DNA from: Diphasiastrum complanatum
Taxonomy: Eukaryota; Streptophyta; Lycopodiopsida; Lycopodiales; Lycopodiaceae
Direction of reading: 5' to 3'
DNA: 64,000 bases
Assembly: GCA_029204225.1 (NCBI GenBank)
Contig: CM055094.1
Coordinates: 26,095,041-26,159,040 of the forward strand
Shown: positions 1 through 64,000 of the stretch, piece by piece
Layout of the letters: every line of letters begins with the position of its first letter
How positions within the stretch are numbered: position 1 is the first letter of the stretch
The notes under the pieces: model-generated
Databases searched by the model: none
Told to the model about the DNA's origin: nothing
Seen by the model: only the letters and a program-made list of their open reading frames with translations
Position numbers and translations under genes: made by a program

Positions 1-2889
1 GACAAATGGAGAGAATCACTCAAAATTGCTTCCAAAACCAAGATTGGTGTCTCACATTGATTATGGCCAAATGTGGCTCTCATGCAATCAATAGATTGAT
101 GCCATGTGTCATATGTCTAGAAAACTAGTTTTTGGCCTTTTTAGCCACTAGAACTTGAATTAAATCATATGTACAACCTATACGATTATGGTACATGACA
201 AGTACACTATTTTCACACGTGGGAACAGGCTCCACACATGTGTGTTTATCTATATACAAGATTTTTGGCCTCTACCAAGCTTATTTTTGCATTTTTCACA
301 AGGCTTAGGCACCATTGTGTTGAAGTTTTGCTTGTTGAAGGAGTCCAAACATGCATTTTTGGCATGATCTGAGCCTATGATTGCTTGCTAGACCTGATAG
401 AAGCCTCTATGCCTCTCTAATGAACCTTATAAGAGTGCTTGTAACCTCTTATTGGAGGTATATTGGGTTGGAGATGGATTTTTGAAAAGTTTTACCTTCC
501 AGAAGTGCGCCCTCCTATTGAATCTGGATCAATTACAGATTGCACGTGTGAAGCCTAGGTGGTAGGGTGATGTAGCAAGTGTCTTTTAGACCTATCTCCC
601 TCCGTACTATGCTTTACAATGACCAATTTGGTGTCCTGTAGAGAAAGTTATGGCTATCAGAAGTTTGGCAATTTTTGAACTAAGATTTGCAAATTTTCTG
701 TAATGTTCTGATACATGCATGCATGCATGTAACTCAATGTAATGCTTTTCTGATGATGAAAATGTATGGATAGACCTCTATGCATGTTTGGATGCATGGT
801 TCATGGGTGTTCAATAGATCAATCAGAAAAAATTTCATGCATGAAGCTATTTTTAGAAATTCTAGTTCAAAAAGCTGATTTTCCAATTTCTAGGCAATTT
901 ATTAAAAGATTTGATTTTTTTTACAAATCAGTGCATGTCATGTCTGATGCATGCCAGATGTTTCGGAATCCTTTCGAAATGTGATGATAACTATGAAACT
1001 GCTAAGTCGATGCTCTAGATCAATTTTCACAGTTTAAGTCCATATCGAACGAAATTTGAAAATCCCAGTTTACATAAAATTTGAAGTAACCATGGATGTT
1101 TTGGATTTGTTAAAATTTGTTGGTTATTGATCAAATAAAAATCGCTTGTAAAGTGGATGATCTTACTGAGTTGAAATCAGTCAGTGTTTAAGGTCATAGT
1201 TCCTTTCGCTTTTAGTTGTAGATTTTGGAATCTATCAACTGATAGGAGCATTTTTTGTTTTTTGGAATCAATAAAGACCAAGAATAATTTAAATCATGTT
1301 GGAATAGTTGCTATGTTGATCCATAAGTGGATTTGCCAGTAATTAAGTGGGGCACTTAATAAATAAACAGTCAAAATTGTCTGGTACATTAGTAGTTATT
1401 GTATTACTAATACCAAATTGAACTTTTTCCTAGTACAAATTTGGGGCCTTTAACCTGAACCATTTTTGGAAGGGAGAAAAGAGATGAAACCTGAGGGGTA
1501 GATGATTTGTTGACCCAGTCGATCAATTTTGTTAATCTACTTTCAATTCCTGAAGTGTAACTAATAGCAAACAGTGAGAATAACAATTCAACCATTTAAC
1601 TCTCGAGTATTGGTACTCCTAGTAAATGGAGTTAAATTCTGTTTTTTTTTTTCATTTTCTCCTTTTCAAATCGGTAAACCACCGATCAGTTGGTTATTGT
1701 GGTTTTGATGATTTTTAGGTCATTAAAATTGAACAAACCAAAAGCTTTTGAAATACTTGTTAAATAATTAATAGTGAAAAATTCATAGTATTTGGAGGTA
1801 ATTCTTTATTCAACAATATTATTTTGGGGTGAATATAGTGTAGGAAGAAGTACCCGAATCCAAATCTTATTTTTCATTAATTACAGATGTCTTTAACAAA
1901 GTAATATTTAAGCCAATAAGTGAAAAGACATTGAGTTAATTGCAGTTTTGGATGTCAATTGTGATGTTAGAAGTAGAATTTGATACATGGGTTACATTGG
2001 ATCTGTTAATTGATAGAAGCTTATCCCTAGAGTTAATGCTCTTGGATCCAGTGGGATATGAAGCTTATCATTAACCAGAATAGATCAGAATGTAATGAGG
2101 AGCCATGTTTATTCTTTTGTTTAGATCACATGATCAAGTGTGGATTGTGGTATCCATCTAAGCCAGCCATCCAAATAAATGGATTCTCCAGTTTATGGGA
2201 ACAAGAGATAATATCCTATATGGATTATAGGACAGCTAGATGATCAATGGATCTCTAGAATATCAAATAAGGCAGTTAGAGATTTTCTGGAAAAAAAAAA
2301 TTGATGGTATGGGACATTAGTAATTTTGGAAAGAGAATTCTAGACCTGTAAAGATCTGATGATCAATGGTGTGTTTTGGTACCTAGTCGCAATATGGGAA
2401 AAATAAAAAACCGTTTGATCAAATGTGGGTATTTGGAAAATTTTGAGGTCTATCTAGATCCCAATGTGGTATCTCATTATTTACAAAATCAGAGGCCCTC
2501 AAATCTATTTCTTGCTTTCTTGATTAATCCTTTACTTCTTAGTAATTTCTCAAATATAGACATCAGACTGGGTTATATGATTCTTTCCAGCATGAAGTTA
2601 TTCTTCTGAAAGACTGTTGTGTCATATAAACTACTACTTGTGGGAATGGACTTGGAATTCAAAAAATTCTAAGGTTAAAGTGTTTCGATTTCTTAAATCT
2701 AGAATATCTCTGTGCATAAATGGATTTCAATGGAAATGTGGTTTCTATCACTCGGGTTGAAAATATTTGAGGGAAAAGTTTTGTTGTAATAGAGTGAATC
2801 TTTTAGTGGAATTACTTATTACTGACTTTTCTTGGATTTAAATATTTTCATATATCATCTTTCTAGCTAACTTTTATTGAAATTTATAA
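1..2889. other. Gene-free AT-rich stretch
   Basis: I see no convincing gene here; open frames are short and none resembles a known protein. Visible items are a (TGCA)n run near 713-730 and CACGTG/CATGTG motifs near 217-243 and 543 like those inside the LTRs further along. This suggests old retrotransposon-derived DNA, but no ends can be drawn. Confidence 0.5.
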
Positions 2890-5271
2890 TTTCTTTAAAA
2901 AGAGGGGTGAAGTGGCGAGATAAAATTCTATTTGAAAATCTGTAGGTTGCATAATTTTTTGGAAGAGAACCAACTGTGGTATAGAAATGAGATTTGGTCT
3001 GAAAGTAATTTTGGATAGATTCAGAGTAAGATACATAATTGGAACTTTTTGAAAAAAAAAAATTCTTTAGGGATTGTGTGGACAATATGGAACTAGAACA
3101 GGTTTGATATTTGAATTATTATCTACAAGTAGTATGGTAAAAGGTCAAAGGTTACTAATTCCATTTTGATTGGAATAGAAGTAAGTTTGATCAGAATTTA
3201 AGTCTGAGAGTTCTGTATTAGATCAACCTAATCTTAGTTTGAGTACTAGGATCAGAAAGGAGTTGATTGAGTAGAAGAAATTATGTAATTAGAAGGTAAG
3301 TTGGATTGGAAAATTGCTGAGAGTAAATGTTATTTGTCTCAGAGATTTCTCGGATATGTTATTTACTCATGCGAAATAGAAATTATTTTGTAGTTGAGTT
3401 ACAAGATCTCAGTGAGATATGTGAGTAACATATGTGGATTATGGAGGAATCTACCAGATAAGAATGTGTTTATGTACTGGGTCATAGTGAGATTATTCAC
3501 ATATGTACACGATTAATCTTTTATGAATCTACTGTGTATTTCTAGTTACTAGGGTTATTTGGTGCACTTAACCTAGTCGACAAACATAGACATATGATCA
3601 AGTATTGTTTTGACAGATACTTGCAGAGTTAACAAATCTGTGTGTGGAAGATTCATGGATTAACTTATAAATAATTTGGATAAGGATCTAAATGTGGTGT
3701 CATACTAGTAATTGAATTCTTCACCTAGACATTTGAGATTTTTAAATCATTGGCAATTAACTTGAGTATTTGATTACTCCAAGATGAAGTTAATTGGTAA
3801 AGCGATCAGTGTGATGTGGATTCACCGAGAACTGATGGTTTTTTAATTATATTGCTTGTAAGACACATGATTAGTGAATCATTTGGGTTCATCAGTTAAA
3901 ATTGTGTGCATTGGATATATAGTGTTCTTGCGATAGAGTATTCCTTAGTTAAGAAAGGGACACAGCTCATTAGTGATTGTATCCCAGAGAGCTCAATTGG
4001 ATAACGAATCATAATGGATCCAAGAATAATAATTGAATTGATATTCAGCAGGACTTTGGGTATCTAGATGTGATTCTGGATTGTAATCTAAAGTTTTTGT
4101 AGTTGAAGATGATTGTCATTTTGGTATGCGTTCAGTCTTTAATTACCAGTTGTTATAGAATTTGAATCTTGCACTTCATTTATTCTTGGATTCATTATGA
4201 TTCATTATCCAATTGAGCGCTCTAGGATACAATCTATCCCAAGAATACTGTATATCCAATGCACATAATTTTAATTGATGAACCCAAATGATTCACTTAT
4301 CATGCGTCTTACAAGCAATATAAAAAACATCAGTTCCCGGTGAATTCTCATCATACTGATTGTTTTACTAATTACCTTCATCTTGGAGTAATCAACTACT
4401 CAAGTTAATTGCCAATGATTTAGAAATCTCAAATATCTAGGTGCAGATCTCAATTATACTAGTATGACACCACATTAAGATCCTTATCCAAACCATTTAT
4501 AAGTTAATCCAGAAATCTCCAATCCAAAAATTTGTTAACTCTGCAAGTATCTATCAAAACAATACTTGATCACATGTTCATGTTCACCGACTAGGTTAAG
4601 TGCACCAAATAACCCTAGTAACCAGGAATAAACAACAGATTCATACAAGATTAATCGTGCACATATGTGAATAATCTCACTATGACCCAGTACATAAATG
4701 CATTCTTAGCTGGCAGATTCCTCCAGAACCCACATATGTTACTCACATATCTCACTGAGATCTTGTAACTCAGCTACAAAATATTTTCTATTTCTCATGA
4801 GTAAATAATATATCCGGGAAATCTCTGAAACAAATAACATTCACTCTCAACAGTTTTCCAATCCCACTTACCTCTAATTACATAATTTCTCTCACTAATC
4901 AACCCCTCTCCGATCCTAGTACTAAAACTAAGATTAGGTTGATCCAATACAAAACTTTTAGACTTATATTCTGATCAAACTTACTTCTATTCCAATTAAA
5001 ATAGAATTAGTAACCTTTGACCTTTCACTATACCGCTTATAGATAATGATTCAAATATCAAACATGTTCTAGTTCCAGATTGTCCACACAATCCCTAGAG
5101 AATTTTTTTTATTTGAAAAGTTATTAGGTATCTTACTCTAAATCTATCCACAATTACTTTCAGACCAAATCTCATTTCTATACCACAGCTAGTTCTCTTC
5201 CAAAAACTATGCAATCCACAGATTCCCAAATAGAGTTTAATCCCACCACTTCACTCCTCTTTTTAAAGAAA
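2890..5271. repeat. Long inverted repeat (foldback) with about 1.1-kb arms
   Basis: Read by eye, 2890-4030 aligns with the reverse complement of 4181-5271 along its whole length, around a spacer of about 150 bp. Matching landmarks include TTTCTTTAAAAAGAGG at the outer ends, the GGTGCACTTAACCTAGTCG block near 3560 against its complement near 4590, and TCAATTGGATAA near 3990 against its complement near 4210. The arms differ by many substitutions and small indels (I guess 80-85% identity), including about 40 extra bases in the left arm near 3945. No protein is encoded. It could be a foldback or Mutator-type element with long terminal repeats, or two head-to-head copies of one repeat. No clear target duplication was found. 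Confidence 0.85.
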
Positions 5272-5417
5272 ACACGATGACATTTGTTTTGGGACTTTGA
5301 CCTGAAAAAGAGTAATCTTTTTTGGTGTTTTTTAATGGTCCTAGTTTTAGGCCAAAATCATGGATTTTTTAAATAAATCTCTAAATTTTGTTTTAAAAAA
5401 AAGCCAAAAAATGCATA

Positions 5418-5783
5418 TTAAATAAAGAGCTTAAAGTTTTTTGTTGCAAACTTCATAAAACCATCATAATTATAAATTAAACAATAATTCAAGAGAACAA
5501 ATGATTTTTGAAACTCGAAATCCCATTGATATACAAAATAACTTAAATTATATTTGCACTTTTTTTTTTTTAAAGTACAATTTGTTTGATTGCTATTTTG
5601 AATAAAACCAAGTACTTTGGCAATCCAAAATGGATGTCCTTCATTGTTTTCTAAAGCTATAAGTGCAACAAGGCTTCCAATTTGGATTTCATTCAAATCA
5701 ACACGCCATTTCATTTTTGCAGCTTTTACACTTTTCCTATTCTTCCTTGAGCCCACATAAATTTCACGTTCCTCACCTTGCAC
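5418..5783 (-). pseudogene. Remnant of a transposon-type protein, C-terminal part
   Basis: A 121-codon open frame. Its middle contains a stretch reading L-V-A-L-I-A-L-E-N-N-E-G-H-P-F-W-I-A-K-V-L, shaped like the small beta-barrel (tudor/SH3-like) segments found in some uncharacterised eukaryotic transposon proteins. It lies just downstream, on the same strand, of the larger remnant at 5999-6535 and is probably part of the same decayed gene. The C-terminal third is low-complexity, AT-rich translation and may not be coding. I do not recognise the exact family; the structural reading is inference. Confidence 0.35.
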
Positions 5784-5998
5784 AAGCTACATGAAATCAT
5801 TATCTCGAGGAAGATCTGAAGGTTCGACAGTCGTAGTTGATGTTCCTAATTTATGAGCCCAATGAAATTCATCAGTTGTTGATGTATGTTCAAGATTGAG
5901 CAAACTGATTTTTTGTTCCTCGAAAAAGTCCATCCACCAATGCTGATCAAACTCATCAAAAAAATGATAAGTTGCTTGAATACTTGATTCCAAAAAAT

Positions 5999-6535
5999 TT
6001 AATGAGGAAAATGGATCAATCTTACGATGTCATTGGTCTTTGCAAGTTGTTTTGCAGACTTTAACAACTCGCAAGTGGAGCATATTGTCATTCGTGATTT
6101 TTTGGGAATCTTTACCAGTCCAAAATCTCTTTTCCAAATTCTAAGAAAATATGAGTAACTCAAATAGGGAACATTTTTTGTTTTTGCAAACTCTTTGTAC
6201 ATCAAAAATATTTCTAATTTTGTAAAATTATCCGGCAAGTGAAAATATAAGGAATTAGGCAATTTTTCTCCGTGCACATCTATGAAATGCTTTAGCCAAG
6301 CAGTTGCATTTAAAACATCTGGAGAAACAGTTCGACCCTGTAAGGATCCCGGTAATGTTGGGTCTTTCTGAAGTCATGCATGCATTTGTTGAAGCCGTGA
6401 GTTTCCAATTGCGTGAACTGCTTTGTAAGCTTTGCGACAAACCTCCAAAGCATTTTAAAAATACGAAAATGAGTTTTTGTCCGGCCTCATTGTTGCACAC
6501 AAATAGTAATTTCTCTCATCCTTACTCCAAGACCG
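5999..6535 (-). pseudogene. Decayed transposon-type protein with CxxC motif
   Basis: One minus-strand frame runs from about 6535 to 5999 and reads as protein throughout, broken only by two nonsense codons (near 6462 and 6394). It shows a 'VCRKAYKAVHAIGNSRLQ' segment, then 'HGEKLPNSLYFHLPDN', then a basic region ending in 'TICSTCELLKSAKQLAKT', where the CxxC could bind zinc. This order (helical DNA-binding-like segment, HGE/LP segment, CxxC segment) resembles uncharacterised transposon-encoded proteins, but I cannot name the family. The 5787-5993 frame just downstream is probably more of the same gene. It starts right beside an LTR end and primer site at 6548-6772, which may be coincidental. 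The two stops make it non-functional. Confidence 0.45.
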
Positions 6536-6547
6536 CATCTTAGTCGT

Positions 6548-6559
6548 GCTCTGATACCA
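6548..6559 (-). promoter_or_regulatory. Primer binding site (tRNA-iMet type), minus strand
   Basis: The reverse complement reads TGGTATCAGAGC, complementary to the 3' end of initiator-methionine tRNA. One base separates it from the CA end of the LTR piece at 6561-6772. It marks a minus-strand LTR retroelement whose internal region would extend to lower coordinates. Confidence 0.7.
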
Positions 6560-6560
6560 A

Positions 6561-6772
6561 TGTAAGAACCCAAAAGGATTGTCTCTAAGATGAGGATAGG
6601 AGAACACAATAGGAGAGACTATGGAGCCAAACCACCCAATCAATCCTAGATCAAAACTGGATCTAGCCCCCAAGCCATGTCGTGTGAAGCAAGAGGAAAA
6701 GAGAGAACCTGGTAAACTAAACCCAATATGTCAACGGGAGAATCCCCACCTCATTATAAAGAGAGTAGAGTC
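6561..6772 (-). mobile_element. LTR fragment, family X, 3' part
   Basis: On the minus strand the piece ends ...GGTTCTTACA just before the primer site. It shares a TATA-like CTCTTTATAATGAGG stretch and the segment down to CTTGCTTCACA with 51431-51799, and TGGGTGGTTTGGCT with 49394-49882, so three relatives of one LTR family lie in this window. Its 5' part is missing: the copia LTR starting at 6773 cuts into it. Confidence 0.6.
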
Positions 6773-7428
6773 TGTGAAAATTGTCAACATTTCCTAGCTA
6801 GTTTGAGGCCTAAGTTGGAAATTTTTGTACATAGTTTTGGTACTGGAGTTTCACACGTGTGAACCAGGCCTAAAGGTTTTTGTTTACAGTATTTTTTCAG
6901 TATGAAGAAGTGTCAAACTTCAAATCCTTCAAAATGGTCTCATTTTGATGTATTTTGGCCATATATGTCATTTTTAGCTATTTTTCTTATATAAGGGAAT
7001 ATTTAGGGTCAAGTACCTTTTAGAGAGAGGAGAGAGAGTCATCTTCCTCATTGATAAATAGTAGAGAATGCGTGGAGAAACATGTTAGAGAAATTTTTTG
7101 TATTGTTGAGAGAGATCAATAGATCATTGTCATAGTTTCTTCCCCCATTGTGAGCATTGCTTTGTGTATTGTCTTCAAGCTCTTGTGTATGATCTTAGGT
7201 GCTATCCAAAAGTGGTAGGCTGTTGTTCCATGGCCTGTTTGCTGCTATTTTTGGCCACCATCAGTATCTTTCATTAGTTTCTTTTGTCTCTTGAATGCTT
7301 TGTCAAGTTCATGTGTATCAAAGGTAGCATTAGGATGCTTTCATTTCTAGCTTTTGTAGCTTGTTGTGCAAAGATCTTAGCCAGAACATTTGGGATCTTA
7401 GATCCATTCAAGATCCACTTTTTTCGCA
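6773..7428 (+). mobile_element. Copia 5' LTR (656 bp)
   Basis: Begins TGTGAAAATTGTCAAC and ends TTTTTTCGCA, nearly the inverted ends TGTGAAAA/TTTTCACA of the young element at 39690, with one G for A at the end. It is followed at once by a primer site. It carries the perfect 14-bp palindrome TTCACACGTGTGAA at 6850-6863. The length is close to the 653-bp LTRs of the intact copia, and the downstream gag is also similar, so the two belong to related families. No 3' LTR was found. Confidence 0.75.
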
Positions 7429-7440
7429 TGATATCAGAGC
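7429..7440 (+). promoter_or_regulatory. Primer binding site, one mismatch
   Basis: TGATATCAGAGC directly abuts the LTR end; it differs from the standard TGGTATCAGAGC by one G-to-A change. About 320 bp of untranslated leader follow before gag. Confidence 0.7.
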
Positions 7441-7758
7441 AAGCTGTCCATTATTTATAGTAAGATTTCCATTTATGGTGATATTTGGACGTTTGATCAA
7501 GTTCTAGCATGATTATGCATTGCATTGTTGATCAAATCTTACTAACCTTTGTTTGTTGAGTTGAACTTCTGGATCAAAAGCATATTTTAGGTCTATTGAA
7601 GATCAGAGGCTGAAAAGAAGCTATTTTGGATCAGATCATAACACCTAATCATTTGTTGATTGTGAGGCTTGTGCATATTCAATACTAACAATGTTCTGTT
7701 CAATCTATGTGCTAGATGCATTAGGATAGAGCCTGAAAGTTGAAGAATCATTATATTC

Positions 7759-9084
7759 ATGGCTTTCAATGGTGGGATCATGTTAGAAACTAATGATAGG
7801 TTGAGTTCATCAAACTACTCTACCTGGAAAGTGAGGATGGAATCCTTACTTGAGTTGAATGAACTCATGGACAAAGTTGCAGGAACTCACAGTTCAAGAG
7901 CAACAAAGGTTTGATAAGAAGGCTAAAAGGGCTCTTCATATCATTAAAATGAATGTTACCAATGAACTTCTTAAGGAAGTTGGTAACTGTCAAAGTGCAA
8001 GTGAGGCATGGAATGCCTTAAAGAAACTCTTTGAATCAAAGTCCACATCTAGGGTATTGACCCTAAGGAGGCAAATATTTTCTAGTAGACAAAGAGAGGG
8101 AGAAAGTGCTCATGCATTTGTCTTGAGGGTTAAGTCTTTAAGTGATGATCTAGCATGCATTGATGAAAGCATAAAAGATGGTGAAATAGTCCAGGTTATG
8201 TTGAATGGTATGCTAGATGAACATGCTAACCTTGTGCAAGGTTTTGCCATTCAAAGTGTCTTGCCAAGTGTGGTTGACTTGCAAGAAATCTTATTGGCTG
8301 AAGAACATAGGTTGCCATCAAAGCTTGATGGTGCATCCTTGCAAGGTGGAGGTGAAGAGGCTTTCTTTACAAAAGGAAAAGTCAAAGGCAAAGGTAAAGG
8401 CAAAGGGCAATGGTCCAAAGGTGGTAACTGGGATCATGATGATCACTCTTCCTCCTCCTCTTCTACTTCTTTTAGAAAGAAAGATAAGTCAAAGTACAAG
8501 TGCTTTTATTGTGGGATAAAAGGTCATTTTGCTAATGAATGTCATAAGAAGAAAAGAGAGCAAGGTGAGAGGCAAGGAAATCTAGCAATAGATGAAGAAG
8601 ATGATAGCATTTCTGAATCTCTTGTTATGACTTCAAGTTTGCTTGCACATGTAGATGGGAATGATCCTTGGTGGATTGATAGTGGAGCCTCATCTCACAT
8701 GACAAGACATAAGGAATACTTTTCATCCTTATTGTTTTATGAGGGAGAGAGCAACATCATCTATACTGCAAATGATGGTCAATGTGACATCAAAGGCATA
8801 GGCACAATTCCTATTTCTCTTTCAACAAATAGGAAAGCTAATCTTGAAAATGTATTGTACATTCCTTCAATCACTAAGAACTTGCTTAGTGTTAGTCAAA
8901 TGATTGACAAGGGACTTGATGGTGAGTTCATTGGAGGTGCTTGTTTGATAAGTGTGGATCCTTGATTGCTAAAGGAAGAAGGCATGGTAAACTTTTCAAC
9001 TGGATGCATGTGTGATCTCTAAGAATGAAGGATGTATGGCTAGGGAACAATTGACAAACCAAGAAATTTGGCATAAGAGGATAA
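7759..9084 (+). pseudogene. Broken copia gag-protease
   Basis: The frame starts at ATG 7759, just after the leader, and its product matches the start of the intact polyprotein at 40952. Near 7890 a deletion of several bases shifts the frame, so the main open stretch is 7859-8965. It contains the Gag core, a CCHC zinc knuckle (C-F-Y-C-G...H...C) and the aspartic protease motif WWIDSGASSHMT. A second frame break follows near 8940. Similarity ends abruptly at about 9084, just after the first histidine of the integrase zinc-binding region. Integrase, RT, RNase H and the 3' LTR are gone, so the copy is dead; it was truncated where the unrelated 9085 block begins. Confidence 0.85.
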
Positions 9085-10440
9085 AGTCATGATGTGGGCT
9101 ATTTTTTTATGGTTGGAGCCCAAGGACAAGGTGCGACGAGGCACCAAGCCCCCTTGCTCAAGAGACTACTTGATATAAACATAGATCAATGTCTGGGTTC
9201 TCTATGTTGTGCTTAGGTAAGTTGTCGGGCTGTCATGGTTGATAATGCCCAAGCTTAGGAGAGGTTTTCAAAGCCCATGTCAAGACCAAGTGTGGGAGGA
9301 GAGAGATAGGGATGTATGATGGGTCCAAGTGTTGGTTTTGTATACTATAGTATCGTAGAGTAGTGGGGTTGTGAGGGCTCGTATCTAAGGAGCATGCACC
9401 AGTTTGGGCCCGCCGACGCATGCTCTGTCATTCCAAAAATGAATCACACTTGGACACTTCCATGTGTGAGCGTGGGAGCAAGTGTTGGTGCTTGGAAATT
9501 TCTTGGTGCTCAAATAATTGGCATTGATGCTTGAGAAAAAGGTCCCATTGGTGCATCTTGGAGGGATTCCCTAGTTTTGGCCGGGAGAGCTTCACTCCAG
9601 GGGCTGCAGTGATGGCCCCACTCCATCCAAGGGTGATCGATGGAGTTAATGGAGAAAAAATATATCTTTCCCCTTGGATGGTGTGGGACCTGTGCAACAC
9701 AGGCATTGCAGGTGCCTTTGAGGTGCACTCTCTAATGAGAGCCGTTTTGGCCCATGCTCAACCACAACCACACATTATTTTTCTAATTTAAAAATTTATT
9801 TTTTTATTCACATAAACTTGCCAAGGTTCTCTCCATGCCCATGTGATTGACACTTGTCCTCTTATCCCATAAGCATTATGCACTCCTAACATGTAGAAAA
9901 GCCACTTCACTTAAAATTTGTCCATGGGCGGTCAGATTTGGTGGCTCACCCAAAACTCTAGTGCTCTTGAGTGTGCGACTCAAACTTCCAAAAATTCAAG
10001 TTCGGGCACTTGGGCACGTCTGGAACAGCCAAAAATTCAGGTGCGGGCTCCCATGGGTCTGAAACCACCAAAAAATTTCATTTGTTGCCATACAATTCAG
10101 CCCCACCAAAAATTAGGTTGGGCATTGGTTGCCCCTGTCTGTGCCACATGGCGCTCATTGGGGGCCAAACACCCAGCCAACACCTTTAAGGGCCAAACCA
10201 AGGGGGCCAGGGTGGATGCCTAGGGGAGAGCCTGAAAAGTATAGGAATGGAATGGATTATTTCTCAAAAACTGATATAAAAACATTTTTGATGGTTTTTT
10301 TTTTATAGAGGCTTATGAATTGTTTTATGAGTTGTCCTTAGAAAATCGAGCACCTAAAAAAAATGCATGAATTTTTTGAATAACCAAAAAAAGGTCTCCC
10401 CGACCAACAAGGCCAGAACTAATAAAAGAAAACAGAAAGA
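9085..10440. other. Unidentified block, richer in GC than its surroundings
   Basis: The sequence changes character at the truncation point of the copia remnant. Both strands contain only short frames without recognisable domains. Runs such as CCACCAAAAATT and CCAAAAATTCA recur between 9990 and 10115. It may be a piece of another retroelement or unassigned intergenic DNA; no terminal repeats or primer site were found. Confidence 0.4.
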
Positions 10441-10451
10441 TTGAGAGAGAT

Positions 10452-10454
<3 letters not shown>

Positions 10455-10486
<32 letters not shown>
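10455..10486. repeat. (GA)n microsatellite
   Basis: About 16 GA units, followed by a G11 run near 10527-10538. It lies about 1.7 kb upstream of the DUF1639 coding exons, possibly in their promoter or 5' UTR. Confidence 0.9.
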
Positions 10487-10493
<7 letters not shown>

Positions 10494-10724
10494 GAGAAAA
10501 AGCAAGGAGTAGAGTTAGCGAGAGAGGGGGGGGGGGGGAGGGGTAGCGGTAGAGGACAAGAGAAAGGACTGTAGAGAGTGGGAGGGGTGGATTGGCGAGA
10601 AAAGGGAAAGAGGTGGGAAAGTAGTAGTGTAGCTGAAGATTGAAGCCTCGTTCTGAGAACGTAAGCATCGGTGGAGGTTGGGATTCCAATTTTACTGGTG
10701 AGTGTAGGTGTTGCGATCCGGAGT

Positions 10725-11000
10725 TGCTATCTCTCTCGCTTGGAGGTGCTGGGAACGATTTGCGGATGATTTTCTGTCCAATGTTTTGGTCTCTTTTCCT
10801 TGGAGGGACTAGGAATCTTTTGTTGATGATTTTGTGTTCACTGTTCTGGTCTCTGTTCCTTGGAGGTAGTTAGAGTCGTTTGCTGATGATTTTTTGTTCA
10901 GTGTTTTTGGTCTCTGTTTGCTTATGAATTTTTGTTCAAGGTTTTCTCTGTTCCTTGGAGGTACTTAGAATCATTCGCTCGTGATTTTCTGTTCAATGTG
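10725..11000 (+). repeat. Degenerate tandem repeat, about 70-bp unit, four copies
   Basis: The motif 'CCTTGGAGGT-CT-G-AA-C-TTTGCTGATGATTTT-TGTTCA-TGTTTTGGTCTCTGTT' recurs around 10740, 10800, 10860 and 10950 with substitutions and small gaps. It lies between the GA tract and the DUF1639 exons, so it may sit in the 5' UTR, the first intron or the promoter. Confidence 0.75.
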
Positions 11001-12151
11001 GTGTCGTGTGTGTCAAGGTTTCTGTGAGTATATTTTATGTTGCTTAAGTTTTTATCGTATGCCGATAAGTCAAGGATTCTCTCTTTGATTGCTATATTTT
11101 TGGTGGATAATCGTGCTGATGATGTAACTGTATGCAGGAAAGGTTATGGCAGTTGTTCTGTAATCTTCCGTGGTGGCATTTGCGCGCTTGTGCTTGTATC
11201 TTAAAAAGATTGGCATGGATCCTTCTAGGTGGAGGTTTTTCTTTGGAAGGAAGTTTGGGTGTTCTGTTGGTTGCTCGGCTGACAGATGATTTTTGATTCA
11301 ATATCAATTCACCTCAGGGCCAAGCTGTAAATCTGCATATAAGGTATCTGGATTGCCGGCTCAATAGTCTTCTCAGTCAAAAGACGTGCAGGCTATTTTT
11401 CAGGAGGAGGATTACAGTCGGTACATGGATACGAAACAAATTGGGTTCGACTCTTAATATTGCTCGTAGATGGCTCTCAGGTGCTTTTCTGGAGGTTATA
11501 CCGTGATATTATCATTAATAACTAAATAGGTGTATTTTTCTAGTCTTTAATCTTTTGTGAGGAGGCTTTTGCTCTTGTTTCGAAACAGCAAGTAATTTTT
11601 AACGATCCGTGAACCTACGAAAATCTGTGGTCTGATCTTCCTTGAATGTCAGGCCAAGCCTCCTTCGGTCATAAGAGTAGTAGGATTTTCGACGCTCTTC
11701 TGACAAGCAACACTAGTTTCAAGAGCTCAAAGATTTAGAGCACTAAATAAGCACGATCAATAAAAGACTTTCTTTGGTTTATTTCAAAGCTTTTGGTTGA
11801 AGAAGTAACGACTAGCAACCGAGGGGATTTGCATAACTAAATGGTTCAGCTACAGTCCGTTACTTTTTCAAGACAGACGTATTCACGTAGTCTAGTGTTG
11901 GATCTGGTCAATGCTAGATCAGGGGATAGTACATGAAGAAAGCGATTTGGATCATGCGGATTTGAAAGATTGTTAGATTTGGTCATCTATTTTGGAAAAT
12001 TGCTATTTCGTGAGTGCTCGATGCGCCTGGGCTTTCTGTTTTATTTTTCTTTTTACAAGTTTATAGATCTCCATATTCGGATTACCATTCTTATTAGAAC
12101 TGATATAGAGCGTCGCATAGGCTGATTCATTTATCATTTGCGCTGGTTTCC

Positions 12152-13640
12152 ATGTGCAGACATCAGGTCGCAAACACAGAAACTGCTGGTTTGCGCCATG
12201 GCAGGCCACTATCACCTAAAATCAGCAAGCCAAAGCGTGTGATTGAGAACGGAAAACAAGCCTCAGAGGTGTGTTTGAGTCTGCAGCAGGGGCGCACAAG
12301 TTTGTGTATGCCGGGAGGCAAACCTCGAAGTTCAGGCTCCTCGCAACAGAGTAGAGGGCACGAACTACATTCGGTTGGCAAGGAGGGTCGTTCCAATGAA
12401 GATACTGGGACGGAAAGTGACAGTGAGAGACATAAAGGAAAGGGATACGAAGGAGATGTGCTGTTACAGTGGGGGCAGAGGAAGCGGCAAAGGAATGGCA
12501 GATTAGACACAAAGACAAGTATTGCTGAAGATTGTCCTGTACCTTCAAAAAAGCAGCTTAGAGTGGATAGAAGACTTGAGAAGACTTCAGGGGCGGTGCA
12601 AACACAGGCAAATTCATCAAAGAAAGAACATTCCCTTAGACCTTGTACTCCATCTGTTTTGGAGGCTACTGGCGGGAATGGACGAAGGTAAGCTTGATCA
12701 TGTGTTTTTGCAATCAATCCTTTGATATATTTGTGTCTGTCGTCTCGCGAGCCCTGCTGTATAGATCTTTCAGCTGGCTATTTCCGAACTCCATACTTCT
12801 AACTAATACTGCAGATCCACGAGCTTTTAGCATTTGGGGTTTTTGAAGTGTGCTTAACTTTTTCAGGAAGAAAGATGCCTGACTTGGAAGCTTGGTGAAT
12901 TATGCAGTGTAATAGCTTGCGGTGACAATGGCAGCACTCTTTGCCATGCGGCTGACGTTCATGGTAGCCGGTGGAGTCCAGTCAAGAGGGATGGCAGAGA
13001 GTCACCTCTTTCTATGGATGAACCAGATAATGCTGTAACCTGCAACCAGAGTGGGAGCAGGGGTTCTTATGCGGCTAATGTGGAAGAGCATGCAGAAGTG
13101 GAGGATGCTCAAGGCACGGCTGTCGTGGAGAAAATCAGTCTGGAGTTTTTTGAATGGCCCAAGTTCGTAGTATCTTTATCTCGGAAAGAAAAAGAAGACG
13201 ACTTTTTTGGCATAAAGGGGTCCAAACTTCCTCAGAGGCCAAAGAAACGGTCTAAGCACACTGAAAAATTCTTACATGTATGTGGTGTTGTGCCGTTTAT
13301 GTAATTGTTTAGTTATACAAGATATTCTTTTCAGAATTTTCTTACAGCCTTCTTACCTTTTCCATGCTTATTTGTACCAGTATGTCAGCCCAGGGATGTG
13401 GCTCTGCGATTTGACCAGGGAAAGATACGAAGTCAGAGAGAGAAAAACAACTAAGAAGGTGGGCTTCTTTCTCAATTGATACTGAGAACACTTCCGAAGT
13501 TCTTTTGTGTCGAGTGTTACTTACTTCCTAGCTCTAGAACTGAATTCAGCAAGTTGCTAATTGTTTTCATTCACTTAACTCTGTGGCAGAAACCTAGGGG
13601 TTTGAAGGCAATGGGTAGCGTTGACAGTGACTCTGAATAA
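12152..13640 (+). CDS. DUF1639 family protein, four visible exons
   Basis: Inferred exons: up to 12687 (donor AAG|GTAAGC), 12867 or 12875 to 13277 (donor CAT|GTATGT), 13381-13458 (acceptor TTTGTACCAG, donor AAG|GTGGGC) and 13590-13640 (acceptor CTGTGGCAG, stop TAA). Exons 2-4 encode the conserved plant domain DUF1639: SLSRKEKEDDF, KLPQRPKKR, then PGMWLCDLTRERYEVRE and KPRGLKAMGS-DSDSE at the C-terminus. The domain spans two introns, as expected of a real gene. The first visible exon encodes about 175 hydrophilic, Ser/Lys/Arg-rich residues, probably disordered; its true start is unclear, because CCATGTGCAG at 12151-12160 could be an acceptor and the ATG at 12152 may not be used. The family has no known biochemical function. 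The donor at 12687 and the best acceptor at 12866 disagree in frame (see findings). Confidence 0.8.
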
Positions 13641-15465
13641 ATGGCCGCTCGGTGCAGTGGTTCAGCTTGCTTAATGAAGGGGTTTTGGGCAATTCTTAAG
13701 ATCAGTAGGTGACACCATGAAGTGCGATTGCTCGTGGTGGGTGCTACAGGAAACACATTGCAGTATACAGTTTAGCCCTGTATTGGAAGGGCAACACTAC
13801 ATTCGTAGCTTTAGGAACACATTATTTATGTTGGTCATTTCATCATGAGCCTTGGCAGTTGCCATGAAGAAAATGACTGGTGTAGAAATCGTGCATATCA
13901 TTTAATCCATGTCAATAGTTTAGTTTCAGCTCAAGAAACATGCAAATATTTCTATTTCTCGTGGACAGTTGAAATCATGTGCTGGTACATGGTACCACTT
14001 CCAAGATTAAAGAAAAGGATGAAAATAGTCTTTTGTTTATGTTTCGACATTGAGGACGTTTCAGTCAATCAAGAGATTCATTACTAAATTTTTTTGCTTG
14101 AACGCTTGTGGAAATTGCTGTGCATGTTCTGCTATTCCGCCTGTTACTTCCGCTTCTATTGGCCTGATTGTAGGCTTGGATTGATGTATTTGTTTCCAGA
14201 CACCAGTGGCTAGTGCAGCTACTTGATTGCACCCATTAAAGATAACATCAAGAGATTCTTCAATCAAATTCTCTTTACCCTGTACTTTTGGGTGGAGGCA
14301 TGCCCGACCTCTACTGTGGAATCAGTGGTTGAGCCCTTTGCAGAAGTTTCTACAATGGGGAAGGAAGGAGACACTGCATTACGCACTGTGGGCTCCTCGA
14401 CTGACACTACCGTAGGGGTTGCGTGTGTCCCAGCACTTTCATGCTTACTTCATACCACACAATGTTGAACACCTGGAGTGAAGTGTGACCTTTGCATGTG
14501 GGGGTATTTTGGGATGGCAATAGAAGTGTGATTCTTTGGGCTTTGGGAATTGGTTGGTATTCTATTAAAAGCCCATTAGTGCAGTCAGAATGTGCTTCTA
14601 ATCAACTTATGTTTCCAGTATAGGTTAGTTCTAGAGCAAAGCTATGCATTGGAAGGGCATGAGGTGTTGAAGTATTTTTATGTACTTTGGCCAACATAGG
14701 GTATATGATGTCATAGGATAACACTTCTTTATTCTTTATGTTGTCTGTTAGAAATCGCTTGTGCAGCGTGCTGTGCTAAAGGCTTCCGATGATTTGCCAG
14801 ATGTTGTCGATTAATCGTCAATCAATTGCTCAAGTGAAGCCCTAAGTGTCGTAAAATAGAGGTCTTAAAGCACATTTCTGGACAGTGTTTGTGGCCCTAC
14901 AGTACCATTTGAAGCACCGATACAGTCGAAATTTCGTTGAATTACTGTTATAACTCAATTGCAGCCAATGTACCTTCTGCAGGGATGCCATTACTTGCTT
15001 TTGACATTGTATTGTTATCACATTTAATTGCGAGTATCCTTTTTAGAACTAGTACAACATGGCTTGAGAGATGCTACGAAGGTTCAACCGTTCAAGCTAA
15101 GCTGCTAAGTTCTTGTGCCTAAATGAAGGTATTTACACACTCTGGAGTCTGGGTGATCCCTCCAACTCCATGTCTACCCTGCAAGGCCTTCTCTATTGGA
15201 CCACAATATTCAATAGACTTGACATAACTAACAACCTAAAGGAAAGGGAATATCTGCATTTCATTAATATAGTCCAATAAAACATGATTAGCAAACATCT
15301 TGAAGGGTATTTTGAACAGTGGTGTTGTTCAAAGCTGGTGGGACTAGTTGTGTAAGAGGGAAATTTTACCACCCCAGTGACACGGGCTGCAACTCAGCCT
15401 TTGCTTTAAAGTTTAGGTAGGCACTCATTGGACATTCTAAAAAGTACATTTGTGTAAACTCTAGA
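13641..15465. other. 3' flank of the DUF1639 gene, no further gene seen
   Basis: This will include the 3' UTR. Scattered short frames (for example 14223-14468) have no recognisable motif and no conserved exon pattern. Base composition stays gene-like until about 15.4 kb, where the tandem repeats begin. Confidence 0.4.
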
Positions 15466-16010
15466 GCAATGTATATTTGTGCATAAAAATGCTAGGAAGA
15501 CTAAAATTGCTATTGCCATAGTTTATAATATATATTATTATATTCATGTGTAAAACTGTTAGTACAATGTAATCTGGACTCTGTAGTAGTATGTACAGTG
15601 TCTATCTGTTAGTACAATGTATGCAGGTGCATACATATGTTGGTAAAAAGTAACCTGCATATTTATGTTAGAACAAAGTAACCTGCAGTTGTTTATTTGT
15701 GCAATAGAACTGCTAATACGATAATAATCACAATGTAATCTGCACTCTTTGTACAATGTATATTTGTGTAGAACAATGTATATTGGTTCATACAAATGAT
15801 AGTACTAACTATAATTTAATTTGCACTCATATAGCCTGTTCGTACAATATACATATATGTTCTCCCTTAGTATGTCCTCACTGCACAATGTATATTTGTG
15901 CATAGAAATGCTATTACAATGTAATCTGCATTCTTTGGACAATGTAGATTCGTATCATTGTAGGGTATATCTGTGCATGAAAATCCGACTACAATGTAAT
16001 CATCTGCTGC
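15466..16010 (+). repeat. Diverged tandem repeat, about 50-60-bp unit
   Basis: The phrases ACAATGTATATTTGTGCATA, AAATGCTA-TACAATGTAATCTGCA-TCTTTG and GTACAATGTA recur about ten times with heavy variation. The region reads as an old satellite-like array; all six frames are short shadows. Confidence 0.75.
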
Positions 16011-16727
16011 TATTATCATTAACAATGCTGTAGGGCCTAGGCTGAAATATTTGTCTTGATATGGATAAATGAAACTTTTTGAATGCTGACCATTGTTTGG
16101 TTGAGTTGCATTGGGTTTCAGAGAACACATGCAGGCAACAAACATTACATTCACTGTTTTGAAAAATTGAAAAATTAAATGTGGTTGTGCTCATACTTGG
16201 TGGAACAAACTTATTACTCCTTCCACTTAGATGCAAAACATGGGGTACAATCATATGAATTTTGCACATCTCATGGCTGAAGATCTCAGATTACTTTGAA
16301 AACAAAGAACTAAAAAACTTGGATTTAAGTTTATAATGCTAGTTAGAGCTCAGATATGCATGTCGCATTGTGCATACATGCACTCATGCCACATTCGCGT
16401 TCTTCGGCTTCATTGGCCTCATGTTGCACTGGCAAGAATACAAAGCTTGACGGTTTTCAGCCTTGTTGAACACTTCCGATTTTTTTATCTCTTGCTTGAC
16501 GCATCATGCATGACGGCCAAGAATAATATCGATAAAGTAGCTAGAATGGGCCTCTCACCAGCCATTATGGTGGGCAAGGTGCGACGAGCCTGGACGAGTT
16601 GCCTCTGACTCCACCATACTGGTAGGTGCAAGCCCACCATTACACGACACAATTGGAACTTCGCTTGTCACCTTTTGATTGGTTGTATACGATAATGGAT
16701 TGCGCTTGCTAGCCTTTGATAGGTAGA
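16011..16727. other. No gene recognised
   Basis: Mixed sequence. The CCATTATGG motif of the palindrome that follows also occurs at 16561-16570 beside GTGGGCAAG, so this may be part of a small palindrome-rich repeat. Confidence 0.4.
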
Positions 16728-16767
16728 CCATAATGGGCTTGTAGACAAGTCGACTTGCCCATTATGG
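16728..16767. repeat. 40-bp near-perfect palindrome
   Basis: CCATAATGGGCTTG and CTTGCCCATTATGG form the two arms around a short centre containing GTCGAC. It could be the core of a MITE or a cruciform-forming site. Confidence 0.8.
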
Positions 16768-16860
16768 CACGGTGTAAAATCAGCGATTGGCAAGAGCAGG
16801 GAGCAGGTCGAATGATTTTGCTTCTTTCGGTAGAATCAACAAGCAACATCCATTGCACAG

Positions 16861-16966
16861 TGTGCAAAGGTTTCCATGTGCAAGAAGACAAAACTCATCA
16901 ACCACACAAGCATATGTGCAAAGACTTCCATGTGCATCAAGGCATAAATTACTAACCACACAAGTC
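16861..16966 (+). repeat. Two-copy tandem repeat, about 54 bp
   Basis: TGTGCAAAG-TTCCATGTGCA followed by AACCACACAAG occurs twice in succession with few differences. Confidence 0.75.
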
Positions 16967-18585
16967 GTCTAAAGTTGAAACCCTCTAGCCACATAAGAGG
17001 TTTGATGTCGCTAATTGTGCATAATCAATTTGGGACCATACACAAGGTTTGACTGTTTTTATCATGAGCTTCGAGATGCCCTTCTCATGCGTAGGCCAAG
17101 ATTCAAGCTTGGGTCTTCATCATCTCATGTAACACTCTTATCCAGCAACTCTTGCAATTTTTGGTATCGTATTATATGATTTGGCCTTGTTTGTCTTTAT
17201 TGGGGAATGCAAGGACTAAGTTTAAGCAGTCAAAAAGAGTTATGATTGGTCAAAGCAAGTTTGTGTTATTGGTCAAAGGGCATTGAAAATTTCTTTTTCT
17301 CTCTCAAGTTTACATATATTCTCACTAGCTACCTCATACCATAATATATAACTTGACGTGACCATGACTTTCGAAGAAATTTCAAAGCCAAATCAACAAC
17401 TTAAGAGCGGCAAGGCCTTTGTAGAGTTGATTCACAAATATACTTGGTTTTGGCCTTAGCCTTGCAAAGCTTTGAGGGCATCAAGACTACTTGTTGGAGT
17501 GTGCACGTGATTAATAGAAGCTTGTGGGAGAAGTAAAAAATAAAGGACTTGTCATGAAATATTAGTGTTTTGGGGTGTACCTTTACAAAAAGGCTATTGG
17601 TTAGGTAGTCAATTTAACACGAGATACAAGACTAAAACGTACAATATATATAGTTCACCTGAATATGGGCAAGCTTGGTGTAGAGGGAAAAAATTGTACT
17701 TGGACAAGTAGTTGAAATCTTATCATGAAGTTGGGGAATACTCCATCATTTTAAAGTAATATAAAGTAATACTTGAGAGAGTAAATGCATGATTGGCATG
17801 CAAAGAACATATTATATATAAGGTATTAACATGAGGCAAGGTGGCTACATAAGTAGATGTTGCTCTTATACCAACCTCACTACAATCTCACTCTTGCTAA
17901 TATCGTAGGTAGTTATTTGCAAGGAGAATCAAATTATCGCACCCCTTTTCAACTTTACATAAGTGTCAATGAAAGCAAAACTGAACTTCACTATCTATCA
18001 AATCAAGGCTACGATTGAATCGTGAAGATCTTGGTTGGAGACCCCATTATCCACTCTAATATTAAGCTCCAAAGTTTTCATGCAGTCAGATTGGCTGAAA
18101 ATAAGGATGACTCTTGGTTGGAATATGAAAATACAGAGCCATCTTAAAATTCTCTCTAGTTGTCGGTTCTAACTTCATTTGAAAGTGACTTTCTATAGGC
18201 CCTTTGTATATTTCTTTATAGAACATGTTTGGAGGATTTAAATTTGGGAACATTTTTTCCTATTTTCCCATCAAGAAACTAGTTGTATTAAGGACTATGA
18301 CCAAAAGTACAAGAGAAGATTATGTTGAGTCACTAGTCAAGTTCATAAGTCCCCAAATTCTTATACGATTGGAAACCATAGAATAGAACTAAGCCTCTTA
18401 TAGATTGATTAAACACTATCATTTATCTTCAAAACAATAGGCTAAATAGAGAGTTAGCTCAAAGCATATTCCAAATGTTTTGCAAAATCATGGACTAAAT
18501 AGTGACATAATCGAAAAGTATCATAGAAGGGGAGAGAGTGGTCTTGAATTTGGTAGGAAAGCGTCATTCAAATGGCATAGAATTG

Positions 18586-18586
<1 letters not shown>

Positions 18587-18616
<30 letters not shown>
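18587..18616. repeat. (GT)n microsatellite
   Basis: About 15 TG units in a row. Confidence 0.95.
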
Positions 18617-18619
<3 letters not shown>

Positions 18620-18739
18620 GTTGCCAATCTAGGCAATTTGCCTATCCTGTTGTATGGTGGTGCTTCCAATCAGTTTGGAAGCCATTTTTTGGACGAAGGA
18701 ACTTGATTGTGCAATTTTATGGAGGAAGGAAGCCAATAG

Positions 18740-18857
<118 letters not shown>

Positions 18858-21800
18858 GTTATCTCTCTACCCCCTCTCTTGTACACTTCAACTTTGAAAA
18901 AGTAGTAAGAAATGACAGGTGGGAGTCCAAAATGGCTCCCTTATCCTAGCTACACATGGTATTGTAGGAGGTAGGGCAATTGTTGCATCACCATATGCCT
19001 TCTTACTATGTGAATCATCATATGATTTTGCTATTTCAAGTAGAAGTCAATCTTCCTACCAATAGCCCACTATTTCTTTCATCTCAAAGGAAGAACTAGG
19101 TAGAAGCATTTAGGATTTCTTTTGCAAGTAAATGGAGCCAAATTCTCAAGTGTAACCTAGCTCCTAGTATATAGAAAGGATGTTATTCGTGGCGCTAATG
19201 TGGCATGAGGCAACTTATGTCGTACATTGCCTCTACTTACATTGCAAAAAATAGAAAAATAAAAACAATAGTGCAGTGTGAAACTGATATGGGTTTATCA
19301 TTTTTGAACCTGAAACGAGACTCACTAGGCTCTTGGGTAGAACCAATTGATTCCACTGTATGTATAGTGGGGACGTGAGCCTTTTCCTAGTTGTGGAACC
19401 AACAAAGCCTAGCAAGTTCTGTTACATAATTGAATTGCGATTTTTTTAATTTTGCTCTCTACATGAATGTGCCATGTCATTGGCATGTCATAACATGCTC
19501 TGTCACTGATGTGGCACCCTCCATCAAGAAAAAGAAATATTGTTTTCTAGACATTGGGATCTAGGTTTGGATTATCTACCTCCATTTAAAATAAAATTAA
19601 AAATCAAGTTGCAATTACGGTATCAATTTGAACTCTAGTTAAAAACAAAAAGCTTCATCTCGACTAAAAGGTATGCCCTTCAAATAAGCCTATTCTGTAA
19701 AGACAATAAGAATGCTTGTAATGAGCTATATTATGCTTTAAGTTTATAATTTTTGGTTTAACATCTTATCCGTAACCATGGCCCATAAGCCCTTGTTATA
19801 TTATTTGTTTTGTCACCTTTTCAAAAGATTTGATTATTTCAAGATTTCTTTTCTTGGTAGGTTACTATTTGACTTAGTCTTCTAATAGTTGGTCATTTGA
19901 CATAGAAGATGATTCTACTCAACATTATATATGTAGTTGGTTTATCCAGTATGTTACCAATACCTCTTATTGATTGAGACCTTAAAAAATGGATTTTGAT
20001 TGTGTGTAATTCTTGAGTAGAGTTGTTCGTTCATGTTTTGTTGTTAGTTTCTCTTCAATCTATAATCGAGAGCTAGATGAATAAAAAAAATGATAGAGTA
20101 GGTTAGTGAAAATCAAGCATGCCCTAATGTTTGCTAGTATATGCACTCGCAAACTACGCAAGCCTTCTAGATAGGTTTCTTCTGAGTGTTGGTTATTATT
20201 GATATGAGAATGTGGCCTTGAGGGTCAAGTACAACTAAGCAAGATTTTTCGAGGCCATTACAAAAGATAGAAATTCATGTTCTATGTTGTACTTAGACCT
20301 TTGACCTTAAACCCTAGACAGTACATCTATTTTGGAAGCGTATGCCACACTTGTCTCATTATGCTCTATAGGTTACTAGCCAAAAAATTTAAATTACGTT
20401 GCTAGCCTTGGAGATTGATTTACTCTATGCAATTCTAACTAATAGATTTCACAAAGTTTTTAGCAGCTTTAAATACTCTTAAAGCAATTTTCCGTTACAA
20501 CAGAGCTCAATCTGTTTTGCTGGGTCTCCAAGCTTTGCTAGACTTATTTTTTCCACGCTCAGCATCATGCTACCTTGTGAAAGCATGGATGGAAGAACCA
20601 AAGTGTTGATTATCTCAATGAAAATGAGCGGATATGGATGTGCTTATATCTCAATCAAAATCAATATATTGCTTCTTAATGGTATCTTGATTGGAGCAAA
20701 CAAATTTCCTATAGACCATACTTGGAAAGTTGGATCTTATTTGGGAGGCTTTCTTTCACATCCTTGTGTATTGCTAGGATTGTAGAGGAAATCCACATGG
20801 TTTTTTGTTTATCAATTTACTTTGAATGAGATAGTCTAGAATACCAAAATTGTAGCAACTGCCACACAAAATGGTGGACCAGAGAATATCTTGATTATGA
20901 CTAGATTTTGGCTTGTGGCATCATTGGGCCGGACTTGCTAGATAATGTTGGTGTTCATATTGCATGCACTTATAGACCCAGATCTCAAACACATGGATTA
21001 AAGATTAAGCCATGGCCTTGAGTTCAACCTAGAATATTGGGATTGAGACAAAGATAGCATGATCTTTTGTTCAAGATTCAAAGTGTTGAAATGTACCAAT
21101 TCTAAGTTCATGATGATTATATCACCTATGTAATGAGATCAAAGAAAAGGAATTGATTATAGCTTTTGGCTTTATATCTTATGTTAGGAGAAGGACATGT
21201 GGCATGGAAATTTATCTAACAAGTAGGAATACAATTTGATATTTTATTGCATTTAAACTGTAGTGAAAAAAGAAAATATTTTGTCTAATTGGCCTATATA
21301 TTACATTTTGAGCATCACATCATAATTCAAAATCTCAAGCAGTTGCTTTATTTCTAATTATTTATACTTGGCTGATTGGTTTTTGTTTTTGTGTATGTTT
21401 AGTACGAGCGTGGTGTATTAGATGATGACTCAAATTGTGAATATTATCAATTGCAAAATTTTGACTATCAAATTGTAACATTGTGACTACAATTATGAAA
21501 ATTATTGTGAAATCCTCATTTGAATTGTTGAATATTGAACAATGAAACCATAAGCGATAAAAGTAAAATAAAATCACAATGTCTTGCAATCGTGATTCCA
21601 TTTGTGAATGTAAGAAAAAGCGAATTTTGAAGATTGTCAAAATCTAAATTGACAAGTGTGAAATCCTCATCAATAATGATTGAATTTGTGAGTAAAAAAG
21701 ACACTTATGGAGTTGTGAATCAACATCATAGATTGAAATCATGAAATGGTGTTTAATTGTTCTTGTTCCAAAGTTCTTCTACTAACCACAATATTGATTA

Positions 21801-23177
21801 ATCTTTTGGCTTTTCATAGATGTCGTCTAATTGACCTCATCAATTAGGAGTGTCAGACAGAATGATAAAGATCAAAATGATGATATGTGCAAGTTTATCT
21901 TAATTTTTTCTGTTGCATTGAGGATTAAATCATTCATAAGAGCACAAGTATACGTGGCATGCATAAATATAGAGTATACAAACTCTTGGAGATCCTAATA
22001 GTATGGCAACCATTGTATGAAATAAAAGAGCCGATGCATAGAACTAAGTGAAACAATTTGATACTAGGTAGGGATGCTTCTATGTCCAAAGAATGATTTT
22101 GTGACACTAATATGCTTCTTGTACAAAGAAAAATAATGCTCCCTATCTTTGTGCAAGGGTTCTAACAATCCAATCAAATGAGGATAGATTTACTAACAAA
22201 TATAGCATCACAACATTGAGAAATACTAAAAATAGCCATGGTTTGACACTCCAAATAACTAAAGTTAAATATCTCTTTTTGACATTGTCACCTTTGACTT
22301 GTTCATTTCCCAGCTTCTCATCACACTCAACATCAGCCAATTGTTGTTGTAAATTAGAAATACGATCCTACAATGTTATTATATTTTCTATTAAAGATTA
22401 CTCATCATGTTATTTGATTCCAAGACATGTATGAACAACATGGTTTTGAAAGTCAGCTACGTTTGACTATGACAAGGGCCGCTTTTGAAGTTGTTTGATT
22501 CATGGTTCTTGTTTAGTCTTTTCCATCAAAATCGAGAGATCAAAAAATTCAACATGACTTTTTGGCCCTAGAAATCTTCAATTGTTGGCCTCCTGAAGTT
22601 TCTCCTATTGCTCTAGGATTTGTTCATCGAAAGATGAATAGTCTAGCTACAATAGGGTGGCTTGAAAACACTTCATCAATCTCTCAACATTATCCTAACA
22701 TTTATTCACTCTTTGCCTTGCAAGACTTACATAATAATTGAGTTTTTTGTGTCACACATCCTACTCTTTCCTCCTCTTGTCTTGTGCTATCTATTGTGTA
22801 CTTAGCTCTTGGTGACTGTAACTTTCTTTTTTTATGTAGAACATGTCTCTCTCGTCACTCCAATTAGGTGATGAAACACTTCAAAATGATCTTTTTGGCG
22901 ATGAGACTTTAGGTTTTGAGGTTCACTACAATCATTATCTCACATTCTTGGCAGTTATGTGTGAAGGTTTCACACGTGTGAAGACCTTCCCAGCACCCAC
23001 AATTGATCTTCTAAGGTATTTGTGATTGCACATAGATCTATCACACAGATTGCATCCTACAATCTTCCTAGATTGATTCTAAGACAAGAGCACAATTTCA
23101 TGCATAATGAATCCACATTCAATTGGAACTCAAAGCAATCAAAGTACATGAAAAAGCTAGTTCTACTCTCGGGTAGA

Positions 23178-23195
23178 GTGAGTGAGTGAGTGAGC
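23178..23195. repeat. (GAGT)n microsatellite
   Basis: About four and a half GAGT units. Confidence 0.85.
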
Positions 23196-23535
23196 CCTCA
23201 GGTAGAGACAGAATATGAGGAAAAAAAATGTGTATCACATAGATTGCTTTCTTAAACTTGTATATACAATAAGAAAGCTCTTCCAAATAGTACTAGCATG
23301 AGATCTAGCATAAGTAAATGCTCTAGAATGATTGGACCCCATTATTGCCTTTCTACATCATGATTGGACCCCTAGATTTGCACCTCTTTCCACCTCTCAA
23401 TTTGATTGGGCCTCATGATGTGCACCACTAAACATGATTGGTCCACATTTAATGCACCTCTTAAAGTGATTGACCTTGTGATCGATTCCTCTAAATGTGA
23501 TTGGGCCAAATAGATGCATTTCAATCCTAACATCA

Positions 23536-24236
23536 TGTGACAATGTCACTATCTCACTAGATCTCAAGTTTGAGGCCTCTCGACTATTTGTATGGACATA
23601 TTTCTTATCTCTAATGGCTTAGATATATTTCCAAAACCTTTTGAAAGCAAGAGGTTGTGTCATCAAATGTATTCTCTTGAATTTAGTAAGAGCAAGAATG
23701 AGTTTGTTACTCATAGTTTGGAAAATCATGTTTTTACATGTTTTGAGGCATTTTGTAAACTTATTTTGAGATTAAGTGAATCATCCTTGAAGGACACTTA
23801 CATCCTTGAGAAAGTATTTAGCCTCAAGAAGATCAAGATAGAGTTTTATTTCAAGATTAGATTCATCATGGAAAAAGTTCATAGTATGTGGACTAGTCAA
23901 GCTAGAATTGAAAATCTCGATAATCATCACATTTGCTCATCTTATGATCTTTATGAGGCATGGAAGCTTCAGATTTCTCACTTTATGGTGTAGCCATCAT
24001 ATGATTTTTATTGATCATTGAATGAGATTGGAGTTTCAAGTATAGTACACAGGCAGCAGCATGTCGTACATTCACACATGTGAAGAGTTTTGGAGCTAGT
24101 TCATGGAGTTCAAGCCAAGATAAGGAATCAATACATTGATTTGTAATCTAGCTTCTAGATCTTGTTTGGATCTTAATTAGGTGCTTTCTCCATCATTTAT
24201 AGGATCAAATGGGTTTATTTTGCTGCATTTTTCACA
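23536..24236 (+). mobile_element. Probable 5' LTR of the dead copia at 25-30 kb
   Basis: The 3' boundary is firm: TTTTTCACA at 24228-24236 followed directly by a primer site. The 5' boundary is a guess based on TGTGACAATGTCAC at 23536, which has the TGTGA start and gives 701 bp, like the other copia LTRs here. The palindromic TTCACACATGTGAA lies at 24071-24084, as in other LTRs. A 133-codon frame at 23592-23993 lies inside it and is probably not a gene. Confidence 0.45.
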
Positions 24237-24248
24237 TGGTATCCGAGC
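24237..24248 (+). promoter_or_regulatory. Primer binding site, one mismatch
   Basis: TGGTATCCGAGC follows the LTR end CACA; one base differs from TGGTATCAGAGC. About 770 bp of leader follow before the gag remnant. Confidence 0.65.
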
Positions 24249-25021
24249 CCTTCTAAAAAATGAGCTTCATTTCATGCTAGAATCATAGATTTTGATGCAA
24301 TTCAAGCATTGATTGCTATCTAGACATAATCTATGATTAGTACCTTCAATCCTTGATCAATTTGAGTGAAGAGGGATCTAATGGTTTTTTATTGACAGGC
24401 TTCAAAAGCTGAGTTGTGGTCATCTCTTATCAATTGGATCAAAATAGCAAGTACTTTGCACTTTTCTCATATTGATGCTACTTGATTTGTGGAGTCTATC
24501 ACAAGGAATAGTTTTCAATCAATCAATATGAAGATAGATCCTTATCTTTGGTACTATAATAGGTCATTTTATATCTTAGAAATTCAATTTTGGGGTCATC
24601 CCAAAGATTTTGACAAGTGCTCATCAAGTGAATGCAATTCTAGTCAAGATTGTGTTCAATTTTGCTTGATTTGTGAGATAGTTTGGATTGATTATTGCAT
24701 TATGATTCAACCTGATCTTGTAGGAATGATTTGAAGAGGCATTTATGTGCACATGATTCCTTTTGGTTTAGGTTAGGTGAAATCTATATCCTTGTGAAGT
24801 CAAGATCAAGGAGGAGGCAATTCTAGGTCCAATTTTTCAAATTCAAGCTAGCTTCCATTCTTGTTTACACTAATATATTTGATCTGGCTTAAGATCAAGT
24901 AGGATCTTATTGAGAGGTCAAGTTTTGAGCTTTCTCAAGTCCCTAGGTAGTTGGATAGCTAGTCTTTCAGTCATTTCTATTTTGCATCTATTCTTGTGTG
25001 CAAGATCTTGTTTAGAGATAG

Positions 25022-25656
25022 ATGGCTTCAGTGAATGCATATCTTTTGGATTCACATGATAGATTGAATGCTTCTAGTTATTCAATTTGGAAGATAAGAT
25101 TGTAATCAATTATTATTTTACAAGATCTAATGGATATAGTGAGTGATGAAGAGGATGAGCCTATTCACCCTCAAGAAGCTACAAAATACAAGAAGAAGTG
25201 CAAGGTTGCCCTCCATTGTATAAAAATGAATGTAGCTAATGAGCTTCTTAAGGAAATAGGTGCTTGCACCTCGCAAGAAGCATGGGAAACTCTTCAAAAG
25301 ATATATAAGTCCTCAAGGTTGCTATCCTTGAATAATCAATTCCTTCAATGTTTTCAAGCTAAAGGAGAGAGTGGACATTCATATGTATTGAGAGCTAAGG
25401 ACTTAAACAAGGAGCTTGCTTACATAGGAGATTCCATTAAGGAAAGTGAACTTGTTCAACTAATCTTAAATGGTTTAAGTATGGATTTTGCTAACTTGGT
25501 GCAAGGCTATGCAATTATGGGCAAGTTGCCCTCACTTGAAGATCTCCAAGGAGTCCTCATGGCCGAGGAGAGTAGGAGAACTCACATCAAGTCAAGGATG
25601 GAGAAGCTCTCCCTCAATGATGGAGATGACAAGGCTCTTTTCACCAAGAGCAAGAG
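25022..25656 (+). pseudogene. Dead copia, gag N-terminal part
   Basis: Starts at ATG 25022 with a typical copia Gag opening (a ...DRLNASSYSIWKIR segment), then a stop codon near 25104. From 25130 the frame is open and contains the Gag core (ALHCIKMNVANELLKEIG, YVLRAKDLNKELAYIG, GVLMAEESRR). It is interrupted at 25656 by a TIR element and resumes at 26192. It is closer to the gag at 37581 than to the one at 40952. Confidence 0.85.
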
Positions 25657-26185
25657 GCTAAAAGCATGGTTTGGTGGTACAAAAAAAGAACCCATTTTTT
25701 ATTGTACCTTTTGGTAGTATATTTTACTTTTTGGGAATTTATTACTCATAATTGTTTTGATTCCACATTAAAAATGACATAACTTTTAAGTGGTAAGTCC
25801 AATTTAAGTGAAATTTCGTGCGTTAGAAAGCACTTGATGAGCGCTTTCCAATGATATGTTAGATGACATACTTTTGAGCTACGATTAAAAAGTTATGGCA
25901 AGTCAAAAGTATGGGGATTTTATTAATCATAATTTTTTGAGTTCACATTAAAAATGCCATAACTTTTTAGTGGTAAGTCCAATTTTAGTGGAGTTTGGTG
26001 AGTTAGAATGCACTTGAGGAGCGCTTTCCAATGATATGTTACATGACATACTACCAAGGTACGATTTAAAAGTTATTGCAAAGTATTAGTTGAAAATAGT
26101 GTATAATAATACAAAAGTGCATTTCTACCCAAAAAAGGTAGTGTCCTTGAAAGTCCATGTTGTACCACCAAACCATGCTTTTAGC
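25657..26185. mobile_element. Non-autonomous TIR element (MITE-like, 529 bp) inside copia gag
   Basis: The two ends are perfect inverted repeats of 26 bp starting GCTAAAAGCATGGTTTGG. The flanking CAAGAG at 25651-25656 and 26186-26191 is a 6-bp target duplication; removing the element plus one copy rejoins the gag frame. No coding capacity. Inside, a block of about 165 bp is repeated in tandem at a 180-bp period (CACATTAAAAATG at 25764 and 25944). The 6-bp duplication does not match the usual hAT (8), Mutator (9) or CACTA (3) lengths, so the superfamily is open. Confidence 0.85.
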
Positions 26186-26191
26186 CAAGAG

Positions 26192-27283
26192 AAAATCCAA
26201 AGGCAAAGGTGCTGCATTCAAGGAGAACCAAGTCAAATGTAAAGATCAAGAAGGATCTTCAAGTCCAAGCTCGAACAAGCCAAAGAAGGATAAGTCAAAG
26301 ATCAAATGCTACTTTTGTGGCAAGCTGGGGCACTATATATATGTAACATCGAGAAGGATGGTAACTATTCTTACTTTCATCTAAAGCACAAGTATTTGAA
26401 AGCTTCCTTAAGTTCAAAGCATTTGTTGAAAAGCATCATGATCACAAGATCAAGACTTTTAGAAGTGATAATGGTGGAGAATATATCTCCAATGCATTTA
26501 AGGATTTCTGTAATCAAGAAGGGATTAAAAAAGAATTATCTTGTCCCTACACCCCTCAACAAAATGGGATAGCCAAGAGGAGGAATAGGACATTGTGTGA
26601 ATATTCTAAAGCCGGGATTGATGCATGTTTACCAAAATCTTTTTGGGGAGAAGTTCTCACTTGTGCTAACCATTTGATGAATAGAGTTCCATGTAGCTCT
26701 ATTGAAGGCAAAACACCATTCGATGTCTTGTATGGGAGGAAGCAAAATCTCAAGGACTTATGTTTTGATGCATTTTCTATGTGCATACACCTTTGGATAC
26801 AAGGACCAAGGAAGATCCATCATCAATCAAGCTTTGATGGAGAATGGCACATGGATCCCTGTAAATAGACCTCTTAAGAATGTGATTGGATGTAAATGGA
26901 TTTTTAGGCTAAAACTCAATATGGATGGAAGTGTAAGAAAACACAAGGCAAGGTTAGTTGCCAAAGGATATGCTCAAGCAAAGGGCATAGATTATGAAGA
27001 AACCTTTGCACTCGTGGCCAAGATGGTCACAATAAGGTTACTTCTTGCACTTGCTTCACATTTTGGTTGGATGCTCTTTCAAATGGATGTTTCTAATGCA
27101 TTCTTAAATGGTTATTTGGAAGAAGACATCTTCATGGAGCAGCCCCAAGGCTTCATCAAGCTCGAGATGGAGAGTAAAGTATGTCATCTTCAAAGGAGCT
27201 TATATGGCTTGAAGCAAGCATCAAGGTCTTGGAATTCAAGACTTCATGGTTTTTTGGTTTCTATTGATTCATTCACTCAAAGT
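26192..27283 (+). pseudogene. Dead copia, zinc knuckle, integrase and RT part
   Basis: The gag reading resumes with a CCHC-type knuckle (KCYFCGKLGHY), then a deletion removes protease and the start of integrase. Integrase continues in a shifted frame with SDNGGEYIS and PYTPQQNG, where the usual A-E-R is A-K-R, so the catalytic glutamate is replaced by lysine. Another deletion joins to RT: GCKWIFRLKLN, KARLVAKGYAQ, then FQMDVSNAFLNG with the first RT aspartate, ending at LYGLKQASRSW. Frame breaks occur near 26.35, 26.57 and 26.78 kb. The sequence ends at about 27283, where foreign DNA begins. Confidence 0.85.
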
Positions 27284-29118
27284 TAATACTAGGCACCCCA
27301 ATTCCTATTGGCTAATTCTAACCTAAACATTCAAAAAGTGGAGGGAACCCATTCATTAATTGGAGGACCCAATTTGAAATTGAATTGTGGTGGAAACCCC
27401 TACTTTATTCACTAACTTGACTTTTAGGCCCTACAATATTAAAATCCCCGCAAAAAGGCCTAAAGTCCTTTTATTGACTTTCAAATCTCTATGTGATCAT
27501 CGGGTTGGACTTACACACACAAGGTGCCAAATCCCTCTCACTTATTAACTAGGGTTAGGGTTGCTTGGGATCCACAAACCCTCCAACAATATCCCCCACC
27601 AAAATTGGTGGCGGTCCCATGACACCTTGGGAGATTATTCATTTTGGGCTCTGGTTGGCCTCCCTTCTTACCTTGATAAGGTGATGTTGCACTTTTTTCA
27701 TGAATTCCAGACGGTCGGTGTTGAAATATGGAGGAGAGTATATCTCCAATGAGGTTGTCCATGCAATATATCTGGACTCCCATGCTCCACCCAGCATCAC
27801 AGCTCAATAGTATAACCTACCTAGTGTAACCTAGCTAGTATAACCTAGCTAGTGACAGCTGATCTTGAACTCTATCATACGCTAGCGATACATTGGGATC
27901 GAAGGCCAATGCTGGAAGGCAATCACCCCATCGTGCTGATACAAAAACCAACATTGTCAAATCATTTGCAAAATGCAGATTGTCGAATAGTTGGATTTGG
28001 CGAATCTCGATACTCAGCAGCATAAATCTGAAATGCACATTGGAAATCAACCGGTATTTACCATTATACTTCTGATAGATGATGGGCCAATTTGGAGTGT
28101 GGATGCCAACTTTTTTCACTGGAATTCCCAAATCTTTCCATTTCTTAAGTCGCGGCATTGGCACATAATAAGAATCTACCCACAATTGGTGAGGGCTTGT
28201 GATATAACTCACGATGAAATTTGGAGATTTTTTAAAAATTGACTTTCGCTAAGCTGGTTGCTCACCCAATGCAAGTAGTTTGTTTCCTGCCTCAATTTCA
28301 GAGGTCTTGAACTTGATAACCCATCCACCCCTCGAGGACTCATGCAAATGTTGTTGTAGAAAAGTTTGAATTTGGTCCTCAATGGTGATCAACTTTTGAG
28401 ATAACGGCCTGGTCCTGGAAGTATATGGACCTGCTTCCTTGGCATGTGCATCTGCGTCTTCTTCAATATCGGCATCTCCCCCTTGATCCAAGCTTGTACC
28501 ATTTGTTCATCAGTTTGACATGCTGGTGAGAATTGTGGCATAACCAGAACTGAAATCTAGTGGTGAACTCGTGCAACCATTTCCTGGTGTTCCCTGAAGA
28601 CGAAACGAAGGCCGAAAGAAAAGTGTTCATTCCTACAATGAAACATTTGACGAATCAAAGACAAAATCTTTGACATTTGTCCCAATAGCCAAATGATGAA
28701 GACACCCTGAACAGAGAACACAAACCAAAAGAAAAGAATTCGAGCTGACAATTGGCAGCTCGACAAGCATGGAGTCTCTACCATGCTCAGCCGCCAAGGG
28801 CCACATCATCAAAGGATAACTAACTAACAATTCAGGATTAAACCTATCTTGGAAACTGTTACTTAGTGACCTCACAATTTTCCAAGATATAATATTAAAA
28901 TAGTAAGGGTGAGGGAGAGAGACGTAGGAAATGAGATAGTCACGTTCAAGCACTTCAAGCTATGCATGAAAGTCTGCCAACGAGTAGAACATAGCATATT
29001 CGTAAAGAGGAGTGACAGGCCGCCAACGAGCAAGACACTGATCAACTCACTCATTATTTTCCCTTGATTTCTCGTCATTCGTGTCGTTTGTTTTAATAGA
29101 ATGATTTTATGTTTGTGG
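27284..29118. other. Foreign 1.8-kb block replacing the end of the RT gene
   Basis: The copia RT stops at about 27283 and the RT/RNase H connection resumes at about 29119. About 110 residues of RT, including the YVDD box, are missing, so this is a replacement or an insertion with deletion. Two minus-strand frames, 28249-28491 and 27835-28212, read plausibly as one broken protein (...GGWVIKFKTSEIEAG... and ...VDSYYVPMPRLKKWKDLGIPV...), but I recognise no family. No terminal repeats or target duplication found. A short GTAACCTAGCTAGT repeat lies near 27825-27855. Confidence 0.5.
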
Positions 29119-29860
29119 TGAGACTCCAATGGAGCAACATGTAAAAGCATCTATTGATGGTGATGAAGCATCTTTTGAGAACATCACTTTATATAGAAGG
29201 CTTATAGGCTCCTTAATCTATTTGACTATAACTAGACCTGATCTTACTTATAGTGTTGCAAAATTAATCCAATTCATACAAAGTCCTTTGGTATCACATT
29301 GGAAAATGGCCAAAAGAGTCCTAAGATATATCTCATCAACTAGGAATTTTGGCATATTGTACAATGGGACTAATCTTGGCTTAAGAGCCTATAGTGACTC
29401 GGATTTTGCAGGTGACAAAGTGGATCTAAAGTCTACAAGTGCATTTGCTACTTTCTTATGTAATGAAATAGTATCATGGCTTTCCAAAACGTAAGATACA
29501 ATTTCCTTATCTTTCACAATATAAGGCTTTGACATCAACATGCTTGGAGGTCTTATGGCTCAAGAGGCTATTGGTGGAGCTTCATGTCATGGAGGAGAAG
29601 GTGCCTACCATCTATTGTGACAACCAATCAGCCCAATTACTTGCTACTAATCCTACATTCCATGCAAGGAGCAAGCAAATCGAGATTGCTCATCATTTTG
29701 TGAGAGAGAAGGTACAAGCCAAAGAGATCAAGCTCCAACATGTGTTTTCATCGAATTGCTTAGCTGATCTATTCACTAAATCCATGCCTAAGGATTTATT
29801 TGTTACGCTAAGATCTTCAATTAGAGTAGTTGATAAAATTATCATAATTTCCTATAGGGT
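29119..29860 (+). pseudogene. Dead copia, RNase H part
   Basis: Frames 29129-29494 and 29529-29915 together give the copia RNase H: SLIYLTITRPDLTYSV, the YSDSDFAGD catalytic segment, YCDNQSAQLLATNP and HARSKQIEIAHHFVREKV. A frameshift with loss near 29490-29530 removes the usual LSS-EAEY segment that holds a catalytic glutamate. A matching 3' LTR cannot be identified downstream. Confidence 0.85.
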
Positions 29861-29915
29861 GTGTAGATTGGTTGGTGAGCAGCCCTTTTGCCTGTCAAAA
29901 GGGTTAGAACACTAG

Positions 29916-30773
29916 ATAGGTACCTAACTATGCCAAGTTGCTAGATTTAGATGCTTTTTACTCTTTTTCCTAACATACTACTCTTTCCTACACTAACAAC
30001 ACACATCATGATTTGGAGTGAAAAAGAGAGGGAGAGAAATAGTTAGATAGAAGGGAGAAGTAGAGGAAGAGAGAGAGAAAGAGGGTGATAGGGGAGGTTA
30101 GCTCATTTGCTCATTGTGTATGCTAATGGAGAAACATGAACAAATAAATCCAAAAACATGGAAACTAGGAAGCAAAAAGCAAACACACAATAGCATTAGC
30201 AAGTATTGAATAGCAAATGAGAATGCTTCTCTCCAAAATGGTAGAGTTTCCTCCTTCTCATTAAGCATGGAAAATGGTTACAATTGGTGCCTTTTTATTT
30301 TTGGCCCTTGCCCCTTGTTTCGCATTGGCTACTTGCAAGAAGGTGGGATTGAAATCCACACTATTCACAAGAAACACAAATGAATCTATGGTGTAACCTA
30401 CCATCATTTGACCTTTGACAATTTTACAAACTTAGAAACTAAAATTTAAGCTTAACTTTGGCCTTCTAATCTTATTTTTGATTACATGGCCCAAAGTCTA
30501 GTTTATGTCCATAATTATTTATTTACAAGTGCTCATTGGGCCATGGACTTACACACGCATGACAAACTGGAGGATCCAGCCAAAGGGTCTGCTTTACTAC
30601 ACAACAGCTGCCATGGCAAGGCAAGCGTCTTGACATGTGAAAACTACGCCATGTAACAAAATTTTGGAATACAGTCCCAATGGGGAAAAAAAAATTAAGC
30701 ATTTGCAATTCCGTAATGTGAGTCTGCTTGCCATTTGATGTACAAAATAGCGTAGATGTTGTTTTCAAATCGG
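29916..30773. other. No gene recognised
   Basis: AT-rich flank after the copia remnant, with a purine-rich GAGAGAGA stretch near 30030-30090. No open frame with a known motif. Confidence 0.4.
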
Positions 30774-30862
30774 GATGGAGCATGAGATATTCGTGATCAT
30801 GAAGGAGCGCGAAATTTTGATCTTTGACATAGTTAGTAGACATCAATATCTCATGCTCCATC
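30774..30862. repeat. Hairpin with perfect 18-bp arms
   Basis: GATGGAGCATGAGATATT at 30774-30791 is exactly complementary to 30845-30862. The loop contains CATGAAGGAGCGCGAAATTT, which recurs in slightly changed form in the hairpin at 30962-31085. Confidence 0.9.
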
Positions 30863-30961
30863 GTGATGTCCGTTGAGGAATTTTTGTTAAAGCATATGCA
30901 ATTCTAAAATGTTTATTTGTTGTCCATTTCATGTGAATGATAGCAAGAAGATATTTATGGT

Positions 30962-31085
30962 TCACGGTGGAGCGCGAATTCTAGATGTTTAGGGTCAAAT
31001 GTCAAAATTCCGCGCTCCACCATGAAGGAGCACGAAATTTGACGTTTGACCCAATCAAACATCCAGAATTCGTGCCCCACCGTGA
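30962..31085. repeat. Hairpin with imperfect arms of about 58 bp and almost no loop
   Basis: The left arm starts TCACGGTGGAGCGCGAATTC and the right arm is its diverged complement, ending GAATTCGTGCCCCACCGTGA. The two hairpins at 30.8 and 31.0 kb share the GGAGCGCGAAATTTTGA-TTTGAC phrase, so they belong to one repeat family. Confidence 0.85.
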
Positions 31086-31516
31086 TATTGTTTGAAGTGT
31101 TTTCCTACAACTTGTTTATATCTTCTACTATATGACCAATTTGAGATACCAAAAAACAATAGCAAATACAACACATTCATACAAGTACTAGATAGTGAAA
31201 GATTGCTTTTTCAAAATTTAGAACTATACTAATTTGTGGAGTCGAGGAAGTTGGAGACCTCAAAGACTTGATTGAAGAAGTCGAGGACTTCAAAGACTTT
31301 GATGTCAACTGACTTGTTTGTTGAAGAAGTCGAGGGTGATCAGACCTTCGATATTCTTCATGATGTTTTGCCATTCGAATGTAGAATTAGATGGGAATGG
31401 TTATCCTTTGATGTAGATTAGTCGGAAAGTTGATGAAGTCGACTTTCAAATAGTTCGACTGATTGGATTTGATTATGTGTAAAAATTGTAGGTCTTCCCT
31501 GAATATATCTCGTCAC

Positions 31517-31768
31517 TCACTTTAATGCTTTCCAATGAGAGATCCTAGGATTAGACATGAATTGACTTAACATGCTAACAATGTATGTTAAATCTAGTCT
31601 AGTACACAACATTGCATACATCAAAGATACTATAAGTGAATGATAAGGGTACTTAGCTAAGTCGAGTACATCACTTTCGGAATCAGCACAAGTAGGTTTA
31701 GTCAATTGGATATTAAATACATGGTCAGGCGACTGAGGATCGCTGACATGGACGAGAATGTCGCACAT
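31517..31768 (-). pseudogene. Copia RT/RNase H boundary fragment
   Basis: The minus-strand frame contains LMYAMLCTRLDLTYIVSMLSQ followed by MSNPRISHWKALK, the typical copia segment between RT and RNase H (usual form CTRPDL...Y.V..LS.F...P...HW.A.KR). Flanking pieces in other frames look like further decayed copia. It is from a different copia lineage than the three larger elements here. Confidence 0.75.
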
Positions 31769-32152
31769 TTTCTCTCACTCCGCATTTTGGGAAGTGGCTG
31801 GAGACGTTTCTCGTTGAATACTTCAGTTGATAAACGAAGTTGTCGAAGAAGTCGGACACTTCGGACAACTGTTGATTTTGGTAGATTTTCTCAAAAATCA
31901 CCCTTTTGAAACCGAATACACCTTGACCACATACATGAGTGTACTGAGGTTTCAAAAGTTCTGGGTTTACTTGTAACCACCAACGTGACTATAGATAACC
32001 ATGTCATTGCCAAGGAAAAGTTACATTGATCAAAAGATCAAAGCTCATATGTGCAACCCATTTAGTCACTAAACCCTAAAAAAGGGTTTCCTTAGCCAAG
32101 CATGCACCAAGGATGAGGCTCGTTCCGCACCATCACTTAGTCGTTACCATCA

Positions 32153-32261
32153 CTTATTCTAGACCGTCTCTATCCTCGCTGCCACGGTTGCAAAGTAGGG
32201 TTTCACTCATTCTAGACCGTCTCTATCCTCGCTGCCATAGCTGCAAAGTATCGTTTCACCG
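32153..32261 (+). repeat. Two-copy tandem duplication, about 54 bp
   Basis: TTCTAGACCGTCTCTATCCT followed by CGCTGCCA and GCAAAGTA-GTTTCAC occurs twice back to back with a few differences. Confidence 0.85.
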
Positions 32262-33466
32262 CATTGCATGATTTGAACACTTGGAGCATTGGGTATCAAA
32301 GGTGGCCTACAACGAGTTGTCATAACAACAGTTGTGTCCCAGCTTCACAGCTCTCCTCGCACCTTTGTAGGCCACATGAGCTTCCCACCATGCTTAGTAA
32401 TATCATGCATCATCCTCCAGCTAACAGCTCACAGAACAACCACATAGTCAGTATGGAAGCTACACCCCACCATGATCTATGCAACAAGAGATCACTCTGA
32501 CAATGACAACTCAGAGGTAGCGCCACTAGTTATCCAAGATCATATCAATGTCTTAAATCTCTGATTGAACAGCTTTCAACAATCTTCCAGACAACTGTGA
32601 CGATCTACAATCCAAGCTGCTACGACCATTTTCAAATGGCTGTCAGTTCTAGACAATCTTGCTTCAACATAATCAGCAGCTAGACGCAGACCAACTGTCC
32701 AACGACCAAACAACTGGATTTTTTAAATTCAGAAATCATCATTCCATTCCATTCGATAACTAGACGACAGTAAATCTAGACAAAATCAAATCACAAAAGC
32801 TTCTCACAGATGGGTTACCCCAAGAAGAAACAAGCATGCTCTATCCATTCCAGATTGTTATGACTAATTCTCTCTATTCCACTATGCTTTAAAAGCTTAA
32901 CAAAAACAGGAAAATTTCATACCCAATCCATTACAGGGAATAGGTAGTTCATAAGGATGGTTGAGCCTCACAACTTCAAAGACTACTTATTAGAAGAGTT
33001 TATTCCATTTGCAATCCCACTCTATGCACATAAATCGCAGGTTCCATAGGAGGATTGGTGTAGCATAGCACACACTCCTCAATACGCAGTTTGCCAGATT
33101 CAAAATTCCTAGCTATGAATTGTTCATGCACGGATAAATCAATTCAAAATCGATTTATCTATGAATATAGCTAATCCGGTGTTAATACACATTATGGGTT
33201 TTTGCATCATAATTCAAACTCCTTTAATATGCAGATTCAAAGTTACAAATCCCTTGATTTACACATGCATTTCATTCCACATCTATTAGGAAATACTCAA
33301 AAAACCATGAAATTGGAAATAAGTCAAACACTTACTAGAAGCAATATTGCCGAAAATTAAAGTAGTGGAAGCGCACTCTACCACCATGTTTGTCAACCAT
33401 GCTTCACCCTGAATTAGTGAATCAAAATCCAAACTTCAATTGAGAAATGAGCATTCCAATCCGGAA
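32262..33466. other. No gene recognised
   Basis: Short frames only, no known motif. The stretch runs up to the LTR-like repeat at 33467. Confidence 0.4.
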
Positions 33467-34392
33467 TATTGTTGTAAAGCTACCTTTACAAGCTTTACTT
33501 CCGACGTCACTGGTGCCAGCATTGCCCCCGGCGCTAGCAGCGCCACTACTGCTCTCGGTGCCACTGTGACCAGAATCCAGTCGGCGCCAAGTTCCTATGG
33601 CTGAAAATCTTTGATCGGTTCTAGCGAAGTCCAGAGAGCTCAGATCGATGTGCAATCTCACACGATCTAGGCATGATTAGAGGGAGCCTAGGGATCAATA
33701 AATTCTAGAGAAAAAAAATGACGTTTTAGAGAGAAAATCTTAGAGAGATATAATATGCTTTACCAGCCTGGGTAGAGTACTTGGTATGAGGGGAGGTGGC
33801 GAATCCCACCAATACTATAGGGGAGTGCGGGTTGTGACTCAGGGCGAGCTCCAACCAAGTCTCAGTCTCCCTTGCTGGAATGTTGTCTAGGCCCCCGCCT
33901 TGGCATGCCAGCGCCCCGGAGACTAGGGTCGGTCACACACTTGAAATGTAACCTTCTCAGATTTATTAATAAAGTGGGATGTTTCTCAAACTGACTCTGA
34001 TTACCTTCTGGGTTTCAGTGTTCGGTAACCAGTTGTAAGGCCGCTTCAAACTTTTTGATATGGCACATAGTTGAAGGTCGTATCTAGGGACGCCAGCGGT
34101 ATGCCGTCGGGACCATTCGGTCCAAGGCACCAGCGATATGTTGTCGGGACCATTCGATCCAGAAATTGGTTGTTTTCATATCTGTTGCGGCTTGTGATTC
34201 TGAGTGTTCCTTGCATGAACGTGAATGGGTTAAGCTCTTGGGGAACGGGCTCTAACCTCTAGTTGAGTTGGATGGCTTGCTTGGGTTGAAGTTACCTGTT
34301 TATGGCTGTCCAGTCTGGCGTGGCGCCAAGCTGGCTTCCAGAGCTCGTGACGAAGCTTTCAGTTGGTTAAGTCTGATGTAAGTCAGACGACT
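33467..34392 (-). mobile_element. LTR-like repeat, family Y, minus orientation
   Basis: Matches the reverse complement of 50255-51125 along its length. On the minus strand it contains two GGACCATTCGGTCC-type units, an AATAAA-bearing stretch, TCTAGAGAGAGAAA-like runs and, near its end (33578-33600), AACTTGGCGCCGACTGG, which resembles the TTGGCGCC primer sites of Tat/Ogre-type Ty3/gypsy LTRs. On that reading it is an LTR plus the start of the internal region. No gypsy coding sequence adjoins it. Confidence 0.6.
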
Positions 34393-34686
34393 AATGTAAG
34401 GCTTTTGTTTGTTGACCATGAATATAGATGACTAAGCTTGGCCAAAAACATATATGGGGTTCAACTTTTTATTTGGAGCTATTGTAGTATATAGAATAAG
34501 TTAAGGAGTTGGAGGAGGCATGTAAAGCGTCATTGTGGAGTATTATTGGAAGAACGCTCAATTGACGCCCATTCAATATATTCCATTATATTATATAATG
34601 GGAGGCTCTTGGCTCAAGATATTATAAGAAAAAGTTTTCTGATGAAGATACTTGATTTGATATACTACAAATATCTATATCTGAGA

Positions 34687-35155
34687 TTTTCAAAGACTCG
34701 AAGTTTTGCAAAGACTCAAATTTTTCCAAGGGATCGAATTTTTCCAAAGGATCAAATTTTTCCAAAGACTCGAATTTTTCCAAAGTCTTTAAGTTTTCAA
34801 AAAACTCAAATTTTTCCAAAGGATCAAATTTTTCTGAAGGATCGAACTTTTTCGACCCAACGTTGAGCTTGGTAAAGAAGGATTTTCCGACCTTGGATCG
34901 GATCGGATCGAGGTGGATTTATTTTGACCCTTTGTATATTTTCCGACCCAGAGTAAAATCCGACTCTTTGTAAATTTTCGATGCTTTGTATTATCAACGT
35001 AGAATTTCTCCAAAGACTGGAATTTTTCCAAAGGATCAAATTTTTTCGAAGGATCAAACTTTTTCGAGCCAACGTTGAGCTTCTAAAGAAATATTTTCCG
35101 ACCCCGGATCGGATCGAGGCAGATTTATTTCAACCCTTTGTATATTTTTGACCCT
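34687..35155 (+). repeat. Layered tandem repeat: 18-bp units inside a 212-bp duplication
   Basis: From 34687 to 34855 the unit TTTTTCCAAAGGATCAAA repeats about nine times with GACTCGAA/GATCGAA variants. A stretch starting near 34807, including the last 18-bp units and the following CCGACC-TGGATCGGATCGAGG and GACCCTTTGTATATTTT, is repeated from about 35020. Translation of the minus strand gives a six-residue E-K-F-D-P-L/E-K-F-E-S-L repeat. The (EKF.xL)n frame has no conserved start or partner and is probably a shadow. Confidence 0.85.
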
Positions 35156-35774
35156 TTGTATTGTCAACTCATAAACCCTAACAAACAATATCGGATTTTA
35201 CAATGAATCAGATTTTTGACCAACAATATCGGATTTTACAATGGGTCGAATTTTATATACTGGGTTGAAAAGTAACGTAGTATGAAAAAATATACAAAGG
35301 ATCAAAAATTTATATTGGGACAAAAATATGCACATGGGTCAGATTTATCAGACTCAATCCGACCTGATCCAGGGTCGAACACGCTCAAATAAATTTCGTC
35401 TCGATCTGATCTGATCCAGGGTCAAAAAATCTCTTATTAACAAGAATGACATTGGGTCAGAAAAAATCCGACACTAGATTTTTTGACCTTATGAAAGACT
35501 TGAGCCTTCTTTTTCTAGGTTTTGTACAGCTTTCAGAATGCTCATTATTGAGGCTGAGTATTGAATTTCAACAAAACACACATACATACCACATGCATGA
35601 ACAACATATTCTCTTTGAATTGTGGGCCGCCCGTTAACATAAATTTGCAAACACAGATCGCCTATCGCCCACCATCAACTTTTATTAAGATACTCCCTGT
35701 GCTATTGTTCAACATGGGTAAATTTTGACCCCTACTATGGCCGAGATGTGTGAGATATGTTAGATATTCGAGAT
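35156..35774. other. Repeat-derived flank without a gene
   Basis: CAATATCGGATTTTACAATG occurs twice (about 35187 and 35224) and GATCCAGGGTC phrases occur near 35368 and 35412. It continues the theme of the preceding repeat. No coding evidence. Confidence 0.5.
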
Positions 35775-35915
35775 GCAAAATGTGCGAGATCGGCCACCAT
35801 CCAAATCATCGGCCGTCACCTAGATCGTCGGCGGCCACCTAAATCCGCACCATATTTGTACGATCATTGGCCGTCCACCCAAACCATCAGCCGCCACCCA
35901 AAATTTCGGCTAATT
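35775..35915 (+). repeat. Degenerate CATCGGCCGYCACC tandem repeat
   Basis: About five copies of ATC-TCGGCCG-CACC-AAA at roughly 20-25-bp spacing, more GC-rich than the surroundings. Confidence 0.7.
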
Positions 35916-35962
35916 GTCATTGACAAATTTTGATCCAAACTATTGACCTTTGACCCAAACCA

Positions 35963-36382
35963 TGTGAAAAATAGTCAAAATCAATCTTGGTGATTTTATG
36001 ATTTTATGTTTGTGAGTACATTTTACATGTGTGGAGCATGTTCCCACATGTGTAAAATAGTTAGAAATAATTTATAATGTTGACTGTAGGGGTATCATAA
36101 GATTTCTAGTAAAGCATCTTGGTGTCACTAGGTGATAGGGCCAATTTTGGCTTTAGAGGTCAAATGGTCAAGTACACATGTTTTCTCATGATTAGGCCAA
36201 AATTCAATTGTGATGTAACTCAAGCTAGTTAGATTTCTTACACGTCAAGTTTAGGTTTGATGAGTGATGCACCCTATGTGGTGGCAAAGGTCAAAGGGTC
36301 CAATCATAAGAGATATCTATGAGGTTTTTGAGTCAATTTGGAGATTTGCCAGTTTTGCTTGTATTGCCTTCTCTCTCTAGAT
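35963..36382 (+). mobile_element. Level-0 LTR, left part (split by outer copia)
   Basis: Starts TGTGAAAAATAGTC. Its continuation is 48193-48442, which ends TTTTCACA followed by a primer site. Excising the outer copia and one TAGAT copy restores a 670-bp LTR with TGTGAAAA/TTTTCACA ends, in the size range of the other copia LTRs. It carries CATGTG/CACATGTG motifs at 36013-36052. It is the oldest layer of the nest. Confidence 0.75.
36378..36382. repeat. Target site duplication TAGAT, left copy
   Basis: TAGAT directly precedes the outer copia 5' LTR and is repeated at 48188-48192 directly after its 3' LTR. Confidence 0.9.
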
Positions 36383-37100
36383 TGTGAAGATTAGTAAAAT
36401 AATATCTTCCTATCTCGAGTTTTGGGGACATACCCATGTTATTTCATTGTCAACTTTGTTTGTACATAAAGGTATGTGAATTGAGCACATAACCCTCTAG
36501 AATAGGTCGAGTTTGAGTTAGGTAGATTCAAATTTGATGTCATGCAAAAGTTTAGATAGCATGCAATGTCATTCAGTGTGCATGCAAGCCACATGCAATC
36601 AGTGCATGCAACATGCAAAGAGGTTTTTATGATCTACACATGCCTAGGCAATTTTAAGTGTTGACATGCAGTTCATGCAATATCCATGCATGCAGTTACA
36701 CATGTGGATCCCTGTTAGTTGAGTTAACTGAGTTAAGTGGACTTTCCATGCAACTCCACTATAGGAACTCGAGCCACTTTGATGTAGGGAAACCTTGGCA
36801 TGTTTTGCCATATTGTGAGTATTGAGATTTTGGTATTTTGGACTCATTCTCTCTCTACTCGAGTTGTAAAGCTTTGATTTTCTCTCTCTACCCAAGAGCG
36901 GCCTATTTTTTCCATACTGAGCACTTAGAATTATTTCTGACATTCATTCCTCATAGTGAGAAGTTAATTTTTTCAGTCTGTTGTATGCCATTGTGCTCTT
37001 GCCTTAGATTTTTCAAGTAATATGTTCTTTGATCAATCTTGTGCAAGCACAACACCTCAATAGGTGTGTGGTGAAGTTCACATGTGCTAAAAACTTCACA
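36383..37100 (+). mobile_element. Outer copia 5' LTR (718 bp)
   Basis: Begins TGTGAAGATTAG and ends AAACTTCACA, inverted ends TGTGAAG/CTTCACA. Matches the 3' LTR at 47465-48187 over its whole length, with several substitutions and small indels, so the insertion is older than the inner one. An array of about ten CATGCA motifs lies at 36541-36694, in the expected promoter (U3) part. Confidence 0.95.
36541..36694. promoter_or_regulatory. Array of about ten RY motifs (CATGCA) in the outer LTR
   Basis: CATGCA occurs around 36541, 36560, 36581, 36592, 36605, 36612, 36665, 36674, 36685 and 36689. The RY element CATGCA is the known target of B3-domain factors of the ABI3/FUS3/LEC2 group, active in seeds and embryos. 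The same array is kept in the 3' LTR near 47623-47777. Confidence 0.5.
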
Positions 37101-37112
37101 TGGTATCAGAGC
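37101..37112 (+). promoter_or_regulatory. Primer binding site of the outer copia
   Basis: TGGTATCAGAGC directly after the LTR; perfect tRNA-iMet complement. A leader of about 470 bp precedes gag. Confidence 0.9.
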
Positions 37113-37580
37113 TTCATGCATTGAAGAGGTGAGGGTGTATACATCAGAACCATAGTGCTTTTGCTAGCAGGAACTTGGATTTGGGAGAGGAATCCAAACT
37201 CGCTAACAAACAAGCCATCTGTGGACCATAAGTGGATCAAATCAAGCCTGATCTGCCTCAGCTGAGCCTTGTACGGACAGAGAGCTCACACGTGTAAAAT
37301 CAGCCCTCTTTGTTGGAGTGCTACTTCTCAAGGAATGATCCAAATTTGATGTTCTATAGCTTGTTGGATAGGTATTGAAGAGCAGAATGTGTTGCTTGAG
37401 TTTCTAAATCAATTGGATTTGTTTTTAGAAGAGTTTTAGGCAATCAGAGAGTTTGGGAGAGTACTCATCTCGTGTGATATGCCAAAGGGAGCACACATCA
37501 GTTTTTTTTACCAATTTCCTCAATTTTCAGCAACATTTTCAACTCCATCTTTGTCATTACTTGAATTTGTCATAGAGAAC

Positions 37581-39684
37581 ATGTCTTCATCATGTTCGCA
37601 TTTCTTAGAGCACAGTGAAAGATTAACATCTTCCAATTATGCAATGTGGAAGATTAGAATGGAATCATTATTGATTCTACAGGATGTAATGGACATTGTG
37701 AGTGGAGCTGAAGCAGAACCTGCAACACCTAATGAAGCTACAAAATTCAACAAAAGAACCAGAATTGCCCTTTATTTTATAAAAATGAATGTCACAAATG
37801 AAGTGTTAAGAGAGATTAGTACATGCACCACTGTCAAGAAGGCTTGGGACACTCTAAAAACAATCTATGAAATTAAGAATACTTCTAGATTGCTTACACT
37901 TAGAAACCAAATCTTTCTAAGTTATCAGAGAGTAGATGAGAGTGCTTTATCATATGTAATGAGAGTAAAGGATCTCCATCAAGAGTTAGCTGGTATTGGA
38001 GATGCTCTTATGAACACTCAACTTGTATCTCTAAGTCCTTAATGGACTTAGAGATGAGTATGACAATATTGTGCAGACTTATGCTATCAAGGAGGAACTT
38101 CCATCCTCGCAGACACTGCAAGGTGTTCTCATTGCTAAAGAAAGCAGGCAAGAGAACAAGATGCTGAGGATCAACAGACTTTCATTGAAAGATGGTGGAG
38201 ATGACAAAGCACTCTTCATCAGAGACAAGTCAAGAGGCAAGGGCAAAGATCAACAAAACTTCAAGAAGGACAAAGCCAAAGAAGGAGGTGAGGATCAGTC
38301 CTCACAAGATGCAACATCCAATGGCAAAAAGAAGCTGTCAAAAGTCAAGTGCTTTTTCTGTGGCAAGAAAGGCCACTATGCATCAAACTGTTTCAAGAAG
38401 AAGAACCAATCTAAGCAAGCTAACCTTACTAATGAAGATGAGTGTGAGGGTATTGAGAGTGAAAGAGAGGATTCTTTAATGATGTCTAGTTTATCATCTT
38501 TTCTTTCAAGAATGAAGAAATCTGGTGGATATATAGTGGGGCTACTTCCCATATGTCTAGTTCTAGAAACTCTTTCACAAGTCTCATGCCATATCTAGGT
38601 GCAAAAAGATCAATCTATACTGCTAATGATGTAGAGTGTAGAATTGAAGGAATAGGTAGTATTCCACTGCATGCATCATCATCAAAAGCTTTTTGTTTGA
38701 ATAATGTACTTTATGTACCTAGACTAACTAAGAATCTCATTAGTGTAGGATAGTTGTTTGATAGTGGATTGGATGTCAAGTTTCAAGTTGACAAGTGTAT
38801 AATCTCAAGAGAAAATGAAGTTATAGCTAGAGGATCTAGAATTGAAAAGTTGTACAAACTAGATTCTAGGGAGAGTGCTAACATTTCAAATATTGCTTAT
38901 GAGACCAAGGTTCTTCAGGAGGATTTGCGGCATAAGAGATTAAGTCATCCCAATTTCAAAGCCATGCAATCTATGGTCAAGGAGGAAAAAGCTGTTGGAC
39001 TACCAAAGACACTGTCAAAGGAGCTTCAACCTTGTGAAGCTTGTGTTTTGGCATAATCACACAGAAGGCCTTTTCCAAGATCAAGCATCAAAACTAAGCA
39101 TCAATTTGAACTCGTGCACTCTGATGTTTATTTCTCTTCAACCAAAAGCAAAGGAGGAACAAATTGCTTTGTCTCCTTTATAGATGATTATACAAGATAT
39201 TCTTGGATCTATATGCTGTCTTCTAAAGCCATGGTTTATGATGTTTTTCTTACTTTCAAAGCTTATGTAGAAAAGCAGTTTACTTTCAAGTTGAAAGCTT
39301 TGAGAAGTGATAGTGGAGGTGAATACACCTCCAATAAGTTTAAAGACTTTTGTGAGAAGGAGGGAATACAAAGAGAATTTTCATGTTTATATACTCCTCA
39401 GCAAAATGGATTTGCTGAGAGAAAAAATAGAACTTTGTGTGAATGTGCAAAAGCCATTAGGCTAGAAGCTTCTCTACCTAAAGAATTTTGGGGAGAAGCA
39501 GTTGCATGTGCAAATTATCTTTGTAATAGGCTTCCTAATCTTGCAATAGAAGGAAGAACACCATTTGAGATGTTGTATAAGAAAAAGCCTAAGGTAGATC
39601 ATCTTAGGATCTTTGGCTGTGTATGCTTTGTGCATGTACCTTTAGAGACTAGAAAGAAAGAAGATCCTAGTGCTGTTAAGGGAA
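37581..39684 (+). pseudogene. Outer copia gag, protease and integrase (left half)
   Basis: Starts at ATG 37581 (M-S-S-S-C-S-H-F). Order: Gag core (IKMNVTNEVLREI), CCHC knuckle (KCFFCGKKGHYASNC), a degraded protease region, then integrase with DVYF, RSDSGGEY and TPQQNGFAERKN, where the D, D and E catalytic positions remain. Defects are a frameshift near 38040, another near 38525 that destroys the protease DSGA box in frame, a TAG at 38751-38753 and a TAA near 39055. The frame is then broken after the G-I-F of integrase by the inner copia at 39690; the next codons V-G-Y are found at 45556. Confidence 0.92.
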
Positions 39685-39689
39685 TTTTT
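39685..39689. repeat. Target site duplication TTTTT, left copy
   Basis: The uninterrupted target reads GGAATTTTTGTAGG. TTTTT is present on both sides of the inner element (39685-39689 and 45551-45555), giving a 5-bp duplication as usual for copia. Confidence 0.9.
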
Positions 39690-40342
39690 TGTGAAAAATT
39701 GTCAACTAGTAGTATTTTCCTAACTTGAGATTTTGTAGGCCTATGGCCAAATAAAAGTTAGAGATAGGTTCATACATGTATGTAGAGGCCCAAAGTATGT
39801 GTACACTACTTTTGAGGTCACATTAATTAGAGGAGGTCGAGTGTGGAGCTCTTCTATTGGCTCATAATTTGGTGCATTCCTATTTGACCAAATTTCTAGG
39901 TAGATGGGTGAATCCTATTGGACCCCAATTTTAGCCTATCATAAGACAAGTGGCCAAGAGGCACTATGGCTGCTATAAATAGCCATCTCCACGAGTATGT
40001 ACACATCTCATTTTCATTCTATTGAATGAATGTTATGCTCTTTGAAGATCCATCTTCTTCTCTCTCACTTTTTTGTTCATATCTTGCATTCTAGCCACTA
40101 GAATTGTGATTTCTTTGTTGCTATGGCTTCACACGTGTGAAATGCAGGTTGTAGGCTCTGAAGTACGGACAGGGACAGCAAGTTTCTGTTTGTGGAAGCT
40201 TATGATCAGATTTTGATGTTTAGTTGATGTTTAGTATGCTTAACATCACAATTTCTATCATTTTTTCAATCTAGATGTGCATAACTTCCATGGCCAAGAT
40301 CTTTATGAAACTTTAGCATCTTTTGGATCTGAGTTTTTCACA
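39690..40342 (+). mobile_element. Inner copia 5' LTR (653 bp)
   Basis: Begins TGTGAAAAATTG and ends GAGTTTTTCACA, with perfect 9-bp inverted ends TGTGAAAAA/TTTTTCACA. By eye it is identical to 44898-45550 over all 653 positions. It contains a TATA box (CTATAAATAG) and the palindrome TTCACACGTGTGAA at 40128-40141. Confidence 0.97.
39973..39982 (+). promoter_or_regulatory. TATA box of the inner copia promoter
   Basis: CTATAAATAG at offset 283 of the LTR, a canonical plant TATA box. Transcription should begin about 30 bp downstream, near 40010, which would define the start of the R region. The 3' LTR has the same box at 45181-45190. Confidence 0.75.
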
Positions 40343-40354
40343 TGGTATCAGAGC
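40343..40354 (+). promoter_or_regulatory. Primer binding site of the inner copia
   Basis: TGGTATCAGAGC starts at the base after the LTR; perfect complement to the tRNA-iMet 3' end. The leader runs to 40951. Confidence 0.93.
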
Positions 40355-40951
40355 ATTAGGCGGCCAAATGTGCAGGTTTTGCCAGATTTAGAAGAGATTT
40401 GTGGGCGAGTTTGCTTTTGTAGCATTCCAATCAAGTTTCTAGCTAAAAATCTTGTTGATTTATGTGTAGAAATTGGATCTTTGTGATCAAAACATCATTT
40501 GTATGCATTTCAATTGAAGTAGGGCGAATTCCCTCTGTACTTATCAGAATAAGGAGACAAAAATTGTTTTGGAAAGAGGGAGATGCAAGATCCAACAAGA
40601 TCCTATTAGTTTTCCATTCTAGCATATAGTTTTTTGATTCAATTTCTTGCTTCTTCATGTCAAAAACTTCAAAATTGATGTAACCCTCTGATTTTCAGTT
40701 TGCTGAATGATTCAAGAGTGTATTTCAATCTTAGGAGTGAGGGAAAAGCAAGTATATTGAGGTTTGGTCTTGGTTTGATCAAGAAATCATAAAACTAGTG
40801 GCTAAAATTGAGGAAAAAGTGAGGAAAAGAGAGAAAAAGTAAGGTTTTAGGTTCCAAATCTTTGTGATTTCTTCTTGTGTTTCATTTGTTGATTCAAGAG
40901 AGTGCTTAGTGCATTGGAACAGGTCAAAGATCAGAGATCAATCATTGCAAC

Positions 40952-43900
40952 ATGGCTACAAATGGAGGCTACATGTTGGAAAGCAATGATAGGCTTACCT
41001 CCCTCAACTATTCTACTTGGAAAGTAAGGATGGAGTCTTTGCTTGAGATGAATGAGTTGATGGATATTGTTGTAGGTGTGGAGGAGAGACCTTTGGCACC
41101 TCAAGAACAATTGAGGTATGACAAGAGGGCAAAGAAAGCCCTTCACATGATCAAGATGAATGTGACAAATGAGCTTATCAAAGAGGTTGGTAAGTGCACA
41201 TCATCTAGTGAAGCTTGGGAAGCCTTGAAGAAGGTTTATGAATCCAAGTCTACTTCTAGAGTGTTGACTTTAAGAAGGCAAATCTTTTCTTGTATGCAAA
41301 AGAAGAGTGAGAGTGGACATGCTTTTGTTTTGAGAGTTAAAGCATTGAATGATGAGTTAGCATGCATTAATGATGGCATAAATAATGAGGAGCTTGTTCA
41401 AGTGATTCTCAATGGCTTGTTGGATGATCATGCTAATCTTGTTCAAAGTTATGCTATCCAAAAATGTTTACCAAGTGTTGGAGACTTGCAAGAGGTCTTG
41501 TTGGCTGAAGAATTCAGGTTGCAAGCAAGAGTGGGAGCATCTTCTACATCTCAAGGAGGAGAAGAGGAGGCAATGTTCTCTAAAGGCAAGTTCAAGGGCA
41601 AAGGTAAAAGCAATTGGTCTAAAGGGCAAGACCAAGGTGAGCACTCTACTTTTGGCAAAAAGAAGGATAGATCTAAGCTAAAATGTTTCTATTGTGGAGT
41701 CAAAGGGCATTTTGCTAGTGATTGTTTTAAGAAAAAGAGGGATCAAGGGGAAAAGCAAACCAATCTAACTATTGATGAGGGTGGGGATGAGCTTCTTTCA
41801 AATGATGCTTTTGTTATGTCATCTTGCTTGTTGGCTAATCATGGAGACATTGATCCTTGGTGGATTGATAGTGGAGCCACTTCTCATATGACATATCATA
41901 AAGAGTATTTTTCATCTTTAATGGCATTTGATGGTGATAGGAAGGTAATCTATACCGCAAATGATGGTGAGTGTGCAATCAAGGGGATTGGCACAATTCC
42001 TATTTCACTTTCTACAAATAGGAATATAGAATTGAAAGATGTTTTGCTCATTCCATCCATTACCAAGAACTTACTTAGTGTAAGCCAAATGCTTGACAAA
42101 GGATTCAAAGTTGAGTTTGATGGTGATGCTTGCTTGATCAAAAAGGGGTGTAGTATCATTGCAAAAGGGAAAAGGCAAGGGAAATTGTTCAAGCTTGATG
42201 CATGTGTTGTTGCTAACCAAGTTGGATGCATGGCAAATGAACAAATGTCAATTCAAGAGGTATGGCATAAAAGGATGGGACATCTCAACTACAAGGCCTT
42301 GGAGGTAATAGCCAAAAAGGAGGTAGTAAGGGGACTTCCCAAGTCTCTTACTTGCTTGAATCATGTTTGTGAAGAATGTGCTTTGTCTAAATCACATAGA
42401 TTGCCATATACTAGATCTATATCTAGATCTAAGATGCCTTTTTCTCTCTTGCATTCGGATATTCATGGTGTTACTACAATTAGCAATGGAGGTGCTAAGA
42501 TGTATGTAACTTTCATTGATGATTTTAGTAGATTTTGTTGGGTTTATCTACTAAAGAGCAAGGATGAGGTGTTTGATGTGTTTGTCAAGTTCAAAGTTGC
42601 TATTGAGACTCAATTTACAACCAAAATCAAATGCTTGAGGAGCGACAATGGTGGTGAATACATTTCTAACAAATTCAAAGCCTTTTGCGATGAGCATGGG
42701 ATCAAGAGGGAGTACACATGTCCAAGAACACCACAACAAAATGGAGTGGCCGAGAGGAAGAATAGAACCTTGTGTGAGAGTGCAAAGGCAATGAGATTGA
42801 ATGCTAATCTTCCTAAACCTTTTTGGAGTGATGCTTTGTTGTGTGCAAATTTCCTATGCAATAGATGGCCAAGTGTTGTATTGGAAGGAAAAACCCCTTT
42901 TGAAGCTTTGTTTGGTACGAAGCCTAATGTCAAGTTTCTAAGAACTTTTGGATGCATTTGCTACTTCAACATTACTCTTGATGATAGAACTAAGGAGGAT
43001 CCATCTTCAAGAAAGGGCATTTTTGTTGGTTATAGTGAAGTAAGCAAAGCATATAGGATTTATGTTCCTTCAATCAAGAAAGTGTTCACAAGTAGGGATG
43101 TCATTTTTGATGAAAGTAACATTCAAAAAGTTGTTTCAAGTGATGATGGTGTTGTTGCAACTAATGTGCTTGATGACAATGGAGTTGATGACACATTGGA
43201 TGTGGATGTTGAAGAAGCCTCTTCAAGTCAAATTCCAAGGAGAACTCCAAGGCATAAAGTGAAACCCTCAAGGCTCACTTATGATGGCAAAGGTAAGCAA
43301 GTGGTGGATGGATCCAACTATGCTTTCCTAACTTCTTTTGATGTACCTTCATGTGTAGATGAAGCAAGGCAAGAAGAGGAATGGATCCAAGCAATGGATC
43401 TTGAGTTTGAAGCACTTATGAAGAACAACACATGGAGATTGGTGGAGCTTCCAAAGGGCAAAAGTGCAATTGGATGCAAATGGATCTTCAAGGTAAAGAC
43501 AAATCAAGATGGATCTATCAACAAGTTCAAGGCAAGGTTGGTGGCTAAAGGTTATGCTCAAGAGCATGGCATTGACTATGAGGAAACCTTTGCACCCGTG
43601 GCAAAGATGGTGAGCATAAGAGTAATCATTTCCCTTGCAACTCTTTATGGATGGGATCTTTGGCAATTAGACATTTCTAATGCTTTCTTGAATGGTGATC
43701 TTGAAGAGGAAGTCTACATGGAGCAACCCGAGAGCTATGTTTCTCATAGCAAGCCTAATCATGTGTGTTTTCTACAAAAAAGTTTGTATGGTCTTAAGCA
43801 AGCACCAAGGAGTTGGTATGCTAGGCTTAACTCTTTTCTACTTTCTCAAAACTTCACTATGAGTGAGTATGATCATTCACTTTACTTTAGAATTAGTGCT

Positions 43901-44902
43901 AATGATGTTACAATCCTTCTAATTTATGTGGATGACATTATTTTAAGTGGAGGGAACAAGGAAGATATAGAAGATATCAAGAAAGCACTAAAAAAGGAAT
44001 TTGAAGTGCATGATCTTGGTCTTTTGAGCTATATCTTAGGAATAGAAGTAATTAGAACTTCTCAAATCACTTTTATTTCACAAGAGAAGTATGCTATTTC
44101 TATTCTCAATAGATTTCATATGGTAGATGCAAATCCTATTGATACACCTATGGAATCACATGTAAAGCTAACTATAAGAGGTAATGAAAGATCCTTCGAG
44201 GACATTACTCTCTATAGGAAGCTAATAGGTTCTCTTATATATCTAACCATCACAAGACCTGATTTATCTTATTGTGTTGGTAGATTAAGCCAATTCATGC
44301 AAGATCCTAGCATAGAACATTGGAAACTAGGAAAGAGGATCTTGAGATACATCTCGGGAACAAAAGATTTTGGCATTGTTTATAGAGGCTCATCACCTAA
44401 CTTATTTGGTTTTTCAGATTCAGATTTTGCAGGAGACCTTATGGATAGAAAATCCATAAATGCACATGCTATTTTCATAGGTGATGGAGCTATCTCATGG
44501 ATGTCGAAGAAACAAGCAACTATATCACTTTCTTCTAGTGAGGCCGAGTACAAAGCTTTGACATCATGCACAAAGGAGATGGTGTGGATCAAGAGGATGA
44601 TTATGGAGCTTCATTTGCTGGATTTTTCAGAGAGTCCAATCATCTTTTGTGACAACCTTTCAGCCCAAAGTCTAGCAAGCAATCCGGTTTTCCATGCAAG
44701 GAGCAAACATATCGAGGTGGCTTACCATTTTGTGAGAGAACAAGTGTTGGCAAAAGAGATCAAGCTTGAACATGTCCCATCAAAGGAATGTGTGGCTGAT
44801 ATCTTTACCAAAGCATTGGGAAAGGACTTATTTTTCAAGCATAGAACAAGTCTTGGTGTACTTTCTAAATCTATGCTAAAACTAGTTGAAGAGGGAGTGT
44901 GA
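40952..44902 (+). CDS. Intact Ty1/copia gag-pol polyprotein (1316 aa)
   Basis: A single uninterrupted frame encodes the whole retrotransposon polyprotein; ATG 40952 lies in AACATGGC, a good plant start context. Domains: Gag core about 1-240; CCHC zinc knuckle C245-C248-H253-C258; aspartic protease with DSGA at 306-309; integrase zinc site H439, H444, C473, C476; integrase catalytic D503, D565, E601 (35 residues between the last two, as expected); reverse transcriptase with D907 in QLDISNAFLNG and YVDD at 992-995; RNase H with D1156, E1197 and D1234, ending near a HARSKHIEV segment. All key residues I looked for are present. The TGA stop lies inside the 3' LTR (its bases 3-5). The product would form virus-like particles and copy its RNA into new genomic insertions. 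With the LTR identity this suggests a recently active, possibly competent element. Confidence 0.97.
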   Translation: MATNGGYMLESNDRLTSLNYSTWKVRMESLLEMNELMDIVVGVEERPLAPQEQLRYDKRAKKALHMIKMNVTNELIKEVGKCTSSSEAWEALKKVYESKSTSRVLTLRRQIFSCMQKKSESGHAFVLRVKALNDELACINDGINNEELVQVILNGLLDDHANLVQSYAIQKCLPSVGDLQEVLLAEEFRLQARVGASSTSQGGEEEAMFSKGKFKGKGKSNWSKGQDQGEHSTFGKKKDRSKLKCFYCGVKGHFASDCFKKKRDQGEKQTNLTIDEGGDELLSNDAFVMSSCLLANHGDIDPWWIDSGATSHMTYHKEYFSSLMAFDGDRKVIYTANDGECAIKGIGTIPISLSTNRNIELKDVLLIPSITKNLLSVSQMLDKGFKVEFDGDACLIKKGCSIIAKGKRQGKLFKLDACVVANQVGCMANEQMSIQEVWHKRMGHLNYKALEVIAKKEVVRGLPKSLTCLNHVCEECALSKSHRLPYTRSISRSKMPFSLLHSDIHGVTTISNGGAKMYVTFIDDFSRFCWVYLLKSKDEVFDVFVKFKVAIETQFTTKIKCLRSDNGGEYISNKFKAFCDEHGIKREYTCPRTPQQNGVAERKNRTLCESAKAMRLNANLPKPFWSDALLCANFLCNRWPSVVLEGKTPFEALFGTKPNVKFLRTFGCICYFNITLDDRTKEDPSSRKGIFVGYSEVSKAYRIYVPSIKKVFTSRDVIFDESNIQKVVSSDDGVVATNVLDDNGVDDTLDVDVEEASSSQIPRRTPRHKVKPSRLTYDGKGKQVVDGSNYAFLTSFDVPSCVDEARQEEEWIQAMDLEFEALMKNNTWRLVELPKGKSAIGCKWIFKVKTNQDGSINKFKARLVAKGYAQEHGIDYEETFAPVAKMVSIRVIISLATLYGWDLWQLDISNAFLNGDLEEEVYMEQPESYVSHSKPNHVCFLQKSLYGLKQAPRSWYARLNSFLLSQNFTMSEYDHSLYFRISANDVTILLIYVDDIILSGGNKEDIEDIKKALKKEFEVHDLGLLSYILGIEVIRTSQITFISQEKYAISILNRFHMVDANPIDTPMESHVKLTIRGNERSFEDITLYRKLIGSLIYLTITRPDLSYCVGRLSQFMQDPSIEHWKLGKRILRYISGTKDFGIVYRGSSPNLFGFSDSDFAGDLMDRKSINAHAIFIGDGAISWMSKKQATISLSSSEAEYKALTSCTKEMVWIKRMIMELHLLDFSESPIIFCDNLSAQSLASNPVFHARSKHIEVAYHFVREQVLAKEIKLEHVPSKECVADIFTKALGKDLFFKHRTSLGVLSKSMLKLVEEGV
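44886..44897 (+). promoter_or_regulatory. Polypurine tract of the inner copia
   Basis: The purine-rich run GAAGAGGGAG directly precedes the TGTGAAAAA start of the 3' LTR. It is the expected primer for plus-strand synthesis and overlaps the last codons of the polyprotein. Confidence 0.85.
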
Positions 44903-45550
44903 AAAATTGTCAACTAGTAGTATTTTCCTAACTTGAGATTTTGTAGGCCTATGGCCAAATAAAAGTTAGAGATAGGTTCATACATGTATGTAGAGGCCCA
45001 AAGTATGTGTACACTACTTTTGAGGTCACATTAATTAGAGGAGGTCGAGTGTGGAGCTCTTCTATTGGCTCATAATTTGGTGCATTCCTATTTGACCAAA
45101 TTTCTAGGTAGATGGGTGAATCCTATTGGACCCCAATTTTAGCCTATCATAAGACAAGTGGCCAAGAGGCACTATGGCTGCTATAAATAGCCATCTCCAC
45201 GAGTATGTACACATCTCATTTTCATTCTATTGAATGAATGTTATGCTCTTTGAAGATCCATCTTCTTCTCTCTCACTTTTTTGTTCATATCTTGCATTCT
45301 AGCCACTAGAATTGTGATTTCTTTGTTGCTATGGCTTCACACGTGTGAAATGCAGGTTGTAGGCTCTGAAGTACGGACAGGGACAGCAAGTTTCTGTTTG
45401 TGGAAGCTTATGATCAGATTTTGATGTTTAGTTGATGTTTAGTATGCTTAACATCACAATTTCTATCATTTTTTCAATCTAGATGTGCATAACTTCCATG
45501 GCCAAGATCTTTATGAAACTTTAGCATCTTTTGGATCTGAGTTTTTCACA
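44898..45550 (+). mobile_element. Inner copia 3' LTR (653 bp)
   Basis: Same length and, as far as I can read, same sequence as the 5' LTR. It ends TTTTTCACA and is followed by TTTTT, the second target copy. The full element is 39690-45550, 5861 bp. Confidence 0.97.
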
Positions 45551-45555
45551 TTTTT
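45551..45555. repeat. Target site duplication TTTTT, right copy
   Basis: Directly follows the inner 3' LTR; the outer copia reading continues with GTAGGATATGC (V-G-Y-A). Confidence 0.9.
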
Positions 45556-47476
45556 GTAGGATATGCATCTACTAAAAAAGCATACAAAGTATATCTTCCC
45601 TCTACTGACAAGAATGTTGTAAGTAGAGATGTGAACTTTCATGAAGATCAGAAGTTTAACTTGGATGAAGCACAGATCAAGGAGTCTCATGCAAGATCTA
45701 CAATCATCAATCTTGATGCTGCTCAAGAAGTGGTGAGGCCGAGGCTTGAGGAGGAGCAACTTCAAGCACCTACACCAAGAAGATCTACAAGAGAAAGATT
45801 TGAGCCAAGAAGGCTCACATATGATGTTGAAGGAAGGCAAGTGGAAGGTGAAACTTCCTATCATGCACTTTTCATATCAGATGAAGAGCCTAAAGATGTC
45901 CAACAAGCACTTCAATCCGAGAAGTGGGTTGAAGCAATGACCCAAGAGTTTGAAGCCTTGATGTCAAACAACACATGGGAGCTTGTGGAGCCACCAAACA
46001 ACATTTGGATTTTCAGAATCAAGTATAATAATGATGGATCTATCAACAAATATAAAGCAAGACTTTGTGCTAAAGGCTACTCACAAATCAAAGGTCTTGA
46101 CTATGAAGACACCTTTGCACCAGTTGCAAAAATGGTAACAATCAGAATACTCATATCTCTTGAATGTTTTCACAATTGGAGACTGTTTCAGCTTGATGTT
46201 TCTATTGCCTTTCTCAATGGTTACCTTGAGGAGGAGATTTACATGGAGCAACCTCCTAGTTTTGTGAAAGAAGGTGAAGAATCAAAAGTTTGTCTTTTGT
46301 TCAAAAGTCTCTATGGACTAAAACAAGCACCAAGGTCTTGGTATGCAAGGCTCAACTCCTATCTCATATCACTCGGATTTTGTCTTAGTGAATATGACCC
46401 CTCTATGTATATTAAGTTTGTAGATAATTTTGTAATTATTCTTCTCATCTATGTAGATGATATCATTCTTTGTGGAAATAATGAGAAGCTAGTTGAAGAA
46501 ACTAAGCATGCACTTGGTAGTGAGTTTAAGGTGTAGGACTTAGGAGTTCTTCACCATATTTTAGGCCTTGAAATTGACTTTTGGAAACATCATGCCTTCA
46601 TAAGTCAAAGTAAATATGCACTTTCCATGCTCAAGAAATTCCAAATGGAAAACTGTAAAGGCATAGATATACCAATGGAGCACATTGTAAAAGTTCATAG
46701 ATACACCAATGGAGCACATTGTAAAAGTTCCTATGAAAGATGATGAAAAATCCTTTATGGACATCACTCTTTATAGGAGTCTTATTGGCTCACTTATATG
46801 GTTAACTGTGACTAGGTCTGATCTAAGCTTTAGTGTGCATAAGCTAAGTCAACACATGCGAGATCCAAAGATATATCATTGGAAGTCGGCTAAGAGAATC
46901 ATGAGGTATATATTTTCTACCTTAGATTATGGATTATTCTACAAAGAAAAAGATCTGACTTTGGTTGCTTTTTCAGATTTAGATTCTGTAGCAGACAGTT
47001 TGGATAGAAAATCCATAAGTGCTTACACAATTTTTCTAAGAGAGAATCTAGTTTCTTGGCTATCAAAGAAGCAAGCAACTATATCCTTATCATCCTGTGA
47101 AGCTGAATACAAATCTCTTACAACCACAACAAAGGAGGTTTTATGAATCAAAAGGCTACTTTTGGAGCTAAAGTGTTATGCAGATGAAGAACTTCCAATT
47201 ATCAAGAATGATAACATCTCAGCTCAGGCTCTTGCAAACAATCCTATGTTCCATGCAAGGAGCAAAAGCATCGAGGTAGCTCATCATTTTGTAAGAGAAA
47301 AAGTCATTGGGAGAGAGATCTTATTGGAGCATGTTGGATCTTCAAATTGTGTTGCAGATCTTCTCACCAAGCCATTACTCAATAATGTCTTAATCAAGAT
47401 GAGGTCTAATCTAGGCCTAATTTCAAAGTCTATGTTAGATAGGAGCATATATTTTAAGGAGGAGCGTGAAGATTAG
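45556..47476 (+). pseudogene. Outer copia RT and RNase H (right half)
   Basis: Continues the integrase C-terminus (V-G-Y-A...KVYLPS), the proline/serine-rich linker, then RT (KARLCAKGYSQ, QLDVSIAFLNGYLEEEIYMEQP, LIYVDDIILCG) and RNase H (SWLSKKQATISLSSCEAEYKSL, HARSKSIEVAHHFVREKV). The first RT aspartate and the YVDD box are kept, but the residue after D-V-S is I instead of N. Defects: a short deletion where G-C-K-W should stand (about 46005), a TAG at 46534-46536, a 34-bp tandem duplication at 46663-46730 and a TGA near 47145. The frame ends 12 bp inside the 3' LTR, the same layout as in the inner element. The copy is dead. Confidence 0.92.
46663..46730 (+). repeat. 34-bp tandem duplication in the outer copia
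   Basis: CATAGATATACCAATGGAGC...GTAAAAGTT is followed at once by a second copy with one substitution; 34 bases shift the frame. Confidence 0.9.
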
Positions 47477-48187
47477 TAAAATAATATCTTCCTATCTTGA
47501 GTTTTGGGGCCATATCCATGTTATTTCCATTGTAAACTTTGTTTATACATAAAGGTATGTGAATTGAGCACATAACCTTCTAGAATCGGTCGAGTTTGAG
47601 TTAGGTAGATTCAAATTTGATGTCATGCAAAAGTTTAGATAGCATGCAATGTCATTCAGTGTGCATGCAAGCCACATGCAATCAGTGCATGCAACATGCA
47701 AAGTGGTTTTTATGATCTACACATGTCTAGGCAGTTTTGAGAGTTGACATGTAGTACATGCAATATCCATGCATGCAGTTACACATGTGGATCCCTGTTA
47801 GTTGAGTTAATTGAGCTAATTGGACTTTCCAAGCAACGCCACTATAGGAAGTCGAGCCACTTTGATGTAGGGAAACCTTGGCATGTTTTGCCATATTGTG
47901 AATATTGAGATTTTGGCATTTTGGACTCATTCTCTCTCTACCCGAGTTGTAGAGCTTTGATTTTCTCTCTTTACTCGAGAGCAGCCTCCATATTGAGCAC
48001 TAAGAATTATTTCTGACATTCATTCCTCATAGTGAGAAGTTAGTTTTTTCAGTCTATTGTATGTCATTGTGCTCTTGTCTTAGATTTTTCAGGTAATCTG
48101 TTCTTTGATCAATCTTGTGCAATCACAACACCTCAGTAAGATCTTGTAAGGTGTGTGGTGAAGTTCACACGTGCTCAAAACTTCACA
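47465..48187 (+). mobile_element. Outer copia 3' LTR (723 bp)
   Basis: Preceded by the polypurine tract AAGGAGGAG. Starts CGTGAAGATTAG (the T of TGTGAAG mutated to C) and ends AAACTTCACA, followed by TAGAT. The CATGCA array and purine landmarks align with the 5' LTR; an extra ATCTTGTAAG-like insertion near 48140 accounts for part of the length difference. The complete outer element was about 5.9 kb before the inner insertion. Confidence 0.95.
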
Positions 48188-48192
48188 TAGAT

Positions 48193-48442
48193 GAGCCCAA
48201 AAGTTGTATTTTCTCTCTCTACCCCAAGAAAGGAGCTTGTTGGGACTTACTTTATTTCATGAAGTCTTCCACATGTGTGAAACACCTTTTGATAATGAAT
48301 GAATGCATGTAGAATGGTCTGTTTGCCTTATATCTTGTCATTGATCTTGGATTTCAATCAATAGGTGATCTATAGTGCATGAGCCAAGCTTAGGAAATCA
48401 ATTTCACACATTAGGACATTCTCACAAGTGTGAATTTTCACA
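48193..48442 (+). mobile_element. Level-0 LTR, right part
   Basis: Continues 35963-36382 and ends GTGTGAATTTTCACA. It is directly followed by a primer site, so this is the 5' LTR of an element whose body extends to the right. Confidence 0.75.
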
Positions 48443-48454
48443 TGGTATCAGAGC
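48443..48454 (+). promoter_or_regulatory. Primer binding site of the level-0 element
   Basis: TGGTATCAGAGC directly after CACA; perfect match. Confidence 0.85.
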
Positions 48455-49393
48455 CTACCTAAGCTTTTGATGCATCTATCATCCATAGCTTCAAAAATTT
48501 CATGAAAATCAAGATCTAGAGAGTGTTGATTGCATCTCCCATGCTATCTCAAGGAAATTTGAATCAAGAGAGTTCATTATCATAATGATTGGATCATTTT
48601 GGGTACTGTATGGAATTCCCTACTCAGGCACGTGTGAAGTACAGCCAAGTTCATTTCGAAAGTTCTCTTCCAAGTTAGATCCAAATATGGTGTTAGATGG
48701 CTTGTTTGAAAGCTAGTCTTGTCTTGTTTTTGTAAGAATTTGTTTCAATCCATTTGGTAGAGCGAATCTAAAGTTATAAGCTTTTGAAGAGAATTAGGTA
48801 TGGCACCTAGACCTATGTGGTCACATTTGGTTTGATCATATCTTGCTAGTTTGACCAAAAAATTCAAGAAGAGGCTTGCCAATGTCATCTATTTGAGATC
48901 TAGTCATCATTTTGAGGTCATAGCCACTTTATTTCATACAATTGTCTTTTATTTGAGTGATTTGTGGATTCTTGGAGTGTTTCACACATGCAAAGATAGT
49001 TTGACCCAAACTTTGCCTATTGAATTACAAGTAATTGTCCCTAGACAATACTCCCCAATATGTCTTTGTTTAACTACTCGTTCAATGTCATGACCACCCA
49101 ATAATCAACTAGGATTAGGTTAAAGAAAGAATTACAAAAGAGTCTAATGTGACGCAAAACCAACCAACCAAATCGACATGGATCTTTCTAGAAGATCATC
49201 AATACTTCACTCCAAGCTATGACAAGTGAATGACTAGGTCTAGTACTAACTATCTTATGTTAGCATCAGATTAACTACATCTTATTAATTGCTAAAGCCC
49301 AAGTAATAACTCTGAGAATGGTTATGGGATTAATAACTCCCCATACTTGTTCATTCTAGTAGTTCTATGTCTAGTTCCAAGTCCTAGACCTAG
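48455..49393. other. Leader-like region of the level-0 element, no gag
   Basis: About 900 bp in which a gag start would be expected, but no gag motif appears before the next LTR at 49394. The element is either truncated here or non-autonomous. A GGCACGTGTGAAG motif lies near 48630. Confidence 0.5.
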
Positions 49394-49882
49394 TGTTATG
49401 GCCATATTTAGGTAAGAATTTGGAATAGTCCTAATATGGTGGACCAGCCCTCCAGTGTTCGAGAATGTTGGTTACGCCTCGATTTAATTCCATGTCAAGG
49501 CCAGTTTGTAATTAATAACTTTGAGAGGACCCAGACACTCCTATTGAGACATGTGGAGCAGTGCATGGCTTGTGACGGTTGTATGCATGAGGATAGCATG
49601 GGATATGTGAGTACCTATGTTTCGATGGACTGCATGGGAGGTTGCATGGATGCATGCACATGCTTCCTACTCCTATGTATATGGATAGGGACACACCCTC
49701 CTCCATTCTAAGCTTTGGCTCTTGGTCTCCAATTTCTCTCCTCTCCTCAGGTACCTCACTTGTCATGGCTTAGGGGTGGGGTGTTCGGATACATCTCAGT
49801 TGGATGGGTGGTTTGGCTTCCACTAGTCTCTATGTGTGTTGATCTTGTCCTCATTTTAGTTTTCTTCATGTTGGTCTTTACA
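49394..49882 (+). mobile_element. LTR, family X, plus orientation (489 bp)
   Basis: Begins TGTTATGGCCATATT and ends GGTCTTTACA, then T and a primer-like TGGTATTAGAGC. The first 170 bp match the reverse complement of 51640-51799, and TGGGTGGTTTGGCTTCCA near the end matches the LTR fragment at 6561. No coding region of this element follows; family Y repeat sequence begins at about 49970. Confidence 0.65.
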
Positions 49883-49883
49883 T

Positions 49884-49895
49884 TGGTATTAGAGC
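49884..49895 (+). promoter_or_regulatory. Primer binding site, one mismatch
   Basis: TGGTATTAGAGC, one T for C from the tRNA-iMet complement, one base after the LTR end. Confidence 0.6.
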
Positions 49896-49969
49896 CAAAT
49901 AAGACACGGTTTTGGATGGGTATTGAAGACAAGCTCTACATCGAGTGGAAATTGGAAGGCACTTGGATT

Positions 49970-51125
49970 CATATCTGTTGCGCAGGCATCCCAAAGGGAG
50001 CCGAGAACCACAACTTAGCTTCCCAGTCTTCAACTCTTGCCGTCCAAACCCACTTGACATACAAGCAGCCAACTCGCCAACAATGATCAGACTTAACCAA
50101 CTTGAAGTTCCAAAACCAGCATTGAGATCCAACTTGGCGCCATGCCAGATCTGGGGTCCCCATGTGGGTGACTTCCCTACAAGCAAGCCGCCCGACATAC
50201 ATCAAACTTAACTAACTCGAAGCTTCGTTACAAATGAGTAACATCCATTCCAAGAAAGTTGTTTGACTTACATCAGACTTAACCAATTGAAAGCTTCGTC
50301 ACGAGCGCTGGAAGCCAACCTGGCGCCACGCCAGACTGGACAACCATAAACAGGTAACTTCCACCCAAGCAAGCCATCCAACTCAGCCGACAGGTTAGAG
50401 CTTGTTTCCCAAGAGCTTAACCCATTCACGTTCATGCAAGGAATACTCAAAATCACAAGCCGCGACAGATATGGAAACAACTAGTTCCTAGACCGAATGG
50501 TCCCGATAGCATACCGCTGGCGCCTTGGACCGAATGGTCCCGACGGCATACCGCTGGCGTCCCAGGATACGACCCTCAACTATGTGCCAGATCAAAAAGT
50601 TTGAAGCTGCAATACTGAAGCCCATAAGGTAATCAGAGTCAGTTTGAGAAAAAATCCACTTTATTAATAAATCTAAGAAGATTACATTGCGCTGGCATGC
50701 TAAGGCGGGCGCTAGGACAACATTCCAGCAAGGGAGGCTGAGACTTGGTTGGAGCTCGCCCTGAGTCGCAACCCGCACTCCCCTATAGTATTGGTGTGAT
50801 TCACCACGTCCCCTCATACCAAGTACTCTACCCATGCTGGTAAAGCACATTTTCTCTCTCTAGAAAGTCATTTTCTCTCTCTAGAATTTATTGATCCCCA
50901 GGTTTCCTTTAATCTTGCCTAGATCGTGTGAGGTGATTGCACATCGATCTGAGCTCTCTGGACTTCGCTACAACCAATCAAAGATTTTCAGCCATAGGAA
51001 CTTGGCGCCGGCTGGATTATGGTCACAGTGGCATCGGGAGCAACAGTGGCGCTGCTAGTGCCGGGGACAATGCTGGCACCAGTGACGTCGGAAGTAAAGC
51101 TTGTAAAGGTAGCTTTACAACATCC
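49970..51125 (+). mobile_element. LTR-like repeat, family Y, plus orientation
   Basis: The part 50255-51125 is the inverted partner of 33467-34392. The part 49977-50238 matches 53565-53832 directly. Within it, GACCGAATGGTCCCGA-GCATACCGCTGGCG is repeated in tandem (about 50493 and 50530), and CTGGCGCCA-GCCAGA-CTGG blocks near 50130 and 50315 suggest an older duplication. Near 51000 it carries AACTTGGCGCCGGCTGG, resembling Tat-type gypsy primer sites. No coding sequence. Confidence 0.6.
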
Positions 51126-51430
51126 ACTCCACCTTTATAAAATCTGATGTCCTCATCAGATGTCAGATTAAAGTAAAGGTGTCTCTCAATTAAAATACTA
51201 TACATTTAAGCTACTTGGCACAGACTCAATTTACTGGCCACTTTTTATTAACATGGTAACTGGAACACCACAAGTCGGAGGCTCAACTCTTTGTATTGAA
51301 AAATTGCATAACTTGAAAATATAACTTTGTTTGGGAAAAGCGTAGATTTTATATCGCTTACGTAAAACCCAAGAACCTTATTAACTGGTGACAGAGGCCT
51401 TTTTGTGAAATGTTCGCCCCTGTCGCTTCT
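51126..51430. other. Unassigned spacer between repeats
   Basis: AT-rich, no open frame of note, between the family Y end and the family X piece. Confidence 0.4.
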
Positions 51431-51799
51431 GATTGCCATGCCATGTGAAGCAAGAGGAGAAGAGAGAAAACTGGTAACCTAAACCCAATATGTCGATGAG
51501 AGAATCCCTACCTCATTATATAGAGAGTAGAGTCCTGTGCATGAAACCATGCAACACCCATGCAGGTCAACTATAAACAGATCACATCTCTTCATGCAGT
51601 CCTCCTGCCTATATTCGTCACACAGACATGCAATACTCCATATGTCTCAATTAGAGTGTCTGGGTCCTCTCAAGGTAATTAGTCACAAATTGGCCTTGAC
51701 ATGGAATTAAATCATAGCGTGACCAATAATCTCGAACACTGGAGGGCTAGTCTACCATATTAGGACTATTTCAGGTCCTTAACCGAATATGGCCATAAC
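51431..51799 (-). mobile_element. LTR fragment, family X, minus orientation
   Basis: On the minus strand it begins TGTTATGGCCATATTCGG and runs through a TATA-like CTCTATATAATGAGG to CTTGCTTCACATGGCATGGC, where similarity to the 6561-6772 copy stops. The final 200 or so bases of the LTR are absent. Confidence 0.65.
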
Positions 51800-53286
51800 A
51801 CTTTTCCTTTTTGGCTCTTTAAGGTAGGCAAAGATTGAGTACTCTGAAATGCACCTCTCACTTAGCTTGAAGTAGTTGTCTTTGAATCAGCCCAAATATA
51901 ACCATTGACCTCGTGGAGATCCAAGGGGTCGCACCACTTTGATCCGCATACGAACTATCTCTTCACATTTGTTTGAAGTACCATGTCCGTCACACAAAAC
52001 TTGACTTTCACAATTCCATCACTGGTTAGTTGCCTCATAGTCAAAACAAGAAGTATACATCTAGCTTGGCTTCAAGTAGCTCTCTTTTGAATCAGACACA
52101 TGCACCCAGAGTTTGCACTAGTTCGATTCCAATACGAACTGTCCCTTAGCGTCCGTTCGAAGTACCAAGTCTCTCGTGCAAGACTCAACTTTCACAGTTC
52201 CTTCGTTGATCAGTTGCTTTACACATAACACAAGTCAGCGTACTCATTATGTCTCCTCATCATTGCTGGTCTAGAAAAAGCCTATAACAAAGCTTTCCTT
52301 TCCACAACAAAAACTTGTCAACTTATTAGGTCCAAAGTTCGCCAGTCTCCTCGTGTGAGTATGACTAGGTCACCTTGAATTTGTCCCCGTTTTGATCAAT
52401 TTTCATTCAAAATTTGCCCCAAGAGAGAGGTGTGTGCGATAGTTCCTCTCCACTTATAAAATCACTTGATCGGACTTAGAGTAGAGTTCTCAGATGAAAA
52501 GCCTTTCCAACACTTTGCTTTCCATCTGCTAGGATTATGGTTTGATCTAACTTGTTGCCAATCTCTGAAGATGATCCTAGTCTTTCTCCTTTGAGAAAAA
52601 ACCAAACTGATTCTGGATATCACCCATGCTTAGTGAGTTTTAGTTCCGAAGATAGCCATCCCAAAATGAAGACCAACTGCTCCATAGAAGATCTCCCTTG
52701 AAATTGCCCTTTCCAACTTTTGACTTCCTGCTTGCGTGCAAACATCGAATCGTTTTGTTGCCGTTCACGTGCAAGTACTTGAACCGCGAATCCGCCCCAC
52801 AGATTCTGTAGTCCTCTTTTTTTGATGGCATCATTCTTCAAAAGAAAGGTTCTTTCTCGAGCCATCAACTCCTTGTATCACAAGCAATCATGCAAACCAG
52901 ACAAAGCACGAGTACTAAGACCCACCACGAATACATACAAACGAGACACTCAGGCAGGATTACTAATAGACAACAAAGACAAGGCCCCCCCCTTTGAGAT
53001 AGCCCTCCCAAAGGACCTTTACCTGGCCACACCCATATAGATCGATCACAGAATCAGCCCACAGAGAACACTCATTCAACTATTCGTGCTTTCACCACTA
53101 AGCAGCACATTGCCTCAGTCACGCCCCACCAACTCTGGTTGATAGCCCTTATAGGTAAACAATCGGTAGCTATCCCGCACCGGCAGCTAACCACCCGTGT
53201 TTTACACCTGAATTCAAGCAGCATCTCTGTATCAATGGTTAACTCGTACAGTCCAAATATGTCACCCTGCACCCCACAAGGCATAG
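51800..53286. other. No gene recognised
   Basis: Mixed sequence with short frames only. A minus-strand frame at 52620-52868 and its neighbours show no known motif. Confidence 0.4.
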
Positions 53287-53500
53287 ACCATGCTTACACC
53301 AACCTAATGGTAGCACATTGGCTCATCTGTCCTACGTGCAGATAGCGCCAAGACCAAACCGCGAGAACTGACCGTGCTTACACCTCAAGGGCTGCACCTT
53401 GACTCATCAAGTCCCCCGTTCTGCCGACCACCCCGACCATGGACGCACCTGTGCTTACACTGTGGGCAGCACTTTGCACAACAGTTGTTCTGATGAACCC
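53287..53500 (+). repeat. Degenerate tandem repeat, about 85 bp, three copies
   Basis: The phrase TGCTTACAC followed by GG-GCA-C-TTG-C-CATC recurs near 53290, 53375 and 53450. Confidence 0.6.
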
Positions 53501-53564
53501 CAAACCATGGCCATTTCCATGAGATGCGCATAGCTGATCAGCCAGTCAGCTCTGATATCACATG

Positions 53565-53832
53565 TTGCACAAGCATCCCAAAGGGAGCTGGAAACCACGA
53601 CTTAGCTTCCCAGCCTTCAACTCTTACCGTCCAAACCCACTTGACATACAAGCAGCCAACTCGCCAACAACGATCAGACTTAACCAACTTGAAGTTCCGA
53701 AACCAACATTGACATCCAACCTGGCGCCATGCTAGACCTGGGGTCCCGATGTGGGTGACTTCCCTCCAAGCAAGCTGCCCGACATACATCAAACTTAACT
53801 AACTCGAAGCTTCGTTACAAACGAGTAACATA
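53565..53832 (+). repeat. Partial family Y repeat copy
   Basis: Direct match to 49977-50238, from GCATCCCAAAGGGAGC to TTCGTTACAAACGAGTAAC, with scattered substitutions. It is followed at once by a long GA tract. Confidence 0.85.
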
Positions 53833-53841
53833 TCACCTATC

Positions 53842-54845
<1,004 letters not shown>

Positions 54846-54857
54846 GCTCTGATACCA
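54846..54857 (-). promoter_or_regulatory. Primer binding site (tRNA-iMet type), minus strand
   Basis: The reverse complement reads TGGTATCAGAGC, four bases from TGTCATG on the plus strand, which would be the CA end of a minus-strand LTR at 54862. The other LTR boundary cannot be placed. Confidence 0.6.
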
Positions 54858-54861
54858 CAAA

Positions 54862-57233
54862 TGTCATGTGCCATACCTCTCAATCCAACCAACCAAGCTA
54901 GAACAAGAAGGCAACCACCACACCTATGTTGAAGAGAACCAAAGATGAAGAATAACCACAAGCTACCACAAAGCTCATATCAAAGTGAAACTCAAAAGGA
55001 GATGGATTCCATAATGGAGAGTGAGGAGTACATGGATTCATGTGATGGGGGACATGAGCCCTAGCAAGATCAAGATCCCAAGGCTCACATTCACAAAGGA
55101 AGAATAGGAGATGGAGCTCCTAGCTCACGTGATGTGAGCTCGCAAGTCTGCGAGCGGGCAGGCGTGAGCCCGGGTCAGCCTGAGCTGCCCGTGACGATAG
55201 TAAGAATTCGGTAGTCAATCTAATCGGCATCTGGATACATCGATTGCCGCTTGTCATCTTTAGGTTAATTTGGCTAGCTAGTGATTAGTTTTCCTATATC
55301 TAATCTGGTTTTACAACAAATTGCACAAAGCTAGGGACAACTGAACTTCTGATACAAATGGTTCATGTAAGCACATATATTTTGCTAGCATTACACAAAC
55401 GTATAAGTCCTATGAACCTTGGAAGAAAATACAATTGATACATGGAACATTTTTTTTATCATGGCCCTTGCTACAGTAGCTAAGAAAATCAAACTCGCAC
55501 GATCCACAAAACAAAAGTACAAACCATGTCCTCAAAGGACCCTATCGGAATAGGAGCGAGCCATGTTCCAAGAGTGATTTCCACATCGACATTTAGTCGA
55601 GCTCTCACTTCTGCAATCTAGCAAAATATCAACACCAGATGATCCATTTTAGTCAATGCTTCCTGCCCTTGTGTTGTGATGGGGGGGGGGGGGGTGTTCT
55701 AGGTAGCGCTCGCGCTTGCATTGAATCAGAAGTAATCTCAAAAGTCAAATGACCCCAAAAATTCCAAAGCACCTATGCATATTAGAAATGTATAATGATT
55801 CTTGAAAATAGATACTACTATCAACAAAATTCTTTTGGAGATACTACAATTTTTATTTTAAAATGTATGACATCCAATATACCTACAAGTGATTATGTGA
55901 GTTTCCATTCATTTATGTTTGACGAATTTTTTTTTTTTACATAATGAAACAAATTATGAGATTCTAAATATAACACGAAAACTAATTGGATATAATAAAA
56001 GTAAAAGCATTAACTTAAATACTTGCAATTGCATTTTTTACAATCATTTGGATTGAAGGATTATATATGGAAGTGAATGAACCAACAAGTACCAACTAAA
56101 GGCTAAAGATGGGAATGCTAGCATAGAAAGTTCCTAATTATCCCTGATTTTGTTAAAAATGATAGAAAGAAATAGCATGATTTTGGCAACTTGAAAGCAT
56201 AACCCCCTTAATCATGACAAAAATTTGACAATTTGGCTTGATGCCATCTAGGCAAACTTAGACACTCAAATACGATTGTACCATTTTTTCTAAATGTGAC
56301 ATGTAAGCGATTTTGAATTTTCAGAGCTAATCAACTACTACATTAATGTTCATGTTTCATTTGATGAGATCAATCACAGCAGCCATAGAATCTATCCAAG
56401 CCTTAGGATTGGGACTGGCTTATTAATCTGAAATTGATTTTAGGGGTGAATTTATGTAGATTTGACTCTCGAGGAAGATGGATGTGCCATTGTCATTTTA
56501 ACTTTTGAGGTGGCACTTGCTTGTTCATCAGCCTTAAACAACCCTGACCACCTTATGTATCTTGTGAAGCCATTTATGATTCTTGCCTTAAAGAAGAGAG
56601 CTCAACGAACAATGAGGAAGCCTGTCGAGGCTGCCATGCCGGGAATCGGAATTTTATGGTGTTTCCTATTTGGGAGCACAGCCGGATGGCCCGGATCCTT
56701 GCGGGCCCCGGCGCCCTGGATTGGAACAGTGTTCGTAATAAAGTTTCAAACTAACATTATAAAAAACCCACAAAAGTACTACTAAATTGGTTAAAAGTTA
56801 AAATAAAATAAATTTAAAATTTATAACTAAAATCAACTGATTTTGAGTCATATCAAAAACTTAAAAATCTAAAATAAAAAGATAAAAAATAAATTTAAAC
56901 AATTATGTTGTTTGTATTTGTCGACTTTTCGAGAGCATTGGATTGCAAACTATGGATGTATGTTTGGAGAGCGTTGAGTTAAAGAGCTTATTAAGTGAGT
57001 CACAGAATTAGGAAGAACACACAACGCACTAACAAAAGTCACGTGAAGTTAAAATAAAAATTATTTTATTTCATAGGCTGAAGAACAATACAGAGTAACA
57101 TCAAGCTCCATGTGCTTAAGTCTTGAAACAAAATAAATAAATCAATGAAAACTGAGGAGATCTATCTTATGATTCTAATCTCTTGAGTAATTTTCTGCTT
57201 ACCTTGCCTTCTTGATTGTTGTTTGAATCTATA
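54862..57233. other. Possible minus-strand LTR, then unassigned sequence
   Basis: The first few hundred bases may belong to the LTR implied by the neighbouring primer site. A palindrome-rich GGGCAG...CTGCCC block lies at 55155-55190 (same motif as the Helitron ends) and a G14 run at 55681-55694. The frame at 56462-56785 shows no known domain. No gene is supported. Confidence 0.35.
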
Positions 57234-58218
57234 TTAATTAAAAAAATAGCCTCCTTTTATTTGAAATTTTCTTTTAAAGCGAGAGAGAGAGCGCCCAAAG
57301 AGGGCGCTAGGTAAGAGAAGGAGAGCGAGGGAGCCAGCGAGGGAGGCGATTCTTTTGCTTTGCATTTCATTACATAATGTAGAGCTTCTGATCCACAAAT
57401 CCCTCAGCCTTCTCGCACTTGATGTAGAAGCATTGCTCAGCTGCTGTGTTTTCCTTTCATTTTCTGTCTGCACGTTTGCAGATCGATCGAACTCTCAGCA
57501 TCACACTGATGTCTTCTCTGTTGTTTGCAAAGCACAAGATCAGATCAGAAGGAAGACCCAAATCGGTTTTGTTATCGGTATCAGTGAGTAAGAAGGTATG
57601 GGGATCAAAGGATGTAATCAGGTCGATCAAGAGCTTTTGTTGCTAATCAGCCGACCTTTCTGAAAACGATAGAACGCAAGATTCTCAGAGCTCAGGCCTC
57701 AGAGACTGGAACTCTGAGAGAGCGGCTAGGGCTAGCTTCCCAGACGGCTATTTGGAGCATGATAATGTCTAGATCCAGGCGACAATAACTGAAGTTTATC
57801 ATCCCTCGTCGTTGCTGGACAATACGTGAGTCTGTCTAGGATTTTGGATACTTCAATCTCGTAGATAGTCTAATACTTCGACAGGAAACATAGAATATAA
57901 AATATTATCTACTTTATTGAATAGCTCCACTTTAAGAGTTTTCAACGAGGCCTGTCGTCTCACAAAGGGACGATGGGTTCTTAATATTCGTCATGGTGCC
58001 ACTGAAAATCTCCATGTGGCAGTTTTCAACACGTGGTCAGCATATAAGTGGTCGGATCGTAATAAACATTGTCGATGAGTCCTCACCAACAGAACTAGCA
58101 ACGTTTTACATCAAGTAACAGCTTCGATCTCGAATTAAGCTTAATAAATTTTACCAGCACCGTTCAAATTGTATCCTGATTATCTATTATGACTTAACAT
58201 ATATTCAAAGGAGGTTCC
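57234..58218. other. Unassigned sequence with gene-like composition
   Basis: A purine-rich stretch with GCGCCC-AAAGA-GGGCGC (57290-57306) precedes a short frame starting ATGTCTTCTCTG near 57508 and ending before AAGAAG|GTATGG near 57596, which looks like a first exon with a donor site, but no following exon was found and the product is not recognised. It lies inside the presumed outer Helitron. Confidence 0.3.
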
Positions 58219-58293
58219 CGGGCAGCTCACGCTGCCCGCCACGCATTAGCGGGCAGCGTGAGCTGCCTGCGAAACGCTATTTTTTAATTAATA
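58219..58293 (-). mobile_element. Helitron A, 5' terminal region (continues past the insertion as TCTA at 62684-62687)
   Basis: On the minus strand, TCTA at 62687-62684 plus TATTAATTAAAAAATAG from 58293 gives a 5' end nearly identical to that of element B (TCTATATTAATTAAAATAAT). Downstream come GTTTCGCAGGCAGCTCACGCTGCC and a second, inverted GGGCAGCGTGAGCTGCCC unit (58219-58238 against 58250-58267). A 3' end for element A was not found. Confidence 0.65.
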
Positions 58294-58328
58294 CTAGCAA
58301 AGTGTGCCCGTCGTTGATGGGCAATACA

Positions 58329-58404
58329 TGGCCGACAATCTAGGTGACAAATTGTGGTCAATGCACGGCCGACAATCTAGGTGACAAATTGTGGTCAAGA
58401 CATG
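58329..58404 (-). repeat. Two-copy tandem repeat, about 37 bp
   Basis: GGCCGACAATCTAGGTGACA followed by AATTGTGGTCAA is present twice in succession, just inside the 3' end of Helitron B. Confidence 0.85.
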
Positions 58405-58559
58405 TGGATGATGCTCAGAGCGACGGGCGATTGATGATTGAAGGCGGACATAATTAGATGCGGCCAAAATTTTGTCGGCCAATCATTTGGGGGGTGGTGT
58501 TTTGGATGGTCTCGACATGCATCGACATGACACTTTGACACCTTGACATGTGTGCAGGT

Positions 58560-58640
58560 GTGTGCTTTTAGGTGTGCATGTGTGTGTGTATGTATGTGTG
58601 CATGTATGTATGTATGTGTGTGTGCATGTGTATGTGGTCA
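58560..58640. repeat. TG/TATG-rich low-complexity tract
   Basis: Imperfect GTGT/GTAT/GCAT repeats over about 80 bp. Confidence 0.85.
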
Positions 58641-58804
58641 AAATGTCGTGAAATGTGATCCTCTGTAGTGAAATGCGGTCCTTATGCAGCGAGAAATGTG
58701 GTCAAAATGTAGTCTTTTGCGATCAAAATGGCCGCAAAATGGTCCTTTTAACACGATCAGGTCAAATTTGGAGAAGCGGTCAAAGTGGCAAATGGAGTGC
58801 GCGC

Positions 58805-58806
<2 letters not shown>

Positions 58807-58865
<59 letters not shown>
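58807..58865. repeat. (AG)n microsatellite
   Basis: About 29 AG units, preceded by GCGCGC and directly followed by the hairpin at 58867. Confidence 0.95.
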
Positions 58866-58866
<1 letters not shown>

Positions 58867-58868
<2 letters not shown>

Positions 58869-58895
58869 GGAGCCCAATATTTCATTGGGCTCCCA
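58867..58895. repeat. Perfect 12-bp hairpin
   Basis: TGGGAGCCCAAT-ATTTC-ATTGGGCTCCCA; perfect arms and a 5-base loop. Confidence 0.95.
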
Positions 58896-59122
58896 AAATC
58901 AAAAAACTTCAAAAAAATAGGTGGGAGTGGGCATGGGGTACAAACCCCCCCCCCCTCCCCCCCTTCCCCGTCCTTTTCTCCCTCCCTCCCCCGTACCTTC
59001 TCCCTCTCTTCTCTCTCTCTCTCCCACTCCCCAGGCCACTAACCTAATTGGGGGCGCAGCGGCCCGAGGGCGCCATGGCACAGCACACACCCCCCCTTCC
59101 ATGAAAGCGTGAGGGTGGTCTA

Positions 59123-59148
59123 GGGCAGCGTGAGCTGCCCGTGAAACA
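59123..59148 (-). repeat. Extra partial copy of the Helitron 5' region
   Basis: On the minus strand: ATTAGTGTTTCACGGGCAGC then TCACGCTGCCC, matching the A and B 5' regions but without the TCTATATTAATT start. It directly adjoins the gypsy integrase fragment. Confidence 0.6.
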
Positions 59149-59442
59149 CTAATCCACCACTTGGTAACGACCTAGGTAAAATCCTTGCACTAAGACTGCT
59201 TGTGAGACACATATGTTCTCAACATATCTTTCATAGTCTAATTTAGTTCTTTCAATCTGTCCATCTAATTTAGGATAATTAATAGAACTGAAACTAAATA
59301 AGATTTCAACCTTATGGAATACAGTTGACCAAAAGTAACCTATAAACTTAGGATCTCTATCACTAAGAATATCACTTGGTAAAGAAGTCGGAATTGGTGA
59401 TTTAAGATCCGAAATCCAAGACCTAAGTAGTTGAAATTCCAT
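59149..59442 (-). pseudogene. Ty3/gypsy integrase fragment
   Basis: The frame contains ILSDRDPKFIGYFW, then FSSINYPKLDGQIERTK, the usual gypsy integrase core pattern S-D-R-D-x-x-F...H-P-Q-T-D-G-Q-x-E-R with P-K-L-D in place of P-Q-T-D. The second catalytic aspartate (SDRD) and the glutamate (QIER) are visible. Upstream domains, RT and LTRs are missing. It lies within Helitron B and was either captured or inserted there before decay. Confidence 0.8.
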
Positions 59443-61020
59443 TTTGACAATGTAGGTTGCACCCTAAACCTTAAATCAACACTTGTTTTTTGTTGTAACA
59501 TGTGCCTCACCATGAATTTATCATTTTTCAAAAACCCTAAAACCAATTCACCTACTCAATGTTTGTGAACCGATTCGAATCAACTAAATTGGCCAATTCA
59601 AACCTCTTAAGTCAAATCAATCTAGTAACATTGTTTTAATGTGATGCTTTTTACAAGTGATTCACCTTTTTCATAAAAGATTGCCATGAATATGCCTTTT
59701 TATGAAAAGAAATTTGGCCATGAATGGTTGAGAAGGCTCCAAAATGACAGGTTGATCAGCCCCACACTTTATCCTCTACATCACATCCTAGAGGACACTA
59801 AACTTCAAATAGTGATTTATGGCAACAAATTTTATGCATTTGCCTAATCCAAAACAACCAAGTTGTGTTGTGGTAAAAAAAATTGCTATAACAGGTGCAT
59901 TGCTTAATCGTCCACAAATGTTTTGAACAACCATATATTTGGGATTTAGAAATATAGAAGTCTCTAAAGTTGTGACTCACACTTTGACAATCTGGTTCAG
60001 GATATCGCTCTTTGATTGGACCAAAGATGTAGTACGCGTTCCAGATTGCGATCCAGAATGCATTCCAGATCACGATCTAGAACGTGTTCCGGAAATTCCC
60101 GTTAGGGTTTTCCGGATCGCAAATTTTTTTGATTATTTTTTTTCAAAGTTTGCCAATGAGTGTCATGTGAGGGTTTCTAAAAAGCAGTTCTTATGCAGTT
60201 ATGTTGGTTTCAGATAGTTAGGCCCACAAATTAGAAAACTTTTCAAAAACTTGTTGGTTGTCAGAACTTTCTGGTTGTTTGGGGTTAGCTGCATTCATTG
60301 GCTTCAATATATTTGCATTCATTGTATAGATCTACAACAATAATCTGCTCTTCATGAAGATATATCTCCATTCACTGTCTATATCTGCAGCAGTAAGCTG
60401 CTATTCATTTGCAAATCGGGATTAGAAAAAAATTTGAAATCTTTTTTGCGATCCAAGACCAAAAATGTGGTCCCGAATCACCAACGTTTCGCATCGCATG
60501 ATCTGGGACGTTTTTGCAGCGGATTGTAATCCTCTGCAACGATGGATTGGGCCGTAAGTAGTGATTAACATGTCACATATAGGTGTAGGGTAAACTTTTT
60601 TCTAGGAAATACTCATCACTAACTATATTGGATTGAACATTTATGTGACTTTTTATTTGTCATGGCAATACTAATCTGTTTTTTCAGCCCCAATTTAATA
60701 CCTAAATTAGTGTTAGGGTGACTTTAGGCCTACCATATTGATGCTTCAGCCTTGAGACGGAAAGCAAGAATTCCTAATTCCAAAACATATTATGGAAAAT
60801 CAAGTCTTCCAAAGAACAACATATACGTGCCTGTCTCTGTTGATGTTGATAAGATTATGATTTTTATTTATGACAGTAATCGCCTTACATTAAGGATTAC
60901 GCATAAAATAGCTTCGTTTTTGCACAGATGGATAAAGAAGAGAGAGAAAAATAGATAACGTGGGGGGGACCGAGGGCTTCGGGGCCATTGTGCGAAGGTT
61001 TTTTTTTTTTTTTTTTTTTT
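59443..61020. other. Unassigned interior of Helitron B
   Basis: No recognised gene. Near 60030-60120 the phrases CGATCCAGAATGCATTCCAG and ATCACGATCTAGAACGTG look like degenerate tandem units of TTCCAGATCGCGATC. A T22 run lies at 60998-61020. Confidence 0.45.
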
Positions 61021-61599
61021 GGCCGTACGGTATGGTCGTACAGCCGTACACGTGGACCATTTTTTATTTTATTTTATTTGCGATTTTTTGTCGTTTTTTT
61101 CTCGCAAATTTTTTTACGTTTGTGGTGGAATGTGGATGTGGACAGCCAATGACGGGCTGCCACATAGCACATGCACATTTCATCGTAGAGAGGAGAGAGA
61201 ACGTGCATTCCACCGGAGAGAAAAGAGAGAAATTGAATTCCATCGGAGAGAGGAGAGAGAATGAAAGATTCGTAGGAGAGAAAATTGGATGGACATAATA
61301 TTATGCTCCGGAAGGTGGTCCCAAAATACAAAGGACACCTCACCACAATGCATTAGGCGTTTGAAAAAAACTACTTTAGAACATCCAAAAACCTGAAAGC
61401 TGAATGCAGCACAAGCAACGAAAGATGTGGAGGGTTGTTGGCCGCAGGCAGAGAGAGCAACGCAAAATCTGATGACCTGCGGGGGTAGAGATCGCAAGGG
61501 GTGAGATGCAGATTGTAAGGCGATGGCAGAAATGGATTGAAGCGAAGAGTAGAGAAACGGGAATAGAAGAAGAGAATCAAAGAGTGGAGAGCAAAAAGA
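61021..61599. other. Unassigned interior of Helitron B, GAGAGA-rich
   Basis: Between 61185 and 61285 the phrase CGGAGAGA-AGAGAGAA-TGAA-TTCCAT repeats about four times at roughly 25-30 bp. No supported coding region. Confidence 0.45.
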
Positions 61600-61782
61600 T
61601 CAACGAAGCATCTCCTGCGCAAGCTTCTCAAAAATATCATTAATGAAGCTGTTCATGATGCCCATAGCCTTACTGGAGATACCAATGTTGGGATGCACCT
61701 GTTTGAATATGTAGATCTTGTATGTCTCAACACTGCGCTTGACTCTCTTCTTCTTTTTGCCCTCCTTGGCTGCCGCTGGGAG
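61600..61782 (-). pseudogene. H2B: Histone H2B fragment
   Basis: The minus-strand frame contains [18 protein letters not shown], then [19 protein letters not shown] and [11 protein letters not shown], unmistakably the first half of the H2B histone fold. Two residues (normally V-L after the F-K) and one neighbouring lysine are lost by an in-frame deletion. After LAQE the frame diverges to M-L-R-stop (61600-61602), so the second half of the fold and the C-terminal helix are missing; most of the basic N-terminal tail is also absent. It cannot form a nucleosome. It lies inside Helitron B on the same strand and is best explained as captured host DNA. Confidence 0.9.
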
Positions 61783-62137
61783 ATTTATCAGTATGAAGCC
61801 TACAGTAGTACTTTACATTACACCAAAAATCTTAGACCATCAAATCCATCATACATATGTATGCTCTGGACCGGGATGTAATCTTAGAGTCCACCCAATA
61901 TCATGTCGGAGGAGGCTCATGCCCTCGTGAGGTTTCGCCTTGTTTGGCCTACGGCGGGAGCAGAACCCCCTTGGCCCAGAAAAGGGGCAAATTGAAAATA
62001 ATAACAGATTTCTGCTGCTTTAATTGGATATATTTGACTTCCGACTGGTTCATGCTCCATTAATAGCGGCAATGAGACATATTACCACTGTAACTTGCAA
62101 GAAAATGTGAAGAAGATCTAAAAAATACTGCAATTGC

Positions 62138-62413
62138 GTCTTGCTCGTGCCTCTCTTCATTGCTGTCAGGCTGAGAAATGGTGGAGGCAACGGAGGCACT
62201 CGCTGTGCGCACCGTGGCTGCAATGTTGTTGGTGTTGGACGAAACACTCCGCAAGTAGCTGGAAATGGCACGCCATGTCGAGGGAATGAATTTTCTGCCC
62301 CTGCCACTGCCATAATCTGCCTCACCTCTTCCTCTTGCCCTCTGCAATCCAGCGTCGCTGTTCCTCAGCCACCTACCCTTGCCACCCTCCTGCCCTGCCT
62401 TTCCTCTTTGCAT
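62138..62413 (-). pseudogene. ATG18-like (f/g/h type) first-exon fragment
   Basis: From ATG 62413 a frame of about 92 residues ends near 62138. After a Gly/Arg-rich start come FIPSTWRAISSYLRSVSSN, NNIAATVRTASASVASTI and a charged S-N-E-E-R-H-E-Q-D, the conserved N-terminal helical segment of plant ATG18f/g/h-type (BCAS3-domain) proteins, which precedes the first WD blade. In the intact family a WAGFDKLE-like segment follows; here the frame runs into unrelated sequence with no good donor site. No WD-repeat or BCAS3 part is seen, so it is a fragment. It lies about 270 bp inside the 5' end of Helitron B, on its strand. Confidence 0.75.
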
Positions 62414-62631
62414 GCCCAGTGCCTCCTGCTTCAACCCTCATAAATTAAAAAAATACGAAAGATTATCAAAACACGAAAGATTATCATAAATTAACAAAAC
62501 ACGAAAGATTCCAATCCAACGAATGATACATAAACAATAGTGAGGCGCTTACTTTTGCCATGCTGCCAACATAAAGATGGCCGTCCTTTTCTCTCTCGTC
62601 TCGTCTCGTCTCATCCACGTTCTCGCGTGAC

Positions 62632-62653
62632 GGGCAGCGTGACCTGGCTGCCC
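62632..62653 (-). repeat. GGGCAGC...GCTGCCC palindrome near the Helitron B 5' end
   Basis: GGGCAGC and GCTGCCC arms around GTGACCTG. It corresponds to the palindromes at 58219-58267 and 59123-59140, each about 30-50 bases inside a 5' terminus. Confidence 0.8.
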
Positions 62654-62687
62654 GCGAAGCACTATTATTTTAATTAATATAGATAGA

Positions 62688-64000
62688 TTAGGAGTATAGC
62701 AAATGCTACTCCTGACCTGCAGTAATTTTGAGATCCGAGTACCTAAGTTAGAGGGGCACCGAGGAGGGTCGAGGCATTTTGTGAAACTCATTCTTGACTA
62801 CAAAAGAAATCAAGTTTATGTTATTAGCAGTATACATGACCGCTGCAGTAATGCTTCTGCCGATCTGCGTTTGTAGGGTGGCGGTGGCAGATACTATGGT
62901 CCATACATACTGCTAATGACAAACGTAGCAGTCCATGGGATATCATGCTTATGGTGCACAGGAAACTCTTTCTACATTTGTGAACTGTGTAGCATTCATT
63001 GGGTTATAGGGGAAATCAGTTGAGGAATTTACTCCCAGTTCGCACTTTATGAATTGGAATTTGGGTTATAGGGGAAATCAGTTGAGGAATTTGCTCCTAG
63101 TTCGCACTTTATGAATGTCAGACCTTTACAATTAAAGATCATTGATTCTGGAAACGAGCTCTCCCAGCGAGAGATCTTGCTGACACGATTTTGTGGTCTG
63201 CAGGTTGGATTACAACTATCTTTACACAGTCGTGACGACAGCAGGCTGTTGTGAGAGTTTCTCAATTGCACAGTTTGCGCTAACTTCAAATATGCAGTAG
63301 ATTTTGCATTGGAAAATATTCAGGGGAACACAGCAGCGAGCTGATGGCTTAGAGCCATAATGTTCTAGCCCATGACTGGAGTTGTACGGCACGCCATCCT
63401 TGCATCTTATACCTAAGTGCAGGTAGTGATGAGATATTTTGATTCTTTACTGCAATGGCTTGTGGAACTTGTAATTCCAGTTTTTTTTTTTTTTAAAGTT
63501 CTAGCACGAGTAGTGCGAGCTTCAATATATTGAATGAACAAGTTAAGACCTTTTCAGCCTTGATTTTACGTAAAGCTTCAAAGTATAGGTGACTGTTGCA
63601 TGAAGGCATGAGGCTGAAGCAAGTAATGAGCAAGCGGCATTGGCATCATTCCAATAATATATATTGCTTAATTGAAGCTAGTTAGGCTTCAGTTTAGAGG
63701 GGAATAGTATCTGTTGTTGTTGCTTCTGCTTCTGTCTGTGCCTATTTAGCTCTAGATTGTGAAGGCACTTAATTGCTATGCCTTTCTCACATTCTCCAAC
63801 ACAAGTCCTGCTGTAGTAGGATTAGTTTCATCATTATTGAATAATTGACCTATTAATATATGTGATCATCTTGAGTACATCCTGAATTTCAAGATGAGTT
63901 GCCAATGTGTGCAAAATTGATTGCAATGTGACAGTAAGAGAAGTAACACAAAGCATAATGATTTCTAATGTGGGCATGTCTTGTGAGATTTTCACTTTGT
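62688..64000. other. Host flank of the Helitrons, no gene proven
   Basis: Less AT-rich than the transposon areas and possibly genic (intron or UTR). A TCTGCAG acceptor-like site near 63203 precedes a short open stretch, but neither product nor partner exons are recognisable. Confidence 0.35.
63001..63116 (+). repeat. Two-copy tandem duplication, 62-bp period
   Basis: GGGTTATAGGGGAAATCAGT...TTCGCACTTTATGAAT occurs twice with two or three differences. Confidence 0.9.

Follow-up and report, generated by a model that had tools for sequence, protein, structure and literature searches.

A probable insertion of one Helitron into the end of a relative can be read in a lycophyte genome. We found that element B, a non-autonomous Helitron of 4390 bp, very probably inserted at an A^T site and split the 5' terminus of an older member of its own family, element A, after the fourth base. 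B lies on the minus strand at 58294 to 62683 of the window, the 64,000-nucleotide stretch of Diphasiastrum complanatum DNA that was analysed, and runs from the TC at 62683 to the CTAG at 58294, both of which are boundaries that recur in other copies.

A terminus split four bases in

On the minus strand, host DNA ending in ...ACTCCTAA (last base 62688) is followed by TCTA (62687-62684), then by element B, and then by TATTAATTAAAAAATAGCGTTTCGCAGGCAGC... from 58293 onward. B is accordingly flanked by TCTA on one side and by TATTAATTAAAA on the other, which bears out the placement of B between the two parts of A's terminus, from 62683 to 58294, in an earlier, sequence-only reading. That reading had also claimed that removal of B restores a 5' terminus like B's own. 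Indeed, when the TCTA is joined to the sequence from 58293, the restored 5' terminus of the sister element A aligns closely over about 55 bp with the 5' end of B (T at 62683, TCTATATTAATTAAAA / TCTATATTAATTAAAATAATAGTGCTTCGCGGGCAGC...), and a self-comparison of the window pairs 58250-58293 with 62631-62679 (84%, E 1.3e-5). With the base frequencies of the window treated as independent, a match of 4 bases together with one of 12 bases would arise by chance at a specified place with a probability of about 4e-9. Genome-wide, the exact +4 junction GCTAG|TATTAATTAAAA is present at this locus and in the near-identical copy of the locus on C125 only, and reversed-pattern controls gave 0; such an exact search misses diverged versions. 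The empty site that had been predicted is seen in part. The genome has many sister termini that read A|TCTATATTAATTAAAA without interruption, and two paralogs of the right-hand flank that lack both elements read ACTCCTAA^TAGC, which amounts to an A^T site, but both assembly copies of A (C3 and C125) carry B. As the flank paralogs are locally repeated at the site and carry a 20-base addition nine bases ahead of it, the match across the empty-site junction rests on 9 bases.

The 3' end of B (58294-58335, minus strand) consists of a hairpin, TGCCC-ATCAACGAC-GGGCA, which is predicted to fold, and 7 nt further the CTAG, whose last base is 58294. By eye, terminal inverted repeats are absent: the start, TCTATATTAATT, and the end, CACTTTGCTAG, are not mutual inverted copies.

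A different origin would be a rolling-circle concatemer, in which the 3' end of B ran into the 5' end of the next unit, the inner TCTA was lost, and the upstream TCTA arose by chance. Head-to-tail CTAG|TC junctions are indeed present in the genome, and one locus (L130) holds two similar short units in tandem with starts about 400 bp apart. However, the inner junction here is CTAG|TATT, not CTAG|TC, and the absent TCTA is found exactly at the outer end. Furthermore, a concatemer should repeat one element, whereas B and A differ internally: between B and the 8.3 kb that extend downward from 58293, sharing is confined to the terminal sequence and one 29-bp match, itself family 5'-end sequence. 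The +4 position of B in the terminus of A also argues against a simple concatemer, and we consider such an origin highly improbable.

The family and its helicase relatives

In the 1.74-Gb genome, the pattern of the 5' terminus occurs at 92 places (controls, 0), and 21 of 40 scored matches start at query base 57 or 58, that is, at the boundary. Flanks were read for 90 of these 92 places and yielded 65 distinct upstream 20-mers, 57 of which place an A immediately 5' of the terminus. At the other end, 17 of 20 fetched loci read CTAG|T and one reads TTAG|T (not a CTRR) at the same base, as placed by a script that sought [CT]TRR and thus left the base before TRR free between C and T only; L032 and L045 were not placed. 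The 3' flanking base is T in all 18 loci with a placed 3' end. The hairpins of these other copies were read by eye, and some of their stems are imperfect. Both ends are present at eight other loci spanning 2.9-5.5 kb (L013/L014 and L009/L010 each counted once), with an A at the 5' flank in seven and a T at the 3' flank in all eight; these copies share the same boundaries and have variable interiors.

These counts agree with several expectations of the earlier reading. It had recognized a Helitron from the TC, the hairpin, and the CTRR, and both ends recur in independent genomic copies; it had proposed insertion between A and T without target duplication, which the flanking bases support; and it had anticipated other copies with the same ends and differing interiors, as now found. 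Boundaries that vary, or ends that never pair, had been named as adverse outcomes; instead, the boundaries recur and the ends are paired at eight loci. Judged by its TC start, CTRR end, 3' hairpin, A^T insertion, and lack of terminal inverted repeats, all of which are present, the family would be classed as a canonical plant-type Helitron.

Pieces that may belong to the anticipated relative encoding Rep and helicase were recovered. A PIF1 helicase piece (PF05970, 3e-31) lies inside the both-ended element at L010, another (1.2e-59) lies downstream of a family 5' end at L026, and the DNA of these pieces matches L132, which carries a Helitron Rep domain (PF14214; 150 of 1332 candidate genome matches were scored). 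These three loci are decayed or interrupted, and none of the loci inspected holds an intact autonomous RepHel bounded by both family ends. The termini, their junctions, their recurrence, and this helicase link are direct observations. In the mechanism that we infer from them, B would have been mobilized in trans by Rep-helicase proteins, and its target in the older copy A would have been TCTA^TATTAATT; the strand-transfer chemistry and the order of events are part of this proposal. The 5' terminus is rich in A and T, and where a host A precedes the TC the boundary forms a further A^T; copies of this kind therefore present target sites at their left end. Insertion at the boundary would give a head-to-tail CTAG|TC junction, and insertion at +4 would give a split terminus, as at 58294/62683.

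A mosaic and a possibly composite interior

Within B, a fragment of a histone-fold gene of 59 codons (61603-61779, minus strand; Pfam PF00125, E 7e-7) presumably derives from H2B. The 3' module of B (58294-59152, minus strand) opens with a second 5' end of the family, which is truncated (ATTAGTGTTTCACGGGCAGC...); the match to L067 and L103 starts at B base 3532 and that to L050 at base 3569. This second end raises the possibility that B may itself be composite.

The first four bases of A, TCTA (62684-62687, minus strand), are separated by B from the remainder, with which they make up the family 5' terminus. The rest of the 5' terminal region (58207-58293, minus strand) comprises TATTAATTAAAAAATAGCG... 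and GC-rich inverted repeats. Query bases 1 to about 87 (58293-58207) match family 5' ends elsewhere, and 17 other rows start at query base 1; as the query began at 58293, these rows display homology rather than a boundary. On sequence comparison, the sister identity of A is certain only over about these first 87 bp, and what lies beyond is a mosaic. A segment of A at 57228-58204, on the plus strand, starts with its own family 5' terminus in the opposite orientation (57228), continues into a gene-derived piece, and is inverted relative to element D (L050). It is followed by segment X (56427-57227, minus strand), common to element D (L050:486-3347) and to L049, the latter being its probable source locus, and by a tail block (55122-55210, minus strand) common to element D, beyond which similarity ends. 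Neither a hairpin-CTRR-T scan of the window nor comparison with complete relatives gave a convincing 3' end for A, although the threshold of the scan missed B's own 3' end too, so that its silence says little. A search for the far host flank of A via the paralog L052 returned the two flank paralogs and a dispersed repeat only. The claim that the target was a family member is certain for about the first 87 bp and less so beyond, where the mosaic has no 3' end that we could find.

A might be a stranded 5' terminal fragment, in which case B would sit in a Helitron relic rather than in a sister element. Unambiguously terminal sequence covers only about 87 bp, the kilobase after it lies in inverted orientation with respect to D, and our searches recovered no 3' end, all of which favor a solo end; yet segment X and the tail block of element D come next, in the same order and on the minus strand. 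We regard a solo end as a serious possibility but somewhat less than evenly probable. The order of segment X and the tail block suggests instead that A is a decayed and rearranged D-like element.

Left ends as possible targets and known nested Helitrons

About 7 of 59 distinct exact 5' termini adjoin the 3' end of another copy, and in the two abutting pairs compared the interiors are largely unrelated. Viewed from the 3' side, a family 5' end follows at 0 of the 18 loci with a placed 3' end, which counts against a high tandem rate; these loci were selected for their resemblance to the 3' end of B, and some of them look like duplicates. Eight matches running well past the B boundary were considered as further self-nestings, and none of the six that were placed (L012, L029, L030, L031, L033, and L034) leads into a family 5' end, the L032 and C886 places falling outside this result. 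At L128 (C20), a candidate second +4 case with TCTA upstream, no 3' end occurs within the approximately 2.9 kb fetched; we estimate that one such upstream TCTA would be expected by chance among so many flanks. CTA|TC junctions without the G of CTAG are seen at L015, L080, and L111/L125, of which L080 and L111/L125 may have descended from a single tandem.

Whether sister ends exert any special pull is an evenly balanced question. The +4 site could just as well reflect nothing more than the overall A^T preference that Helitrons show in AT-rich DNA: a preference for AT dinucleotides is documented (PMC13286980), the +4 event is single, and the 18 placed 3' ends show no family 5' end behind them. 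The same source applied inverse PCR for circles and sequenced new insertions in wheat Xuan-Feng. Against the general-preference reading stand the abutting termini and the expectation under uniform choice of A^T sites, by which as many as 50,000 insertions would place about 0.02 events on 65 targets; a local AT preference alone would need great strength. The stronger proposition, that family members in this genome land preferentially at the left end of resident Helitrons, is one that we advance tentatively and consider rather unlikely. Perhaps the Rep protein, having recognized and nicked A|TC in donors, does the same in resident copies and joins the incoming 3' end there. If so, sister 5' ends would gather chains of unrelated Helitrons, later mobile as composites that mix captured gene fragments.

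The literature already contains Helitron self-insertions and head-to-tail pairs, and B in A is a clean further case. At maize r1, two adjacent head-to-tail Helitrons with different interiors meet as CTAG directly followed by TC and were read as consecutive insertions, either at G/T of a 3' end or at A/T of a 5' end (PMC2267711). There, the junction falls on the boundary and both options remain, whereas here the terminus is split at +4, pointing to the 5' end. In Fusarium, FoHelis are reported to be self-inserted or composite, with several 5' termini to one 3' end, and in Metarhizium tandem Helitrons were left by the authors as products of either insertion or rolling-circle replication (PMC5148889). 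The cases in that account resemble the present one in self-insertion, in the plural 5' termini, and in landing close to, or within, another copy's 5' end. The termini described there are non-canonical, and TNAT|A is the preferred target of FoHeli1/2, in contrast to the TC/CTAG ends and A^T target of the family of B. Nested maize Helitrons have been proposed as the origin of elements with multiple termini (PMC3288121); as presented there, this is a hypothesis from module comparison, whereas the split terminus of A is directly readable. Tandem head-to-tail arrays in plant centromeres and bats have been attributed to rolling-circle replication (PMC5148889, PMC5876387, PMC6591975, PMC2267711); the interiors of B and A are dissimilar, and their junction lies off the boundary. 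Head-to-tail pairs have thus been read as concatemers, 3'-end insertions, or 5'-end insertions (PMC2267711), and the resident terminus split at +4 points unusually clearly to the 5' end as the target. Together with its abutting pairs, this makes the genome well suited to a test of whether left-end self-targeting builds composite, gene-shuffling Helitrons.

Insertion of a Helitron into the 5' terminus of its own family

On the minus strand, the window reads ...ACTCCTAA | TCTA | TCTATATTAATTAAAATAATAG... ...TGCCCATCAACGACGGGCACACTTTGCTAG | TATTAATTAAAAAATAGCGTTTCGC..., with element B (62683 -> 58294, 4390 bp) lying between a four-base TCTA (62687-62684) and the sequence that continues from 58293. 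Joined, these two parts give TCTATATTAATTAAAAAATAGCGTTTCGCAGGCAGCTCACGCTGCCC, a close match over ~55 bp to the 5' end of B itself. The sequence-only reading had proposed that removal of B restores a family 5' terminus in this manner, and the coordinates it assigned to B are exact to the single base. B displays the hallmarks of a Helitron, namely a TC start, a hairpin, a CTAG end, an A^T target and no inverted repeats.

The window corresponds to C3:26095041-26159040 in a genome of 1.74 Gb, and the same termini recur across that genome. With a query spanning B's 5' end, 21 of 40 scored matches start at query base 57 or 58, which is the TC boundary, and the pattern TCTATATTAATTAAAA followed by 1-4 bases and TAG occurs at 92 places genome-wide (reversed control, 0). 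Flanks were read at 90 of these, omitting two on contig C125, which holds a near-identical copy of the nest locus; they comprise 65 distinct upstream 20-mers, of which 57 end in A, 6 in G and one each in T and C. Among 20 loci fetched in short form, the 3' end falls at the same base as CTAG in 17 and TTAG in 1 (L047), with T next in all 18, although several of these resemble duplicates of one locus and the independent number is therefore smaller; the other two, L032 and L045, lack a resolved end. Both family ends are found at eight other loci of 2.9 to 5.5 kb (L013/L014 and L009/L010 each counted as one), where the 5' flank is A in seven, the exception (L012) lying behind another element, and the 3' flank is T in all eight. 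Seven elements with both ends were compared with the window and resemble B chiefly in their end modules, bearing out the expectation of copies with B's boundaries and differing interiors.

Loci with the Helitron Rep domain (Helitron_like_N, PF14214) are plentiful in this genome (150 scored of 1332 candidates). PIF1 helicase pieces are present within the L010 element (345-5892), which has both family ends (E 3e-31), and in L026, which has the family 5' end at its start (E 1.2e-59); the match is absent from eight other pieces run alongside them. The DNA around both helicase pieces is 81-98% identical, in several blocks, to locus L132. There a family 5' end and, downstream of it, a PF14214 match lie on one strand, with ~11.6 kb from the 5' end to the upper end of the match. 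All of these copies are broken or interrupted, and none of the loci inspected holds the anticipated autonomous relative in intact form.

Two paralogs of the nest's right-hand flank (62697-63554), L052 and L053, lie on the same contig (C3:26.25 Mb and C3:11.98 Mb, one just ~90 kb from the nest); they share 86% identity with the flank and 99% with each other. Both are without A and B and read ACTCCTAATAGC at the place of the window's ACTCCTAA|TCTA, so that the insertion site of A would be A^T. The match weakens at its extreme end, where the paralogs are repeated locally and carry 20 extra bases nine bases before the site; the sequence on their opposite side did not turn up near the window.

Nesting, concatemers and tandem junctions

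A rolling-circle concatemer is expected to read CTAG|TC and to repeat one element. The B-A junction is instead CTAG|TATT, the missing TCTA stands on B's far side and the interiors are not repeated, which makes this origin very unlikely; B and the 8.3 kb below 58293 have in common only terminal sequence and one 29-bp match of the family 5'-end type. A genome-wide search for GCTAG, 0-4 bases and TATTAATTAAAA returned six matches (controls, 0): CTAG|TATT at the nest locus and its C125 copy, and CTAG|TCTATATT at four, two of which (on contigs C15 and C20) resemble one duplicated locus.

A family 3' end directly precedes a 5' terminus as CTAG or TTAG at L012, L068, L082 and L024/L025, and as CTA at L015, L080 and L111/L125. 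Clustering of the 90 flanks gave 54 clusters and lumped the tandem cases within two; when each locus is counted once and duplicate pairs are joined manually, 7 of 59 5' termini abut a family 3' end. L009/L010 is an extra case with a variant terminus. The interiors of two tandem pairs were compared with low-complexity sequence filtered: the pair on contig C8 (8.7 and 3.8 kb) has in common its initial 100 bp plus a single 38-bp match, and that on C14 (5.5 kb versus the opening 2.0 kb of the element that follows) only its initial 57 bp. With so little in common beyond the termini, these pairs represent separate insertions. The CTA|TCTATATT junctions, without the G of CTAG, fit neither A^T insertion nor an exact concatemer. 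At L130:80-580, two similar short Helitron-like units stand head-to-tail, their starts ~400 bp apart, and this may be a true rolling-circle concatemer.

Composite structure of A and B

Element A opens with ~87 bp of the family 5' end and goes on into a segment (57228 to 58204, plus strand) whose orientation is opposite to that in the related element D (L050:486-3347). This segment has a family 5' terminus of its own on the plus strand at 57228, and behind it a gene-derived piece. Further along come segment X (56427-57227, minus strand) and a tail block, ordered as in D. Both gene segments are present in L049, probably the source gene, and inspection by eye of parts of this locus showed no Helitron end. 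The 3' end of A was not found; A's identity as a sister element is therefore secure over the 5' end and likely for the remainder. Similarity to D stops at ~55122, perhaps through interruption of A by a retrotransposon: the adjoining stretch (54857-55120, minus strand) ends beside TGGTATCAGAGC, which we take to resemble a Copia-type primer binding site. Elsewhere in the window, several retrotransposon-like open frames, presumably Copia-type, run on the plus strand (7859-8965, 25106-29915 and 37440-47146), one with 1330 codons without a stop (40910-44902).

B also looks composite. A truncated second family 5' end within it (59152, minus strand) opens a module that is similar to short family members, and read-through from one Helitron into another may have produced B. 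The histone-fold fragment inside B at 61603-61779 (minus strand; PF00125, E 7e-7), presumably from an H2B-like gene, is apparently a captured gene piece.

Target choice and published Helitrons

A resident copy behind a host A has the left end A|TCTA|TATTAATTAAAA, which offers two A^T sites, one at the boundary, the other four bases inside the terminus (+4). A newcomer landing at the boundary would give CTAG|TC, and one landing at +4 the arrangement seen in the window. Under random A^T choice, 50,000 insertions are computed to place ~0.02 elements at 65 boundary targets, and the abutments therefore require some preference. Local AT-richness could supply it, or Rep might recognise the 5' end of the resident copy. 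Viewed from the 3' side, a family 5' end comes next in none of the 18 resolved loci, which leaves the abutment rate uncertain.

We take three of the papers compared here, PMC2267711, PMC5148889 and PMC3288121, to be the work of Du, Chellapan and Dong, respectively, each with co-workers. This literature describes a CTAG|TC junction between two unlike maize Helitrons, with landing at the 3' G/T of the first and at the 5' A/T of the second left undecided (PMC2267711), fungal Helitrons that have inserted into themselves or have several 5' ends (PMC5148889), and nested Helitrons as a proposed origin of multiple termini (PMC3288121); a preference of maize Helitrons for landing near other Helitrons is cited in PMC12477314. 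Self-insertion and head-to-tail pairs are thus already published, whereas a Helitron terminus split at +4 is without report among the titles and abstract openings of the literature searched. The nest in the window accordingly adds a clear case to a phenomenon already known, and gives a useful hint about Helitron target choice.
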